A DNA stretch of 64,000 nucleotides. It comes from Cloeon dipterum (lineage: Eukaryota; Arthropoda; Insecta; Ephemeroptera; Baetidae). The notes beneath the pieces are model-generated. The model searched no databases and was not told where the DNA came from. It worked only from the letters and a program-made list of their open reading frames with translations. A program made the translations under genes and the position numbers. This document shows, one piece after another, positions 1 through 64,000 of the stretch; the stretch's first letter is position 1; every line of letters starts with the position of its first letter. The stretch is taken from positions 13,702,001 through 13,766,000 of the forward strand of contig NC_088786.1 in assembly GCF_949628265.1 (NCBI RefSeq), read 5' to 3'.

Positions 1-139
1 GTTAAAATTTACCTCCAGATTATTTTACTGGTACAAGCCTTCACAAAACAGCACTCCTATTCTTTGGTTAAAAAATAAAATGTATTTCTCATGCTGCTAA
101 GTTAATTGATACGATAATAGTTAATCCCTTTTTCCCCAG

Positions 140-2604
140 GAAGTAGCAAGCAGGAACAATTTTGAGAACTGGACTGTCATTAGTGCTGAATTGGGTGGAA
201 GGCGCTCCATGTACCAATGTTTTCTTCACTATCAAAGCGTCCTAAACCGGTTCAGAGATGGCTGGACTGATGCTGACGACAAAAAGCTAAAAGCCTCCGT
301 CAAAGCTCTCAAGCACGACAAATTCGTTCCGTGGGAAAAGGTGCGTTCAAATTGTCACGTACAACTTTTACAAGTGAACTTCCCAACTCGCTAACTCAGG
401 TTGCTGAGCAACTTCCTGGAAAAAGTGTCACACAGATTGTAAAGAGATGGACCCAGCACCTTGATCCCCGAATCAAATCTGGTGGCTTCACTGAGAGAGA
501 TGACATGATTTTGACAGCGGCAAGAAGCCAGAAGATGACTTTTAGACAGATCACAGCTTTACTTCCTGGCAGAACAGAGAGTCAACTCCGAATCCGTTAC
601 ACCAGACTGGAGTGCTTCAAGCCCAGTGTGCCTTGGATTCCGTAAGTATAAATTACATAAGATTTTTTAGAAAGAGTAAGTGCATTCAGGCAGCTGAAAT
701 AAACAAGCGCTTGTCAATTGACAAATTTTTTCCATGGAATCAAGTGTTGCTCATTTGAAAAGCATATATGATGTTTGTGTTAGCATTTTGGCTGTTCAAA
801 TTTGTTCCATTGCCTGGTGTAAGAGTACACCAATTTTTGCCGTCAATATCTAATTATCGTTGAAACATATAATCTTAATATTTTTCTCATGCTATCCGAG
901 TTTTTGGATATGATGACTGAATTGTTTTCTTCAGTGAGGATGACCAGAAACTTCTAGCTTTGGTTAAGCAATTCAAAGGCAGCAAAGATCTCTGGGCTAT
1001 CATCTGCGAATATTTTCCCGAAAGAGACAGACAGCAGTTGAAAGGCCGTTACAAACGCCTTCAAAATGATTGTGCAGGGGTATAGCAAAGCAAAAAACTA
1101 AATTACTTCATTTATGCTTTATGTCAATTCGCAGGTCAAAAACACGCTACCGCGGAAAGGGAAGAAGTCTATCTGGACTCTAAACAAGAGACGGACTACT
1201 CCAGTAAACACTTAAAACGTTTATTCAGTATTATGTATGTCTAATTTCCATTAAGTAGATTTTCAATGCGAGGAATGTGATTAAATTTGCCTCGAACGCT
1301 CAGAATGCTGGCAAAGTTGGCCGCAAGGGAAGAAAGAAAGATGCTTTGGATTTGGAGTTTGATCAAGTCTTCCGCAGTCACTATGCTCAACCTAAAGGCC
1401 GCAAGAGAAGTTACTGAGACGTTTTTCACTTAATTCCACTAACTAAAACACACTTCCTATAACGTTTTGCCCTACAGAGTACCACCCTAATTCAGCAGAT
1501 CCTGAGAGTGTGGTGGAAGGCCGTCGACTGGCTGAAATGTTTGGCGTTCACCTGAACTGGGGGCGAGAGCACAATTTGGTTAAAGCCGCATCAAGCGACC
1601 CCGACTTCCATGGCGTGTTGAACGTGTATAGGCAGCTGAAAATGATGCATCGCGAGGAAGGCTGGAACCCGGCCAGCAACCAAGTTGCCCAGCTCACTCC
1701 TCCAAACATTTGCACACTGATTGGTCTGCGAACACTGCTGCTTGAGGAACGCAACATCCTGGCCATGACCCTCCAAGGCCAAACTGAGGTACCAACGTAT
1801 CTGAAGGGCATCGTGGAGAGAGCCGACTTGAACTGGGAGGATGTGGGGAACAGTAAGAGCTTTGTTCTTATATAATTCCTAATTAAATCTAAACCACTAA
1901 CAATAATAAAGAGTAAATATTAAAATAATATATGTAAGGTCGCGTAGCTGGAAAATTGTCGTCGAAGTCTTACATGTGTGCATTTTCTATTGATTTGTAG
2001 ATGATGGAGGAGTGCATTTGAACAACAATGACACATTGCCTCCGTCATCAGACCAACATATTTCGCCAGCGTTGGCCATTTCTCTCTTCAAGCAACGATT
2101 CTTCTCGCTGTTTATTTGGCCGAGTTTGATGTCTCAGCTAGCGTAAGAATTATGATCATTTTGACTTGAGGAGAGATTGTGACAAAATGTACATTAATAC
2201 CAAGGCCTTCGTTGGACTACAAGAAAGATCTATTTGAGGGCGAAAGAATGGCTTGTGCCAGCTCAGATGAGGAAGGTGAAGCTGTTGAAAATCTCTTTCT
2301 TGACTTTGATACGGACGAAGAAGCCAAGAAGCTTGAGGAGTGAGTTTTGAATTCCTTAACTTACTGTTAATATCCATTCCATTCCAAATTTTTCAGGTCT
2401 AGTGAGGAGGATCAAAAGAAGCAACTCATGGAAAGGTGGCTGGAGTATCGGGAGCAGAAGATCAATCAGCCTGATGAAGAGAGCAATGAATTGCCTTCAG
2501 TGTTACAGAAGAAAAGGCGGTTGCCTAAGAAGAGGGGAAGGAAGAAGTTGGATGTAGATGATTGGCTTCAGTCCCACATCAGGAACAATCTTGATTCCTG
2601 GTAA
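140..2604 (+). CDS. SNAPC4: Myb-repeat protein, probable snRNA-activating protein complex subunit 4 (3' part)
   Basis: Nine exons can be joined in phase: 140-340, 400-641, 935-1079, 1135-1203, 1259-1409, 1478-1852, 2001-2142, 2205-2339 and 2397-2604. They encode 555 residues ending at TAA 2602-2604; the 5' part lies left of the window. The first three exons hold successive Myb/SANT-like repeats with spaced Trp or aromatic residues (WTVISAELGGR, QLPGKSVTQIVKRW, FRQITALLPGR, LWAIICEYFPER). Serial Myb repeats followed by a basic then acidic tail fit SNAPC4 (SNAP190), the DNA-binding subunit that recognises the proximal sequence element of snRNA promoters. The C-terminus is rich in Lys/Arg (KKRRLPKKRGRKK) and looks nuclear. 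The exon from 1259 would stop at TGA without the inferred donor at 1410. Another multi-Myb protein is possible because the N-terminus is not visible. Confidence 0.68.
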
Positions 2605-3759
2605 AATGTACACACTTCCACTGTTAATACTAGTAAATCATTGCTTTGTTATATCATATCCCATAATTAATTTGTATGTTTAAAGTGGTACTTCAAACTT
2701 AAAATATGTTCCGATTTTTTCTTAAAGAAATTAACAAAGACATCTACACACCAAAGTATTTTGATTTTGTGGATAACGCAGTGGATAGTTAATTTTTTGT
2801 TTTAAATTTAAAATACAATTAATTCCATCATCGTCTCAAAGTTTGCCAACTGTTTACAACACAGATAATTTGTACCATCTGAATTTTTAAACCTCCAATT
2901 TCATAATTGTTTGTTAGATTGCTGCGCTAATGAAAATATTTGTTCTGGCGCAATGGTTTTAGGTGAAAAATAAATTTCTGTCGCAATAATATATTTCTTC
3001 AGCGTTTCCCTTGCTTCTTGTCAACACAAGTCTTGGTAGAAGTTTGACCAGTTAATGTATCCTACAGATTTATATAAGAGGCTCTTGTGGCTAGCTGATT
3101 TGAATCTTAATTATCTTATACTCAATGCCCCCACAGAAACAATATTTTGTCATTTTGGGTCTTAAAATGGACTAGAGATGATGAGTTGCAATTAAGAAAG
3201 CCGAATCAATTATATTAACTTGATGAGTAGCAATTATGCAGCTCCTGATCTGGAGGTGTGGGTAATAAATAACGCCCCACAGGTTTAATGGCAAGTCATG
3301 AAAGTTGCCCTCAATATATTTATGGACATACCAAAATGACACGTTTTTCCTGATATGCGACAGTTGATCAAGGTTAAATGTTAAATATTTCCAGAAATTT
3401 TTTAACATAAAACATTGGGTTGCTAAACTAATTGCACCCAGTTAACTTCTGATTGGAAATTAACTGCAAAACAGTGCGGGATTGAGTTTCATTTTTCAGA
3501 CTAGCATTCTGGTTAGTTCATTAATGGGTAAAATCAGGGGGAGTAAATATAATGCAAAGATAAGGAGGAAAAACAAAAACTAGGTTCATTATTCATTCTT
3601 TGGAATTCACATCTTTCCTGAAAATATAATAAATGTGTGCGCCAAACTTTAGGCATACAAAAATATATTTCATGTTGGGATAATTACATCAGATTTAACA
3701 AATTTCTATAACTGGTGATGTCCACTTTAACATATTGGACATCGCAGTAATAAAATGAC
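2605..3759. other. Intergenic region between convergent genes
   Basis: AT-rich sequence between the end of the Myb gene and the stop of the minus-strand gene. It should hold both 3' untranslated regions. No coding exon, RNA gene or ordered repeat was recognised. Confidence 0.5.
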
Positions 3760-4741
3760 TCACCATAAACACTTTTCTAATTCCTCATAATTATATGCGG
3801 TTTCTAAAATTTCTTTTACAGGCCCAGTGCAAAATGTTAGCTCTGATGAAGAATCTAATTCATAGGAGCCCAGCATTTCCTCTAGCTCGTCATTCCTCCA
3901 AAATTGAGCGGTTTGAATTTGATCACCTGCAACCTCGTTGAGCTGAATTGTGAGAAGCCTCTCAAGCTCTTTCCTGTAATCTTCAGTTTCTTCAAATATG
4001 TAGCCAAACTCAGGCATAACTCGCAGTGCGTTGATACGTGAATTTCTGTAATAAACAAATATTTTAAATCCTCAAACAGTATAAGGTTTTTATCATTTGA
4101 ATTGTTAAAAAGAATTTTACAAATTCTATATTATAATCATATCAGAACACAAAACATTTTTAAAAATTTGTGAAGAAAATCAGATTAAAATTATAAGCAC
4201 AAAATATTGAAACCACAATACCAAACTTACATGTCCATTGCTGACCCTATTGATGGTGAACATGGTGGGTAATACTGGGGTAGACGAGGCGGGGTATAGT
4301 ACTGATTAGTAGCACTGTAGTGGTAATTCATATAAAAGTTCTGCGGCATTTTCAGTTGCGATGTGTCAATTCTTTGTCCTTGATAAATATCGTGCCTGTG
4401 CATGTATTGCATTCCATTGTATCTTAGGGAAGCATAGCCATTCTCGTACTGATTCATGAACCCTGGTTGGTTCATTCGAATTTGAGGCCTTGAATTTGTC
4501 CTAACTCTTCTGCAGCTAATTGGGGTAGAGGCTTCCACCTTAGGTTTCTGCAACAAAAATTTTATTAAAAATTATTGAAATCAATATATCTTGGCAGTAT
4601 TACCCTTTTATTGTATTTTCTTGGTCTTTTTGGCTCCTCTAAAGGTGGTTTTGTTCGTCCTGCGTCGGTTTTCTTAGGGGTGTTGAACAGAAGATCTTTT
4701 GACACAAATCTAATATTTCCCGTGCTGTTATTCATCTCTTC
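3760..4741 (-). CDS. Uncharacterised protein, three exons visible
   Basis: I do not recognise this gene. Three minus-strand exons join in phase: 4604-4741, 4231-4547 and 3760-about 4047, with stop at 3760-3762. The first contains a possible start (MNNSTGNIRF) just inside an acceptor, so an upstream non-coding or coding exon is likely. The product is about 245 residues: a basic N-terminus (KRPRKYNKR), a middle rich in Tyr, Asn, Gln, Pro and Met (YYTPPRLPQYYPP), and an acidic C-terminus with regular Glu/Leu spacing (ELEEMLGSYELDSS, YNYEELEKCLW). The basic and acidic ends around a disordered middle suggest a nuclear adaptor, but that is inference from composition only. The clean phase of both introns is the main evidence that it is real. 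Confidence 0.55.
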
Positions 4742-6932
4742 CTGCAAAAATAGCACATTTGCCCATTAGATGATTGGGAGGAAAATATTTTGTAAATAGA
4801 GGATTAGACTTTAGCTGAAATAAATGAATAAAAACGACACACAATTAAGCACGCTTTTGATAGCAAAAATTGAAATAATACACCTGATATCATTTTTACA
4901 TAAGTACATGAAAATTTAATAGCGCAATACATAAAAATATGTAATAGTTTTCGCAAAAACTTGGGCTAAGGATAGTAGAGATTAGGAGCCGACAATTATA
5001 GGTTAGAAATCGCCTGACATCCCGCCTTATGAATAGCATTGGGGTATAACAGCATTTTCAAATCCTCTCTACTATCACTCTCGTGCAAATTATAAGCTTT
5101 TATTCGCCATCGCATTATTTTAATTCTTTTATCGCTGCATTGACCGTGACTTCTTTTTAAATGGAACGCAAATTTTAGTGTTGCAAATATATCTCAAGAA
5201 TTTATTTAAATTCAACACTTTGTCGGAGGTTACAGGCATGCAATCGCCGCTGCTACAGTGATAATGGGAATTCGAAACGAAGTGTGTGGTGGCAGGATCT
5301 GTAAAGAGGTAATCGAGATAATATGTTTTTCCTCGCTTGAATTAAGAGCGCTACTTTCATTGAAAGGATAATTATATTTGAGACTGAGAAATTGAGGAGT
5401 CTTCGTCTATTATTATTCAACTTTTCTGCACTATCTGTATGCATATGAAATCAAATCAATATAGAATCGTAGCGAAAATAGAAGTTCAAGAGTTCTAAAA
5501 CATCAAATTAATGTTACAAACGTTACAAATAATATGATATAAAATTGGAAAACTTCTGTCCGCGAGCCCAGGCAAAAATCTGATTCTTTCGCTATGATAC
5601 GGTAATGCAATAATGAATTTTCGTCATAAAAACTAATAACATGAAGCATGGGGGGTATTAAATGCGCTTACTGAGACAGATGACGAAAGACGACCCAAAT
5701 CTGATTTATATTTGGGTAGCAGTAAAAAAGTGGTAAGCCTCTGCCAGGCGTGCTTAGGGTTGCGAGTTGAATGAATTCACGTGTGCACTTGTCAAAACTT
5801 CAAGCAAGCTTCGACTCGTCTATCACTTGAGGAATTTTCCCCGAATTTCCTGCCGCCGCGCTCTCTCCTTAAGCGCTCTCGTCTGATTGACATAAAACAA
5901 AAACAACATGACAGAGCTGCAGTTTGCTTCTGCCACTGCTTTTCCTGTTGAGTAAGGTCTTGAGTTACAATACCGCAGTACTTGTAAAAACGGTAGTGGG
6001 TGGTGTTTGATTCTAAAATGTCCGTAAAAAACGGAATAAATGACAGAGAATCTTAATTCTTTATTACACCATCCTATACTAATGTTGTTGCACACGTAAT
6101 TCAGTGCGACACGCGCGTGGTGCAATTCAGCTTTTTCGCCTCCTTTATTACTACTGTGGCAATCATAAAAATTATCTTGAAGGAGTATGTAGCCTGTTGT
6201 GATCATGCTGCTCGTGTTAAAACTGTAAAAGCATTCAAATTCAGCTGTAGAGCTGTCGAAATTCCAACAAATAGGGGATCCACTATCTGTATCCACCGCA
6301 ATCGCGGTGTTAAAAGTCGAACCCAAACAAATGACTCACAAGCTACAAACAAAAAATTTAACCCAGCATCTGAACGGGATAAAAATGATCATGCATTTGT
6401 GGCATTGTAGTGTTTCACTATATTTTTCATTAAAATACTGACCTGTTAAAACTGAATGGAATCAACACTAAATTTGTCGTAAAATAATTTAATTTTTCCA
6501 CTTGATGGTGCATTTTTCTTTTGACCTTTTGACCTTGTAAATAACACTTTGATGACACAGAATTGGTTTGCTGTTTAAAAATTCTAAGGAGGTCCAAAGG
6601 CTGTGAGTTATAATGTAATATTTAATATTTTTCGAAATGATACATATATTTATTTGATCTCTAAATAATTTGGAACCGGTTTAAATGAAGGCCATAATAT
6701 ACTAAATGAATCAAATAAATCGTGAGTTGCGCACTGGCCACCGGTTTCACTAATCATATTATTTTAAATTGTGTACACATTTTTTGCGGTAGTATTAAAC
6801 ACAGTTTTTAATTGAATTGAATAATATCTTCTTTGCATCTGCTATTCGGTCAAAAATTATTACAATGAATTTAATACTGAAAATTTAATTTGAATTATGC
6901 TCATTATAACAAACAAATAACTCTTATGTATT
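4742..6932. other. Non-coding AT-rich region
   Basis: Upstream flank of the minus-strand gene. A 504-base minus-strand ORF at 5823-6326 lacks splice context and family resemblance, so I treat it as chance. No other gene, RNA or clear repeat is seen. Confidence 0.45.
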
Positions 6933-6962
6933 CCCGCATAAAAAAATATAACCCAGGAATAT
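6933..6962 (+). repeat. Left terminal inverted repeat of the outer element
   Basis: Starts CCCGCATAAAAAAATAT and pairs with 22395-22424. The first 17 bases are identical and about two thirds of the next 13 match. Confidence 0.65.
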
Positions 6963-7865
6963 CCGGAATAATCTTAGATTAATCAAAATTTACCCGAAAA
7001 AATTAATCCAAAAAAATGATCCAGGATGAATACTGTATTAATCGAGATTAATCTATGAAGGTTTAAGATCAATCTAGAGATTAATCTAAAAATATATCCT
7101 CAGATTATTCTTTGGATCATTCTGAGATTAATCCAAAAAAATAATTTTTGGAATTTTCTTAGAATGAATCTAGATTAACCTTAAAATGTTTTAAAGTTAA
7201 TCTAGAGATTAAATTACAAGAATATCCCTAGAATAATCCCAAAGGGGAAATTTGAATATAGTTAATAGAATATCCCCAGATTATTCTATGGATCATTCTG
7301 AGATGAATTCTCAATATTTTTTTAATGTTCCTAGAATATTCTTTAAAAAACCCCTAAAAGAGAAGAACTTAGATATTTTTCTTACAATTAAAAACATAAA
7401 AATAAGTATGAAACATAATTTAATCAAGAAAATGAACTGCCATATGTACTGTTAAATATTTTGAAATCGTTATCACAAAAATTATTTTTTCTCGCAAATA
7501 TTTTTTAATTAATGCGATGGATTCAATTTTTATATTAAAACCTAACAAATTTTTCATTATCTTAACACAAAATTATGATGCCTTTATTTTTCAAAGTATC
7601 TGCCCAGATTAAAAAGGGTAAACATCATAAATGCGATTGAATAAATTAATTTCTTAACACAAGGAGTCTTAATTAATGCTACCGACAAACGGGCCAATTT
7701 GAATAAAAAATCAGAAGGACAAAAAAGGGTTAAAAGGGCGATTTTAGTGTGCGCGTGGTAGCGGCGGCTGCACATGCATGCACGCACTTGCATGGAATGC
7801 CTGCTGCCTGCCTCTGTTGTGGAGCGGGGGAGGGGCGACGGGCGGTGGCAGCAGCAAGAGACTTA

Positions 7866-7873
7866 CAAAATCC
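7866..7873. repeat. 8-bp target site duplication, left copy
   Basis: CAAAATCC here is repeated exactly at 21204-21211, directly outside the two 573-bp terminal inverted repeats. An 8-9 bp duplication is the size known for Merlin/IS1016-type transposases. Confidence 0.88.
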
Positions 7874-8446
7874 GGTGAGCTTCGGGTTATCCGGTAGTGA
7901 TGTGCAAATTGAAATGGCAACGTCGCAGAGGGAGGGGCTTAGGCCAGCTGGGCAATGGATGTTAGATGAGGAGTTGCCACGCTCGGTACTTTACTTTAGA
8001 CACGGGATCATCTAGTGCTGCAACCCCACGGCTAGTACGAAGGTGGACCTGACAGATTCAGGCGCTCAGGATGTTTCAGGTCGTCAACATTAAGTTATTG
8101 TATTATGATAAATAAAGGAATAAAATTCAAATTGAATAAGAAACATTATTTTGCTATTTGAAACTAACAAAATATAGTACTGAATTGAAATAAATTGTTA
8201 CGCCGTCAGGTACTCGGGGCACAAGGTTAAATAAAACATTTCTTTTTAAAACAAGTTCATTCGCAGAAAATACCAAACAAATAAATTCACGGTGTTTAGT
8301 CACTAAGTAAAATTCCATTCTGACACTGGAATCTATTTAATTTGCCAATTTCCGGTACTCAGGGTCACAGTTTGAATACACGGAAAAAAGGTTGCACGAT
8401 TTTTGAGTCGCGATTGTGCCATAAAATAATTAATTGGACCAACTGA
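7874..8446 (+). repeat. Left 573-bp terminal inverted repeat
   Basis: Matches the reverse complement of 20631-21203 end to end with equal length and few substitutions. It contains degenerate tandem copies of the unit amplified in the arrays: GGTACTCGGGGCAC at about 8207 and GGTACTCAGGGTCAC at 8354, spaced 147 bp, then 143 bp to the first array unit. The same repeat ends in ATTAATTGGACCAACTGA, also part of each 142-bp unit. Confidence 0.92.
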
Positions 8447-8496
8447 AGAAAGAAAATCGATTTCCGACGCGGGAATTTAAATAATTCGCTTTTTCA

Positions 8497-10626
8497 GGTA
8501 CTCAGGGTCGCAATTAAAAATCACGGGAACCAGTTTACACGGCTTTCTCGACGGGAACGTGTCGCAGATAATTAATTGGACCAACTGAAGAAAGAAAATC
8601 GATTTCCGATGCGGGAATTTAAATAATTCGCTTTTTCAGGTACTCAGGGTCGCAATTAAAAATCACGGGAACCAGTTTACACGGCTTTCTCGACGGGAAC
8701 GTGTCGCAGATAATTAATTGGACCAACTGAAGAAAGAAAATCGATTTCCGACGCGGGAATTTAAATAATTCGCTTTTTCAGGTACTCAGGGTCGCAATTA
8801 AAAATCACGGGAACCAGTTTACACGGCTTTCTCGACGGGAACGTGTCGCAGATAATTAATTGGACCAACTGAAGAAAGAAAATCGATTTCCGACGCGGGA
8901 ATTTAAATAATTCGCTTTTTCAGGTACTCAGGGTCGCAATTAAAAATCACGGGAACCAGTTTACACGGCTTTCTCGACGGGAACGTGTCGCAGATAATTA
9001 ATTGGACCAACTGAAGAAAGAAAATCGATTTCCGATGCGGGAATTTAAATAATTCGCTTTTTCAGGTACTCAGGGTCGCAATTAAAAATCACGGGAACCA
9101 GTTTACACGGCTTTCTCGACGGGAACGTGTCGCAGATAATTAATTGGACCAACTGAAGAAAGAAAATCGATTTCCGATGCGGGAATTTAAATAATTCGCT
9201 TTTTCAGGTACTCAGGGTCGCAATTAAAAATCACGGGAACCAGTTTACACTGCTTTCTCGACGGGAACGTGTCGCAGATAATTAATTGGACCAACTGAAG
9301 AAAGAAAATCGATTTCCGACGCGGGAATTTAAATAATTCGCTTTTTCAGGTACTCAGGGTCGCAATTAAAAATCACGGGAACCAGTTTACACGACTTTCT
9401 CGACGGGAACGTGTCGCAGATAATTAATTGGACCAACTGAAGAAAGAAAATCGATTTCCGACGCGGGAATTTAAATAATTCGCTTTTTCAGGTACTCAGG
9501 GTCGCAATTAAAAATCACGGGAACCAGTTTACACGACTTTCTCGACGGGAACGTGTCGCAGATAATTAATTGGACCAACTGAAGAAAGAAAATCGATTTC
9601 CGACGCGGGAATTTAAATAATTCGCTTTTTCAGGTACTCAGGGTCGCAATTAAAAATCACGGGAACCAGTTTACACGGCTTTCTCGACGGGAACGTGTCG
9701 CAGATAATTAATTGGACCAACTGAAGAAAGAAAATCGATTTCCGATGCGGGAATTTAAATAATTCGCTTTTTCAGGTACTCAGGGTCGCAATTAAAAATC
9801 ACGGGAACCAGTTTACACTGCTTTCTCGACGGGAACGTGTCGCAGATAATTAATTGGACCAACTGAAGAAAGAAAATCGATTTCCGACGCGGGAATTTAA
9901 ATAATTCGCTTTTTCAGGTACTCAGGGTCGCAATTAAAAATCACGGGAACCAGTTTACACGACTTTCTCGACGGGAACGTGTCGCAGATAATTAATTGGA
10001 CCAACTGAAGAAAGAAAATCGATTTCCGACGCGGGAATTTAAATAATTCGCTTTTTCAGGTACTCAGGGTCGCAATTAAAAATCACGGGAACCAGTTTAC
10101 ACGACTTTCTCGACGGGAACGTGTCGCAGATAATTAATTGGACCAACTGAAGAAAGAAAATCGATTTCCGATGCGGGAATTTAAATAATTCGCTTTTTCA
10201 GGTACTCAGGGTCGCAATTAAAAATCACGGGAACCAGTTTACACGACTTTCTCGACGGGAACGTGTCGCAGATAATTAATTGGACCAACTGAAGAAAGAA
10301 AATCGATTTCCGACGCGGGAATTTAAATAATTCGCTTTTTCAGGTACTCAGGGTCGCAATTAAAAATCACGGGAACCAGTTTACACGGCTTTCTCGACGG
10401 GAACGTGTCGCAGATAATTAATTGGACCAACTGAAGAAAGAAAATCGATTTCCGATGCGGGAATTTAAATAATTCGCTTTTTCAGGTACTCAGGGTCGCA
10501 ATTAAAAATCACGGGAACCAGTTTACACGACTTTCTCGACGGGAACGTGTCGCAGATAATTAATTGGACCAACTGAAGAAAGAAAATCGATTTCCGACGC
10601 GGGAATTTAAATAATTCGCTTTTTCA
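8497..10626 (+). repeat. Tandem array, 15 units of exactly 142 bp
   Basis: Each unit begins GGTACTCAGGGTCGC and the starts run every 142 bases from 8497 to 10485. Variation is limited to a few positions, such as ACGGCT, ACGACT or ACTGCT after the TTTAC motif and CGACGCGGG versus CGATGCGGG, which mix along the array. That suggests unequal exchange rather than simple end growth. The array continues directly from the left terminal repeat. It breaks at 10627, where TTTTTCAG runs into unrelated sequence. Confidence 0.95.
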
Positions 10627-11527
10627 GTGATGAGTACGAAATAATGTTTTTATAGCGCAAAATTACACACCACGATTGTTAAACCCCTACTAACCTCTTC
10701 CTTTTTTTATACATGCCAAGACAAAAGATGACACATCACAATACAATATTTAGTCTTTTGTAATAAACTGGCAGCAGTATTTTTTTCATTTCCTTGAATT
10801 GTCGCTATAGTCTCATTTTCTTTATTTCACCCGGAGAATTGATTTTCGTGTTAATTAGATTTACGAATCGGATGGTCGCAGCGAAACCTTGAACTTTATT
10901 TGTTTAAAATCCTGGATAAGAATTCAGTTGCGTACCTTTTGCTTATTTAAGGTTAGAATTTAAATAAATAAGCTGGCATTCCTTACTTTTCAACCAAAAT
11001 TTTGATCAATGGCATTTGGCCATTAGAATGTGATCCTATAATTAATGATTAATGATCAAATATTCAGATTGCTTTATCGTTCCTCTAATTATTTTGCTGG
11101 TCAAGTGACAAACAGCGGAGAATTGAAGTTGTTTGAATTATTATTCAGAGTGACTCTAACAGAGAAAAAATGCCTTTCGGTCGTAAAATTGGCCATAGTT
11201 ACGTTACTGAAGTTAAGATAATGCGGTCGAGACTTTGAAAATAAAATAAAAATTCTTACTGTGACTTGCAAGTTAAAAGAGGGGCAACACGTAGATAGAT
11301 GTGGAAGAGAGATGATGCTCGGCAGAGGTCAGGAAACCGTCTGCGGTCTGAGCTGGCGAAAGCAGCCTCGAAGTTCAGAGGGGGGAGGGGTGGATGTGAC
11401 ACCACTTGGGGTGTCACGGTCTAGTCTGTGATGGATAAAATAAAGTTTGGGCACTAAAGTTACTTTAAGTTAAACAGTGCTCGCTTGTCGTTGGAGGAAA
11501 AATAAAGAGAGTCCAATTTTATTTTCG
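10627..11527. other. Unique spacer between the inverted 142-bp arrays
   Basis: About 900 bp with no coding exon I can support. A GC-richer part near 11281-11420 carries an 8-bp perfect stem, GTGACACC at 11396 with GGTGTCAC ending at 11417, and an AATAAA about 25 bases further on. It could hold the transposase promoter or first exon, but nothing proves this. Confidence 0.4.
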
Positions 11528-12203
11528 TCAGTTGGTCCAATTAATTATCTGCGACACGTTCCCGTCGAGAAAGTCGTGTAAACTGGTTCCCGTGATTTTT
11601 AATTGCGACCCTGAGTACCTGAAAAAGCGAATTATTTAAATTCCCGCGTCGGAAATCGATTTTCTTTCTTCAGTTGGTCCAATTAATTATCTGCGACACG
11701 TTCCCGTCGAGAAAGTCGTGTAAACTGGTTCCCGTGATTTTTAATTGCGACCCTGAGTACCTGAAAAAGCGAATTATTTAAATTCCCGCGTCGGAAATCG
11801 ATTTTCTTTCTTCAGTTGGTCCAATTAATTATCTGCGACACGTTCCCGTCGAGAAAGTCGTGTAAACTGGTTCCCGTGATTTTTAATTGCGACCCTGAGT
11901 ACCTGAAAAGGCGAATTATTTAAATTCCCGCATCGGAAATCGATTTTCTTTCTTCAGTTGGTCCAATTAATTATCTGCGACACGTTCCCGTCGAGAAAGC
12001 AGTGTAAACTGGTTCCCGTGATTTTTAATTGCGACCCTGAGTACCTGAAAAAGCGAATTATTTAAATTCCCGCATCGGAAATCGATTTTCTTTCTTCAGT
12101 TGGTCCAATTAATTATCTGCGACACGTTCCCGTCGAGAAAGCAGTGTAAACTGGTTCCCGTGATTTTTAATTGCGACCCTGAGTACCTGAAAAAGCGAAT
12201 TAT
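11528..12203 (-). repeat. Inverted array of about five 142-bp units
   Basis: Same unit as at 8497-10626 but on the opposite strand; the marker GACCCTGAGTACCTG recurs at 11606, 11748, 11890, 12032 and 12174. The last copy is cut inside the unit near 12203. Together with the left array it forms a large inverted repeat around the 0.9-kb spacer. Confidence 0.93.
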
Positions 12204-12485
12204 CAAATATCTGGCGTTCCAATTAAAACACTTTGGTGTGGGGGGACGAAAAGATTGCAACACTGGGCTCAAGATTATTTGCGGCCACTCGGGCCACTCA
12301 GGCACAATGTAATCCGCTTGGCGGTGTTATTGGGGCCTGGGACCCAGTGAGCTCATAGCTCACGGGAAGTGCTGTGCAGATGTTCTAAACAAATATGTTT
12401 ATATTTCAAACTGAGAAAGATTATTATGAACCTTACATGTGTTTTATTCATCCCATGTTGATTGAAAATTGCGATTCAATTTCAG

Positions 12486-15126
12486 CTGTGGTCCAGGTCA
12501 ACCACTTTCCCCTTGCAGTGATAATGCAGAGAAATTTGGCTTCTATCTCAAGTGCTTGCAGGGCCCTCTGCACTGTGGGAAAAAAATTTCACCCACATTG
12601 AACACGTGGTTTGCTAACTCGCGGCTGACCGTTCATCAGGTATGTTCATTTATTTTCGTTTTATTGTAATACGTGTAGCCATAAAATTTTTGTTCTTCGT
12701 GTTGGGTAAGTTTAAAATTAGAAAACATTTTTGAAAGGCATAATCATAATCAACAATATGCACCATAAACTAAAAGTTATAACTCTCGACATTATCAAAT
12801 TAAAGCAGATAAAGTATGGGAACAACAATTATTTAATTTAATTTAGCATTAGACAGAAAATATTTTTTAGCGTTTTTTGTAAGTTTTAAATATTATTTTA
12901 GAACTTGGGACTACTTCTGTTCTTCTGCATGGAGATTGAAGTGAAGGAGGCCGCGCACAACTTTGGTGTTACCACTGAGACTGTTTGCGCCTACTACTCA
13001 AAGTGTAGGGAAGTTTGCTGCAAGCGATGGCTACATGACTTGGCAGCCCATAAGCTTGGTGGTCCTGGACAAACTGTTGAGGTCGACGAATCAATGATTG
13101 TAAAAAGAAAGTATAACAGAGGCAGAGTACTGAAGCGACAAAATATGTGGGTAGTCGGTGGTGTAGACCGGTCAACGAGGAGGTCATTTTTGTGCCTTAT
13201 CAAGAAAAGAGACCAGCATACCTTGTTTGCTGTAATTCAGCATTTTGTTATGGATGGTAATAATAATGAGGCAAAATTCTCGCTCAATCATTGCCTGACT
13301 TTTACAACTGTGAAACTTTTTTAGGCACCACGATCGTCTCCGACATGTGGGCTGGATACAACGGGATTGGAAACATGCTGAACGGTGCACACGTAACTGT
13401 CAACCACAGCAGATACTTCGTGCATCCGAGACATCCCAATATCCACACAAACACAATCGAGCGATTGTGGAAGAGTATCAAGCAGGCAACGAAAAGCTTC
13501 CAAGAGAGCGTGGTGGAGAGCCACGTGCTTACTGCAGGCTTCAAGCTTCAGCATTTCCATGAACACTTTGACCCGCTTAATCCAAAGAGACGAAGGAAAG
13601 TTCTCTCACCTGGCCAAAAGCTGGAAATTATGCTTGAGACCATCGTTATGGCCTTTCCTGGGTTAAACTCAAATGGCATCAATTTCCCCCCAAAGGTGCT
13701 TGTCAGCAAAGCAGCTCATCCTTTCGATAACATGGTATTATTTCACACTTACAACTGTAATTTTTTTGCCCATTATTTCTACCAAAATTTTCATTTTTAG
13801 AGTTCAATGATTGTTTGCTATGATGGTCAACTTGGATCACAGCATGTACCTGCTTTAGCCAATACCCTTGCTAGTTCCCCTGGTCAAGAAGCTGCCGCTC
13901 TTACCACGAACCAGCAGATGACTACGGCCAACAATGCTATCAACTTAGCTACTTCCCAGACAGTTCAAAACATTACAAGTGAACCTTGGGCTACCCTGGA
14001 GCTTGCTGCTGAGAAAATTCTGGAAATTTTGTGCAACACACAAGGTGCCTACGACACCAAACAAAATCTCACTGTAAATTAAGCGAAATTGAAATAACGT
14101 TTCCTGAAATTGTAAAACTATACATTGGATGGTATTTTTAGGCTGCCCTAAGACCATTTGATATTTTTATAAGAACAACGACTATGATGCTGAGGAATGC
14201 TGGGACACACATTTTCAATACAAGATGTCACGGAGGAGGTATTGACATCGCTGTTGAATCAACTCTTGCGGCAGGATTTTTGCAAGGTGTTAGAGTATTG
14301 AGCACTCTTGGTAAGTTCCCCCTTGATAGAAATCTATTTTTCAAACATGATTCTATTGTGATTTCAGGCGGTGGCGACTGCTTCTTCAGCTCAGTCTCGT
14401 GGAACACAATTGGCTCAAGGGATTGTGCCGCTATCATCCGACTTACAGCATTAACAATAATACTGAAGTATTTTGATGATTTTGACACCGCCTGCATGAG
14501 GTGAGGCCACCAATCACGTTGCTAATATTATAGTTTTAATCGAAGAGCAAATATATAGTAATTTTCTTCAATTTATCAAATTAACAGTTTTTATCATAGG
14601 GTCGAGATCGCAATACATCATGGTCCTGATGGTGCAATGAGCTTGATAAGGGCTGCAGGTGGACTTGCTAAACGGACTTTGCACACTGTCATTGGAAATC
14701 AATATCCAAGTCTTGTAGCCAACTTCAACTACAGCAGTTGCGCAACTATTCTTGCCTGCTCCATTGCTCTGAAGTCGAAGATGGCAATCTACGAAGATGT
14801 GGCACAAGCAAATACTGGGCCAATGATGACTTTGGCTCAGTTGGACCTGGACTTCAGGATGGAATCGTCAAGGCCAGTCTCATTGAGAAAGTAAGAGGAT
14901 ATAAATTGCATTCTAAAACCTGGTTAAATTTATTCCGTATCATTACAACAGGTACCGAAACTGTTTACTCATCATAGGATCCCAAGGATACGCAAAACAT
15001 TTAAGGGTTCACCTCAAACACTCTCATTTCACTGCCTTTATTCCGTGTTCCCGTCTGACACCAGCTATGCTTCTACCCCAGAGAATGGTGACATTGCAGT
15101 TCAATTTGGACGCAACTGATTTGTAA
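12486..15126 (+). CDS. ISXO2/Merlin-type DDE transposase joined to an OTU-like domain
   Basis: Eight exons join in frame: 12486-12639, 12902-13256, 13325-13734, 13801-14073, 14142-14310, 14368-14500, 14600-14890 and 14952-15126 (TAA). They give about 652 residues. The first coding exon is not resolved, so the N-terminus is incomplete. Exon 1 carries cysteines of a zinc ribbon followed by TWFANSRLT, as in IS1595/Merlin transposases. The catalytic core is intact: VEVDES (Asp 113), VSDMWAGY (Asp 176) and HTNTIERLW (Glu 215), counted from Cys 1. After a Thr/Gln/Ala linker (residues about 307-397), GGGDCFFSSVS (Cys 458) and HSHFTAFIP (His 620) resemble the Cys and His boxes of OTU cysteine proteases, though the usual Asp three before Cys is Gly. 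Two adjacent genes are possible, but phase continuity across all seven introns favours one fusion. Confidence 0.82.
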
Positions 15127-15540
15127 TCTAGGCCTGTGCTTTTATACGTGTATATAAATAATTTGTAAAACCTTAAATTAAATCACAAATTAAACAGAAT
15201 CGTGTATAACGAACATTTTCGTTTGTTTAAATTAATAGAATTTCCAGACTCAGCTACTTGTGTAAAACTAGTCAGATTATTATCACAGAGCTTAGAAAGT
15301 AGAAAAATCTTCAAGTTTTTAATACAACACAGATTGCAAACGCATGTTAGCTTAGCCTCACAATGGTACCATATGGTTTTACATAATACAAAGCCATGAC
15401 AGGTATGTCTCGTGATTCCGTGCTCTGTTTGTATAACAAGATTCCTTCCAGGTCTGGGTGACCATTTTGTGCGCGTGTCGTTAAATTCCGACTCTACCTG
15501 GGAGAACTTTAACATTTGATTTGATTTAATTTACTAGGAA

Positions 15541-18500
15541 TTAGATTGCAGCATCCAAAATCGATTTCATATTGAACGTTTGCAAAGAAAATAATTTAGA
15601 ACACATTGAAATAAACAAATCCGTGTTAACCATTTTCTTTGAATTTTTATTAAAACCCTGAGATTCCTGAAATCGTTAAAAAAATCAAATTAATTAGATT
15701 GCAGCATCCAAAATCGATTTCATATTGATGGTTTGCAAAGAAAATAATTTAGAACACATTGAAATAAAGAAATCCGTGTTAACCATTTTCGTTGAATTTT
15801 TATTAAAACCCTGAGATTCCTGAAATCGTTAAAAAAATCAAATTAATTAGATTGCAGCATCCCAAATCGATTTCATATTGATGGTTTGCAAAGAAAATAG
15901 TTTTGAACACATAGAAGTTAAGAAATCCGTGTTAACCGGTTTCGTTCAATTTTTATTAAAACCCTGAGATTCCTGAAATCGTTAAAAAAATCAAATTAAT
16001 TAGATTGCAGCATCCCAAATCGATTTCATATTGAACGTTTGCAAAGAAAATAGTTTTGAACACATAGAAGTTAAGAAATCCGTGTTAACCGGTTTCGTTC
16101 AATTTTTATTAAAACCCTGAAATAACCTGAAATCGTTAAAAAAATCCAATTAATTAGATTGCAGCATCCAAAATCGATTTCATATTGATGGTTTGCAAAG
16201 AAAATAGTTTTGAACACATAGAAGTTAAGAAATCCGTGTTAACCGGTTTCGTTCAATTTTTATTAAAACCCTGAGATTCCTGAAATCGTTAAAAAAATCA
16301 AATTAATTAGATTGCAGCATCCCAAATCGATTTCATATTGAACGTTTGCAAAGAAAATAGTTTTGAACACATAGAAGTTAAGAAATCCGTGTTAACCGGT
16401 TTCGTTCAATTTTTATTAAAACCCTGAAATAACCTGAAATCGTTAAAAAAATCCAATTAATTAGATTGCAGCATCCAAAATCGATTTCATATGGATGGTT
16501 TGCAAAGAAAATAGTTTTGAACACATAGAAGTTAAGAAATCCGTGTTAACCAGTTTCGTTCAATTTTTATTAAAACACTGAAATAACCTGAAATCGTTAA
16601 AAAAATCAAATTAATTAGATTGCAGCATCCAAAATCGATTTTATATTGATGGTTTGCAAAGAAAATAATTTAGAACACATTGAAATAAAGAAATCCGTGT
16701 TAACCGGTTTCGTTCAATTTTTATTAAAACCCTGAAATAACCTGAAATCGTTAAAAAAATCAAATTAATTAGATTGCAGCATCCAAAATCGATTTCATAT
16801 TTATGGTTTGCAAAGAAAATAGTTTTGAACACATAGAAGTTAAGAAATCCGTGTTAACCAGTTTCGTTCAATTTTTATTAAAACCCTGAGATTCCTGAAA
16901 TCGTTAAAAAAATCAAATTAATTAGATTGCAGCATCCCAAATCGATTTCATATTGAACGTTTGCAAAGAAAATAGTTTTGAACACATAGAAGTTAAGAAA
17001 TCCGTGTTAACCGGTTTCGTTCAATTTTTATTAAAACCCTGAAATAACCTGAAATCGTTAAAAAAATCCAATTAATTAGATTGCAGCATCCAAAATCGAT
17101 TTCATATTGATGGTTTGCAAAGAAAATAGTTTTGAACACATAGAAGTTAAGAAATCCGTGTTAACCGGTTTCGTTCAATTTTTATTAAAACCCTGAGATT
17201 CCTGAAATCGTTAAAAAAATCAAATTAATTAGATTGCAGCATCCCAAATCGATTTCATATTGAACGTTTGCAAAGAAAATAGTTTTGAACACATAGAAGT
17301 TAAGAAATCCGTGTTAACCAGTTTCGTTCAATTTTTATTAAAACACTGAAATAACCTGAAATCGTTAAAAAAATCAAATTAATTAGATTGCAGCATCCAA
17401 AATCGATTTCATATTGATGGTTTGCAAAGAAAATAGTTTTGAACACATAGAAGTTAAGAAATCCGTGTTAACCGGTTTCGTTCAATTTTTATTAAAACCC
17501 TGAGATTCCTGAAATCGTTAAAAAAATCAAATTAATTAGATTGCAGCATCCCAAATCGATTTCATATTGAACGTTTGCAAAGAAAATAGTTTTGAACACA
17601 TAGAAGTTAAGAAATCCGTGTTAACCGGTTTCGTTCAATTTTTATTAAAACCCTGAGATTCCTGAAATCGTTAAAAAAATCAAATTAATTAGATTGCAGC
17701 ATCCCAAATCGATTTCATATTGAACGTTTGCAAAGAAAATAGTTTTGAACACATAGAAGTTAAGAAATCCGTGTTAACCGGTTTCGTTCAATTTTTATTA
17801 AAACCCTGAAATAACCTGAAATCGTTAAAAAAATCCAATTAATTAGATTGCAGCATCCAAAATCGATTTCATATGGATGGTTTGCAAAGAAAATAGTTTT
17901 GAACACATAGAAGTTAAGAAATCCGTGTTAACCAGTTTCGTTCAATTTTTATTAAAACACTGAAATAACCTGAAATCGTTAAAAAAATCAAATTAATTAG
18001 ATTGCAGCATCCAAAATCGATTTTATATTGATGGTTTGCAAAGAAAATAATTTAGAACACATTGAAATAAAGAAATCCGTGTTAACCGGTTTCGTTCAAT
18101 TTTTATTAAAACCCTGAAATAACCTGAAATCGTTAAAAAAATCAAATTAATTAGATTGCAGCATCCAAAATCGATTTCATATTTATGGTTTGCAAAGAAA
18201 ATAGTTTTGAACACATAGAAGTTAAGAAATCCGTGTTAACCAGTTTCGTTCAATTTTTATTAAAACCCTGAGATTCCTGAAATCGTTAAAAAAATCAAAT
18301 TAATTAGATTGCAGCATCCCAAATCGATTTCATATTGAACGTTTGCAAAGAAAATAGTTTTGAACACATAGAAGTTAAGAAATCCGTGTTAACCGGTTTC
18401 GTTCAATTTTTATTAAAACCCCGAAATAACCTGAAATCGTTAAAAAAATCCAATTAATTAGATTGCAGCATCCAAAATCGATTTCATATGGATGGTTTGC

Positions 18501-20613
18501 AAAGAAAATAGTTTTGAACACATAGAAGTTAAGAAATCCGTGTTAACCAGTTTCGTTCAATTTTTATTAAAACACTGAAATAACCTGAAATCGTTAAAAA
18601 AATCAAATTAATTAGATTGCAGCATCCAAAATCGATTTTATATTGATGGTTTGCAAAGAAAATAATTTAGAACACATTGAAATAAAGAAATCCGTGTTAA
18701 CCGGTTTCGTTCAATTTTTATTAAAACCCTGAAATAACCTGAAATCGTTAAAAAAATCAAATTAATTAGATTGCAGCATCCAAAATCGATTTCATATTTA
18801 TGGTTTGCAAAGAAAATAGTTTTGAACACATAGAAGTTAAGAAATCCGTGTTAACCAGTTTCGTTCAATTTTTATTAAAACCCTGAGATTCCTGAAATCG
18901 TTAAAAAAATCAAATTAATTAGATTGCAGCATCCCAAATCGATTTCATATTGAACGTTTGCAAAGAAAATAGTTTTGAACACATAGAAGTTAAGAAATCC
19001 GTGTTAACCGGTTTCGTTCAATTTTTATTAAAACCCTGAAATAACCTGAAATCGTTAAAAAAATCCAATTAATTAGATTGCAGCATCCAAAATCGATTTC
19101 ATATTGATGGTTTGCAAAGAAAATAGTTTTGAACACATAGAAGTTAAGAAATCCGTGTTAACCGGTTTCGTTCAATTTTTATTAAAACCCTGAGATTCCT
19201 GAAATCGTTAAAAAAATCAAATTAATTAGATTGCAGCATCCCAAATCGATTTCATATTGAACGTTTGCAAAGAAAATAGTTTTGAACACATAGAAGTTAA
19301 GAAATCCGTGTTAACCAGTTTCGTTCAATTTTTATTAAAACACTGAAATAACCTGAAATCGTTAAAAAAATCAAATTAATTAGATTGCAGCATCCAAAAT
19401 CGATTTCATATTGATGGTTTGCAAAGAAAATAGTTTTGAACACATAGAAGTTAAGAAATCCGTGTTAACCGGTTTCGTTCAATTTTTATTAAAACCCTGA
19501 GATTCCTGAAATCGTTAAAAAAATCAAATTAATTAGATTGCAGCATCCCAAATCGATTTCATATTGAACGTTTGCAAAGAAAATAGTTTTGAACACATAG
19601 AAGTTAAGAAATCCGTGTTAACCGGTTTCGTTCAATTTTTATTAAAACCCTGAGATTCCTGAAATCGTTAAAAAAATCAAATTAATTAGATTGCAGCATC
19701 CCAAATCGATTTCATATTGAACGTTTGCAAAGAAAATAGTTTTGAACACATAGAAGTTAAGAAATCCGTGTTAACCGGTTTCGTTCAATTTTTATTAAAA
19801 CCCTGAAATAACCTGAAATCGTTAAAAAAATCCAATTAATTAGATTGCAGCATCCAAAATCGATTTCATATGGATGGTTTGCAAAGAAAATAGTTTTGAA
19901 CACATAGAAGTTAAGAAATCCGTGTTAACCAGTTTCGTTCAATTTTTATTAAAACACTGAAATAACCTGAAATCGTTAAAAAAATCAAATTAATTAGATT
20001 GCAGCATCCAAAATCGATTTTATATTGATGGTTTGCAAAGAAAATAATTTAGAACACATTGAAATAAAGAAATCCGTGTTAACCGGTTTCGTTCAATTTT
20101 TATTAAAACCCTGAAATAACCTGAAATCGTTAAAAAAATCAAATTAATTAGATTGCAGCATCCAAAATCGATTTCATATTTATGGTTTGCAAAGAAAATA
20201 GTTTTGAACACATAGAAGTTAAGAAATCCGTGTTAACCAGTTTCGTTCAATTTTTATTAAAACCCTGAGATTCCTGAAATCGTTAAAAAAATCAAATTAA
20301 TTAGATTGCAGCATCCCAAATCGATTTCATATTGAACGTTTGCAAAGAAAATAGTTTTGAACACATAGAAGTTAAGAAATCCGTGTTAACCGGTTTCGTT
20401 CAATTTTTATTAAAACCCTGAAATAACCTGAAATCGTTAAAAAAATCCAATTAATTAGATTGCAGCATCCAAAATCGATTTCATATTGATGGTTTGCAAA
20501 GAAAATAGTTTTGAACACATAGAAGTTAAGAAATCCGTGTTAACCATTTTCGTTCAATTTTTATTAAAACCCTGAAATAACCTGAAATCGTTAAAAAATT
20601 AGAATGCAGCATC
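15541..20613. repeat. Tandem array of about 33 units, 153-154 bp, with higher-order repeats
   Basis: Units begin TTAGATTGCAGCATCC; starts at 15541, 15694, 15847 and 16000 are 153 apart, and units with AAATAACCTG in place of GATTCCTG are 154. Variant blocks recur with spacings of 1382, 615 and 1382 bp (for example a unit with ATTTATGG, or with ATGGATGG), so a block of 13 units, about 1997 bp, has been duplicated. Unit features AAACCCTGAGATTCCTG, AAATCGATTT and GTGTTAACCGGTTTCG line up in the same order with the inverted 142-bp unit, so the two satellites are diverged relatives. The array directly abuts the right terminal repeat. Confidence 0.95.
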
Positions 20614-20630
20614 GGAGAGATATTTTTTTG

Positions 20631-21203
20631 TCAGTTGGTCCAATTAATTATTTTATGGCACAATCGCGACTCAAAAATCGTGCAACCTTTTTTCCGTGTA
20701 TTCAAACTGTGACCCTGAGTACCGGAAATTGGCAAATTAAATAGATTCCAGTGTCAGAATGGAATTTTACTTAGTGACTAAACACCGTGAATTTATTTGT
20801 TTGGCATTTTCTGCGGATGAACTTGTTTTAAAAAGAAATGTTTTATTTAACCTTGTGCCCCGAGTACCTGACGGCGTAACAATTTATTTCAATTCAGTAC
20901 TATATTTTGTTAGTTTCAAATAGCAAAATAATGTTTCTTATTCAATTTGAATTTTATTCCTTTATTTATCATAATACAATAACTTAATGTTGACGACCTG
21001 AAACATCCTGAGCGCCTGAATCTGTCAGGTCCACCTTCGTACTAGCCGTGGGGTTGCAGCACTAGATGATCCCGTGTCTAAAGTAAAGTACCGAGCGTGG
21101 CAACTCCTCATCTAACATCCATTGCCCAGCTAGCCTAAGCCCCTCCCTCTGCGACGTTGCCATTTCAATTTGCACTTCACTACCGGATAACCCGATGCTC
21201 ACC
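20631..21203 (-). repeat. Right 573-bp terminal inverted repeat
   Basis: Reverse complement of 7874-8446, ending GCTCACC at the target duplication. Differences are single-base, for example GCTAGC here against the left GGCCAGC, and GCATTT against the left ATACCA region. Confidence 0.92.
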
Positions 21204-21211
21204 CAAAATCC
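21204..21211. repeat. 8-bp target site duplication, right copy
   Basis: CAAAATCC, identical to 7866-7873. Confidence 0.88.
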
Positions 21212-22394
21212 TGCTTCGCTCTCTTTGTCTAACGCGTCAACGGTCAACCGCCGTTCAAATCGAAGTTATTAACGGACGCAGGACGCCGGACGCCGCCAAT
21301 AAGGGACATCACGGACGTCCCGCGGACTCGGACGGATGGCCTGGGATCTTACGGTTAACAGGGTAAGTCTCATTTTATAGATTAGCGTCCAAAGAAATAA
21401 GAACAGATCGCGCAACTTTCAAATCCAACGGATTTATGGTAAAATTCGTAAAATTACACTTTTCGCCGCTACTTGTACGGTTTTCGCCACCAATATTTTG
21501 ATATGGGATCCTCTCCAGTCCCAAATGTTCTTAATTAGAACCCTATAAATAAGTTTGGGTGGCGGAAACTGTAAATCGGTGATGAAAAATATAATTTTTC
21601 CATGTAAATCGCGGTCGCTTTTTTTGTACGCTTACGAGAATTTGTATTACACATTCTGATTCAATTGGCTTCGCATGGAAAATGGAAAAATATTTTGCAT
21701 GAACTTTACATACTTCTACCTTCCATTTTCCAAGCAAAGCTGATTGAAAAAAGCTTTTATTTTTTTTTCTACGAGTCGCTCCCTTTTTTTAGCTTCAAGC
21801 CGTCCGCAGATGTTTTGCACGACGGGAAAAGATACAATCGTTTAAGTTCTGCAGTTTGGGCTTCAAGATTGGCGGTGCTGGCATCGAATGAGAGAAAATT
21901 TTGTACCTGATATGATGAAAAACCAATAAATTTTAAAAATTTAACTAAATAAGTTTGTAATTATTTAAGTAATTCCCAATTAAATCGCAGTTATAACATA
22001 TTTTGAAATATTCTAGGAACAATCTGAAGTAATTTTAAAAATAACTTAGGGATAATATTTGTCACACTTAATATTGACCTTAAAATAATATTAGATTAAC
22101 CAAAGAATGTTCCAGGATGATCAAAAAAGAATAATCCTATGTAAAGATTTGATACGCTAAATATGAATCCCAGATCAATCCAAAGATTAATCCATAAGTA
22201 TATTCTGAGAATGTTCTAGGATCATTCTTTAGAGCTTTTTGAAACAAACCCCGGCAGAATAATCCTGGAACATTCTAAGGATATTCTCTTAAATTAATCT
22301 ACAGATTAATCCAGTATCACGAAAAACCGTATCATAAGTTCATATATAATTAATTTTTTAGATTAATCCTGGGCGAAATCGGTATATTCTTAGA

Positions 22395-22424
22395 ACATTC
22401 TCAGGTGATATTTTTTTATGCGGG
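22395..22424 (-). repeat. Right terminal inverted repeat of the outer element
   Basis: Ends ATATTTTTTTATGCGGG, complementary to the left end at 6933. Confidence 0.65.
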
Positions 22425-22432
22425 TTACGTAT

Positions 22433-23312
22433 ATCGTGGTTGCCATTCCAATGTTTGCTCTTCCAAATAATGTTGCCTCTTTTACTGACTTCGACAACAA
22501 AGCGAAAAAATAGTAACTCTTCATAACATTTCAATTTCAAACAATTCCTTTTCTAACAGAAAAAATGGAAGAATTTGTAGAATATTCACTTTCAAACGAT
22601 CACAAAATATAATATTATAACACATGTGATCTAATTTTGAGAAATTTCCTTCGTCGGTTATGAAAGCGTGATATAACATCGCGTGATATGTTTGTTTCCT
22701 GGTTATGAAGGGTTAAAATCAGGAGAATTTGATGTGAGTCTCAAAATTATATTATGGGCATCTTTTTTTCGGTGGTGCCAGTGGTATCCTGTCAAATTTG
22801 TGCAAATTAAGTGTTCCTCAACTTTTATAATTTAAAAAGATTAATAGAATCATTAAATCAAATGAAACAACGAACATTTGCTACGTGGAACTAAAAAATT
22901 TTATTCTAGGAGGGCATAACAGAAGTGCAAATGAAACAGGAAGAAAATTGTTGTAGGTCTCACGTATTATATCAGTAATCCAGATTTACTAAATGCAGTG
23001 GAAAGCCGCCAAACTAGTTACAATTATTTATTTCCTTCGTGGACCTCCATAATTTCTTAACGCATTTGTGTTGATGTTACTGCCATGCAAGTTGAAGTTA
23101 GTCTTTTCGCATTCGTTGCAGTTGTTTATTTTTCACTGGTTATGTTAGAAATAGCCAACATAAAAGTGTACAAGAATGCCAAAAAAGAGATAATAAAATC
23201 TATCTGATTAAGTGCTTTTAAAAATTTAAAAGTTGCTAAGATTGACTGTGCTAACAATAAAATTGTTGCGTCTAAACTCGTATTGCTACTATGTACAAAA
23301 TAATACAATTTT
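22433..23312. other. Intergenic and probable 3' untranslated region of the BTB gene
   Basis: AT-rich, no coding exon recognised. A minus-strand AATAAA (complement at 23125-23130) lies about 185 bases past the BTB stop codon and is a reasonable polyadenylation signal. Confidence 0.45.
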
Positions 23313-25563
23313 CTACTGGTTGTGAGGCAGTGCCAAAGCCAAGCCAAAGATTTCACCCGTCTTGTTGCTGCCAATGAAGTGGATATTTGTCACTGAGCTC
23401 CTCCATGCCTTTTTCCTATTTCTGATACTCGCCCTCAATGTCACGTTACTGTTTCCTTCGTCCAGCATGTTGCTCACAACTAGCTTGTAGGGCACCTCAG
23501 CTTTAAGAAGAATCGGATTGCTGAGCTCAATGCAGTACTGCTGATTTATATTGGTGTAATTCTTCGTGTGATCCATTGGGAATCCTTGGAAAATGGTAGT
23601 GCTGAGAATTTGTTCACCAGACATCAGCGTCACCTAAAATATCACCAAAAGTAAAATAAAGAAAGATTTATTCAACACAAAACGTCTAAATAACAGACAA
23701 GAAAAAATTGTAGATCAACGCTCAGGCTTGAGACAAGGTTGTATTAATTTTCTTATCAAAGTCATTATCAAATTAAATTGTTACTAAATTGTTGGTTTAT
23801 CTCAATATTTTGCATTCACATCGGTGCTCACTCGCGAAGGAGTGATAGATCATTTTTTTACAAATTAAGTAATAAATCATGAAAAAATATGTGTCCATGA
23901 TAACTCCAAAATTATGTTTGCTGTAACTCACAGTCATTGACTTTTTAATTTTAAGAATATTAAGTAACAGTACGAGCTGAGATGAGAATATTTTAACGGC
24001 ATCCTTTGAAATAGATGAGTCGAACGCGTACCCTCTATTTACAAAAACAGCGTAACATTTCAAAATGAAAAACAATACACGACACAAATTTTTTCTGAAG
24101 AAAAGAAACGATTTTATTTTAATGTGAATATCCCTGCATAAATAATACCTCGTAGTTACAAGAGATTTCCCTCTTGCATTTTAAGCTGTCAAGATAGATT
24201 CCAAGCAGGTAGACATCATCCTCCACCCAAAATTTTAATGAAGTCTCAATGTTTGGTGTTATTTTCTCAATTGGTTTATGTTTCCAACAAACATCATGTC
24301 TCTCTTTCATTGCCTTTCTAGATTCAGTTATGTGGGAGAAACCTATATGTGCATACATTTTATCTCATGAACATCATGTGTTGCAATAAAAAAGTACAAC
24401 TCACCTGTAGGTAGCAGAGGTTTTTTTTGCACGATGCTCATTGCTATGCTTTGAGCTTCTGGAATTGTTAAAATGTCTGGCGACAAAAGAGGGTATTTTC
24501 GTATAAAATTTATAAAATCCTTGCAGCCGACGGTGTAAAATCTGATTAGGCGGATAATTTTGCCTATAATGGCTTTATCTTGAACCTGCAGCTCTACCAC
24601 AGCTTCTGCGAATTGCATCTCAGAGTGGATACTGATATTGCAATCACTGTCGCTTAAAACATCGATTAGGATTTCGCAGCTTTTGTCAGGGTGGGTTTTC
24701 CACATTGGAGATCCCACTACTCTCTCGAAGTTAAGGCATATTTTCTAAACCATAAAAAAGCTAAGTAAATTATTTCAATCTACACCGAAATTTAAGCTTG
24801 CAATAAATTAAATATTTGTATAAAAGAATGTTACCTCCTTGATGCGCTGCATAATCATAACATTTCCAACTTGCTTGCTTATTATATAAAGTTTGCCCAA
24901 TTCTTCAGGTTGAGATTGCTCTAAATTGTGTTCTGCGATTTTCTCCAAACATGCTACATTCCATACGTGTGCGAAAAAATGAGCTTCAATTGCTATCTTC
25001 TGCGATGGAAACTCAACTGTCCTTTCATACAGGTACCTGCATAATTATTTTTTTTTTTAAAATCAGCGTTTACTTTGCAGTATAAAATATGACCGACTGA
25101 AATCGACATGGATATATAAATCAATGAAGGAGCTGTTGCAAGCAAATATTTCAAATAAATAGTTATGTTACAAACAGCATCATGAAATCATTTCATAAGA
25201 GTGTATCTTCAATAATTTAATAAGTAGCGCAGATATAAGTAGTGTATTAGTACTCAAGAAAGAATGCAAAGGCTTCTTCCGAAGTGTCGCCGAGGTTGAT
25301 TATTTCATCTGGATTTTTATATGCATCTTTGAATGTTGTTGATTGTAACATTGCTTTAAAGGGTGGGCTCGCCCAGCTGAAAATCTGTTTGTGGCATCTG
25401 AAAACCTGAAATTTCACTGGTTCTGTGAGCGTGTAAAAAGGTCCAACTATAAATAATTCACCTTCGTGCCAACTTTGAATGAGCAGTCATAATCTTTCCC
25501 AGAACGAAACAAATCGCTCATGAAGTGAAGATGCTGGAAGCAACTTTTCTTTCCCCGAATCAT
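23313..25563 (-). CDS. BTB-BACK-PHR domain protein, divergent BTBD1/2/3/6-like
   Basis: Six minus-strand exons join in phase: 25462-25574, 25254-25405, 24835-25036, 24405-24744, 24149-24342 and 23313-23633. Starting at the Met codon 25561-25563 gives 436 residues; the exon opens with an acceptor, so a 5' exon exists and the true start could be further upstream. Residues about 15-105 form a BTB/POZ domain (DYDCSFKVGTKVFRCHKQIFSW, shown in part; FFLEYLYERTVEFP). A BACK-like helical region follows to about 250 (ACLEKIAEHNLEQ, FINFIRKYPLLSP). The last two exons form a PHR-like beta domain (FWVEDDVYLLGIYL, SVTNIHFIG). Such proteins commonly act as Cullin-3 substrate adaptors. Sequence is divergent, so an exact orthologue is not assigned. 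Confidence 0.72.
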
Positions 25564-25574
25564 GTTTTTAATGC

Positions 25575-26553
25575 CTAAAACAAATAAAGCAATGTCAGAA
25601 TTTTTTTAAATAAAATCGAGCCAAATGCTGTAAATTCTACACCCACGTTGATTATGATAATTTTATATTTTCTTTCTCGTAAGCCTTAAATGCTACAAAA
25701 TAACTATTTTAAAAAATATTTCCTATCTCTAGTCACAAAATGAGAGCAAGAATACCTGCATGCGTTTTTAAATTTAAGAAATATCAGAAATATAATACCG
25801 TTTTTTCTTATGGTGGTGAGCAGTTTTCAATTTATGCCAGTCAACATATGTCTGACAGATAAAAATATTAATTGCTAGAAGCAAACCAGAAGCATCTTCT
25901 ATATTCCATGAATTTGTAGTATTTCAACAATTCATGGAAACCATATTGTGAATACTTTCTGTATTCTCTTCAAATAAATGGTCTAGGCCTAGGCACTGCT
26001 TTTTTCAAATATTTATTTACTTATAATACTTTATAATAAAGATTGAAAAGAATGCCAAGCTCTCTAGGATGGCCTGATAGCTCCTTTGTGGCCTGTTTGT
26101 ATAGCAACAGGGGGAACGGAGCCAAAAATATATTAAGTATGCTAAAATAAACAGCATTTATAATTCCGAAATATTTCCCAGTTAACCTTTTTACCCATTT
26201 TTTAATATAATTTTATCCAAATACTGTCATAAATTTCATCTTGCGGGTCCTAAGCCCTTGCTTGAGGTGTAAGGAATTACGTGTGAACTTCTCTTAGGAG
26301 AGCATTTTCCCCCCACATCTTTCAAGCGCCAGGATAGAACAGTGCGTAAAATATGGAGCATTGGTATTGAGAAGATATAGGGGCCAAATGCCACCTAACG
26401 TTGATTTTACTAACTTTGTCCCTGCTAGTGCTAACTGACACGCCCCCTCTATTTTCTTCTAAAACGTGTTTTGCGTGTTTTGTGTTGTGATTTAACCATC
26501 CCTAATGTGCAACTAGATTCCATAAATTTTGATTTAAGATTGTGCAGTTTCCG
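25575..26553. other. Intergenic region between divergent BTB and mitochondrial S5 genes
   Basis: Shared upstream region of two divergent genes. A short possible minus-strand exon near 25800-25850 has splice-like ends but puts a stop codon in frame when joined to the first BTB exon, so it is not included as coding. It could be 5' untranslated sequence. Confidence 0.4.
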
Positions 26554-28858
26554 ATGGCGCTGCCGTTACTGAGGCTTCTCTCAAATGTGCCTATTACAAT
26601 AAATGCGCTAAAAGGTAAAATTAATTTCCTCCTCACATATCATAGTTTGCCAATGTTCCTAATGTTTAACTTTTAAGTTTGTGAATTATTGTCGGTGTTA
26701 GCTTGAGCCGGCTCCCTGTGCCCCTCAGTTTTACCAAAATCCTCTCTTAAAGGTTTTTCCTTTGCAGCTTTGAGTCCTGGAGCAGGTGCCCTCCTTGTTA
26801 AGAGTCCAGCAATTCGAGCTGCTCTAATTTTGGAACCTCAATGCAGACACACCAGTTTTTTCAACAAGCGTAATGATTTAAGAGAAATTGCTCCTCAGTA
26901 ATTAACAAGCCACGAATTGGTTTAAAAAAATTTAGTCCCAGCCCAGGATCTGTGGAAGGGAGTGACGAGCGTGAGCAACGCTGGCAGGAAACGTGGCCGA
27001 GGCAAGGGCACTGGAAAGAAAACGGCAAAAAATCTGAATAGAGGCCAAATAATTGGAGTTGGTGAGGTTCATCACTTTTCCTGCGAATCATTTTCATTTA
27101 AATTATTTTGAACCTATCCAGGCAAGTCCAATATCATGTGGCCTGGCTTGTCTGCGCCGATCATGAAGGGCAAGGACTTGGTGAAGCAGCAGCAGCTTCC
27201 TGAGGATTCCGAAAGAATGTCCAAGCTGATTAAGATGCGCGACGAAATGAGCACCTTCAGATACCTCAGGCTTTTGCCAATCGAACGAGGTTGGAGTGGC
27301 ACAAAACTGCCTGGCAGGTCAATTGGGCCTCCAGATCCAATTGGGGATGGTGAGGACTTGATAATAAGTTTTATTTTAGTATACAATTTTAACCGCATAA
27401 TTTTATTGTTAATTTCAGACACCTTTGAGGGTTTTGATACCAAAGTGTTGGAGGTTTGTTCAATTTGATTTTTTTTCAACATTGCGTGTCATGTTGTGGT
27501 CCTCTTTCCAGTTCAAATCAGTTTTCCACATGAAGGGAAATTTCGGCAGGAGACGTCGAATGAGTTGTTTGGCTGTGACTGGAAACGGGAAGGGTCTAGC
27601 TGGTTTCGCTCTTGCTAAATCTGTTGACGGCCGTTCAGCTTTGAAAAGGGCAAAGAACAGAGCCGGGCAGAAGCTCATGTACTTTGAACTCTACAACAAT
27701 CATACAGGTAATTGGTCATTTTCTATTTTTTGTTGTGACTTACGAAGTTTAATGTTCCGTTGACTTTGGCTTTTCCAGTCATGCACGATTTCTTTGCTCA
27801 ATTTGGTCGCACAAAGATCTTCGCCAGCCAGAAGCCTGAGGGGTTTGGCCTGGTGTGCCATAGGGCGATCAAGACTATTTGCGAAGTGATCGGCATCACG
27901 GACCTGTACGCCAAAGTTGAGGGCTCCACAAACTTGCAAAATATTGTGAAAGCCTTCTTCATTGGTCTCTTGAAACAGGTTTGCGTGTTATTGAGGGTTC
28001 AAAGTACCCTAGTAAATGTTTATATTGCAGAAAAACCACCAACAAATGGCAGACGAGAAAGGCCTTCACTTGGTTGAGTTTAGGAGAGAGTGTGGCAATT
28101 ACCCCAAAGTCGTTGCTTCTCCAGCCAAATGCAGGACAAAGGAAGAAATCAAGCCTAATGAAGTGCTGGACTTTTCTCAGGTGAAGATAGACGTTACTTT
28201 GGATTTAAATCATATGTGTATATATATGATAATCATTATTATTTGACCTCGTCACTGGTCATTTTGAGCTCTCATAAATATTGTGTTCCATTTCAAATGT
28301 CAATTCCATTTTTTGAGTGAGTTAATTCCACTTACTGTACTATCTGTCACTATCATATAAAGTTGGCCCTTCACAAATTGTAGCATTTTCATGCATTATC
28401 ATAGATCTAGTGTAAATTGTATAAATGAAGAGGAAAACTAATGTTTTTCATATAAAGCAAGAGTGTGTTTGAATTGACACTGCCTAAGAAGTGTCCTCAA
28501 ATAATATTTTTCAGGCTAAAGGTTGCTGTAAACCTAAAATAAATTCTTTTCCCCTTGTATTCTTTCAGTACGTGATGGACGGACGTGTGGTTTTAAAGAA
28601 AAAGACGTTCCCCAAGTTCTACACTAAACTGCCAGGATGGGAAAGACATCTGAAAAAGACGCTCTGGTGCCGAAATCATGATGATGTGAGTTGACGCTTT
28701 GCAGTTGTCTCCAACAATGTAATGGCATTTTACCTCAGGTCAAAATGAGAATGCTTGTGGAGCATGGTGAGATTCGTAGCTTTTTGACCGACAAGTACCC
28801 TGAAGCGAAACCAAAAACTTGGAAGAAGATTCGAGAGGAACCCCAACCTGAGGAATGA
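26554..28858 (+). CDS. mRpS5: Mitochondrial small-subunit ribosomal protein S5 (uS5m)
   Basis: Ten exons: 26554-26614, 26768-26869, 26936-27061, 27122-27349, 27419-27453, 27512-27707, 27779-27978, 28031-28180, 28569-28685 and 28739-28858. They give 444 residues, close to vertebrate MRPS5. The N-terminus (MALPLLRLLSNVP) is a plausible mitochondrial targeting peptide. A Gly/Lys-rich stretch (GRKRGRGKGTGKKTAKN) precedes the conserved family block around LLPIERGWSGT. The S5 double-stranded-RNA-binding fold starts at residue about 185 (FHMKGNFGRRRRMS, AVTGNGKGLAGFALAKS), and the C-terminal S5 domain follows (GRTKIFASQKPEGFGL, GSTNLQNIVKAFF). The protein sits at the mRNA entrance side of the mitoribosomal small subunit. 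AATAAA at 28891-28896 is a likely polyadenylation signal. The acceptor at 26936 is the least certain join. Confidence 0.93.
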
Positions 28859-31800
28859 ACTGGTGAAGCTAGGTTGTATTAGAAACTAAAAATAAATCAG
28901 TGATAATTATGCAATTTGTTTTACAATTCATACTTCCATGAGTGTTTACAGGATAGAAATTTAATTTCTAGGATGTGCCTTTCAATCGATTTTCAAGAAA
29001 ATATGAACTTGACAAGCTCTATGTGGAAACTTCAGCTGGAAGTTTTAGTTTAAGATCATTATTTGGCGTGATTTTGTTTGTAAATTTCGCATTTTCTGAA
29101 GTATAATATATCATTTGTTTAAGCAATGATACTACTCATAGACTTAATGATTTATCTGAGCAAATTGCTGAAGACTTTCGAGATAAGAATATAAGATTTA
29201 ATCTGCTCCCTCCAGTAGTTATATTGCTTAGGGATAGGGAACCAGAAATAATATAGCATAGCTTAAGGATTTGACAAACCAATGTCTTAATTTTTTATTC
29301 ATACAGCTCATTATCATCAACTGTTCTTTTTAATTCAGATTTTTTTATTTGCATTCTTAGATCTTAAATCCTTTGTACTGACTTTGTCACTCCCATTAAT
29401 TGGCTGTAACATGATATACGACCCTTTCAATATCAAACGCCAACTCCTAATTAACAGTTTAAAATCATGTTCTCATTGCCAGATAGTCCTTGAAAATTTA
29501 ACACACTTTCCACGGCCATGGCCTTGCAATAGTGATTAATTTCTCAGGTTCTCTACAAAATCGGATAATTACACAAAAATTTCGGGTCAAACATGCACCA
29601 ATAGGGGTTAATACAGCGTGTTGAAGCAAATAGCATTCTTTTGGCTTGTGCGCTTTGTAGCTGTGATCAAAACTGGCGATGTGTAATTAGGGCGCAATCA
29701 CCATGTTCTATCCGAGAGTCACCGAGCCGGCAAAGTAAAAAGCAAGCGCACTCTGTAAATAGAGGCGAGAGAGTATATAATGAACGCTGTGTGCAGGCCG
29801 ATAGAATAGAACATAGTGTATATTATGTATCGTATAGTATAGATAGATAGCATGTGTGCATAGCTGGCGGCGGCGGGCATGCGTCGATCGCGAGGCCAAG
29901 GGTTGCTTTTGCTGCCGCAGTGGCCCACAATAGCAGACACGCACAGTCGGTGCTCCTTCTCTCGTTATTTATTGCGGCCAGTCTGATAGCGCTCCCCGTG
30001 TGCCGCCACACACCAATTCGGCCCTCAACATGCAGTAAGGTAATTAAAATCCAGCCGGCCGTGCTCACGGGGGCGGGGGTTACCAGCCCCCAGGGGAGCT
30101 CAGCCCACGATTGACGTGACTTTTCACATTAGTCGCCTCACAGCCCTTGTTGATTTTCATTGTCGAAACCAAGTAAGCGAGCGTTTATTCTTATTATTGC
30201 TGTTTGAAAATTATTTATAATTTTGGTGGAGTCAGATATTTATTGATTTTACAATTTTTCCCTCATCTTCTCAGGCGAGGTTAACTGTTATTTTATTATG
30301 AACAAGCATGGTCTTCCAAATATTGCAATAATTTGGGACATTTTTTAAAATAAAATTGTTTTATTTGGTTAGAGTATGCTGTTTGTTAACTAACACCCTG
30401 TTTAAATTTTCTTTTTTATGGAGCAATTTGGCTTAGCCAGGCTTAGCGTAGTTTAGTTGTGTTGGCTATTTTCCACTTTCTATAAAATAGATATCGTATA
30501 CCTTGACGCCCAACCCTTTTTATGAACACTTACTTACAATGTGTGATATTACTCTCCGCTTCCAAAGAACAACTGCTTGTAGACAAAAATCAATTTAATA
30601 TTCTTGATCCAAACTCACGAAAGCGAGAGTTAAAATCAAATTCGGCAGAATCAATGCGCTGGTCAATGTGCCAAGCTGCAAAAAGTAATCAGCGTTGCCC
30701 ACCACCCCATGCAGAAAGTTACTCAGTATTTTGTGCAAAATGTGACACGCCGAATGTTGTTTGTGCTGTGTTGAGTAAACTAGATTGGTTTGGCGTTATT
30801 ATTAGTTTTAGGTTGGCCCACCGTAAATAAAAACGCAAGCACGCATACATTTGCGAGGCTTTTGTTTGTCGACGCTGCTACTGGGCGTACGCCGCCGTTG
30901 CGACACCCAAATTTATTTGCCACTAGCTGCGAGTTTGCACGACATTCACCTCGCCCCATATATATCTTTTAAAAACACGGCGAAAGCGAAAAGCCTGAAA
31001 AAATCGGGCAAACTTGTTACTCTCGCGGCTGTGAAAGATTTATTTTCAGAGGATTTCGTTTCGGACGAGGTCACCGCGCGTTGTCGTCGGTTCCCTCTAA
31101 TTGTAGAAGGGCTGTTGCGTGCTCAAACTTTGGGCTGGGTAACTTTTGCCGTAACTCTTTCTTAGAAGGCAGAGCTCGCTTGCTTTCATGCATGCAAACC
31201 ATGAAAAACAGGCTGCTCTTTATCCTGAGATTGCATTTACGAACGAATATAGTGGTAAAAAGTAAAAAGGAGCACAACACGCGGAGTTCATTTAAATTTA
31301 AACATTTTTGCATTGCATGATTTAATCAGCCTAATATTTCTATGAATTATAAGAAATTTATTTGACATTAATTGAGACATTGTATAAAGGCTGATTGTGA
31401 AACAATAAAATCGCAAAATTAAACACAACTACAGATATTGCAGACAAGCAAGTATTAAGCTCGTATGGTATCGTTGTCAGACAAAGTAATCCATAAAAAG
31501 AAGATGGAAATTTTAGAAATAGACCATTCGTATAAATTTTCTAGTCAAAGCAGACCCTAATTTTTAGCATTTCCCTATTACCTTGTTTTTTACTACGCGA
31601 TTTGTCCAAGAGTATTTTCGTACATTTTTGCATCTAAAATCAACTAATACATGGTAATTTATTTGAAATTAACCATCAAAAGCCCTCCAGATTTTTTTTC
31701 GATCATTTTTATTAGTTCTTTGCCAATTTGCAATAATATGAACGAACGAGTTTGATTCGGCAGATCTACTCCCATTAATAATTGTTTTCGAATATTGTTA

Positions 31801-34800
31801 TAATATGGTCGAGGAGTTGTTGGGCAGTATTTATATGTGCATGTTAAAAGCATCGTAATTTTCATCCAGTCCAATTTCAATTAATATCTCTCACTACTGA
31901 AAAGTTGCTCTTTTTACTTAAAATTAAATTCAAATCACTAGAAAGTTTTTCTCAAATCTGGCGTTAATTCATATTTGATGCGGTTGATAATTCTCTCTTT
32001 CTCTGGTTATGACCAGTTATGACTGACTTAATGTGACTTAAATTTTTGCGCTTTTTTACGCACGCATCTGGCCTTAAGCCAATAAAAGACGCGTTTAATA
32101 TAGCGACAAAAGAGCAATGCGGATGCCCAGAAAATGAGTGGTAGGCCATTCTTCACACCGCAAGTGGGTCCAAGACAGTCTTACCGTTCTGCATTACCAT
32201 AATATGGTATGGTGTGTCGTCTTTTCAAATTAAATGTCAAGCAAAACACCCGTATTTTCGAAATTCCAAAAACAAACTGATTCAAATATTTTACACTGGA
32301 ACTTTTTTCTCCTGTCCCATCGGGCGTAAATTTTAACCGCTCGCTAAATAATGCGGTAGTAAAGTGCTTTTTAATGGTACACTTTCTTTTTCCTGCGGGA
32401 AAATCTTTTTCTTTTTAGGCGGCGGCAGATGTCTTTTTGTTATGAGTCTCACGGGAGCGGCTGAAAGGTCGCCACTAATAATTCACGTAGCACGCTTAAA
32501 AAGTGAACTGCTCGCGCGGGTTTGATAAAATGATCACGCTTGTCAGCAGCGTGGCCAATATTACGAATGGAAAGCTAATAGCAATGTAAGTAAGAGGCGC
32601 GTGTACGCATTTGGCATTAGCCCTGAGCCGAGAGCTGAGCCGGTCGCTTGTACGGCAGCCCGCATGACGCCACCGGGCTCCGGTTGCATAGCTTTTGCGT
32701 TGCCTGCCGGGGATAAAATGAACATTCAGTAGATGCGTGGCAAACACGTATACATGCACGAGTTAAAAGAGAATCCGAACAGACCATGTAGGTATATGTT
32801 TTACATAGAGTAAAAATACAAATAATTTATTTGCTTTGTATGTGCTTTGTCGCAATTTCTCTGCCTGATGGAATAGCGGGCACGGAGACACACTCTCAAG
32901 GTTTCGTAATTGGCTTTTCATAATTTCTCAGATATTATGAATATTTGTTTATGCTAGCTTTAACAAAGTAGGCTACACCGGGCTACACGACACGGTGTCA
33001 ATTCAAATTTTAGCTTATAGAATACTTTATTAAATCCATTAAAAAAAACATTTGTAGATTTGTTGAACAAATTAAATTCATCTCAAATTTATTCAAGGAC
33101 TGTGAAGGGAAATTTAGAAGATGCACCGATTAAATAAATAATTGCGAGCGAGGTGTATATATTTGCTTCGCTGGCTTATCCCTTCGCTACAAGGACTCAC
33201 AAGGACAAAAAATACACTGATTGCCTCATATAGAAAAAATCAATTGAGTTAAATAAGAAGGGTGCGTAAAGCCAACAGCTAACTTTTAAAAATTGTTATT
33301 TTAACGTTTCTTGGAAGGCGCTTAAGATCTCAGCTAAACAAAAATACGATTGAAATATCTGAGCCTACAATTCAACGTCTTCCACCAAGTGAATGGGATT
33401 TAAAAACAATGGAGTTGTTTCAGTCAGCAAAAATTTAACAACACAAGCTAAAAAGACATATAAATATTAAAAACTAATTACCTGTCATTTTTTCACAAAT
33501 GAATGAATGCTCGACAGCATGCTTTTACCCCTCTGCACAAAAAGAACAAAGATCTAATTATGATCCTTTTTAGGCCATAATTCCAAGACTAACTGTCTTT
33601 ATGAAGCGCAAGAGACACTGCTAAAACTTTATTTGCCATTTCATTTTTAATATCTTTCCCTGGTATTGTAAATTACAAACTTCTACCCTGATTTTCTTCA
33701 TGGAATGGTGTATTCCAAATTTTATACTGGGAATGCAGCTTTTATTTTTGATCTTACCCAAAATGGTTTTTTATCATATATATCATGTGAAGTGAAAATA
33801 CCTTTAAGATATCCTTCATATGACCTTTTCAGCTTGTTTAGCAATCATTTTAGATGTTTCCATTGAATCGCAATCAAGTTTTGTGTCGTGTTTATGAAGC
33901 TTTTACCTTCGAAGTTTCCAAAGTAATATTCCTTCTCTGAACAAGTTATTATAGTTTGAACCATGTAATTTGAGGTACGATCTCATTTTTGTACTTAATT
34001 TTATGCGCGTTGTGACGGAACTATATCATAAGTCTGGACCAGATATTAAATTCGCAAAATGCATTGGCTTAATAAACGGTTGCGTAATCGGTGTAATTCA
34101 GCTAGTTTGGCATGCCGGCCAGGCCTCGTTTGTTAATAAGTGCTGTGGGAGCCTTTAATGTACAGCAAAGCGTATGGTATGATCAGCAACGAGAGTGGCA
34201 ACGACAAAAACCAGTGGCGTTTTACGCGCTACAATGTGCGTTTTCTAATTCCCTACATGCTCCTCGATCACTGAGAAACTAATTAATGTCGTGTCACGAG
34301 CGTTTTCAGCTGAATGATATGGCGAACGCGTATATTAACAAGTTCCTTTGGCGTATTATATGAATCTTTTGGTGCGCTGTGATGTGAAGTCAGCAGGCTG
34401 GCGTCTTCCAGTTAAACACCCACGCAGCACGCACAGCAGAACGTCTCCCGGCCGCCGACTGACTGCTCACCAAAGCCAAATTAATGCGCAATCGAGTGTA
34501 CACTAATTGGCCTGGTGCACTTTTTGTGCTTCTGGCAGACACAGATTTCCACTGCAAATTCACTTCGGAATTAAGAAATGAAGATATTATGAGTATTTTT
34601 CCTTTTTAAGAGGATTATTATAATTTTTTCGACATCTTGAAGACTCTTTTGAAAATGGAAAAATGTGCATTAAGACAAATTATGTTTAATTGCTATATAT
34701 TTCTAGTCTAATAAGGGAAGGGTGGTCTTCTGCTATAAGTAGACGCAGGTTGACCATTGCAGCTTTTATAGATTTAAGTCGAATCAGACAACCTGCTAGA

Positions 34801-35580
34801 TCATTCGAGATTTTCAACACTTTGTAAGCAAATGAGTATATGTATAATTGGAAAACGAAGAAAATAAATTCGATAAATTCATTGCAGAATGACTTTACTC
34901 GCTTTACTCATTTATTTATGCATTTCTTAAATTAAATTGGTATTCAACTCTTTTGGTTTCTTAATTTAAAAAAATAATATTGCTTTTTGAATTCAAAATA
35001 TACTTCTGTTTTAATATTAATTCCCGTATAAAAGAAGCTCCATTTTTATACTATTCCGACCATATTTTATACTTTTATTATAATATGGCGCATAAAACAG
35101 CTAAAAAAAATAACAATACAAAAAAAGGCCGGACAAAGCGTTAGCTTTGAAGAGAAAAAATATTGCCGTTGATAATTTGTCTATATGTTTTAACTCGCTT
35201 GAAAGATGTCAGGCCAAATGATAAGAAAATTTAATTGGGTTATTTTGACGGAATATATGGTGGTAGCTCAATTACCATCCACCCCCGTACCAAAATTTCG
35301 TTCATACAAAGACAAACAACTTTTGTTAAGAGACCACTAATTGAATCACAAAAAGGAAGTGGACGCTTATCGAGACATGACCAGAGTTCCTGCCAATAAA
35401 TTTTTTTCCCGCAAGTTGCGAAAGTCACGGAATAAATGGGTGGGCAGCAGTGTAAACAAACAAATTTGGCGCTCATCCCGCGAATAACGAGGCGCAATTC
35501 GCGCCGCAAGGGCTGTTTTCCAGCAGGCCAGGGTGGCGGGTATACACGTAATTTTTAGCGCAATGAGTGTGATCGTCGCG
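28859..35580. other. Long gene-poor region upstream of SV2
   Basis: About 6.7 kb with no coding exon, tRNA or repeat array I can support. Open frames here are short and lack splice or family support. A GC-rich patch at about 29850-30115 and the stretch at about 30850-31180 stand out from the AT-rich surroundings and could be promoter or enhancer sequence for the downstream neuronal gene. Confidence 0.4.
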
Positions 35581-35808
35581 GGTTTCGCTGCTCAGTCGGC
35601 GCGTGTGACGTCACCATGGTGCTCGCCTCCCCCCGCTGCCCCCACCCGTTGTTATTGATCGCAGCTGACGAGAGAAAGGGAGCTCGGAAAAGCTGAAACC
35701 AGCAGCGGCCTAGCCAATTTGTTTGTTATTATTCTGACCGCCGGCCGTGTGGTTTGCACTTTTCTCTCACCCACACCGACTCTCCGCACGGCGCCGAAAT
35801 GCACGACG
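35580..35808 (+). promoter_or_regulatory. Probable SV2 promoter and first non-coding exon
   Basis: CpG- and GC-rich segment, unlike its surroundings. It holds a full palindromic cAMP-response element, TGACGTCA, at 35606-35613, and the arthropod initiator-like TCAGT at 35592. A strong donor (ACG|GTGAGT) ends a likely exon at 35808, which splices to 36234. An ATG at 35799 lies in this exon (see the upstream ORF). Confidence 0.55.
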
Positions 35809-36281
35809 GTGAGTATGTGACCTGGCGAGCCGCTGTCGGCCTTCGCGACCTTGACCCCTCCGGCCTCGAGGCACACACCAGCACCTTACACTCGCACAGT
35901 CTAACACTCTCGCGGTCGGCTCTGCTCGTCACCCTCGCGTGAGAGCTTTTTGCCAAAAACTGGCGGAGAGCCTAGCGTGCTGATCGGGTTGCAATATTGA
36001 CATTGTACTCTCATAAATCCAGGTCACTCATCTCTGGGCAGCTAAGGAAATCCGCGTAAAATATATAATGGGCACTCACGTCAGTGTGCAGGCCCTTAGA
36101 CTCCTTAGCAACACTACATTGACAGAAAAATGACTTTGAGCTTCCTTATCAATCGATTAAAAATTAAAATACAGACGTGGAAGTGTTATCAACCATTATT
36201 TAGCGTAGAATTACCTTTTTAATTTTTGTGCAGGGCAAATGAGCGGCGATGGTTGTCTCCGTCCCACGGGATGATGAGGAG
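35799..36281 (+). promoter_or_regulatory. Overlapping upstream ORF in the SV2 leader
   Basis: With exon 35xxx-35808 joined to 36234, the ATG at 35799-35801 opens a 16-codon frame (MHDGQMSGDGCLRPTG) ending in TGA shortly after the main SV2 start at 36249, in a different frame. Overlapping upstream ORFs normally reduce translation of the main ORF. The join is inferred from consensus splice sites. Confidence 0.5.
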
Positions 36282-39200
36282 GCGAGCGACGAGAATGCCG
36301 CGCTTGTGACCGGCAACCGGCGCACCACCACCTACACCATGATGGACAGCGTAGAGCCCCACGAGGAGCCCACTGCTGCCATACAGCAGGGCAACCCGCC
36401 CAGCACGGACAGCCTCGAGTACGGCATCGCGGCTGACGACGCCTCGCTGCTCTCTCAGTTCCACGAAGACGCGATCAAACAGGTCCGAAGCCACCCCCTG
36501 AATCAGACAGGGATAAAATGAGAAAATAATAATAATAATGCAAAAATCTCTCGTCTGCTCTGGGTGAAGATAATTAATATGTAATTTAAATCATTTCTTT
36601 GGACAGGCTGGCCTCGGATCTTTCCAAATCCTGCTTCTAATAGTGGCAGGACTAGGCCTGGCCGCTGACTCGGTCGAGGTGTTTGTCGTGTTTTACATTC
36701 TGCCAAGTGCTGAGGTGGAAATGTGCATCACACAGACAGAAAAAGACTGGATGGGTAGGTGATTTTTTGTCCTGCTTTAAAACATGCTTGAGTAGTGTAA
36801 AATATACCATTTTTACTTATCTCATAAGATTAACCTTTTAAAAAATTACGAAAATATTGTAAACTCTCCCAATCACGAAGAAATATTCATTTTTAGAATT
36901 TTGGAGCGCCAAGTATGTTGATTGGTGACCTTTTTTTCTGTCATAGGTGCAATCACTTTTGTCGGCATGATGGTGGGCGCCACTTTGTGGGGCAACCTGG
37001 CCGACAGAATGGGCCGTCGACGGACGCTGCTGTCGGCTCTGGGCGTCAACGCTGGATTCAGCGTGATCGCAGCCTTTATGCCCACCTATGGCACCTTCAT
37101 GACTGCCAGATTCTGCAGCGCAGTCGGGTGAGTGTGGTTCTCCCCTGCTGAGCGAGAGTTCAAATTTGAGTGCGACGGTTCTTCGTTTGCTCTCTAGTGT
37201 TGGTGGCTCGCTGCCCGTCGCTTACGCTTACTACTCGGAGTTCCTGCCGCGCAATGAGAGAGGCAGGTACCTCAGTGGACTGGTGATAATGTGGGCCCTA
37301 GGAGGAGTCTACGTCGCCCTGCTGGCTTGGATAATCCTCCCTCGCACAGGTGTGCAGACATTACGAAAAACATTTAAATTTTGGTCACACACATCTCGTT
37401 TGTTCCTTAAAATTACGTTTTACATTTGGGAAAAACGTTCATGTCACGGTTGATCAGATGATCGAAACTAATACCATCTCAAACCTTAAAAAACACTGCA
37501 TCTACCTGTACCAAAAATTCTATTTATATGGTTTAAATGGTCAGACTGAGAAGTGTGAGGACCATAAAATTTTTATTTTGACGTTCATCCTGCAGGTAGC
37601 GGCTAAGAAAATAATTCCTGATCCTTCTAATGGTCACTAATTACCTCAATTTCTCAATGACCTGCTTTTATTTCCACTGAAGACATCTGCCGCGAAGCAA
37701 TAATAGTAAATAAAAAAAGGTGACCGAGAAGTGTGATATTTTCATACATTTTTTCTTATAGACAAGGAACTTTGAACGTTAAAATTTGCGTTAACTCTTC
37801 TAAATAGTATTGCTAAAATGTCAGGATTAGTTTTCTGAATTTGCAATGAATTGACTCCTACATTTGTATGTTCCCATTGAACTAAAGTATTTATTTCATC
37901 GCCTGTTTATAATCTAGGTCTCCAAGTGGCTGAGGACAGCTCTGAGCACTTTTCCGCGTGGCATCAGTTCCTGCTGCTCTGCACCCTGCCCTGCTTCGCA
38001 GCTATTGTTGGCCTCATCTTTTCGCCAGAATCTCCGCGCCACTTACTAGAAGCTGGGCAAGACGTGGAGGCCATGCTTGCATACCAGCGCATTTTTAAGG
38101 TATCAATTTTGTCACTCAAGCTATTTTAAACCACTAGCTTTCAGCAATAACGGAAAGCTAGAAGTATCTTATTTTAATCATTAGCTAAAAAGTGTTCACC
38201 TATAATTCCTCTCATAGATAAATGAATTAAATGAAGAAAATAAACGACTTATGTTTTGTTTTATTGCAGTCCAACAGCAAAAAAGAGAATGCAGGCCAGG
38301 GTGCTGGACAGTATCAATTGTCAGAGCTTGAATTGCCAACCAAAAGGATCAACGGCCTAGGAGGCCCCTACTCATCGGCCTCCCCTGGAAAATCTGTCTT
38401 GGCAGACATGATCTATAGTTTAGAATTGGTATTTTCACGTTCTGTACAAGCCTAATTAGATCCTAGCTAACTTATGTTTCGCAGTTTTGGAATTCTTTTG
38501 TGCAGCTATTTTGCTCACCAAACTTTAGATTAACAATCACTCTACTAGTAATCTGGATATCCGCTGCATTTGGGTAAGTTTCCGCTCTTAAGAGTATATA
38601 AATTTTGGGCTCCAATTGGGCGTGTTCAGGTTCTATGGATTGACCCTGTGGTTTCCTGAGTACATCAGCACCCTGCGGGATGTTTTGTACTCGTCCAAAG
38701 CACAACGCGTTTCAGACAAGGTGTATGTCAACATCACGTTCAATCAGTCGCTGGAGAACATCAATTATTCCGGCTCGAGCTTTGTTGGGTGTCGCTTCGA
38801 GCACCTCACCCTGAGTCATGTCACGTTCGAAAACTGCACAGTGGAAAGTTGCACTTTTGCGAACGTGCGCTCCAGTCGGACACTCTTCCGCGACACTGAA
38901 ATCATCAGCTCGCACTTCGTCGACACAGACCTCTGGTGGGGAAACTTGCCATACAAGGTTAGTTAGCTCCGTTTTGCACAGTTCCACTAATGGACCAGTG
39001 AAGTTTTGAAACATTCTATTAGTACATAGTTAAGTCAGCATTTGTTCAATTTGTTAATGAATTAATGAGCATTAGACTGAAATGAAAAACTTTTACAAGG
39101 GAGTGGACTGGGTTTCAGTGGTTGGAACAATGAAGATTTACAGGCATTGAAATTTTGCTAGGATGATGAAGATGGGGAAGGTTGGATTGGCGGAATCACC

Positions 39201-40520
39201 AGTGGCCGTTTTGAGCGCTGCCTTTTGGTAAACAACTCGATCTTGAGTCTCGCTCAAGGCTGTCACCTGGACTTCGATTACAACATCCACCTTCAGGACA
39301 TTTTCACCGAGAACTTGGTGGGTCAGCTGGCGCTGCTACCTGGCGCGTTCGTGTGCGCTTTCCTTGTTGACAGAGTTGGTCGTATCAAAATCATTGGTGA
39401 GCCACTGACGCCAATTCCCAGTCGATCGCTCATGAGGATTAAATTTCTGATTTGACGCAGGCGCCACGTTCTTGCTCGCAGCTGTCATATCCCCTTTCAT
39501 ATGGTTGCTGAGCTCTGGGCGTGCTATCATCGCTTTTGAGTCGGTGCTCAACTTGTTTTTCGTCGCTGGCTGGAGCTCTCTGGCTGTGGCAACTCTTGAG
39601 TCATACCCCACCCACCTTAGGTATGAAACAATTTTTAAAATTAAAATGGATCACAATGGTTCTTAAATTTAGGTAACTGTCTAACTAAATTGAGCTTTAA
39701 ATAATTTATCACAAGTTAATGCGAGGCTCATAAAAATATATTGGAAACCATTTTTAATATTTGAAAAGCCATAATTCTCTTTAATTGTAAAAAACGTCAT
39801 TTTGAAGCCATCAATCATTTTTCTTTAACTGGAAGGTTGTTACCAGCTAACGCATTTTTCTTTCAAATGGTGAATACTTTTAAACAATAGATAAGTTGAA
39901 TTTGTTAAAAATTTTCTTTCTATAAATAATGTGAACATTATTTGTTTCGGAAAGTGATATTTATATTTCTTCACGAATAGTTTAGGCTTAGATTAGGAAT
40001 CGAATAACTGATCGTTGGAGTCAATTTTTGAATATTCTTTTGTTTGGAATAATTATTAATGCAATTTGAAAATCCAACAAGCAACATATCAATCAAAGTA
40101 ACAGTCTGTAACTTTTGTCGAATCCTAATCTCCTACATAAATATATCTCTATATTATACTATCATTATTTTTTATTGAAGCCCTATTATTAAAATCCTTG
40201 TCGGAAAGAAAATTTACTCTTGACCACAAGAACAAACCGATCAATGTCTTTCAACATAATTTTTGTGTACTTTGATGTAGTATGTTATGGGATATGCTAT
40301 TAACCTAAATTTCATGATTTTATTCTTAAATGTGTACAGATCGACAGGATTTGGTTTTTTGGCTGCCATATCAAGACTGGGCGCCGTGCTGGGCTTCACC
40401 ACCTTTTCGCACCTGCTTCACTCAAGCAGAGGAGTGCCGGCCATGCTGGCGGCTGCCTCCTTTGCCGTGGCTGGTCTGACAGCCACCCAACTTCCTGAGG
40501 CTCGCACGGCCCTTCTCTAG
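36249..40520 (+). CDS. SV2: Synaptic vesicle glycoprotein 2-like transporter
   Basis: Eleven coding exons: 36249-36482, 36607-36754, 36947-37127, 37198-37349, 37918-38099, 38270-38428, 38485-38573, 38630-38957, 39162-39396, 39461-39620 and 40340-40520. They give 682 residues, the usual SV2 length. An acidic cytosolic N-terminus precedes the first membrane segment (FQILLLIVAGLGLAADSVEV). Major-facilitator loop motifs appear twice (GNLADRMGRRRTLL; FLVDRVGRIKI). The exon 38630-38957 and the next form the large luminal loop with pentapeptide-type repeats (CRFEHLTLSHVTFENCTVES) and several N-glycosylation sequons (NIT, NQS, NYS, NCT). The last exon begins RSTGFGFLAAISRLGAVLGF, the conserved final helices. 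SV2 proteins sit in synaptic and secretory vesicle membranes and support calcium-regulated release. AATAAA occurs at 41232. Confidence 0.93.
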
Positions 40521-42084
40521 TTATACAAAATTGTAAATCTTAAACACTCATACACACGGACTCTGAATACTAATCGCATTGCTCACATTGGTTGAAAATA
40601 TCTCTTTTGATAGTTTTGATTTGTTTGGCTTGTTTCTTTGTGGAAGGAACAAGGCCAACTCAGCAGAGCTTTTCTTAACCTAAATCCTGCTCTGCTCTTA
40701 CTAAAAGTAACGTGATAGACAGTTGTCTGTTTGTATCTCAAGAGGGACTGAAATCACGATTTTTGTTGTAGGATTTTTTAAACATAAATACTCAATGTAT
40801 TCTCTTGATGCTGATCATGTTGCTCTTCGAAATGCTGGACATTGGAAAAGGTCTATATTTTTTATTCCGATAATATCCACTTAATTCAAATTTCCCTGCT
40901 GACAATGAACTGCTAATAATTCATTTTTTTCTACGTTTCAAACTATGGTTTAAATAATTAATGTATTCATCACTTATATTCCAAAGGGTACCTGCGACAA
41001 GTAATGGTTAAGCTTGCAAATTTTTATATCACGCAATCAAACTTTTTGAAAAATTCATTCGTCCTTTGCAAAGTTGATTTCTGCATAATATTATTATTAA
41101 TTAAATTTGTCGAAGGGTTTCTACTCTGTCATGTACCTATAAGATGTGTAAAAAATTTATGTTCTGATGATGTAAGGTGTTGAAATGTACTCATCTTAAT
41201 ATACCTGAAAACTTAAATTATAGGCTGGTAAAATAAAGTAACGATCTGCAAATCATTTTATATTTTTTGTTTCAATATAATCCGTTTTTATATATGTGTA
41301 TCAATAATTTACTCAAATCTATTTTGATTATTTTAATGTGTATGAATGACATGCCCCGACTCTTAGAGAATAAATATTTTCAATTTGCTCTTTACGTGAG
41401 CAAAGACTTCCAACAATATCGCACATATAATAATATTGATTACCTAGTGTCTGATAAGCACTGCTGAAAATTAATAAATAATCACATATTAGAAAGATAA
41501 TAGGGTTTGAATTTGCCATACTTGACGCGGAATTTTAGCACTAAAATGATTTCTGATTGTTAGATATCAAAGACAGCCAGTGTTTTTCTAAAATGTGAAA
41601 TAATATGAGAAAACGTGATGTTTTTTTTATCAATATCAGCTGTCATAATTTACATGATTGTAATTTCTACGATAGGAAGATAGTTAAGCAAGTTTCTGGT
41701 AAAGAAAACCAGTACTTCAGTTTTAATTATTTAGCTTTTCAGTTAACATCAAGCAACGCTCTCGACATCAAGTTTAGTGAGGAATCGGCAATTCATCTCT
41801 ACTTTAGGAAATTATTTGTGCAGGATGGATGAGAACTCATTCATGAAACGCCAGTGGCAAACGCACAAACCCTGAGGAATTATCACAAGTCATCAGAGAA
41901 ATGTATTTGGCTGTATGTGCAATCGTTGGACAAAAAAAAAATAGGAAACACAAAGCGGGAAACCCAAGAGCACACTAGATCACAAATTTCAACTTCGCAC
42001 CACCACTTTAATTAATGTTTGCGTCTGTAATTGCGGTTGCTGTGTGTTTCATCTTGGCAGCAGTCGTTCAATTTTCACTATTAG
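40521..42084. other. SV2 3' untranslated region and convergent intergenic DNA
   Basis: The first 0.7 kb to AATAAA at 41232-41237 is probably SV2 3' untranslated sequence. The remainder is AT-rich and includes the 3' end of the minus-strand TBC1D20 gene. No further gene is seen. Confidence 0.5.
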
Positions 42085-44364
42085 CTAGCTGGGCGCAATT
42101 GGCAACGTCCCCGACTCGCCGCCGGCCTTCATGTACATGTAGATGCTGAACATGACGGACGCGGTGGCAAACACCATTTGCACATATGTGCTCGGCCTTG
42201 GCCAACCGAAATATGAATACGGCGATGGTTTCTTTCTCACCACCGGTTTTGCTCTCACCGGGGGATTGTTCCTCATCTGGTACCTGAAATTTAGAAAATG
42301 AGAATTTTCATTCATCAATATTTGGGAGTTACTTTTATTTGAACTTAAAACACAGCCAAACATCATATGCCTTTTTTCTATATCTATCAAGTCTCTTTCA
42401 ACGAGTCTTACAAATTTAATACTAATAAGTTGGAACTTTGTGACAAAAATCGCAAGGCAGTCTTCATTCCTCGATCGAAAATCTAATCGAGTCACCAGAT
42501 AACAACATAGCCTAACGACTCCACGTACTCTCGCAATGTTCTTTCATGGACCTCTTGTTCAATACTCTCTGGTGGGAAATCGATGTACAGTCTCTCTGCT
42601 TGCCTCAAAATCTCCTCAAATGGCAGTGTGTCCGGAAGCTAAAATTCTCAAAATAAATATTCCCACGGTCTTGGTTAGAATTTTCTTTTACTTGAGACAA
42701 TAGGCCATGCATGTAGTCCATCTGACACTGCGTTTCGAACACCTCATCTGTCCGATGAAGGACAATCGTTGCTGCGACGTAGAGAGGCATGTGCGGCGCT
42801 GAGCAGATGAAGAAATCGTACATTCGTACCACTGCATTGTACTTGCTGAGGGAGTGACCAAACCAGGTGAGGAACCATGGCAGCGCAAACAAGGTGCCCG
42901 CTTCAGACCTAAATGAGTTGCACAAAGAGGTGTAAAATGTTGGTTTCATTCTGCTTGTGGATGAAATATTTTTATTTTAATGAGTAAAATATTTCATTAA
43001 TTATTTCTTCATATAAGAACTCATCAAATGTGCTGGTATTCTTTGCCCACGCCTTGCTTTAATAATCTTTATCTTGTTATTCATATATTGATTAAGCAAG
43101 AATAACAAAGAATTATAATAATTTAAGATTCAAAACTTCAGAGCTTGCTTATTATAATGGAGGCAGAAAGCTGAAACTGTGAAAAAGGGAGACTACTCAA
43201 ACATACCCACAAGAATTTGATGCGCTGATCAATCAAATTCATGAGGTATGATTAAAGCAAATTCACACAAGTTTAGACTTGATTTGGAATTCAAAGTAAA
43301 AATAAAGTAAAATGACCTTTCAAGATAGTCGTGCAACTGTGGGTTTTTACGATTGATTAATGGGTATATTGTATTGAGCAGCCGCGACGTAGTGTCCATT
43401 GTGGGTTCCATGCAGACCCTCAGGTGCTCTGTGGATAACTTCTCTAATATGTAGAAAGCCTTTTCTTCTCCGACAACTAGTAGGAATGTCACAGCAACGT
43501 CATGGTAGCCCTGAACAAAACAAATATCTTAAAGGTATTTATGCTACCAAAAATAATTGTGAGAGTAAACAGCCATAATAATAGTTGGTAATAATACCTG
43601 GTAATAGCACAAATTGGGGTATTTAATGATCACTCGAAGTATTAGCCTTGTAAGCTGATCCTGCAGGGCAACTCTTTGATCATAAGGAATACCTGGAACA
43701 ATAGTTAATATAAATCAATATGAAGAGGCAATAATGATGGAAATTTTCTCACCAGGAGGAAACCTTTTCAGAGATCTGTTGACATCCATCACGACCTGCT
43801 TGTACTCGGGATGCGCTTCTATCTCCTCCTGAGTTGGCAGCTCCTCAGTCTGCTCATCACTTATATTTAAAATCAATGGCCAAGCTTTTTTTCTTATTTC
43901 ATCTAAAAAATTTGAAAATAACAAATAATCGTTTCGCAATTTTTATGTTAATGTATTTTTCACCCATTAAAAAAAACTTTGAAATATTTACCATTAACAA
44001 GTCCTCCTTCAGAACGGGCCATTTGGATCAGCCGTGCTTTGTCCACGTTTTCAGCAGCCAGGATTGCGTAAAGATCGTCCCTTTTCCGCCTTAGAACAGG
44101 AGGCAATGCGGGCTCTGGAAATTTTAAATTTTAAAAACATGAAGAATCTCATCCAGCGATATTTCTGTCACCCTCGGAAAAGCTTAGCTCTGACGGGGCA
44201 GGACAAATTATTTCATCACCCTTGCCCTCATCCCATTTGTCAACATCGAGTTCCTCAAAATCTGGCTCGCTGTCCGCGTCGAGGTCGAGTTGTCCCATGC
44301 CTTCCGTCAACAAGTCTGAGGCCTCAAGCGTATGATCTGTTTTCTTCATCTCGTCTCCCTCCAT
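42085..44364 (-). CDS. TBC1D20: TBC1D20, Rab1 GTPase-activating protein with C-terminal membrane anchor
   Basis: Eight minus-strand exons: 44172-44364, 43992-44114, 43753-43902, 43598-43692, 43317-43510, 42692-42908, 42496-42638 and 42085-42283. They give 437 residues from ATG 44362-44364. An acidic N-terminus precedes the TBC domain, residues about 110-330. Both catalytic fingers are present: the Arg finger in VVMDVNRSLKRFPPG and the Gln finger in YYQGYHDVAVTFLL, the latter split across an intron. The conserved TLFALPWFLTWFGH and VRMYDFFICS blocks follow. A hydrophobic helix near the C-terminus (VQMVFATASVMFSIYMYM) is the expected tail anchor. Known TBC1D20 sits at the endoplasmic reticulum and stimulates GTP hydrolysis by Rab1 in ER-Golgi traffic and by Rab18-linked pathways. 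It is head to head with UPF2. Confidence 0.94.
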
Positions 44365-45151
44365 GCTTATGCTCTCAGTGAAATCTGGATATAATCCAAT
44401 CGAATCTCATCGGATCGCTTTTGATTACTCACTCAGGTCCGGACTGGAATCTCTGAGTTTAGAAGTTAAGACAGACTTGAATGAAGCGTATTTTCTCTGC
44501 CAGCTGACAATTGGCCGATCGTGTTTTGAGTTTATGGAAAAGTGGGCGTGGTAGCCTCAGCCCCCTTTACACCAGGTGGCTCTGTAGTGGGCAGTGTGTG
44601 TGTGTGTGTTCTGTATACATCTGTGTTGAATAGCTAAGAGGTGATTTTTGTTTGTTTTTCGACTCATACGTCGAGTTAATGCGGCGAAATTCATCCTCGC
44701 TTAATTTCCATTAATCTTTGGGTTTTAAGCTTACAATTCAACGTCAAGTTTGACGGATTTAGTTCTGTGTAACGCATCTACATCCTAATTTTGCCCCTGT
44801 TTTTGTGAGCTTCGCCCGCTTCGGTTGGTTTTAATTTTTTTTTAAACTCGAGTTAACACTATTTTAGTTTATCATATATATCATGTGTAACATTTATGGA
44901 ATGGTTAGATTATATATTTGTCATTATTAACGTACAAAATATCCAAAACAGACATTAAAAATATCATTATTGTGAGTTGCTGATTACCCTATAATGTAGA
45001 TAATATGTTAGATAATATAATAATACATAGATACATACCTTGAAAACGTGAATGGTATAAAAAACTAAATACAATTTTTATAAAAGTCAACTCTTTTGGT
45101 TATTAATGAATATTTTAGACACGCCATTAATTTGTATTGGTGATCCTAGAC
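44365..45151. promoter_or_regulatory. Head-to-head promoter region of TBC1D20 and UPF2
   Basis: Only 787 bases separate the two start codons. UPF2's ATG follows an acceptor-like CCTAG, so a non-coding UPF2 exon probably lies here, perhaps ending at the donor-like GAG|GTGATT near 44641. A short GT repeat sits at about 44594-44609. No TATA box was assigned. Confidence 0.45.
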
Positions 45152-48100
45152 ATGTCAGATGAAGCTGGAGACTCGACAGACATGTCAGGCAAAAGTGACG
45201 TGCCTGCTAAAGGGGATAAAATGAATGTGGACCAAGGAGACGCAAATAATGATGAAGAGGAAAAGAAGAAACTTGAAGACGAACAGAGGGTTAAAGAAGA
45301 AAATCGAGTAAAAGATAATTAATTCGAAAATATGGCTTGAAACACTTGTCTTTTCTTTCCCCCAGAATTATTTATTGGATTATATACGGGACACAGAGAA
45401 CCGGTATCAGGAATGGGAAGTAATCAGGAAGAAGAACCTGAATGTCACGAGACCAGAGGAGTCGTACTTTAGCAAACTGGATTCAAACTTAAAGAAAAAC
45501 ACGGCATGTGTTCGAAAGATTGTAGGGACTCTCTAAAACTAAATTCAAGCCAAAACTTACTTCCACTTTTTCATAGAAAAATTTCACGGCAACTCAGGAA
45601 GAGGCTATCCTAAAGGACTTAAAAAGCTTGAACCTGACCAAGTACATTAGTGAAATTGCCGCCGCTTTGGTTGAAGCTAAATTGAAAATGACTGATGTGC
45701 AGGCAGCTGTCAGCATATGCTCATACCTGCACCAACACTATGCAGAGTTTACTACGCACCTGTTAGAAAACTGGCAGAAAGCGTTGACCTTCAAGAGGGA
45801 TGAAAAGGTTTGATGTTAATGAACAGTAGAGAAAATATGTTTAACTTTTGTTTTGCAGGTTCCCAACATCAGCAAGTTGCGAGTGGACCTTCGTTTTTAT
45901 GCTGAAATCATTCACGCTGGAATTTTCACCAACAAAGAAGGGCTGCCGTTATTGGGCACCGCCCTGACAAACTTGACCAGTTATGACAAAGAGGAGCACA
46001 ACAATATCAACGTTCTCCTGAGTTTTTGCAAGCATTGTGGAGAAGACTATGCAGGTAATATGCAACATTGTTTGATGTACACAATTGCAAAAATTGTGTT
46101 GTGCTACCTTTGATATTCTCAGAAAACTGGTTGATTCACATTTTGATGGGACATCATTTTGCTTTTGCAAGAAGTGCAGTGCCTCTTTTAACGTTACACA
46201 CTGGCATTTTTGTTCTATTAGCGAAAAAATTGATTTGTCTTTGTTAAATAATTGGGGTTTGGCATGGTTAAAGATAATTTTTGATTTGTATTGTTTTAAT
46301 TGCTCAAATCTACACTTATGAGTCAGAAGATTAAAATGAATTCAAATATCCCTGCAGGGCTAATGCCAAGAAAAATCAGAATTCTCTCTGAAGAATTTAA
46401 CATGGCAGTTCCTGTTAGCCGACTGCTCCTGCCTGAAAAGCAGAAAAATGTAAAGCAGCTATTCAAAGACTACTGTTCCAGCCTATGCAAACATTTGGTT
46501 GAGGTGAGTATCTGGGATTAATAAAATCAGGACTATGAAAAAATCTTCTAAATGGCTGCATTTAATATAAAATTTTTAGGTTCACAAAGAGCTGCGGCAG
46601 TTTGAATATCAAAATAAGAAAATTCTGCAAACTAAAGGTGAGCTCTCACCAAGCAGGAAAGCCAAGGCTGATGATCTGCATGCTGCATACAAGAAACTGT
46701 TTGAAGGAACACAATCGTTCTGCGAAATCCTTGACGAGGACATGCCTGAGCTTCAAGTTGAAGGTTTTTTATTTAATTCAACTTCACCATTCAAAAAAAT
46801 TAAAGACCAACTTTTAGACATTGCTAGAAATGAAGAGCAGGAACTTAAAGTGTCGGGAGTTGACATTGAGGAATACACTAAAGAATCCCTCTTGTGGGAA
46901 AATGAGGACACAAGAAACTTTTATGAAGACCTCCCTGACCTTAAGGCCTTTGTGCCTAGCATTCTGTATAAGGACAGTGCGCAGCCTACTATCCAGCCTG
47001 AATCTGATGAGGCCATTGAGTCTAAGCTGGATGAGGAGTTGGAGGAGATTGAGGATGGAAAGGAAGAGGCGAAGAAAGAGGACACTCCCCCTGTTGAAGT
47101 CGAAGGTAAGCATCCCTTAATATAATTTTGATATCATTAAGCAAACCTTAATAAATGAAGATGACGAATTTTATCAACGAATGGTAGTTCTAAATTCAGT
47201 GTAATGAATTACATGCAATTGTCATATTTGGCCATTTTAACTCCTCATTAAACTACCCATTAAAATACCCTTAAAAATGTTGCTTTTTCTTGAGTTTTTG
47301 GCCCACGCAGTAGTCAACATTTTTTTTGTCAAGCAGTCCTAAAGTTAAAAGTAAAAGCAAAAAATCAGCAAACATGATAAGATTGAAATTTGAGGCTCTC
47401 CTCAAAAGGTAATCACAAATAGCGGAGCTATAAAGGAATGAAGATTTGTGATTGACTCAGACATATAAATACTATCTGTATGTAGTAAAAACATGTCGGC
47501 TATTGAACTGATATCCTCAAATGTGAGCTGTTTGAAACTCAATTCAATTCTTTAGAGTTGAAAGAAATCATCAACCAAGAAAGTTATTTTAGTGCTTGTA
47601 AACATTTGCACTAATTGTGTGACCAGTAGATTAGCCACGCTCAATCAAGTTACTGCTTCTGATTGAACTGACCAACAAATGTTTTAACTTGAGCCTCAAA
47701 TTTTGTATCATTTTGTGTTGATAAACAAATATATTTTGGAAGAAAAAAACTCCCTTTCCTCTTGAAGCTCATCCCTTAACAACATGAATCTAGAGAGGGG
47801 TCCCAAAAAACAGTGAAAATATGAAATCTTTGCTAAAACAGGAGAAAATAGAAATCTAACCAAGGATGGCTAAGTCGGCTATTTGTACTTAGCACTGCTA
47901 TCATTAAATTATAAATTTATTTCGATCTAATGCTGTACAAATCTGACTTCTAAAATAATATCTATATACTTTGGTTTTTCAAAGTTTGCTTAGAGTAGTT
48001 CTTACAATAAAGTAGGTTTTAAGGTCAGCCTATATAATCCATGTTCCCTTGTACTCGTTACGGGGAAATCAATGAAAGTTGCTAAGTTCAAAAATCCACT

Positions 48101-51100
48101 TTAGAACCCGAGGAGCCCGAGACAGTTTCAAACGCAAGTAACAAGATCGTGATGGATGCATTTGTGAACCACTTGATGAACTGCGTCAATCGGAACCTGG
48201 TTGACAACGCCGCCTCTGAGTTTGTTCTCAGTCTAAACACGCGGGTGAACCGAAAAAAGCTGGTGAGGTGTCTATTTGGCGTGCAGCGCACCAGGACCGA
48301 CCTGCTGCCCTTCTTCGCCCGACTGGTTGCCACCCTGCACCCCTGCATGCCCGACGTGGCCACCGACTTGGCCCTCCGGCTAAAGCAGGATTTTAAGTAT
48401 CACTTCAGGAAAAAGGTTTATAAATTTACCTGATGGCTCTGATTGCTTCTAAAGCTTTATTTTTAGGACCAAATCAACATTGAGTCGAAGATCAAAGTGG
48501 TCAGATTCATCGGGGAAATGGTCAAGTTCAAAATGTATTCCAAAGTGGAGGCTCTGTACTGCTTGAAACTGCTTCTCCATGACTTTACGCACCACCACAT
48601 TGAAATGGCGTGCAACCTGCTCGAGGTTTGCGGAAGATATCTGCTTCGATCCTTGGACACTCATCAACGGACCAAAGTCTACTTGGTAATCTTATAATCA
48701 TACCAGATCGGTTCATTAACTTTATTTGCTATTAGATAAATCAATTAATGAGTCAAGTTCACTTTCAATGAGTTAATTTTTAATAATTTTAATATATGGA
48801 ATTTGTAGGGATGATTATGATAGTGTTTTTGAACCAAACCTTCAATTTGAAATAGTATTTTTTATTTCATCCCCCAATAAAATGGGAAATAAACTGGATT
48901 CTTATTGCAATTAATGTCACTCCAGGAGCAAATGATGAGGAAGAAATCTGTGATGGCACTCGATTCGCGATATGTGACCATGATCGAGAACGCTTACTAC
49001 CAAGTGGACCCTCCTGAAGTTAGCCCAAGTCAAATGCGCGAAGAACTGCCACCGATGCATGAGTACATCCGCAAATTGCTATACCTGAACCTGAACAAAC
49101 AGCCCGTCGATAAAACCCTGCGGCAAATGAGAAAGCTTAACTGGAATGACGCGGATGTTGCAGCATATGCGGTCAAATGCATGACTCACGTTTGGAACGT
49201 CAAATACCTAAACATTGGCTTCTTGGCCAGTCTCTTGGCAGGGCTGGCTGCATATCAGGTCAGCATGAATTCTGAAATTAAATTATGCTTGAAGGCGTGT
49301 AAGATAGGTGTGTGTGTTCGGGAGTCTTTTAAGGGTAATTGTCAATTTTACCGACTTTATTTCTCCATCCTGAATTTTACATATGTTGTTAGGGGTGTTT
49401 CATAGTGTGTAACCTGAAATTTTGAGCAAAAAATTCGGGGGCTTTTGTTGGGAAATCGCGATTTTCGAAAACGGAAAATTTCAGATAGTAAATCCGAAAT
49501 ATCAAGGTATCTTCGGTCCAGATTGGAATTTCGATGTAGTTTTTTCACCTCCACACGTAACTTTTTCAGTAAAACAAATTTGCCATTGGTAAAAAATTTG
49601 TAGGTCAAAGGTCAAGGTCACAAATTCGCGTGCCAAATGTTTGGTTAAAAATATCGCAAAATACGCCCCCTCGGATTTTTTTCATGAAAACGTAAAAAAT
49701 GTAGCCCTGAATTTGTAGAATCGAATGGTGAAGAGAAATCGATGGAGACTCTAATAGATCGCGAGATATTTTGAATTTAAGGAATCGTGTCGGGCGTCCG
49801 GCACGATGACAATATCATCCGGCGATTTTACTTTCGTAATTTACGTCGGAATTTGATATGTAACCCACATGTTATGCATATGATTACCTAGAAAAATAAA
49901 CGAGCTTTCTAGTGGTGTGCTTAAATTTTGTTTTGGTTTCAAACTTCTCAAGAAATAGCGGCGCGCGAAAATAAAATATAAATATTTCAAATTTTGATAT
50001 TTTTGTAAATCTCAAATCTCGGGTTCTAACCATAAGAATTGCAAAAACTACCCACCGTTGGACTCGTCTCGACCTTCCCTAACCAGCTGAAAGGTTTAGG
50101 GGTGTTTACCCTCCACCCCTAAATTGCTAAACTTCAACCCCCTAGAAAAAAACAAAAAAATGTAGCGTCTTACAGTTAGGGGTGGAGGGTAAACACCCCT
50201 AAACCTTTCAGCTGGTTAGGGAAGGTCGAGACGAGTCCAACGGTGGGTAGTTTTTGCAATTCTGATGGTTAGAACCCGAGATTTGAGATTTACAAAAATA
50301 TCAAAATTTGAAATATTTATATTTTATTTTCGCGCGCCGCTATTTCTTGAGAAGTTTGAAACCAAAACAAAATTTAAGCACACCACTAGAAAGCTCGTTT
50401 ATTTTTCTAGGTAATCATATGCATAACATGTGGGTTACATATCAAATACCGACGTAAATTACGAAAGTAAAATCGCCGGATGATATTGTCGTCGTGCCGG
50501 ACGCCCGACACGGATCCTTAAATTCAAAATATCTCGCGATCTATTAGAGCCTCCATCGATTTCTCTTCACCATTCGATTCTACAAATTCAGGGCTATATT
50601 TTTTACGTTTTCATGAAAAAAATCCGAGGGGGCGTATTTTGCGATATTTTTAACCAAACATTTGGCATGCGAATTTGTGACCTTGACCTTTGACCTACAA
50701 ATTTTTGACCAATGGCAAATTTGTTTTACTGAAAAAGTTACGTGTGGAGGTGAAAAAACTACATCGAAATTCCAATCTGGACCGAAGATACCTTGATATT
50801 TCGGATTTACTATCTGAAATTTTCCGTTTTCGAAAATCGCGATTTCCCAACAAAAGCCCCCGAATTTTTTGCTCAAAATTTCAGGTTACACACTATGAAA
50901 CACCCCTAACAACATATGTAAAATTCAGGATGGAGAAATAAAGTCGGTAAAATTGACAATTACCCTTAAAAGACTCCCGAACACACACAGGTTTGAAGTC
51001 AATTCTATGACATTTAAAAAGGCCAGATAAGAAACAGTCTGAATATTAAGAAGTATTCCTAAAAAATTGCCACCATCTGAAACAACATTATTTTAGTTTC

Positions 51101-53488
51101 CCTTTATTTAAAAAAATCACTTCTTGTTTAAACGTTTCATCATTATCGATGCAGTGTTATAGATAGTTTCGCTTAATTAGTGATTGAGAACTAAACTTTG
51201 CTGTCAAATGTGAATCATGAAATTTCAAATAATGAAACTTTTTTTCTTTCAATCGAAATTGGCAGTATGAAACTCTTTTGGTGCGCCTTAAAATATGTGT
51301 CTTTGAATCTAAAATATTTTCTATTATTGGAGCAGAGGTCACTGAAAATTTGTGTTTCACTCTTTCAGGACGCCGCTGCAACGCAAGTGGCTGATGGCAT
51401 TTTTGAAGAGGTTCGGCTTGGAATGGAAATGAACCATCCCAAATTCAACCAGAGGCGCATTGCAGTTATAAAATTCCTTGGTGAACTCTACAACTACAGA
51501 CTGGTGGAAGGCGGTGATATATTTAAGGTTTGTTTTGTATTGGAAAGTGCGGGGTCAGCTATTTTTTTTCTTTAAACTTTCAGGTGTTGTACTCACTTAT
51601 CACGTTTGGCGTGAGTGAGGACCAAGAGAATCCTTCGGTGCTGGACCCACCTGAAAACCTGTTCAGACTCAGGCTGGTCTGTGTTCTCCTGGACACCTGC
51701 GGACAATATTTCAACAGCGGCAACAGCAAAAAGCGGCTTGACTACTTCTTCGTATACTTCCAAGTAAGTTCAACTGCAGGAAAAATGTGAATATTCAAAT
51801 CCCTAAAAATACATTTAATCTTTATTTTGGTTAAAATACAGATACTAGTTACAAATAACTCTAGGAAATCAAATTTGTAAGATAATTCAACTAATAGCTG
51901 TGCACATCGTATAAACTTCAATAATATGTTACTGTTTTGTAGAGTTGACAAAATTTTAAAAATAAAAATACATTGTTGCAAACGCCAGAAATTTCATATT
52001 GGGCCTGATAAATAATTTCTTAATCATTACACCCGTTTACCGCCAACAGAACTACTACTGGATGAAGCGTTCTCATCCAATGTGGACCGAAGACAATCCA
52101 TTCCCGCTCGGGGTGGAGTACATGTATCGGGACACGTTAGGCACGCTGCGGCCGAAGATGCGGCTACACAAGGACGTAGAGGCGGCCAAAGAGGACGTGA
52201 AGAAGCTGCAGGAGAAGCTGATGGCTATGCTGCCTAAGGAGCAGCCCAAAGAGGTGGCTGCTGGATCCGGTGGGGGCGGCCTGGCTCCCATCGCAGAGAC
52301 TGCGCAGGAGGAGGAGGAAGAAGAGGAGTGGACGGAGGAGCAGCGGCGGACGCCTGACCTGCGGCCCAAAGCCAGGGGCCAGAGGCTCAGTCTGCACACC
52401 ATTCCAGAAAACGAGGAGGACCTTGACGGGCAGATCATTGAGGACACTTCAGACAATGAAAATTCAGAGCAGCAGGAGGTGGCCCAAGAGCACACTGAGA
52501 GCTACTCGCAGTCTCAGGCAAGCATCATCATTAAAACACATCATTATAGCTATTACTTTCCATTTTTCTTCTTTGACAAGTTGCATCAAATCAAAACTTT
52601 TGAAATAAAGATTTGAAAAATATTTCATAAACTCTTTCAGCATTTTTGTGTATATAAATTGAACTATTCTATTTTAACTATTTTTTTACTGGTTGCTAAG
52701 GATTTAAATTGTTAACTATCATGTACAGGGAGATGACATGGCACTGACAGGAGATGACGTTGAGTTCCCTGCAGACTCAGAACCAGACATAGTAAGCGAT
52801 CCGTTGGTGGACAACTATCCACAGCGTATCGAGTGCCCTGAAGATAATGACTTTATGGCTGCGTTTGACAAGATGATCTCCGAGAACATCCAAGAAAGAA
52901 TGAAAGAAACAGTGAAGCCGCCTCGGGTTGATATCTCGGTCCCAATGAATCTGAAGAGCAGTTCAAGCAAAAAGGGATATGGTTGGTGTTGTTGTCCTTT
53001 TTTTAATTCTCTAAACATTTTACTCGTTTTTCAGACCAGCTGCTAATGGAGCCAAAAGAGTCGACCGAGGAGAAGACCATGAACTTTGTGCTGATGGTGA
53101 GGAAAGGTAACAAGCAACAATTCAAGAATTTGGAGGTGCCCATCGACTCAGAGTTGGCTCTGAATTTGAAAAATCGAGAGGAGGTATGCAGAAATGACTC
53201 TTTGTGTCCTTGTTTCTTAACTGTTATTGCGTAGGCTGAGCGAGCTGAGAAGAAGAGAGTGAAGAAGTTAACGCTGGATATAAACGAAAGACTGGAAGAG
53301 GAGGACTACCAAGAGATGTTGGCACAGTTGCAAAGACCTGCGACTGTTGTGACAAGCAGGGAACGTAGGCCAAAATACCAGCACCAAAAGGGTGCTCCTG
53401 ACGCAGATCTCATATTCGGTTCTAAAAAGGTAGAGACCCAACATTTAATTTCCTAAAACAACTGATGGTAATTAATATTTTTCAGTGA
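45152..53488 (+). CDS. Upf2: UPF2, regulator of nonsense transcripts 2
   Basis: Sixteen coding exons: 45152-45307, 45366-45521, 45577-45807, 45859-46054, 46358-46503, 46580-47105, 48105-48415, 48467-48685, 48926-49258, 51369-51527, 51584-51763, 52050-52517, 52729-52981, 53035-53183, 53235-53429 and 53486-53488 (stop only). They give 1226 residues. Three MIF4G domains can be followed: residues about 60-285 (RVDLRFYAEIIHAGIF), 475-690 (LLPFFARLVATLHPCM, HHHIEMACNLLEVCGR) and 690-870 (FNQRRIAVIKFLGELYNYR, RLRLVCVLLDTCGQYF). An acidic run (QEEEEEEEW) follows. The C-terminal UPF1-binding segment is strongly conserved (RKGNKQQFKNLEVP, KKLTLDINERLEEEDYQEM). UPF2 bridges UPF1 and UPF3 in nonsense-mediated decay. 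The intron after 52517 starts with GC, and intron 49259-51368 carries a large foldback. Confidence 0.96.
49309..50989. repeat. 1.7-kb foldback element in a UPF2 intron
   Basis: Arms 49309-50123 and 50176-50989 are near-perfect inverted copies of about 815 bp around a 52-bp loop. The outer ends read TGTGTGTGTTCGGGAG and the complement; the inner ends are AGGGGTGTTTACCCTCC and its complement. Only scattered differences are seen, for example CACGATGACAATATC against CACGACGACAATATC. No target duplication or coding capacity was found. It lies wholly within the intron and would fold into long double-stranded RNA in the pre-mRNA. Confidence 0.92.
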
Positions 53489-55355
53489 GTTTAGTTTCCT
53501 ACTAGCCGACAGGCTTTGCAACAAAGTAAAATGTAAAACTGTCAAGAAGATTCACAATAAATAATATCGTTTATTTTGAATGAAAGGCGGTTTAATTCAA
53601 AAAGTTAGAATATAACCTAGTTTAAATCCTCTTCAAAAATTGGGCCTCTTTTCCTCTTTAAATTCAGTTTATCGTTTTGAGCATAGAACAGCTACTTTCT
53701 TATTAAATGTGAAGTGCATCATACAGTATATTTATTTGATGATAGATTTGTCAATCTTAGGAAAAATTAAAATATTCCTTCACCAAAACTTACTTTAGTC
53801 TACATCAATAGTTGCAGGACATTTTTAAGTTCAATTTATTGCTTAGATTCAGGTGATAATCAGAAAGAAAATACAACATTAATACTGTAAGAGTATTTTA
53901 TTTAAACACATACGCACCTTTGGTGGTAATATTGACACCAAATTACAACTGAAGCATTTTCCACTGTTTAAAGTATCCTCATCATCGCCCTTTGTACAAA
54001 ACATTTCTGATAAATATCCATGAAACCGAATAATATGAAGAGAAGTATGTAAAATGTGTCTGCTCGCGCGTGTATGCAACTATTTGTGTCCGAGTGTTTG
54101 TGTGTGTCTATTGATTAAATTCCATTCACAAAGAAGTAACAACTGATTGGATAAAAATTCAGTGAAGAGAGACACATGGTCTACCAGTCAATAAACATTT
54201 AAGAATGAGTGGTTGCTGAGAACGTCAACAGATAATAAATTAAATTAATTACTCGCGCTGCTGCTGCTACCCAATAAATGCAAAGTAAAAAGTAACAAAA
54301 AATCGCATTCCTCGATTTGCGGTCACTTCTGTACATCAGATGAGAAACCAAATTTGTCTATTGCCCTAGTAAGAGTGTGTGTTTGTGAAAGTGTGAATCG
54401 ACTTGACTGTAAAATCTACAAGGCCTCTTACGTCCTTCTCTCGTTCAGCCGCCAAGAGGTGCGAGCGCTGCGGGATGCGGGTGGCAATTTGGGGGATGCT
54501 CCCTCACCCCGGGGCGCTCAGTCTCTCAGGTCCAATTTAGCGAGTTTCTGCTTGTCGACATGAATCAAAACACCAAAAACGTGATGGAAACGAATCCAGT
54601 CTTGGACCAAGTTGTTTATTTGTGATGATACTGCATGTATGTGTATGTGTGTGTGTGTGTGAGAGAGAGTGTGGGCAATTTCTTTTTTCAAACACCATCA
54701 CTTTCTCGTCAAATTCAAATTTCACTCTTTTGACAGTCGTACAAACAAATTGTTGGTTTCCGTTAACAAATGGGAATCTCTGTCGCTCGCTCGAAAATTT
54801 ACAACTCCTTTGAATCAATGATGCAGGTTTCCTTGTAGCTACAGTAAAAATAAATAGTTGTCCGTCGTGATCACTCTCGAACAAAACAAAACATTCATTC
54901 GCCTCGAGGGGTGGTCGAAAGGCATAGTTTTTACTTTCGGGAATCAGCACGTTGCACAAGAGAGGTTCGTGGGCCACTTTCCTGCTGCGCGTTCGCACTG
55001 TTCACAAGTCTGATCTCTCGACCTAGCGCCTCGTCTTCTTCTTTTTTACACCAAACCCGAAAAAGTACGTGTGTGCATTAATACATTCACCAGCCAACAG
55101 CGTTTTCTCTACAATCATTGGGTCAGTTTCTTTCTGTTTTGAGTCCGGTTTTTAAGCGTAGGGCATGGAAAAAAGAAGATAAGAGAGGTAGGCGGCAACA
55201 AAATTTATATCACAGATGGCAAAAAACACAGGAAAAGTCAGGGGGTGGGGGAGTAATCGTCTCTCGCTCGTCTGCTCGCATTAAAAAAGCTGCTAAATTC
55301 GAAAGAAAGTTATTTACAAGTTCGATCCGCACAGCGAAGTAAAAGATGTGCTGAG
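53489..55355. other. Tail-to-tail 3' untranslated regions of UPF2 and kismet
   Basis: UPF2 has AATAAA at 53556-53561. On the minus strand AATAAA (complement at 53897-53902) is a candidate kismet polyadenylation signal, which would give a 3' untranslated region of about 1.45 kb. A TG/AG microsatellite lies at about 54637-54670. No separate gene is seen; open frames here are short. Confidence 0.5.
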
Positions 55356-58300
55356 CTACGCCTCCTCCTCGGGCGCCTTTTCTTCCTCGCCTGCCTGCTT
55401 CTCGTCAGGGGGTTGGTCGGTCTCGGTCTCAGCGGCCGCGGCAGCTACGGCCGCCGCCTCCTTCTCCTCAGAGCCCTCCCTGGAAACCTTGTTTCGTAGG
55501 CCTTTACGCTCGGCCAGCTTGCTCACCGTCTCCTCGAGCTTTGTCAGCGAGCCTAAGCCTTGGCTACGCGACTTGCTTTTGTGGCGTCCGGAGGATTTGG
55601 GTTCGTCCTCGGCCGCCTTGGCCGCCGCCTTCTCCAGTTGGGCGCGGGCCAGCTCGTTGGCCGCGTCCAGCTGCTGCTGCAGGAGTAATCGCTGGATCTG
55701 CTGCTGTTGTTTCTCGAGGGCAGACGAGGCCCGCTTGTGGTTGGACGACGACGACTGGCTGCTGGAGCGATGGCCCTTGCTGCTGCTGGTAATGGTGGTC
55801 GCGGAAGAGGTGCCCATGCCGTTGAGCAACTGGCTCTGCTGAACCAAGTTGTCGTAGGCAGAGCCCAGTGACGACGGGGACGAACCGAACGGGTTGAGTC
55901 CACCCAGGCCGAGCGGCGTGTACAGCAACGACGGGTTCGGGAAGAAGAGATTTAGGGAAGACGTTGGGATGGACGCCGAGGCGGATGACACAGCCGCCGC
56001 CTGCGACACCGACAGCGAGCTCTTGGACTCTTTGGGCGCCGAGCTGCGAGACTTACTCTTGGATGAGCCTGCGGAGGTGGACGCCCCCTGCCCTTCGGAG
56101 CCATCAAGTCCAAAGCCCAGGCTGGCCAGGTTGGCAAACAGGTTACTGCTCAGCCCACCGAAACCTGAGAGGCCGGCAAGGCTGCTCATGCTAGGCATCG
56201 AGCCGGCCGCCGCTGCAAACGCTGGCAGCAGCAGCGGGTTCTTCGGGTCAAATGGGCCCAGCGGGTTCTTCGGGTCAAACCCGAGCGACTTAGGGTCGAA
56301 GCCCAGGGATTTGGGGTCAAACCCAAGTGACTTGGGGTCGAAGCCTAGAGACTTGGGGTCAAACCCGAGTGATTTAGGGTCAAACCCAAGCGACTTTGGG
56401 TCAAAGCCGAGGGACTTTGGGTCAAAGCCTAGGGACTTTGGGTCGAAACTGGCCAGCGGGTTTTTCGGATCGAATCCACCTAGTCCCAGGCTGGACAGTA
56501 GACTGGGGTTTAGCCCAGACAAAGCCGCTAACGATGGGTTGAACGGCAGCCCCATGGCCGCTGCGGCCAAGCTGTTAGCATCAGACGCAGAAGCCTGCTG
56601 CACTGATCGACTCGAGCTGCTCTTCTTGCTGCTGCCCTGGCCACTACTTGAGCCAGCCGCGGCCGACGCGCTGCTTTGCTGGCCAGAGCCACCACCGCGT
56701 TTTGAAGAAGCGCTTGTAGGGAAGTTACCCATCTCTTTGAGCATTTCATTCCACTTGGGGTCAATTTCGAACATGGGATTCTCCAGAAGCCACTGACCCA
56801 GTTGTTTCAAAGATGGAGCTTTACTGCCGGTTAACTGTGAACACGAATATTTGATTAATTTACACCAATACTATTATAGATTATTTTTTTAAACTGAGTT
56901 TTAGCGCTATTTCCTGGTTTTAAGTTTGATTAATATGTACCTTTTTGCCAGTTGATCGGTTGATGACCGGAATGTTCTCTTCTCCAGTGATCTTTTTCCA
57001 ATCCAAGATGGGAGGCGTTTGTTCTTGCCTTGGCTTGCGTCTACGTGCCAGGAAGTCGGCGGTGAGGTCATTGTTGACAAGGCCGCTTTGCTCAGACAAC
57101 CACTTTTTGACCTGCGACATCAGCTTTTTTACAGCTCCACGAAATCAACACCAATAACAAGGTCCGGAAAGTGTTTTCAAATACCAAGATAGAGAAAAAT
57201 GCCAATTTCACAGTCCGAGCCTTGTTAGAAAACAGCAGGAAGTAGACTTACCTTGGCTTCTTGCGAGTATGAACTGACCTTGGCCGAGAGGTCGGCCATT
57301 TTGTTCATGTCGGCCAGCACAGCCTCATAAGCCGCGGCCGCGGCTGCTGTCGATGACATCTTGCTATGTGCTGATGGTAGCGACATACCCAGTGAAGAGC
57401 CCTTCTTACCGCCCGACGCGCCGGTTAGCAAGGCGAGTGACGCCGCCAGGTCTGGTTGCGGCAGCAATGAAAACGTGTCCTTCAACGAAAATAATGTTTG
57501 TTTAACAACAAGTAATGATCAAATTTGCATAAATCGTAGAGATGATTCAGATTATGAAGATAATATTGCGGGCTTAGCAAGAGTAAGTAATTTGTCATTT
57601 ATTTGAATTATCAACTGATCAAATCAGGCTCACGAAATTGTAGCACAAAATGGTGAATCACAAAAATGTCGTAATTTTTAGTTTTAACTATTTTGAAAAG
57701 GCTAGAATAGAAATCACCAATAATTCGAGCAGCTTTAATGCAGCGACTCTGATAGAGCAAAAGTGCGACATGACTTATGTGTTGATTTTGCATCATTATC
57801 TTTTCAATACCACACATTCAGGATGCAGTTTAAGACAATCACCTTGCAGGCGGCACTGGAAATGGGTGGCATGGGCGGCGGCGGCGCCCTGGAGGAAGAT
57901 GAGGCCGCCGAAGAAGGCACTGACGTCACCGTGATGGTGAATGGCGGCTTAGAGGCGGACGAGATGGGTGGGTGGTTGGACGGCGTGGGCGCGCCCTTGT
58001 GCACATGTGGCCGCAGCAGAGGGTGGAGAGTGGCGCCACCCGGGGGTGGCGGCAGGTGCGACGGTGGCTGCTGGTGGGCCGGCGACGTGTTAGTGCCGCC
58101 GACCACGCTGATGGTCGCTGCTGTCTTTTTGATCAGCTCAGCAACGCCAGCATGCGCCGCCTGCTGTTGCTCAGCCTTCGCAGAGCTAAGACCCATCACG
58201 ATCTCGTCCAACTTGCGCCGCTTCTTCTCCTTGCCGCCCGCGGAAGCGGCCGGCTCCTCTTGTTTACGCTTCATCAGCTTGTCCAGCATGTCGTCCAGGC

Positions 58301-61300
58301 GGCTCTTCTTGTTCTTGCTAGGCAGGCTGAAGTCCTGCGGCGCCTCGCCGCCACCGTCGTCGCCACCGCGTGCCCGTGACACATCCAGCGCACTCGACGT
58401 AGGACACTCCATCTTTGGGAGGCTGTGGTAGAAGCTGCAATAATATGAACAACGCGAAATAAACACAAATCCCGCAGCTTCCTTCTGAATCATAATTATG
58501 TGATAACAAGACGTACTGGTCCCGGTAAAATTGCGCAACGTTCAACAAACACCCAAATTTTCATTTTAGTTGACCTTTTCTTGCAACAAGGAAATTCGCG
58601 TTTGGTCGTTGAAAGTTGCGCAATTTTATCGGGACCAGGACGAAGAGGAAAATTTCTTAAAATGTACAAAATTTAAAACGTAACAGAGGAATAAAACATT
58701 CTTAGCAGGTGCAAATGAAGGAACAATTACGCGAGGTTGTCATAATTGTCAGAAGAAATTAAATGCAGTTTCCTTGGTGTGTAGCGGGCCATTTATTTTT
58801 CCATATTTCTACAGAGAGGTCCTATTCTATTAAGTTTCAGCTGTTAGTTGTAGCCCTAATTCATGAGCTCCCTGTCCCGTCTAGGTTAACCACAGCCCCC
58901 GACGGGACAGGAAGTTCATAATTAATTAGGGCTGAAACTAGTAGAGCACGAACTTTTCAGTAGAAATATAGAAAAGAAACAGCTCGCTACACACCGAGGA
59001 AGCTGCATTTAATTTCTGTTTAAAAGGAACAAAGCATCTATAAAAATAGATGAAATTTGTTCTGGTAGCTGCAATATAGATTAAGTGCTGGTGCCGGATT
59101 ACAGAATAGGATATTTTACAACTTATTAATGATCGTTTTAATCAAAGATGTTGAATCCCGTTTAGCTATTTCTCACAACATCAATAAGATATAAATTGAC
59201 TTACTCTGTTACCGAAGCTACAGCGACATTAGGAACGATTTCTACACATTTAGATTTAGACGTAGTTCAAACATTAAAATGACCTGATACTCGCAGAACT
59301 CTAACTTTTGTTATAGAAGAGAAGTTAATTTAAGACTGCAGAAAATGTATCTCGCGCAACGGCGTGCAACTGAGATAAAAAGAAACAAACTAATATGAGC
59401 GGACTCTGTCGGCAGGTGCTGCATTTACCCTTCAGCGCGCCCAAAAGTGGCATAAAACGGAACTTCTTGCCTTAGAATTTAACCTTATCACACGCCACAT
59501 AACTCTGTGCAAGGTAGGGGAGGGTGTAATTTTAAATATTATTTCCATCATTATATTATAGCTTTTCCGTTGCAAATAAATTAAAAATCGATCCAACTGA
59601 GAATTTTAAATGTATATCCCGCCTCACGTCATCATTCGATGGGAATTTCAAGAAACAGAATAGCAACGAACAAAACGAGCTAGACGAAGCCGCCAAAAGT
59701 TATCAAATTCAACAACTTCAGTTTGCACTCACCCTGAGGACAGATCTATAGGTGTGAGAGTTGATGAAGTCCCTGGGATCAGAGTTGGGCCCATAAGACC
59801 ACCTTTGGCAGCAGCTGCCGCTACGGCAGATGATGAAGCGCCTGTGTGGAATTTAAGTTCGAAGGGACTCAGTGGCATATTCAGCACCCTTGACGATGTG
59901 TTTTGGTGCGCTGGTGGCGGCTGTCCAAGAGCAGATTGGTTTGGAGTTGAACGTCTAAAAAAAAGGAGATGGTTGCAATTTGAGTTGTGACTAAATGAAA
60001 AGCATTTAGCTTATATTAACTCAATTAAGGTTGTGATATTTAAATTAAAAATCGGATAGAAGAAACAGATTCCATATTGCGACATTAAATGCTAGATGTA
60101 TTTAATGCTCTTTGATGAGCTTTGACATATTTCCTAGGAAAAATTAACTGCACACTAATTTAAAAAAAGCGGCATTAACATAGCCGGAACATTTGAATTA
60201 TGTTTGCGTAAATGAAAACTCAAAAGTTAAATTTATTGTTCGAGATTGTACGAAGATTAATAATAAAAATATCTAGGTAAGGTATCGTCATAGCCTGTGC
60301 CATCTTATGGTATTGATATAATATGAGAGCGCGGATTACTTGATGAAATTTAATCGCTGAAAGTTAGAGTTCAAATAGGAACAACTATTCCATATGCCCT
60401 TCCAAAATGCTTGAAATAATAAAATAATATACTGGAAAATTCAGTATGCTGTGAGCTAAATTTATGAGATATTATCTTAGCATACATAGTACATCTAAAA
60501 AATAAAATAGGGAATCCTGTGAACTCACCGAGATTCCTCTGAGAGAGATTCATCGTCCCAAAGTTTGCTAGCCTGCAAGTGACTGTTCTGAAGGAGTGCG
60601 TGCAGTTTGGCACGCTCAGTCTCAACGTCAATGGCGATGTGCTGGCGTTTGCGCTTCTTGGACGCTAGCGCTGCTGCCGCCATGGCAGATGCTCTCGATA
60701 TTGAAAGACCCTGCTGGTGCGCGTGCTGCAGCATAACACCGTGCAGATCGGCCAGCTGCTGCTCTTCAAGTGACAAAGTAGGCGTGTCTCGGCGTGGAGT
60801 TCCGCCGGGTGGTGTGTTGGCAAAGATTTCCAGATCACTTGGAAATGGTGGAATTGGTCTTGGCGGTGGCCACTCATTTGAATCCACGGCTATCACCACC
60901 TGCTCAAGGCGCGACTGCAAAACATTATCCTGAAATACAAGCAAAGCAAAGGTAAGATAAACAATTCTTGAAATGAAACACGACCCTTAAATAATCAGTT
61001 GGCAAAAGAGAAAATATATGGTTTGAAAAAAGTCAACACTCTGACCTTTGACTTACGAAGTTAGTCCTAAAGTGCAACTTGTTTGACATAAAAATGACAG
61101 AGAACATTTTTAACAGCAATTTATATCTACACCAATCGAGGTATAAAAAAATCGAGTATGAAAAACGCAAAATCCTCTGTAAAACAGCAATTTTATGTAA
61201 CAGTGAAACTATAATTTAAGGTTTGATATAGGTAAAATAGGGTGGCCCTTCCAGCTTATATCTTATAATACTGAGGACCCATGCCAGCAGAGTGTCGCCT

Positions 61301-63878
61301 GTGTTTATTTCAAATCTAGCGAGATTTATGGATTTACTTGGCAAGTGTTGTTTTTTAGACTAACAAGAAAAATCACCTTTGGCCAGCTGAATTTACTTGT
61401 GTGGAAGCTACTTTGCGCAGCCAGCATGTGAGCGAGACTCAGGTCACTGCTGGAGAAGTCACGCTTATCCCTGAATACAAATGTGTCCAATTCAGCTAGC
61501 TTGCTGAGTGGCTGGATGACTTCAAGATCAGGGAAAAGAGCTTTGAGATCAGGTGGAGGTAACGGAACATCAGCGGAAGCAGTCTGTTCCTTCTCTTTAA
61601 CGGCGATAGGCTTCTCCTTTTCATTGATCTTTTCTTCAAGTTTTTCTGGTTCCTCTTCCTCTTTTTCAGACTCTTTTTCCTTCTCCATGGTAGGCTCGTC
61701 CTGCTTTTCATCTTTTTCAGCCCCCTCAGGTACTTCAACCTTCTCTTCTTCCTTCTTTTCCTCCTTATTTTCCTCATCAACGTCAATCTTTTCGGGCTCC
61801 TTTTCTTTTTCAGGACTAGCAGCCTGTTCCTCGATTTTCTCCTCTTCTTTGATTTCTTCAGGAGTTTTTGGTTTGGAGTCAATTGACTTAGCTCTCGCCT
61901 CAGCCGCTGCTGCAGCCGCTGCGGCTTGGCTCTTTCGCCTTGTGCACCTTGGCTCAGGCTTTTCCGGTTCCTCAGTAGCTGCGGCAGCTTTCTCTGCAGC
62001 GCGCTCTTTCTTAGACTTCTTTTCCTTTTTGGTGGTCTCAGGCTTTGACTTTTCCACGTCCGCAGTTGGTTTCTCTGACTCAGTGTCCTCCACCTTGTCA
62101 TCTGGTTTTATCTCCTCATCAACTTCCATTTTCTCTTCTTCCTCCAACTTTTCCTCTTTATTCTCCTTCTCATCTTCTTTGGCCTCTTTAATTTCAGATT
62201 CTTCTTCAGGCTGCTGCTCAGTTTCCTCTTTCTTTTCGGCTTCTTCCTTGGGTTTCTCAATCTCAGCAGGGCTCTTGGGCTTCTCAGTCACCTCCTTTGC
62301 CGCAGATTCCTCAGCAAGCTCTTCGACTGGTTTCTCAGTACATTCACCCTCAACATGTTTCTCTTCCTCGCCAGGTTTAGGTGCGACAATAGTGAGTTCA
62401 ACTTCATCCTTGTCTTCTTTAACCGATGCAGGGGCTGTAGTTGGGGCCAAGTCTTTCTTCATGCCTATTTTTTCGATCTTTAGAGTTCCCTCGCCCTTCT
62501 CCAGCTTTACGATAATCTCATCCTTGTCAATGCGCAGAATGTCTTCTGGCCTTTCAAGTTTGATCGCACCTATTGCGGCTTCCTCTTCTTCCTTGGACTT
62601 TTTCACTTCCGACTCTTCAGCCTTGCGAGCAGCACTACGCACGTGAGCGGGAACTTGGCCACAAGCGTATTGTCTCATCACGTCTCTAAATGAGAAATCT
62701 GCGTCGTTCAAGATGTATGTTTCGGTTCTTCCCAGACCATGCCTGCAGAATAAATAAATTAAATTATTTAGTGGATAGTATATTTTGCTCTAATATATTG
62801 TTAGGCTGAATGTAATGAATAACTCAGTTGCATTTAAACTTACTTAGCAGCTCCAAGAAGAAGCTCCTTGTCGTGTTTGCCTGACAGCCACCATTCAGGC
62901 AGGTCAGGTGAAGATTGGCACAGTTTCAGTCTCTCCTCTAAATTGGGGCTGAAGATAGTTTCTTCTCGTACCTTGTTCAACAAATCTAAACGCTCTAGCG
63001 TTCGCCTCGCTTTCTCCTCAGAGATCGGATCAACAACAATATCTAGAAGTTCTGCAAAACAATAATTCATATTAAATTAAGTTGAAACCTGACAAAAGAG
63101 CGAAATAACAAACCTTCATCCTCTGTGAGCTTCATACCGCACACTCGCTTCAGCATCGTACAGAATGCCCTGTAGTATTCAGTCATTGCCTCATCCTGTT
63201 TCCGTTCAAGGCGAGATATGCTTCTAAACTTGTTCCAGTCATATTGACCACGTTTTCTGGAAAATATAGTTTGTTCTTCAGTCCACTAATTCAACATTTT
63301 GGAGCCAGTCAAATTTATTGAGTAGTATATTTAATTTAATTTTCGATATATATGCCACAGAAAAATCAGAATAAATGTTAAATTATTATAGCAAAAGTGG
63401 CAAGATTTATGGTCAAAAGAAAGAACAAGGCATAACTTCAAATCTTGGCGCTCATGGATTTAGGATGGTAGCAATATGCACCACACTTTAGCGTTAATTT
63501 ACAGCTAGTGCCTTGAGAGTAACATGTTACCTGTCGTACTCGACTCCAAAGGAGGAAACAGTGCGAAAGAAGTCAGCCTCCTCCTTGCGCGACCAGCGGC
63601 GCACGGATTCCAAGGCAGCGTGGTGGTGACGACCGCGCAGCAACTGCTCCATCTTTTCGCGCTTCTCATTCTTGGCTCGCTGCGCCATCTTCATCTCCTC
63701 ACGCTTGAAATTACGCTGGTATGATGTGATGACGCGTCTCAGTCTTGTGTTGAGATCGGCCACCGAGGGCCAGGGTGCCTTATCGCCACCCTCGACAGGG
63801 TGCTCGCCTTCTAACTCGACGGGCTCGGCCTCAGCTTCGTCGTCGTCTGAAATCTTGCCCAGCTCTTCGTCAGTGATT
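55356..63878 (-). CDS. kis: Kismet/CHD7-family chromatin remodeller, C-terminal part
   Basis: Ten minus-strand exons join in phase: 63531-63878, 63114-63256, 62844-63051, 61377-62742, 60529-60929, 59733-59954, 57843-58434, 57252-57479, 56941-57111 and 55356-56834 (stop). They give about 1,718 residues; the chromodomains and helicase lie beyond the right edge. Recognisable in order are a SANT-like block (RRWSRKEEADFFRTVSSFG), the SLIDE-like region (RLERKQDEAMTEYYRAFC), a second block (KELLLGAAKHGLGRTE), a very long Glu/Lys-rich exon, WPKDNVLQSRLEQVV, PIDLSSG, and a BRK domain split over two exons (NIPVINRSTGKKLTGSKAP; LGQWLLENPMFEIDPKW). The last exon carries FDPK repeats and a Gln-rich coiled stretch. 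The family slides nucleosomes at active enhancers and promoters; kismet is a trithorax-group gene. Confidence 0.93.
56236..56480 (-). repeat. 21-bp coding minisatellite in kismet
   Basis: Encodes eight consecutive FDPKSLG heptads flanked by FDPKNPL variants, eleven FDPK cores in all. Synonymous differences between units show they are not brand new. In-frame unit length keeps the reading frame. Confidence 0.9.
58515..58638. repeat. Short foldback in a kismet intron
   Basis: CTGGTCCCGGTAAAATTGCG at about 58516 pairs with CGCAATTTTATCGGGACCAG ending at 58638, one mismatch in 20. Pairing continues imperfectly inwards. Confidence 0.75.
58755..59017. repeat. 263-bp palindromic foldback in the same kismet intron
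   Basis: AGAAATTAAATGCAG at the left end is complementary to the right end. Pairing continues through TGTGTAGCGGGC / GCTCGCTACACA, AGCCCTAATT / AATTAGGGCT and, around the loop, CCTGTCCCGTC / GACGGGACAGG. It resembles a miniature foldback element. Confidence 0.82.
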
Positions 63879-64000
63879 CTGCAAGAAAAGAGAACTGCGA
63901 TCAAGAAACAGAAGATGGCAACCATGTGGTAGGGTGGAGGGCGCGTGATAACCATGAATGTGACACATATATAAAATCAAGCATGCAGTGGGCGGGTGTG

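Follow-up and report, generated by a model that had tools for sequence, protein, structure and literature searches.

A 13.3-kb Merlin DNA transposon with tandem repeat arrays in Cloeon dipterum

The stretch of Cloeon dipterum DNA analysed here (64,000 nucleotides, referred to as the window) contains an element of 13,330 bp, of which this one copy, within the 64-kb window, was studied. It is very probably a cut-and-paste DNA transposon of the Merlin superfamily, presumably autonomous, that was lengthened by tandem growth of an ancestral subterminal unit flanking its gene. The element has matching inverted ends, a transposase domain with D-D-E residues, and three tandem arrays whose units are related to one another and to a degenerate unit in the ends. 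Since an exact 8-bp target-site duplication flanks the whole, it appears to have inserted as one unit.

Inverted ends and superfamily assignment

The boundaries of the element are formed by the following features:

7866–7873, no strand: left target-site duplication CAAAATCC, from the flanking sequence
7874–8457, plus strand: left terminal inverted repeat, first bases GGTGAGC; 552 bp of it are unique, and roughly the innermost 32 bp overlap with the first 142-bp unit
20622–21203, minus strand: right terminal inverted repeat, from alignment with the left end
21204–21211, no strand: right target-site duplication CAAAATCC, from the flanking sequence

The comparison of the two ends that a preliminary description of this DNA had proposed was run as an alignment of 7874–8457 with 21203–20622. 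Identity was 98.63% over 584/582 bp, with 6 mismatches and 2 gap openings. The outermost 572 aligned bases contain no gaps and 5 mismatches, and the earlier figure of 573 bp, of equal length and with few mismatches, was right to within one base. GGTGAGC opens both ends, and the two outer bases of the element are the exact start of the end-to-end homology. The exact 8-bp duplication reported in the same description was likewise recovered. As a chance control, random pairs of positions in the window were drawn, and an adjacent 8-mer common to both was found in 194 of 2,000,000 draws; the duplication of CAAAATCC at pre-defined boundaries is thus not a matter of chance. DNA folding of the outermost 120 bases was unremarkable (z 0.48).

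Merlin elements are marked by inverted repeats beginning with 5'-GG (PMC8101967) and by target-site duplications of 8 or 9 bp. Together with the IS1595 domain and the D-D-E alignment described below, the GG ends and the 8-bp duplication support, at the level of sequence, the assignment of the element to Merlin, and the label “Merlin-like” of the preliminary description is borne out. At 584/582 bp, the ends lie above the 24–462 bp range given for Merlin by Feschotte 2004, as quoted in PMC8101967. This is the sole quoted feature in which the element departs from the superfamily, and it counts against the assignment; the range covers the families first reported, and we treated it as descriptive, not defining. 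The bacterial IS1595 family shares the transposase domain and usually makes 8-bp duplications, but is prokaryotic with a single transposase gene, whereas the element here has introns, long ends and arrays (PMC8101967).

It had also been claimed that near-identical ends imply recent movement, which was not established. Transposition does not renew the identity of inverted ends as it does that of LTRs, and gene conversion can level them. The end identity of 98.6% is therefore no clock, and dating the insertion by it was rejected. Recent movement would fit the exact 8-bp duplication and the open exons, which give no date.

The transposase gene and its C-terminal extension

One gene region was modelled, with these parts:

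12484–12485, plus strand: acceptor AG before exon 12487–12639 (gene model)
12487–13734, plus strand: transposase part of the gene, in exons 12487–12639, 12902–13256 and 13325–13734
13085, 13342 and 13459, plus strand: catalytic D, D and E codons, checked in the sequence
13801–15126, plus strand: C-terminal extension, in frame with the transposase, with GT-AG introns of 57–99 bp
13801–14073, 14142–14310, 14368–14500, 14600–14890 and 14952–15126, plus strand: exons of the extension (gene model)
From 14368, plus strand: OTU-like Cys box GGGDCFFSSVS (motif comparison)
15124, plus strand: stop codon TAA of the extension, checked in the sequence

The spliced protein matched the Pfam model PF12762 (DDE_Tnp_IS1595) with an E value of 2.7e-13 and 50.6 bits (cut-off 27), and the NCBIfam model NF033547 (IS1595 transposase) with 7.3e-20 and 71.8 bits, slightly under the cut-off of 75. 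The unspliced single ORFs reached 16.5 and 21.3 bits against Pfam, both below the cut-off of 27. The “open transposase gene” of the preliminary description is borne out as a transposase, with its coding sequence interrupted by introns. All eight modelled exons are open and the introns are GT-AG. In partial-protein numbering, D176 and E215 were matched in 12 of 12 prokaryotic loci. The alignments of 10 loci extend over D113, which was matched in 9 of them, the exception (L008) having A. Three of the loci (L004–L006) appear to be nearly identical copies, which means that not all 12 are independent. Weak matches of the transposase part to SHS2_FTSA (Pfam) and to IS66 transposase and sigma70-ECF (NCBIfam), all below cut-off, were taken as chance or distant.

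No start exon, that is, first coding exon, was found: in 10628–12470, 16 candidates combine any GT donor and an ATG with a length of 8 codons or more, none of them convincing. The coding capacity is therefore incomplete as modelled, which counts against an autonomous element. The 888-bp spacer at 10628–11515, which contains no stop-to-stop ORF of at least 95 aa and resembles nothing else in the window, might harbour a first exon or promoter. Zn_Tnp_IS1595, a domain that Merlin transposases lack, had no hit at E ≤ 1 in the protein as modelled, which is missing the start exon and hence the far N-terminus. Searches of viral contigs confirmed none of 7 pattern matches for relatives of the transposase and none of 6 for the extension, and the transposase had no tblastn match to plasmids at E 1e-5. 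Neither these transposase searches nor the one that gave the 12 prokaryotic loci yielded a eukaryotic Merlin protein.

The five exons after the transposase are absent from the preliminary description and encode 346 aa. Within them, GGGDCFFSSVS is in register with the DG-C box of OTU proteases, with G replacing D, and KHSHFTAF, picked by eye, is what we take to be a candidate for the catalytic His. The extension had no match in Pfam up to E 10 (the HMMER filters drop most weak matches), in the PDB up to E 10, or in NCBIfam. With a home-made OTU profile built from three PDB fragments, the ORF at 14142 ranked first of the 1,218 ORFs in the window, at 6.8 bits, but 2 of 2,000 shuffles scored higher, and the spliced protein reached only 2.8 bits. 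The extension is thus possibly OTU-protease-like, a name with no database match behind it. It may be translated within the transposase, or as a second product; a TAA at 14080 is a candidate for an earlier stop.

A comparable arrangement is found in Ginger1, where one gene encodes a transposase and a C-terminal cysteine-protease domain (OTU or Ulp1); there, however, the transposase is of the integrase type and the OTU domain is pfam02338, whereas the extension here has no Pfam match (PMC2836005). The portion of the Merlin literature compared makes no mention of such an extension. Among the literature matches listed and the passages compared, none described a Merlin element that has an OTU-like extension or reaches 13 kb.

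Tandem arrays and the repeat unit family

Three arrays, absent from the preliminary description, lie on either side of the gene:

8426–10627, plus strand: tandem array, 142-bp unit, 15.5 copies, 99% matches (repeat finding)
10628–11515, no strand: 888-bp spacer separating the two inverted 142-bp arrays (coordinates of the arrays)
11516–12203, minus strand: second 142-bp array, 4.8 copies, in opposite orientation to the first array, with which it shares 98–99% identity (repeat finding and alignment)
15539–20598, minus strand: tandem array, 154-bp unit, 32.9 copies, 95% matches (repeat finding)

Together they hold about 53 unit copies and account for 7,950 bp, or 60%, of the 13,330-bp element, leaving 5.4 kb. 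The element had been called giant. As a measured length this holds, since in a bivalve study the mean length of the three curated consensus sequences of Merlin was 1,635 bp (PMC10294476); in its make-up the “giant” is a roughly 5.4-kb element that swelled, because 60% of it is tandem array. Cargo genes were rejected as the cause of the length, the content being one 3.3-kb gene region and the three arrays. Rfam searches at gathering thresholds gave no matches, no tRNA genes were detected, and a minus-strand ORF at 15186–15530 (115 aa) had no Pfam match at E 1.

The 15 whole units of the left array are each 0–2 bases off their consensus, and the four whole units of the inverted array are 1–3 bases off the same left consensus. 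The 154-bp array has a higher-order period of 13 units (about 2.0 kb), with a similarity of 98.4% at lag 13 compared with 94.4–97.5% for the remaining lags in the range 1–19. Alignment of the 142- and 154-bp consensus sequences scored 86, against 39 for the best of 500 shuffles, and a comparison of single units scored 69 against 41 for shuffles. The reverse complement of the 154-bp unit, used as a control, scored 45; this is above the best shuffle (39), and the shuffles therefore understate the background. A degenerate unit inside the inverted end (d2, 75 bases tested) scored 51 with a best shuffle of 34, while the outer one (d1), at 46 with a best shuffle of 48, was not significant alone. Judged by these alignments, the 142- and 154-bp units form one related family with a degenerate copy inside the inverted ends. 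The arrays were rejected as unrelated host satellites, because a degenerate unit sits in the ends.

Inside the element the core CTCAGGGT was counted 36 times, compared with 3 times in the remaining 50.7 kb of the window. All 16 plus-strand occurrences lie at 8358–10489, within the left end and left array; of the 20 on the minus strand, the 154-bp array has 14, the inverted 142-bp array 5 and the right end 1. In the inner part of the left end, the core motif is found at 8209 and 8354 in degenerate surroundings. On both sides of the element, CAGGT..CTCAGGGT points in the same direction as its inverted end. Two observations count against the explanation of the element proposed here: the inverted 142-bp array disrupts the left-right symmetry of the motif, and the 154-bp array, with its 32.9 copies, has the exact core at no more than 14 sites, its consensus form being TTATTTCAGGG.

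Internal tandem repeats and 8-bp duplications are already published for Merlin: some families carry such repeats, in one case duplicated in opposite orientation (PMC8101967). This is Sy.m_F1 of Symbiodinium microadriaticum, with a 5' tandem repeat; unlike the 13.3 kb, 584-bp ends and roughly 53 copies here, it is a 2.57-kb element with 2.3 copies of a 52-bp unit and 51-bp ends (PMC8101967). A possible novelty is the 346-aa extension. Outside the superfamily, the foldback-like elements Galileo and Tetris of Drosophila also have long inverted ends containing tandem repeats (PMC3688188, PMC4079207); those of Galileo hold transposase binding sites (PMC3688188), and the repeats of Tetris, of about 220 bp, have expanded to satellite arrays (PMC4079207).

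Origin of the arrays and implications

As in the Merlin/IS1595 group, the transposase would bind the ends, excise the element and insert it with an 8-bp stagger. The subterminal unit with the core CAGGT..CTCAGGGT is predicted to be a present or former transposase-binding repeat, which may have multiplied via unequal exchange or slippage during replication, the route suggested for Galileo and Tetris, and the small inverted array may stem from a local inversion or an inverted duplication. The binding-repeat step has a rival that stands only slightly short of an even chance and is compatible with a Merlin identity: the arrays could be passive proto-satellites, multiplied by recombination with no role in transposition. 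The few changes from consensus among the 142-bp units (0–2) and the 13-unit period of the 154-bp array are characteristic of satellite turnover; Merlin was proposed as a carrier of proto-satellites by Lopes et al. (PMC8101967), and Tetris repeats have seeded satellite arrays (PMC4079207). Against this, related units on both sides, mutually inverted and with a degenerate copy in the ends, form the layout that subterminal binding sites would be expected to show. The passive and the binding reading are not exclusive.

We consider it highly improbable that separate elements or a host satellite inserted in or beside a small Merlin element. Such a composite would fit the two unit lengths, the inverted second array and the 888-bp spacer, but both unit types belong to one family that has a degenerate copy in the ends, a single exact duplication surrounds the whole, and the element has no blastn match in the rest of the 64-kb window at E 1e-3. 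It is also unlikely that the copy is dead or that the array lengths are guesses of the assembly. The failure to find a start exon would speak for a dead copy, whereas the D-D-E residues are kept and the eight exons are open with GT-AG introns. Long near-identical arrays, as present here, are prone to misassembly; these, however, carry ordered variants and not exact copies.

With a Merlin element lengthened by its own subterminal unit as the preferred reading, a superfamily that is normally short can reach 13 kb and yet keep matching ends, an exact duplication and its transposase residues. A common origin in one family of subterminal units, which extends into the inverted ends, can be recognised for satellite-like arrays that differ in unit length. 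Other copies, if they exist, would allow the role of the repeats, as transposition aid or passenger, to be tested directly. That the element unites a fusion of a Merlin transposase with an OTU-like deubiquitinase domain, dozens of transposase-binding repeats in its ends and an active satellite nursery is a tentative and rather doubtful proposal. If the extension is a true OTU protease, Merlin would join the transposons linked to ubiquitin removal, and the fusion would be a further transposon architecture that recruits OTU-type proteases, beside Ginger1 and some Helitrons.

Inverted ends and transposase gene

The element at 7874-21203 is a real Merlin element. The preliminary description had claimed near-identical inverted ends, an exact 8-bp duplication and an ISXO2-type transposase, all of which were borne out. 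The terminal inverted repeats (584 bp from 7874, 582 bp from 21203) align at 98.63% identity (6 mismatches, 2 gap openings); the first 572 columns contain 5 mismatches and no gaps, and the homology starts at the outermost base of both ends. An adjacent 8-mer like that flanking the ends is shared by 194 of 2,000,000 random position pairs in this window. The observation of inverted ends with a flanking duplication is correct. The young age proposed for the element is unproven.

Duplication and transposase exons (joined at GT-AG borders)
7866-7873 and 21204-21211: target-site duplication CAAAATCC
12487-12639: transposase exon
12902-13256: transposase exon
13325-13734: transposase exon

Taken singly, two ORFs hit the ISXO2-like domain of Pfam, both below threshold. 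When spliced, the three exons encode 306 residues that match Pfam DDE_Tnp_IS1595 (E 2.7e-13) and the NCBIfam IS1595 transposase (E 7.3e-20; 71.8 bits, under the cut-off of 75). A prokaryotic genome scan yielded 27 pattern matches, leading to 12 related loci. On re-alignment, D176 and E215 were matched in all 12. D113 is covered by the alignments of 10 loci and matched in 9 of these, with A in the other one; the D, D and E codons were confirmed at 13085, 13342 and 13459. The start codon was not found, none of 16 candidate upstream exons being convincing.

Merlin/IS1595-type transposition involves a staggered cut at insertion. The anatomy fits cut-and-paste transposition by such a transposase with 8-bp staggered insertion, and 8-bp duplications are known for this group (excerpt of PMC8101967).

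Tandem arrays and element length

Arrays were called with Tandem Repeats Finder, which starts the second one at 11523 (11516 by self-comparison).

Tandem arrays
8426-10627: 142-bp unit, x15.5, 2,202 bp
11516-12203: 142-bp unit, x4.8, inverted relative to the first, 688 bp
15539-20598: 154-bp unit, x32.9, 5,060 bp

Together they make up 7,950 of the 13,330 bp. The length of the "giant" element stands, and its size comes from array expansion. In size and end length it lies beyond the values quoted for Merlin, since the three curated Merlin consensuses in a bivalve study have a mean length of 1,635 bp (excerpt of PMC10294476) and ends of 24-462 bp are given (excerpt of PMC8101967). Arrays in Merlin are not new in kind, because the latter paper (Lopes et al.) reports Merlin families with internal tandem repeats, one with its repeat region duplicated in opposite orientation.

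The two 142-bp arrays are 98-99% identical; the left array's 15 whole units lie within 0-2 bases of the left consensus, and the inverted array's 4 whole units deviate from that consensus by 1-3 bases. A higher-order period of 13 units (~2.0 kb) is seen in the 154-bp array, with 98.4% identity at lag 13 (32 units compared) and 94.4-97.5% at the remaining lags from 1 to 19, a satellite-like feature within a transposon. An 888-bp spacer (10628-11515) between the mutually inverted arrays is a possible site for the promoter or first exon of the gene. Neither the element nor this spacer matched the window outside itself at E 1e-3. Between gene and 154-bp array lies a possibly fortuitous minus-strand ORF (15186-15530, 115 aa) without a Pfam match.

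Judged by alignment, the 142- and 154-bp units are one family with degenerate copies in the inner inverted end. Rotated to a common start, the consensuses align with a score of 86, and the best of 500 shuffles reaches 39; the shuffles understate the background, because the reverse-complement control scores 45. One aligned unit pair scored 69 versus 41 for shuffles. The second degenerate copy (d2, 75 bases tested) scored 51 versus 34, and the outer one (d1), 46 versus 48, is not significant alone. The core motif CTCAGGGT has 36 occurrences within the element and 3 in the rest of the window. Its copies in the element are directed inward from either end (+ left, - right) except for five in the inverted 142-bp array; the exact core is present at only 14 places in the 154-bp array.

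The subterminal unit is most simply read as a repeat native to the element's terminus that has multiplied, and we infer that the units may bind the transposase. In Galileo, transposase binding sites lie within tandem repeats of the long inverted ends (excerpt of PMC3688188), and tandem repeats of this kind seeded satellite arrays in Tetris (excerpt of PMC4079207). That the arrays are passive satellites is about equally probable, and the two readings are mutually compatible.

Surrounding window

Twenty ORFs outside the element were scanned against Pfam in two sets of 10, and 9 of them matched within the E-value limit applied. Matches in the first set include SV2 luminal, TBC, MIF4G, CHD6-9 helix and Myb domains; the second gave four, a BRK domain and three below the family cut-off (MFS, AMP deaminase, a second TBC piece). 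The MIF4G ORF matches UPF2 in the PDB (E 6.8e-36), and ORF 23316-23633 has no PDB match. The window is most probably animal DNA.

Other repeats
49309-50989: nearly perfect palindrome (96.9% identity in a 1,687-column alignment with its reverse complement) downstream of the UPF2-like exon (48086-48430); possibly a foldback element or a MITE with long arms; flanked by AGGT on both sides (by eye), a potential 4-bp duplication
56268-56449: in-frame tandem repeat encoding FDPKSLG repeats, in a minus-strand ORF that also has the BRK domain
58754-59017: ~88-bp inverted repeat, 81% identity

C-terminal extension of the transposase

Beyond 13734 the reading frame stays open across five further exons, adding 346 residues up to a TAA at 15124.

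Extension exons (GT-AG introns of 57-99 bp)
13801-14073
14142-14310
14368-14500
14600-14890
14952-15126

Retention of the intron at 14074 would end the frame at TAA 14080. By eye, GGGDCFFSSVSWNTIGSRD within the extension resembles the Cys box of OTU proteases, a cysteine protease (deubiquitinase) family. With an OTU profile from three PDB fragments, ORF 14142, which comprises exons and one in-frame intron, ranked first among 1,218 window ORFs of at least 30 aa, at 6.8 bits. The extension would be OTU-like only as a lead, because Pfam, NCBIfam and PDB searches with it gave no match, 2 of 2,000 shuffles scored higher and the spliced protein reached only 2.8 bits. An OTU domain at the C-terminus has a precedent in Ginger1 transposases (excerpt of PMC2836005). 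We regard it as rather doubtful that a Merlin transposase is fused here to an OTU-like deubiquitinase domain in an element ending in dozens of transposase-binding repeats, a reading made less likely by the spliced protein scoring below its single ORF in the OTU test. The extension is the part of the element most worth following.
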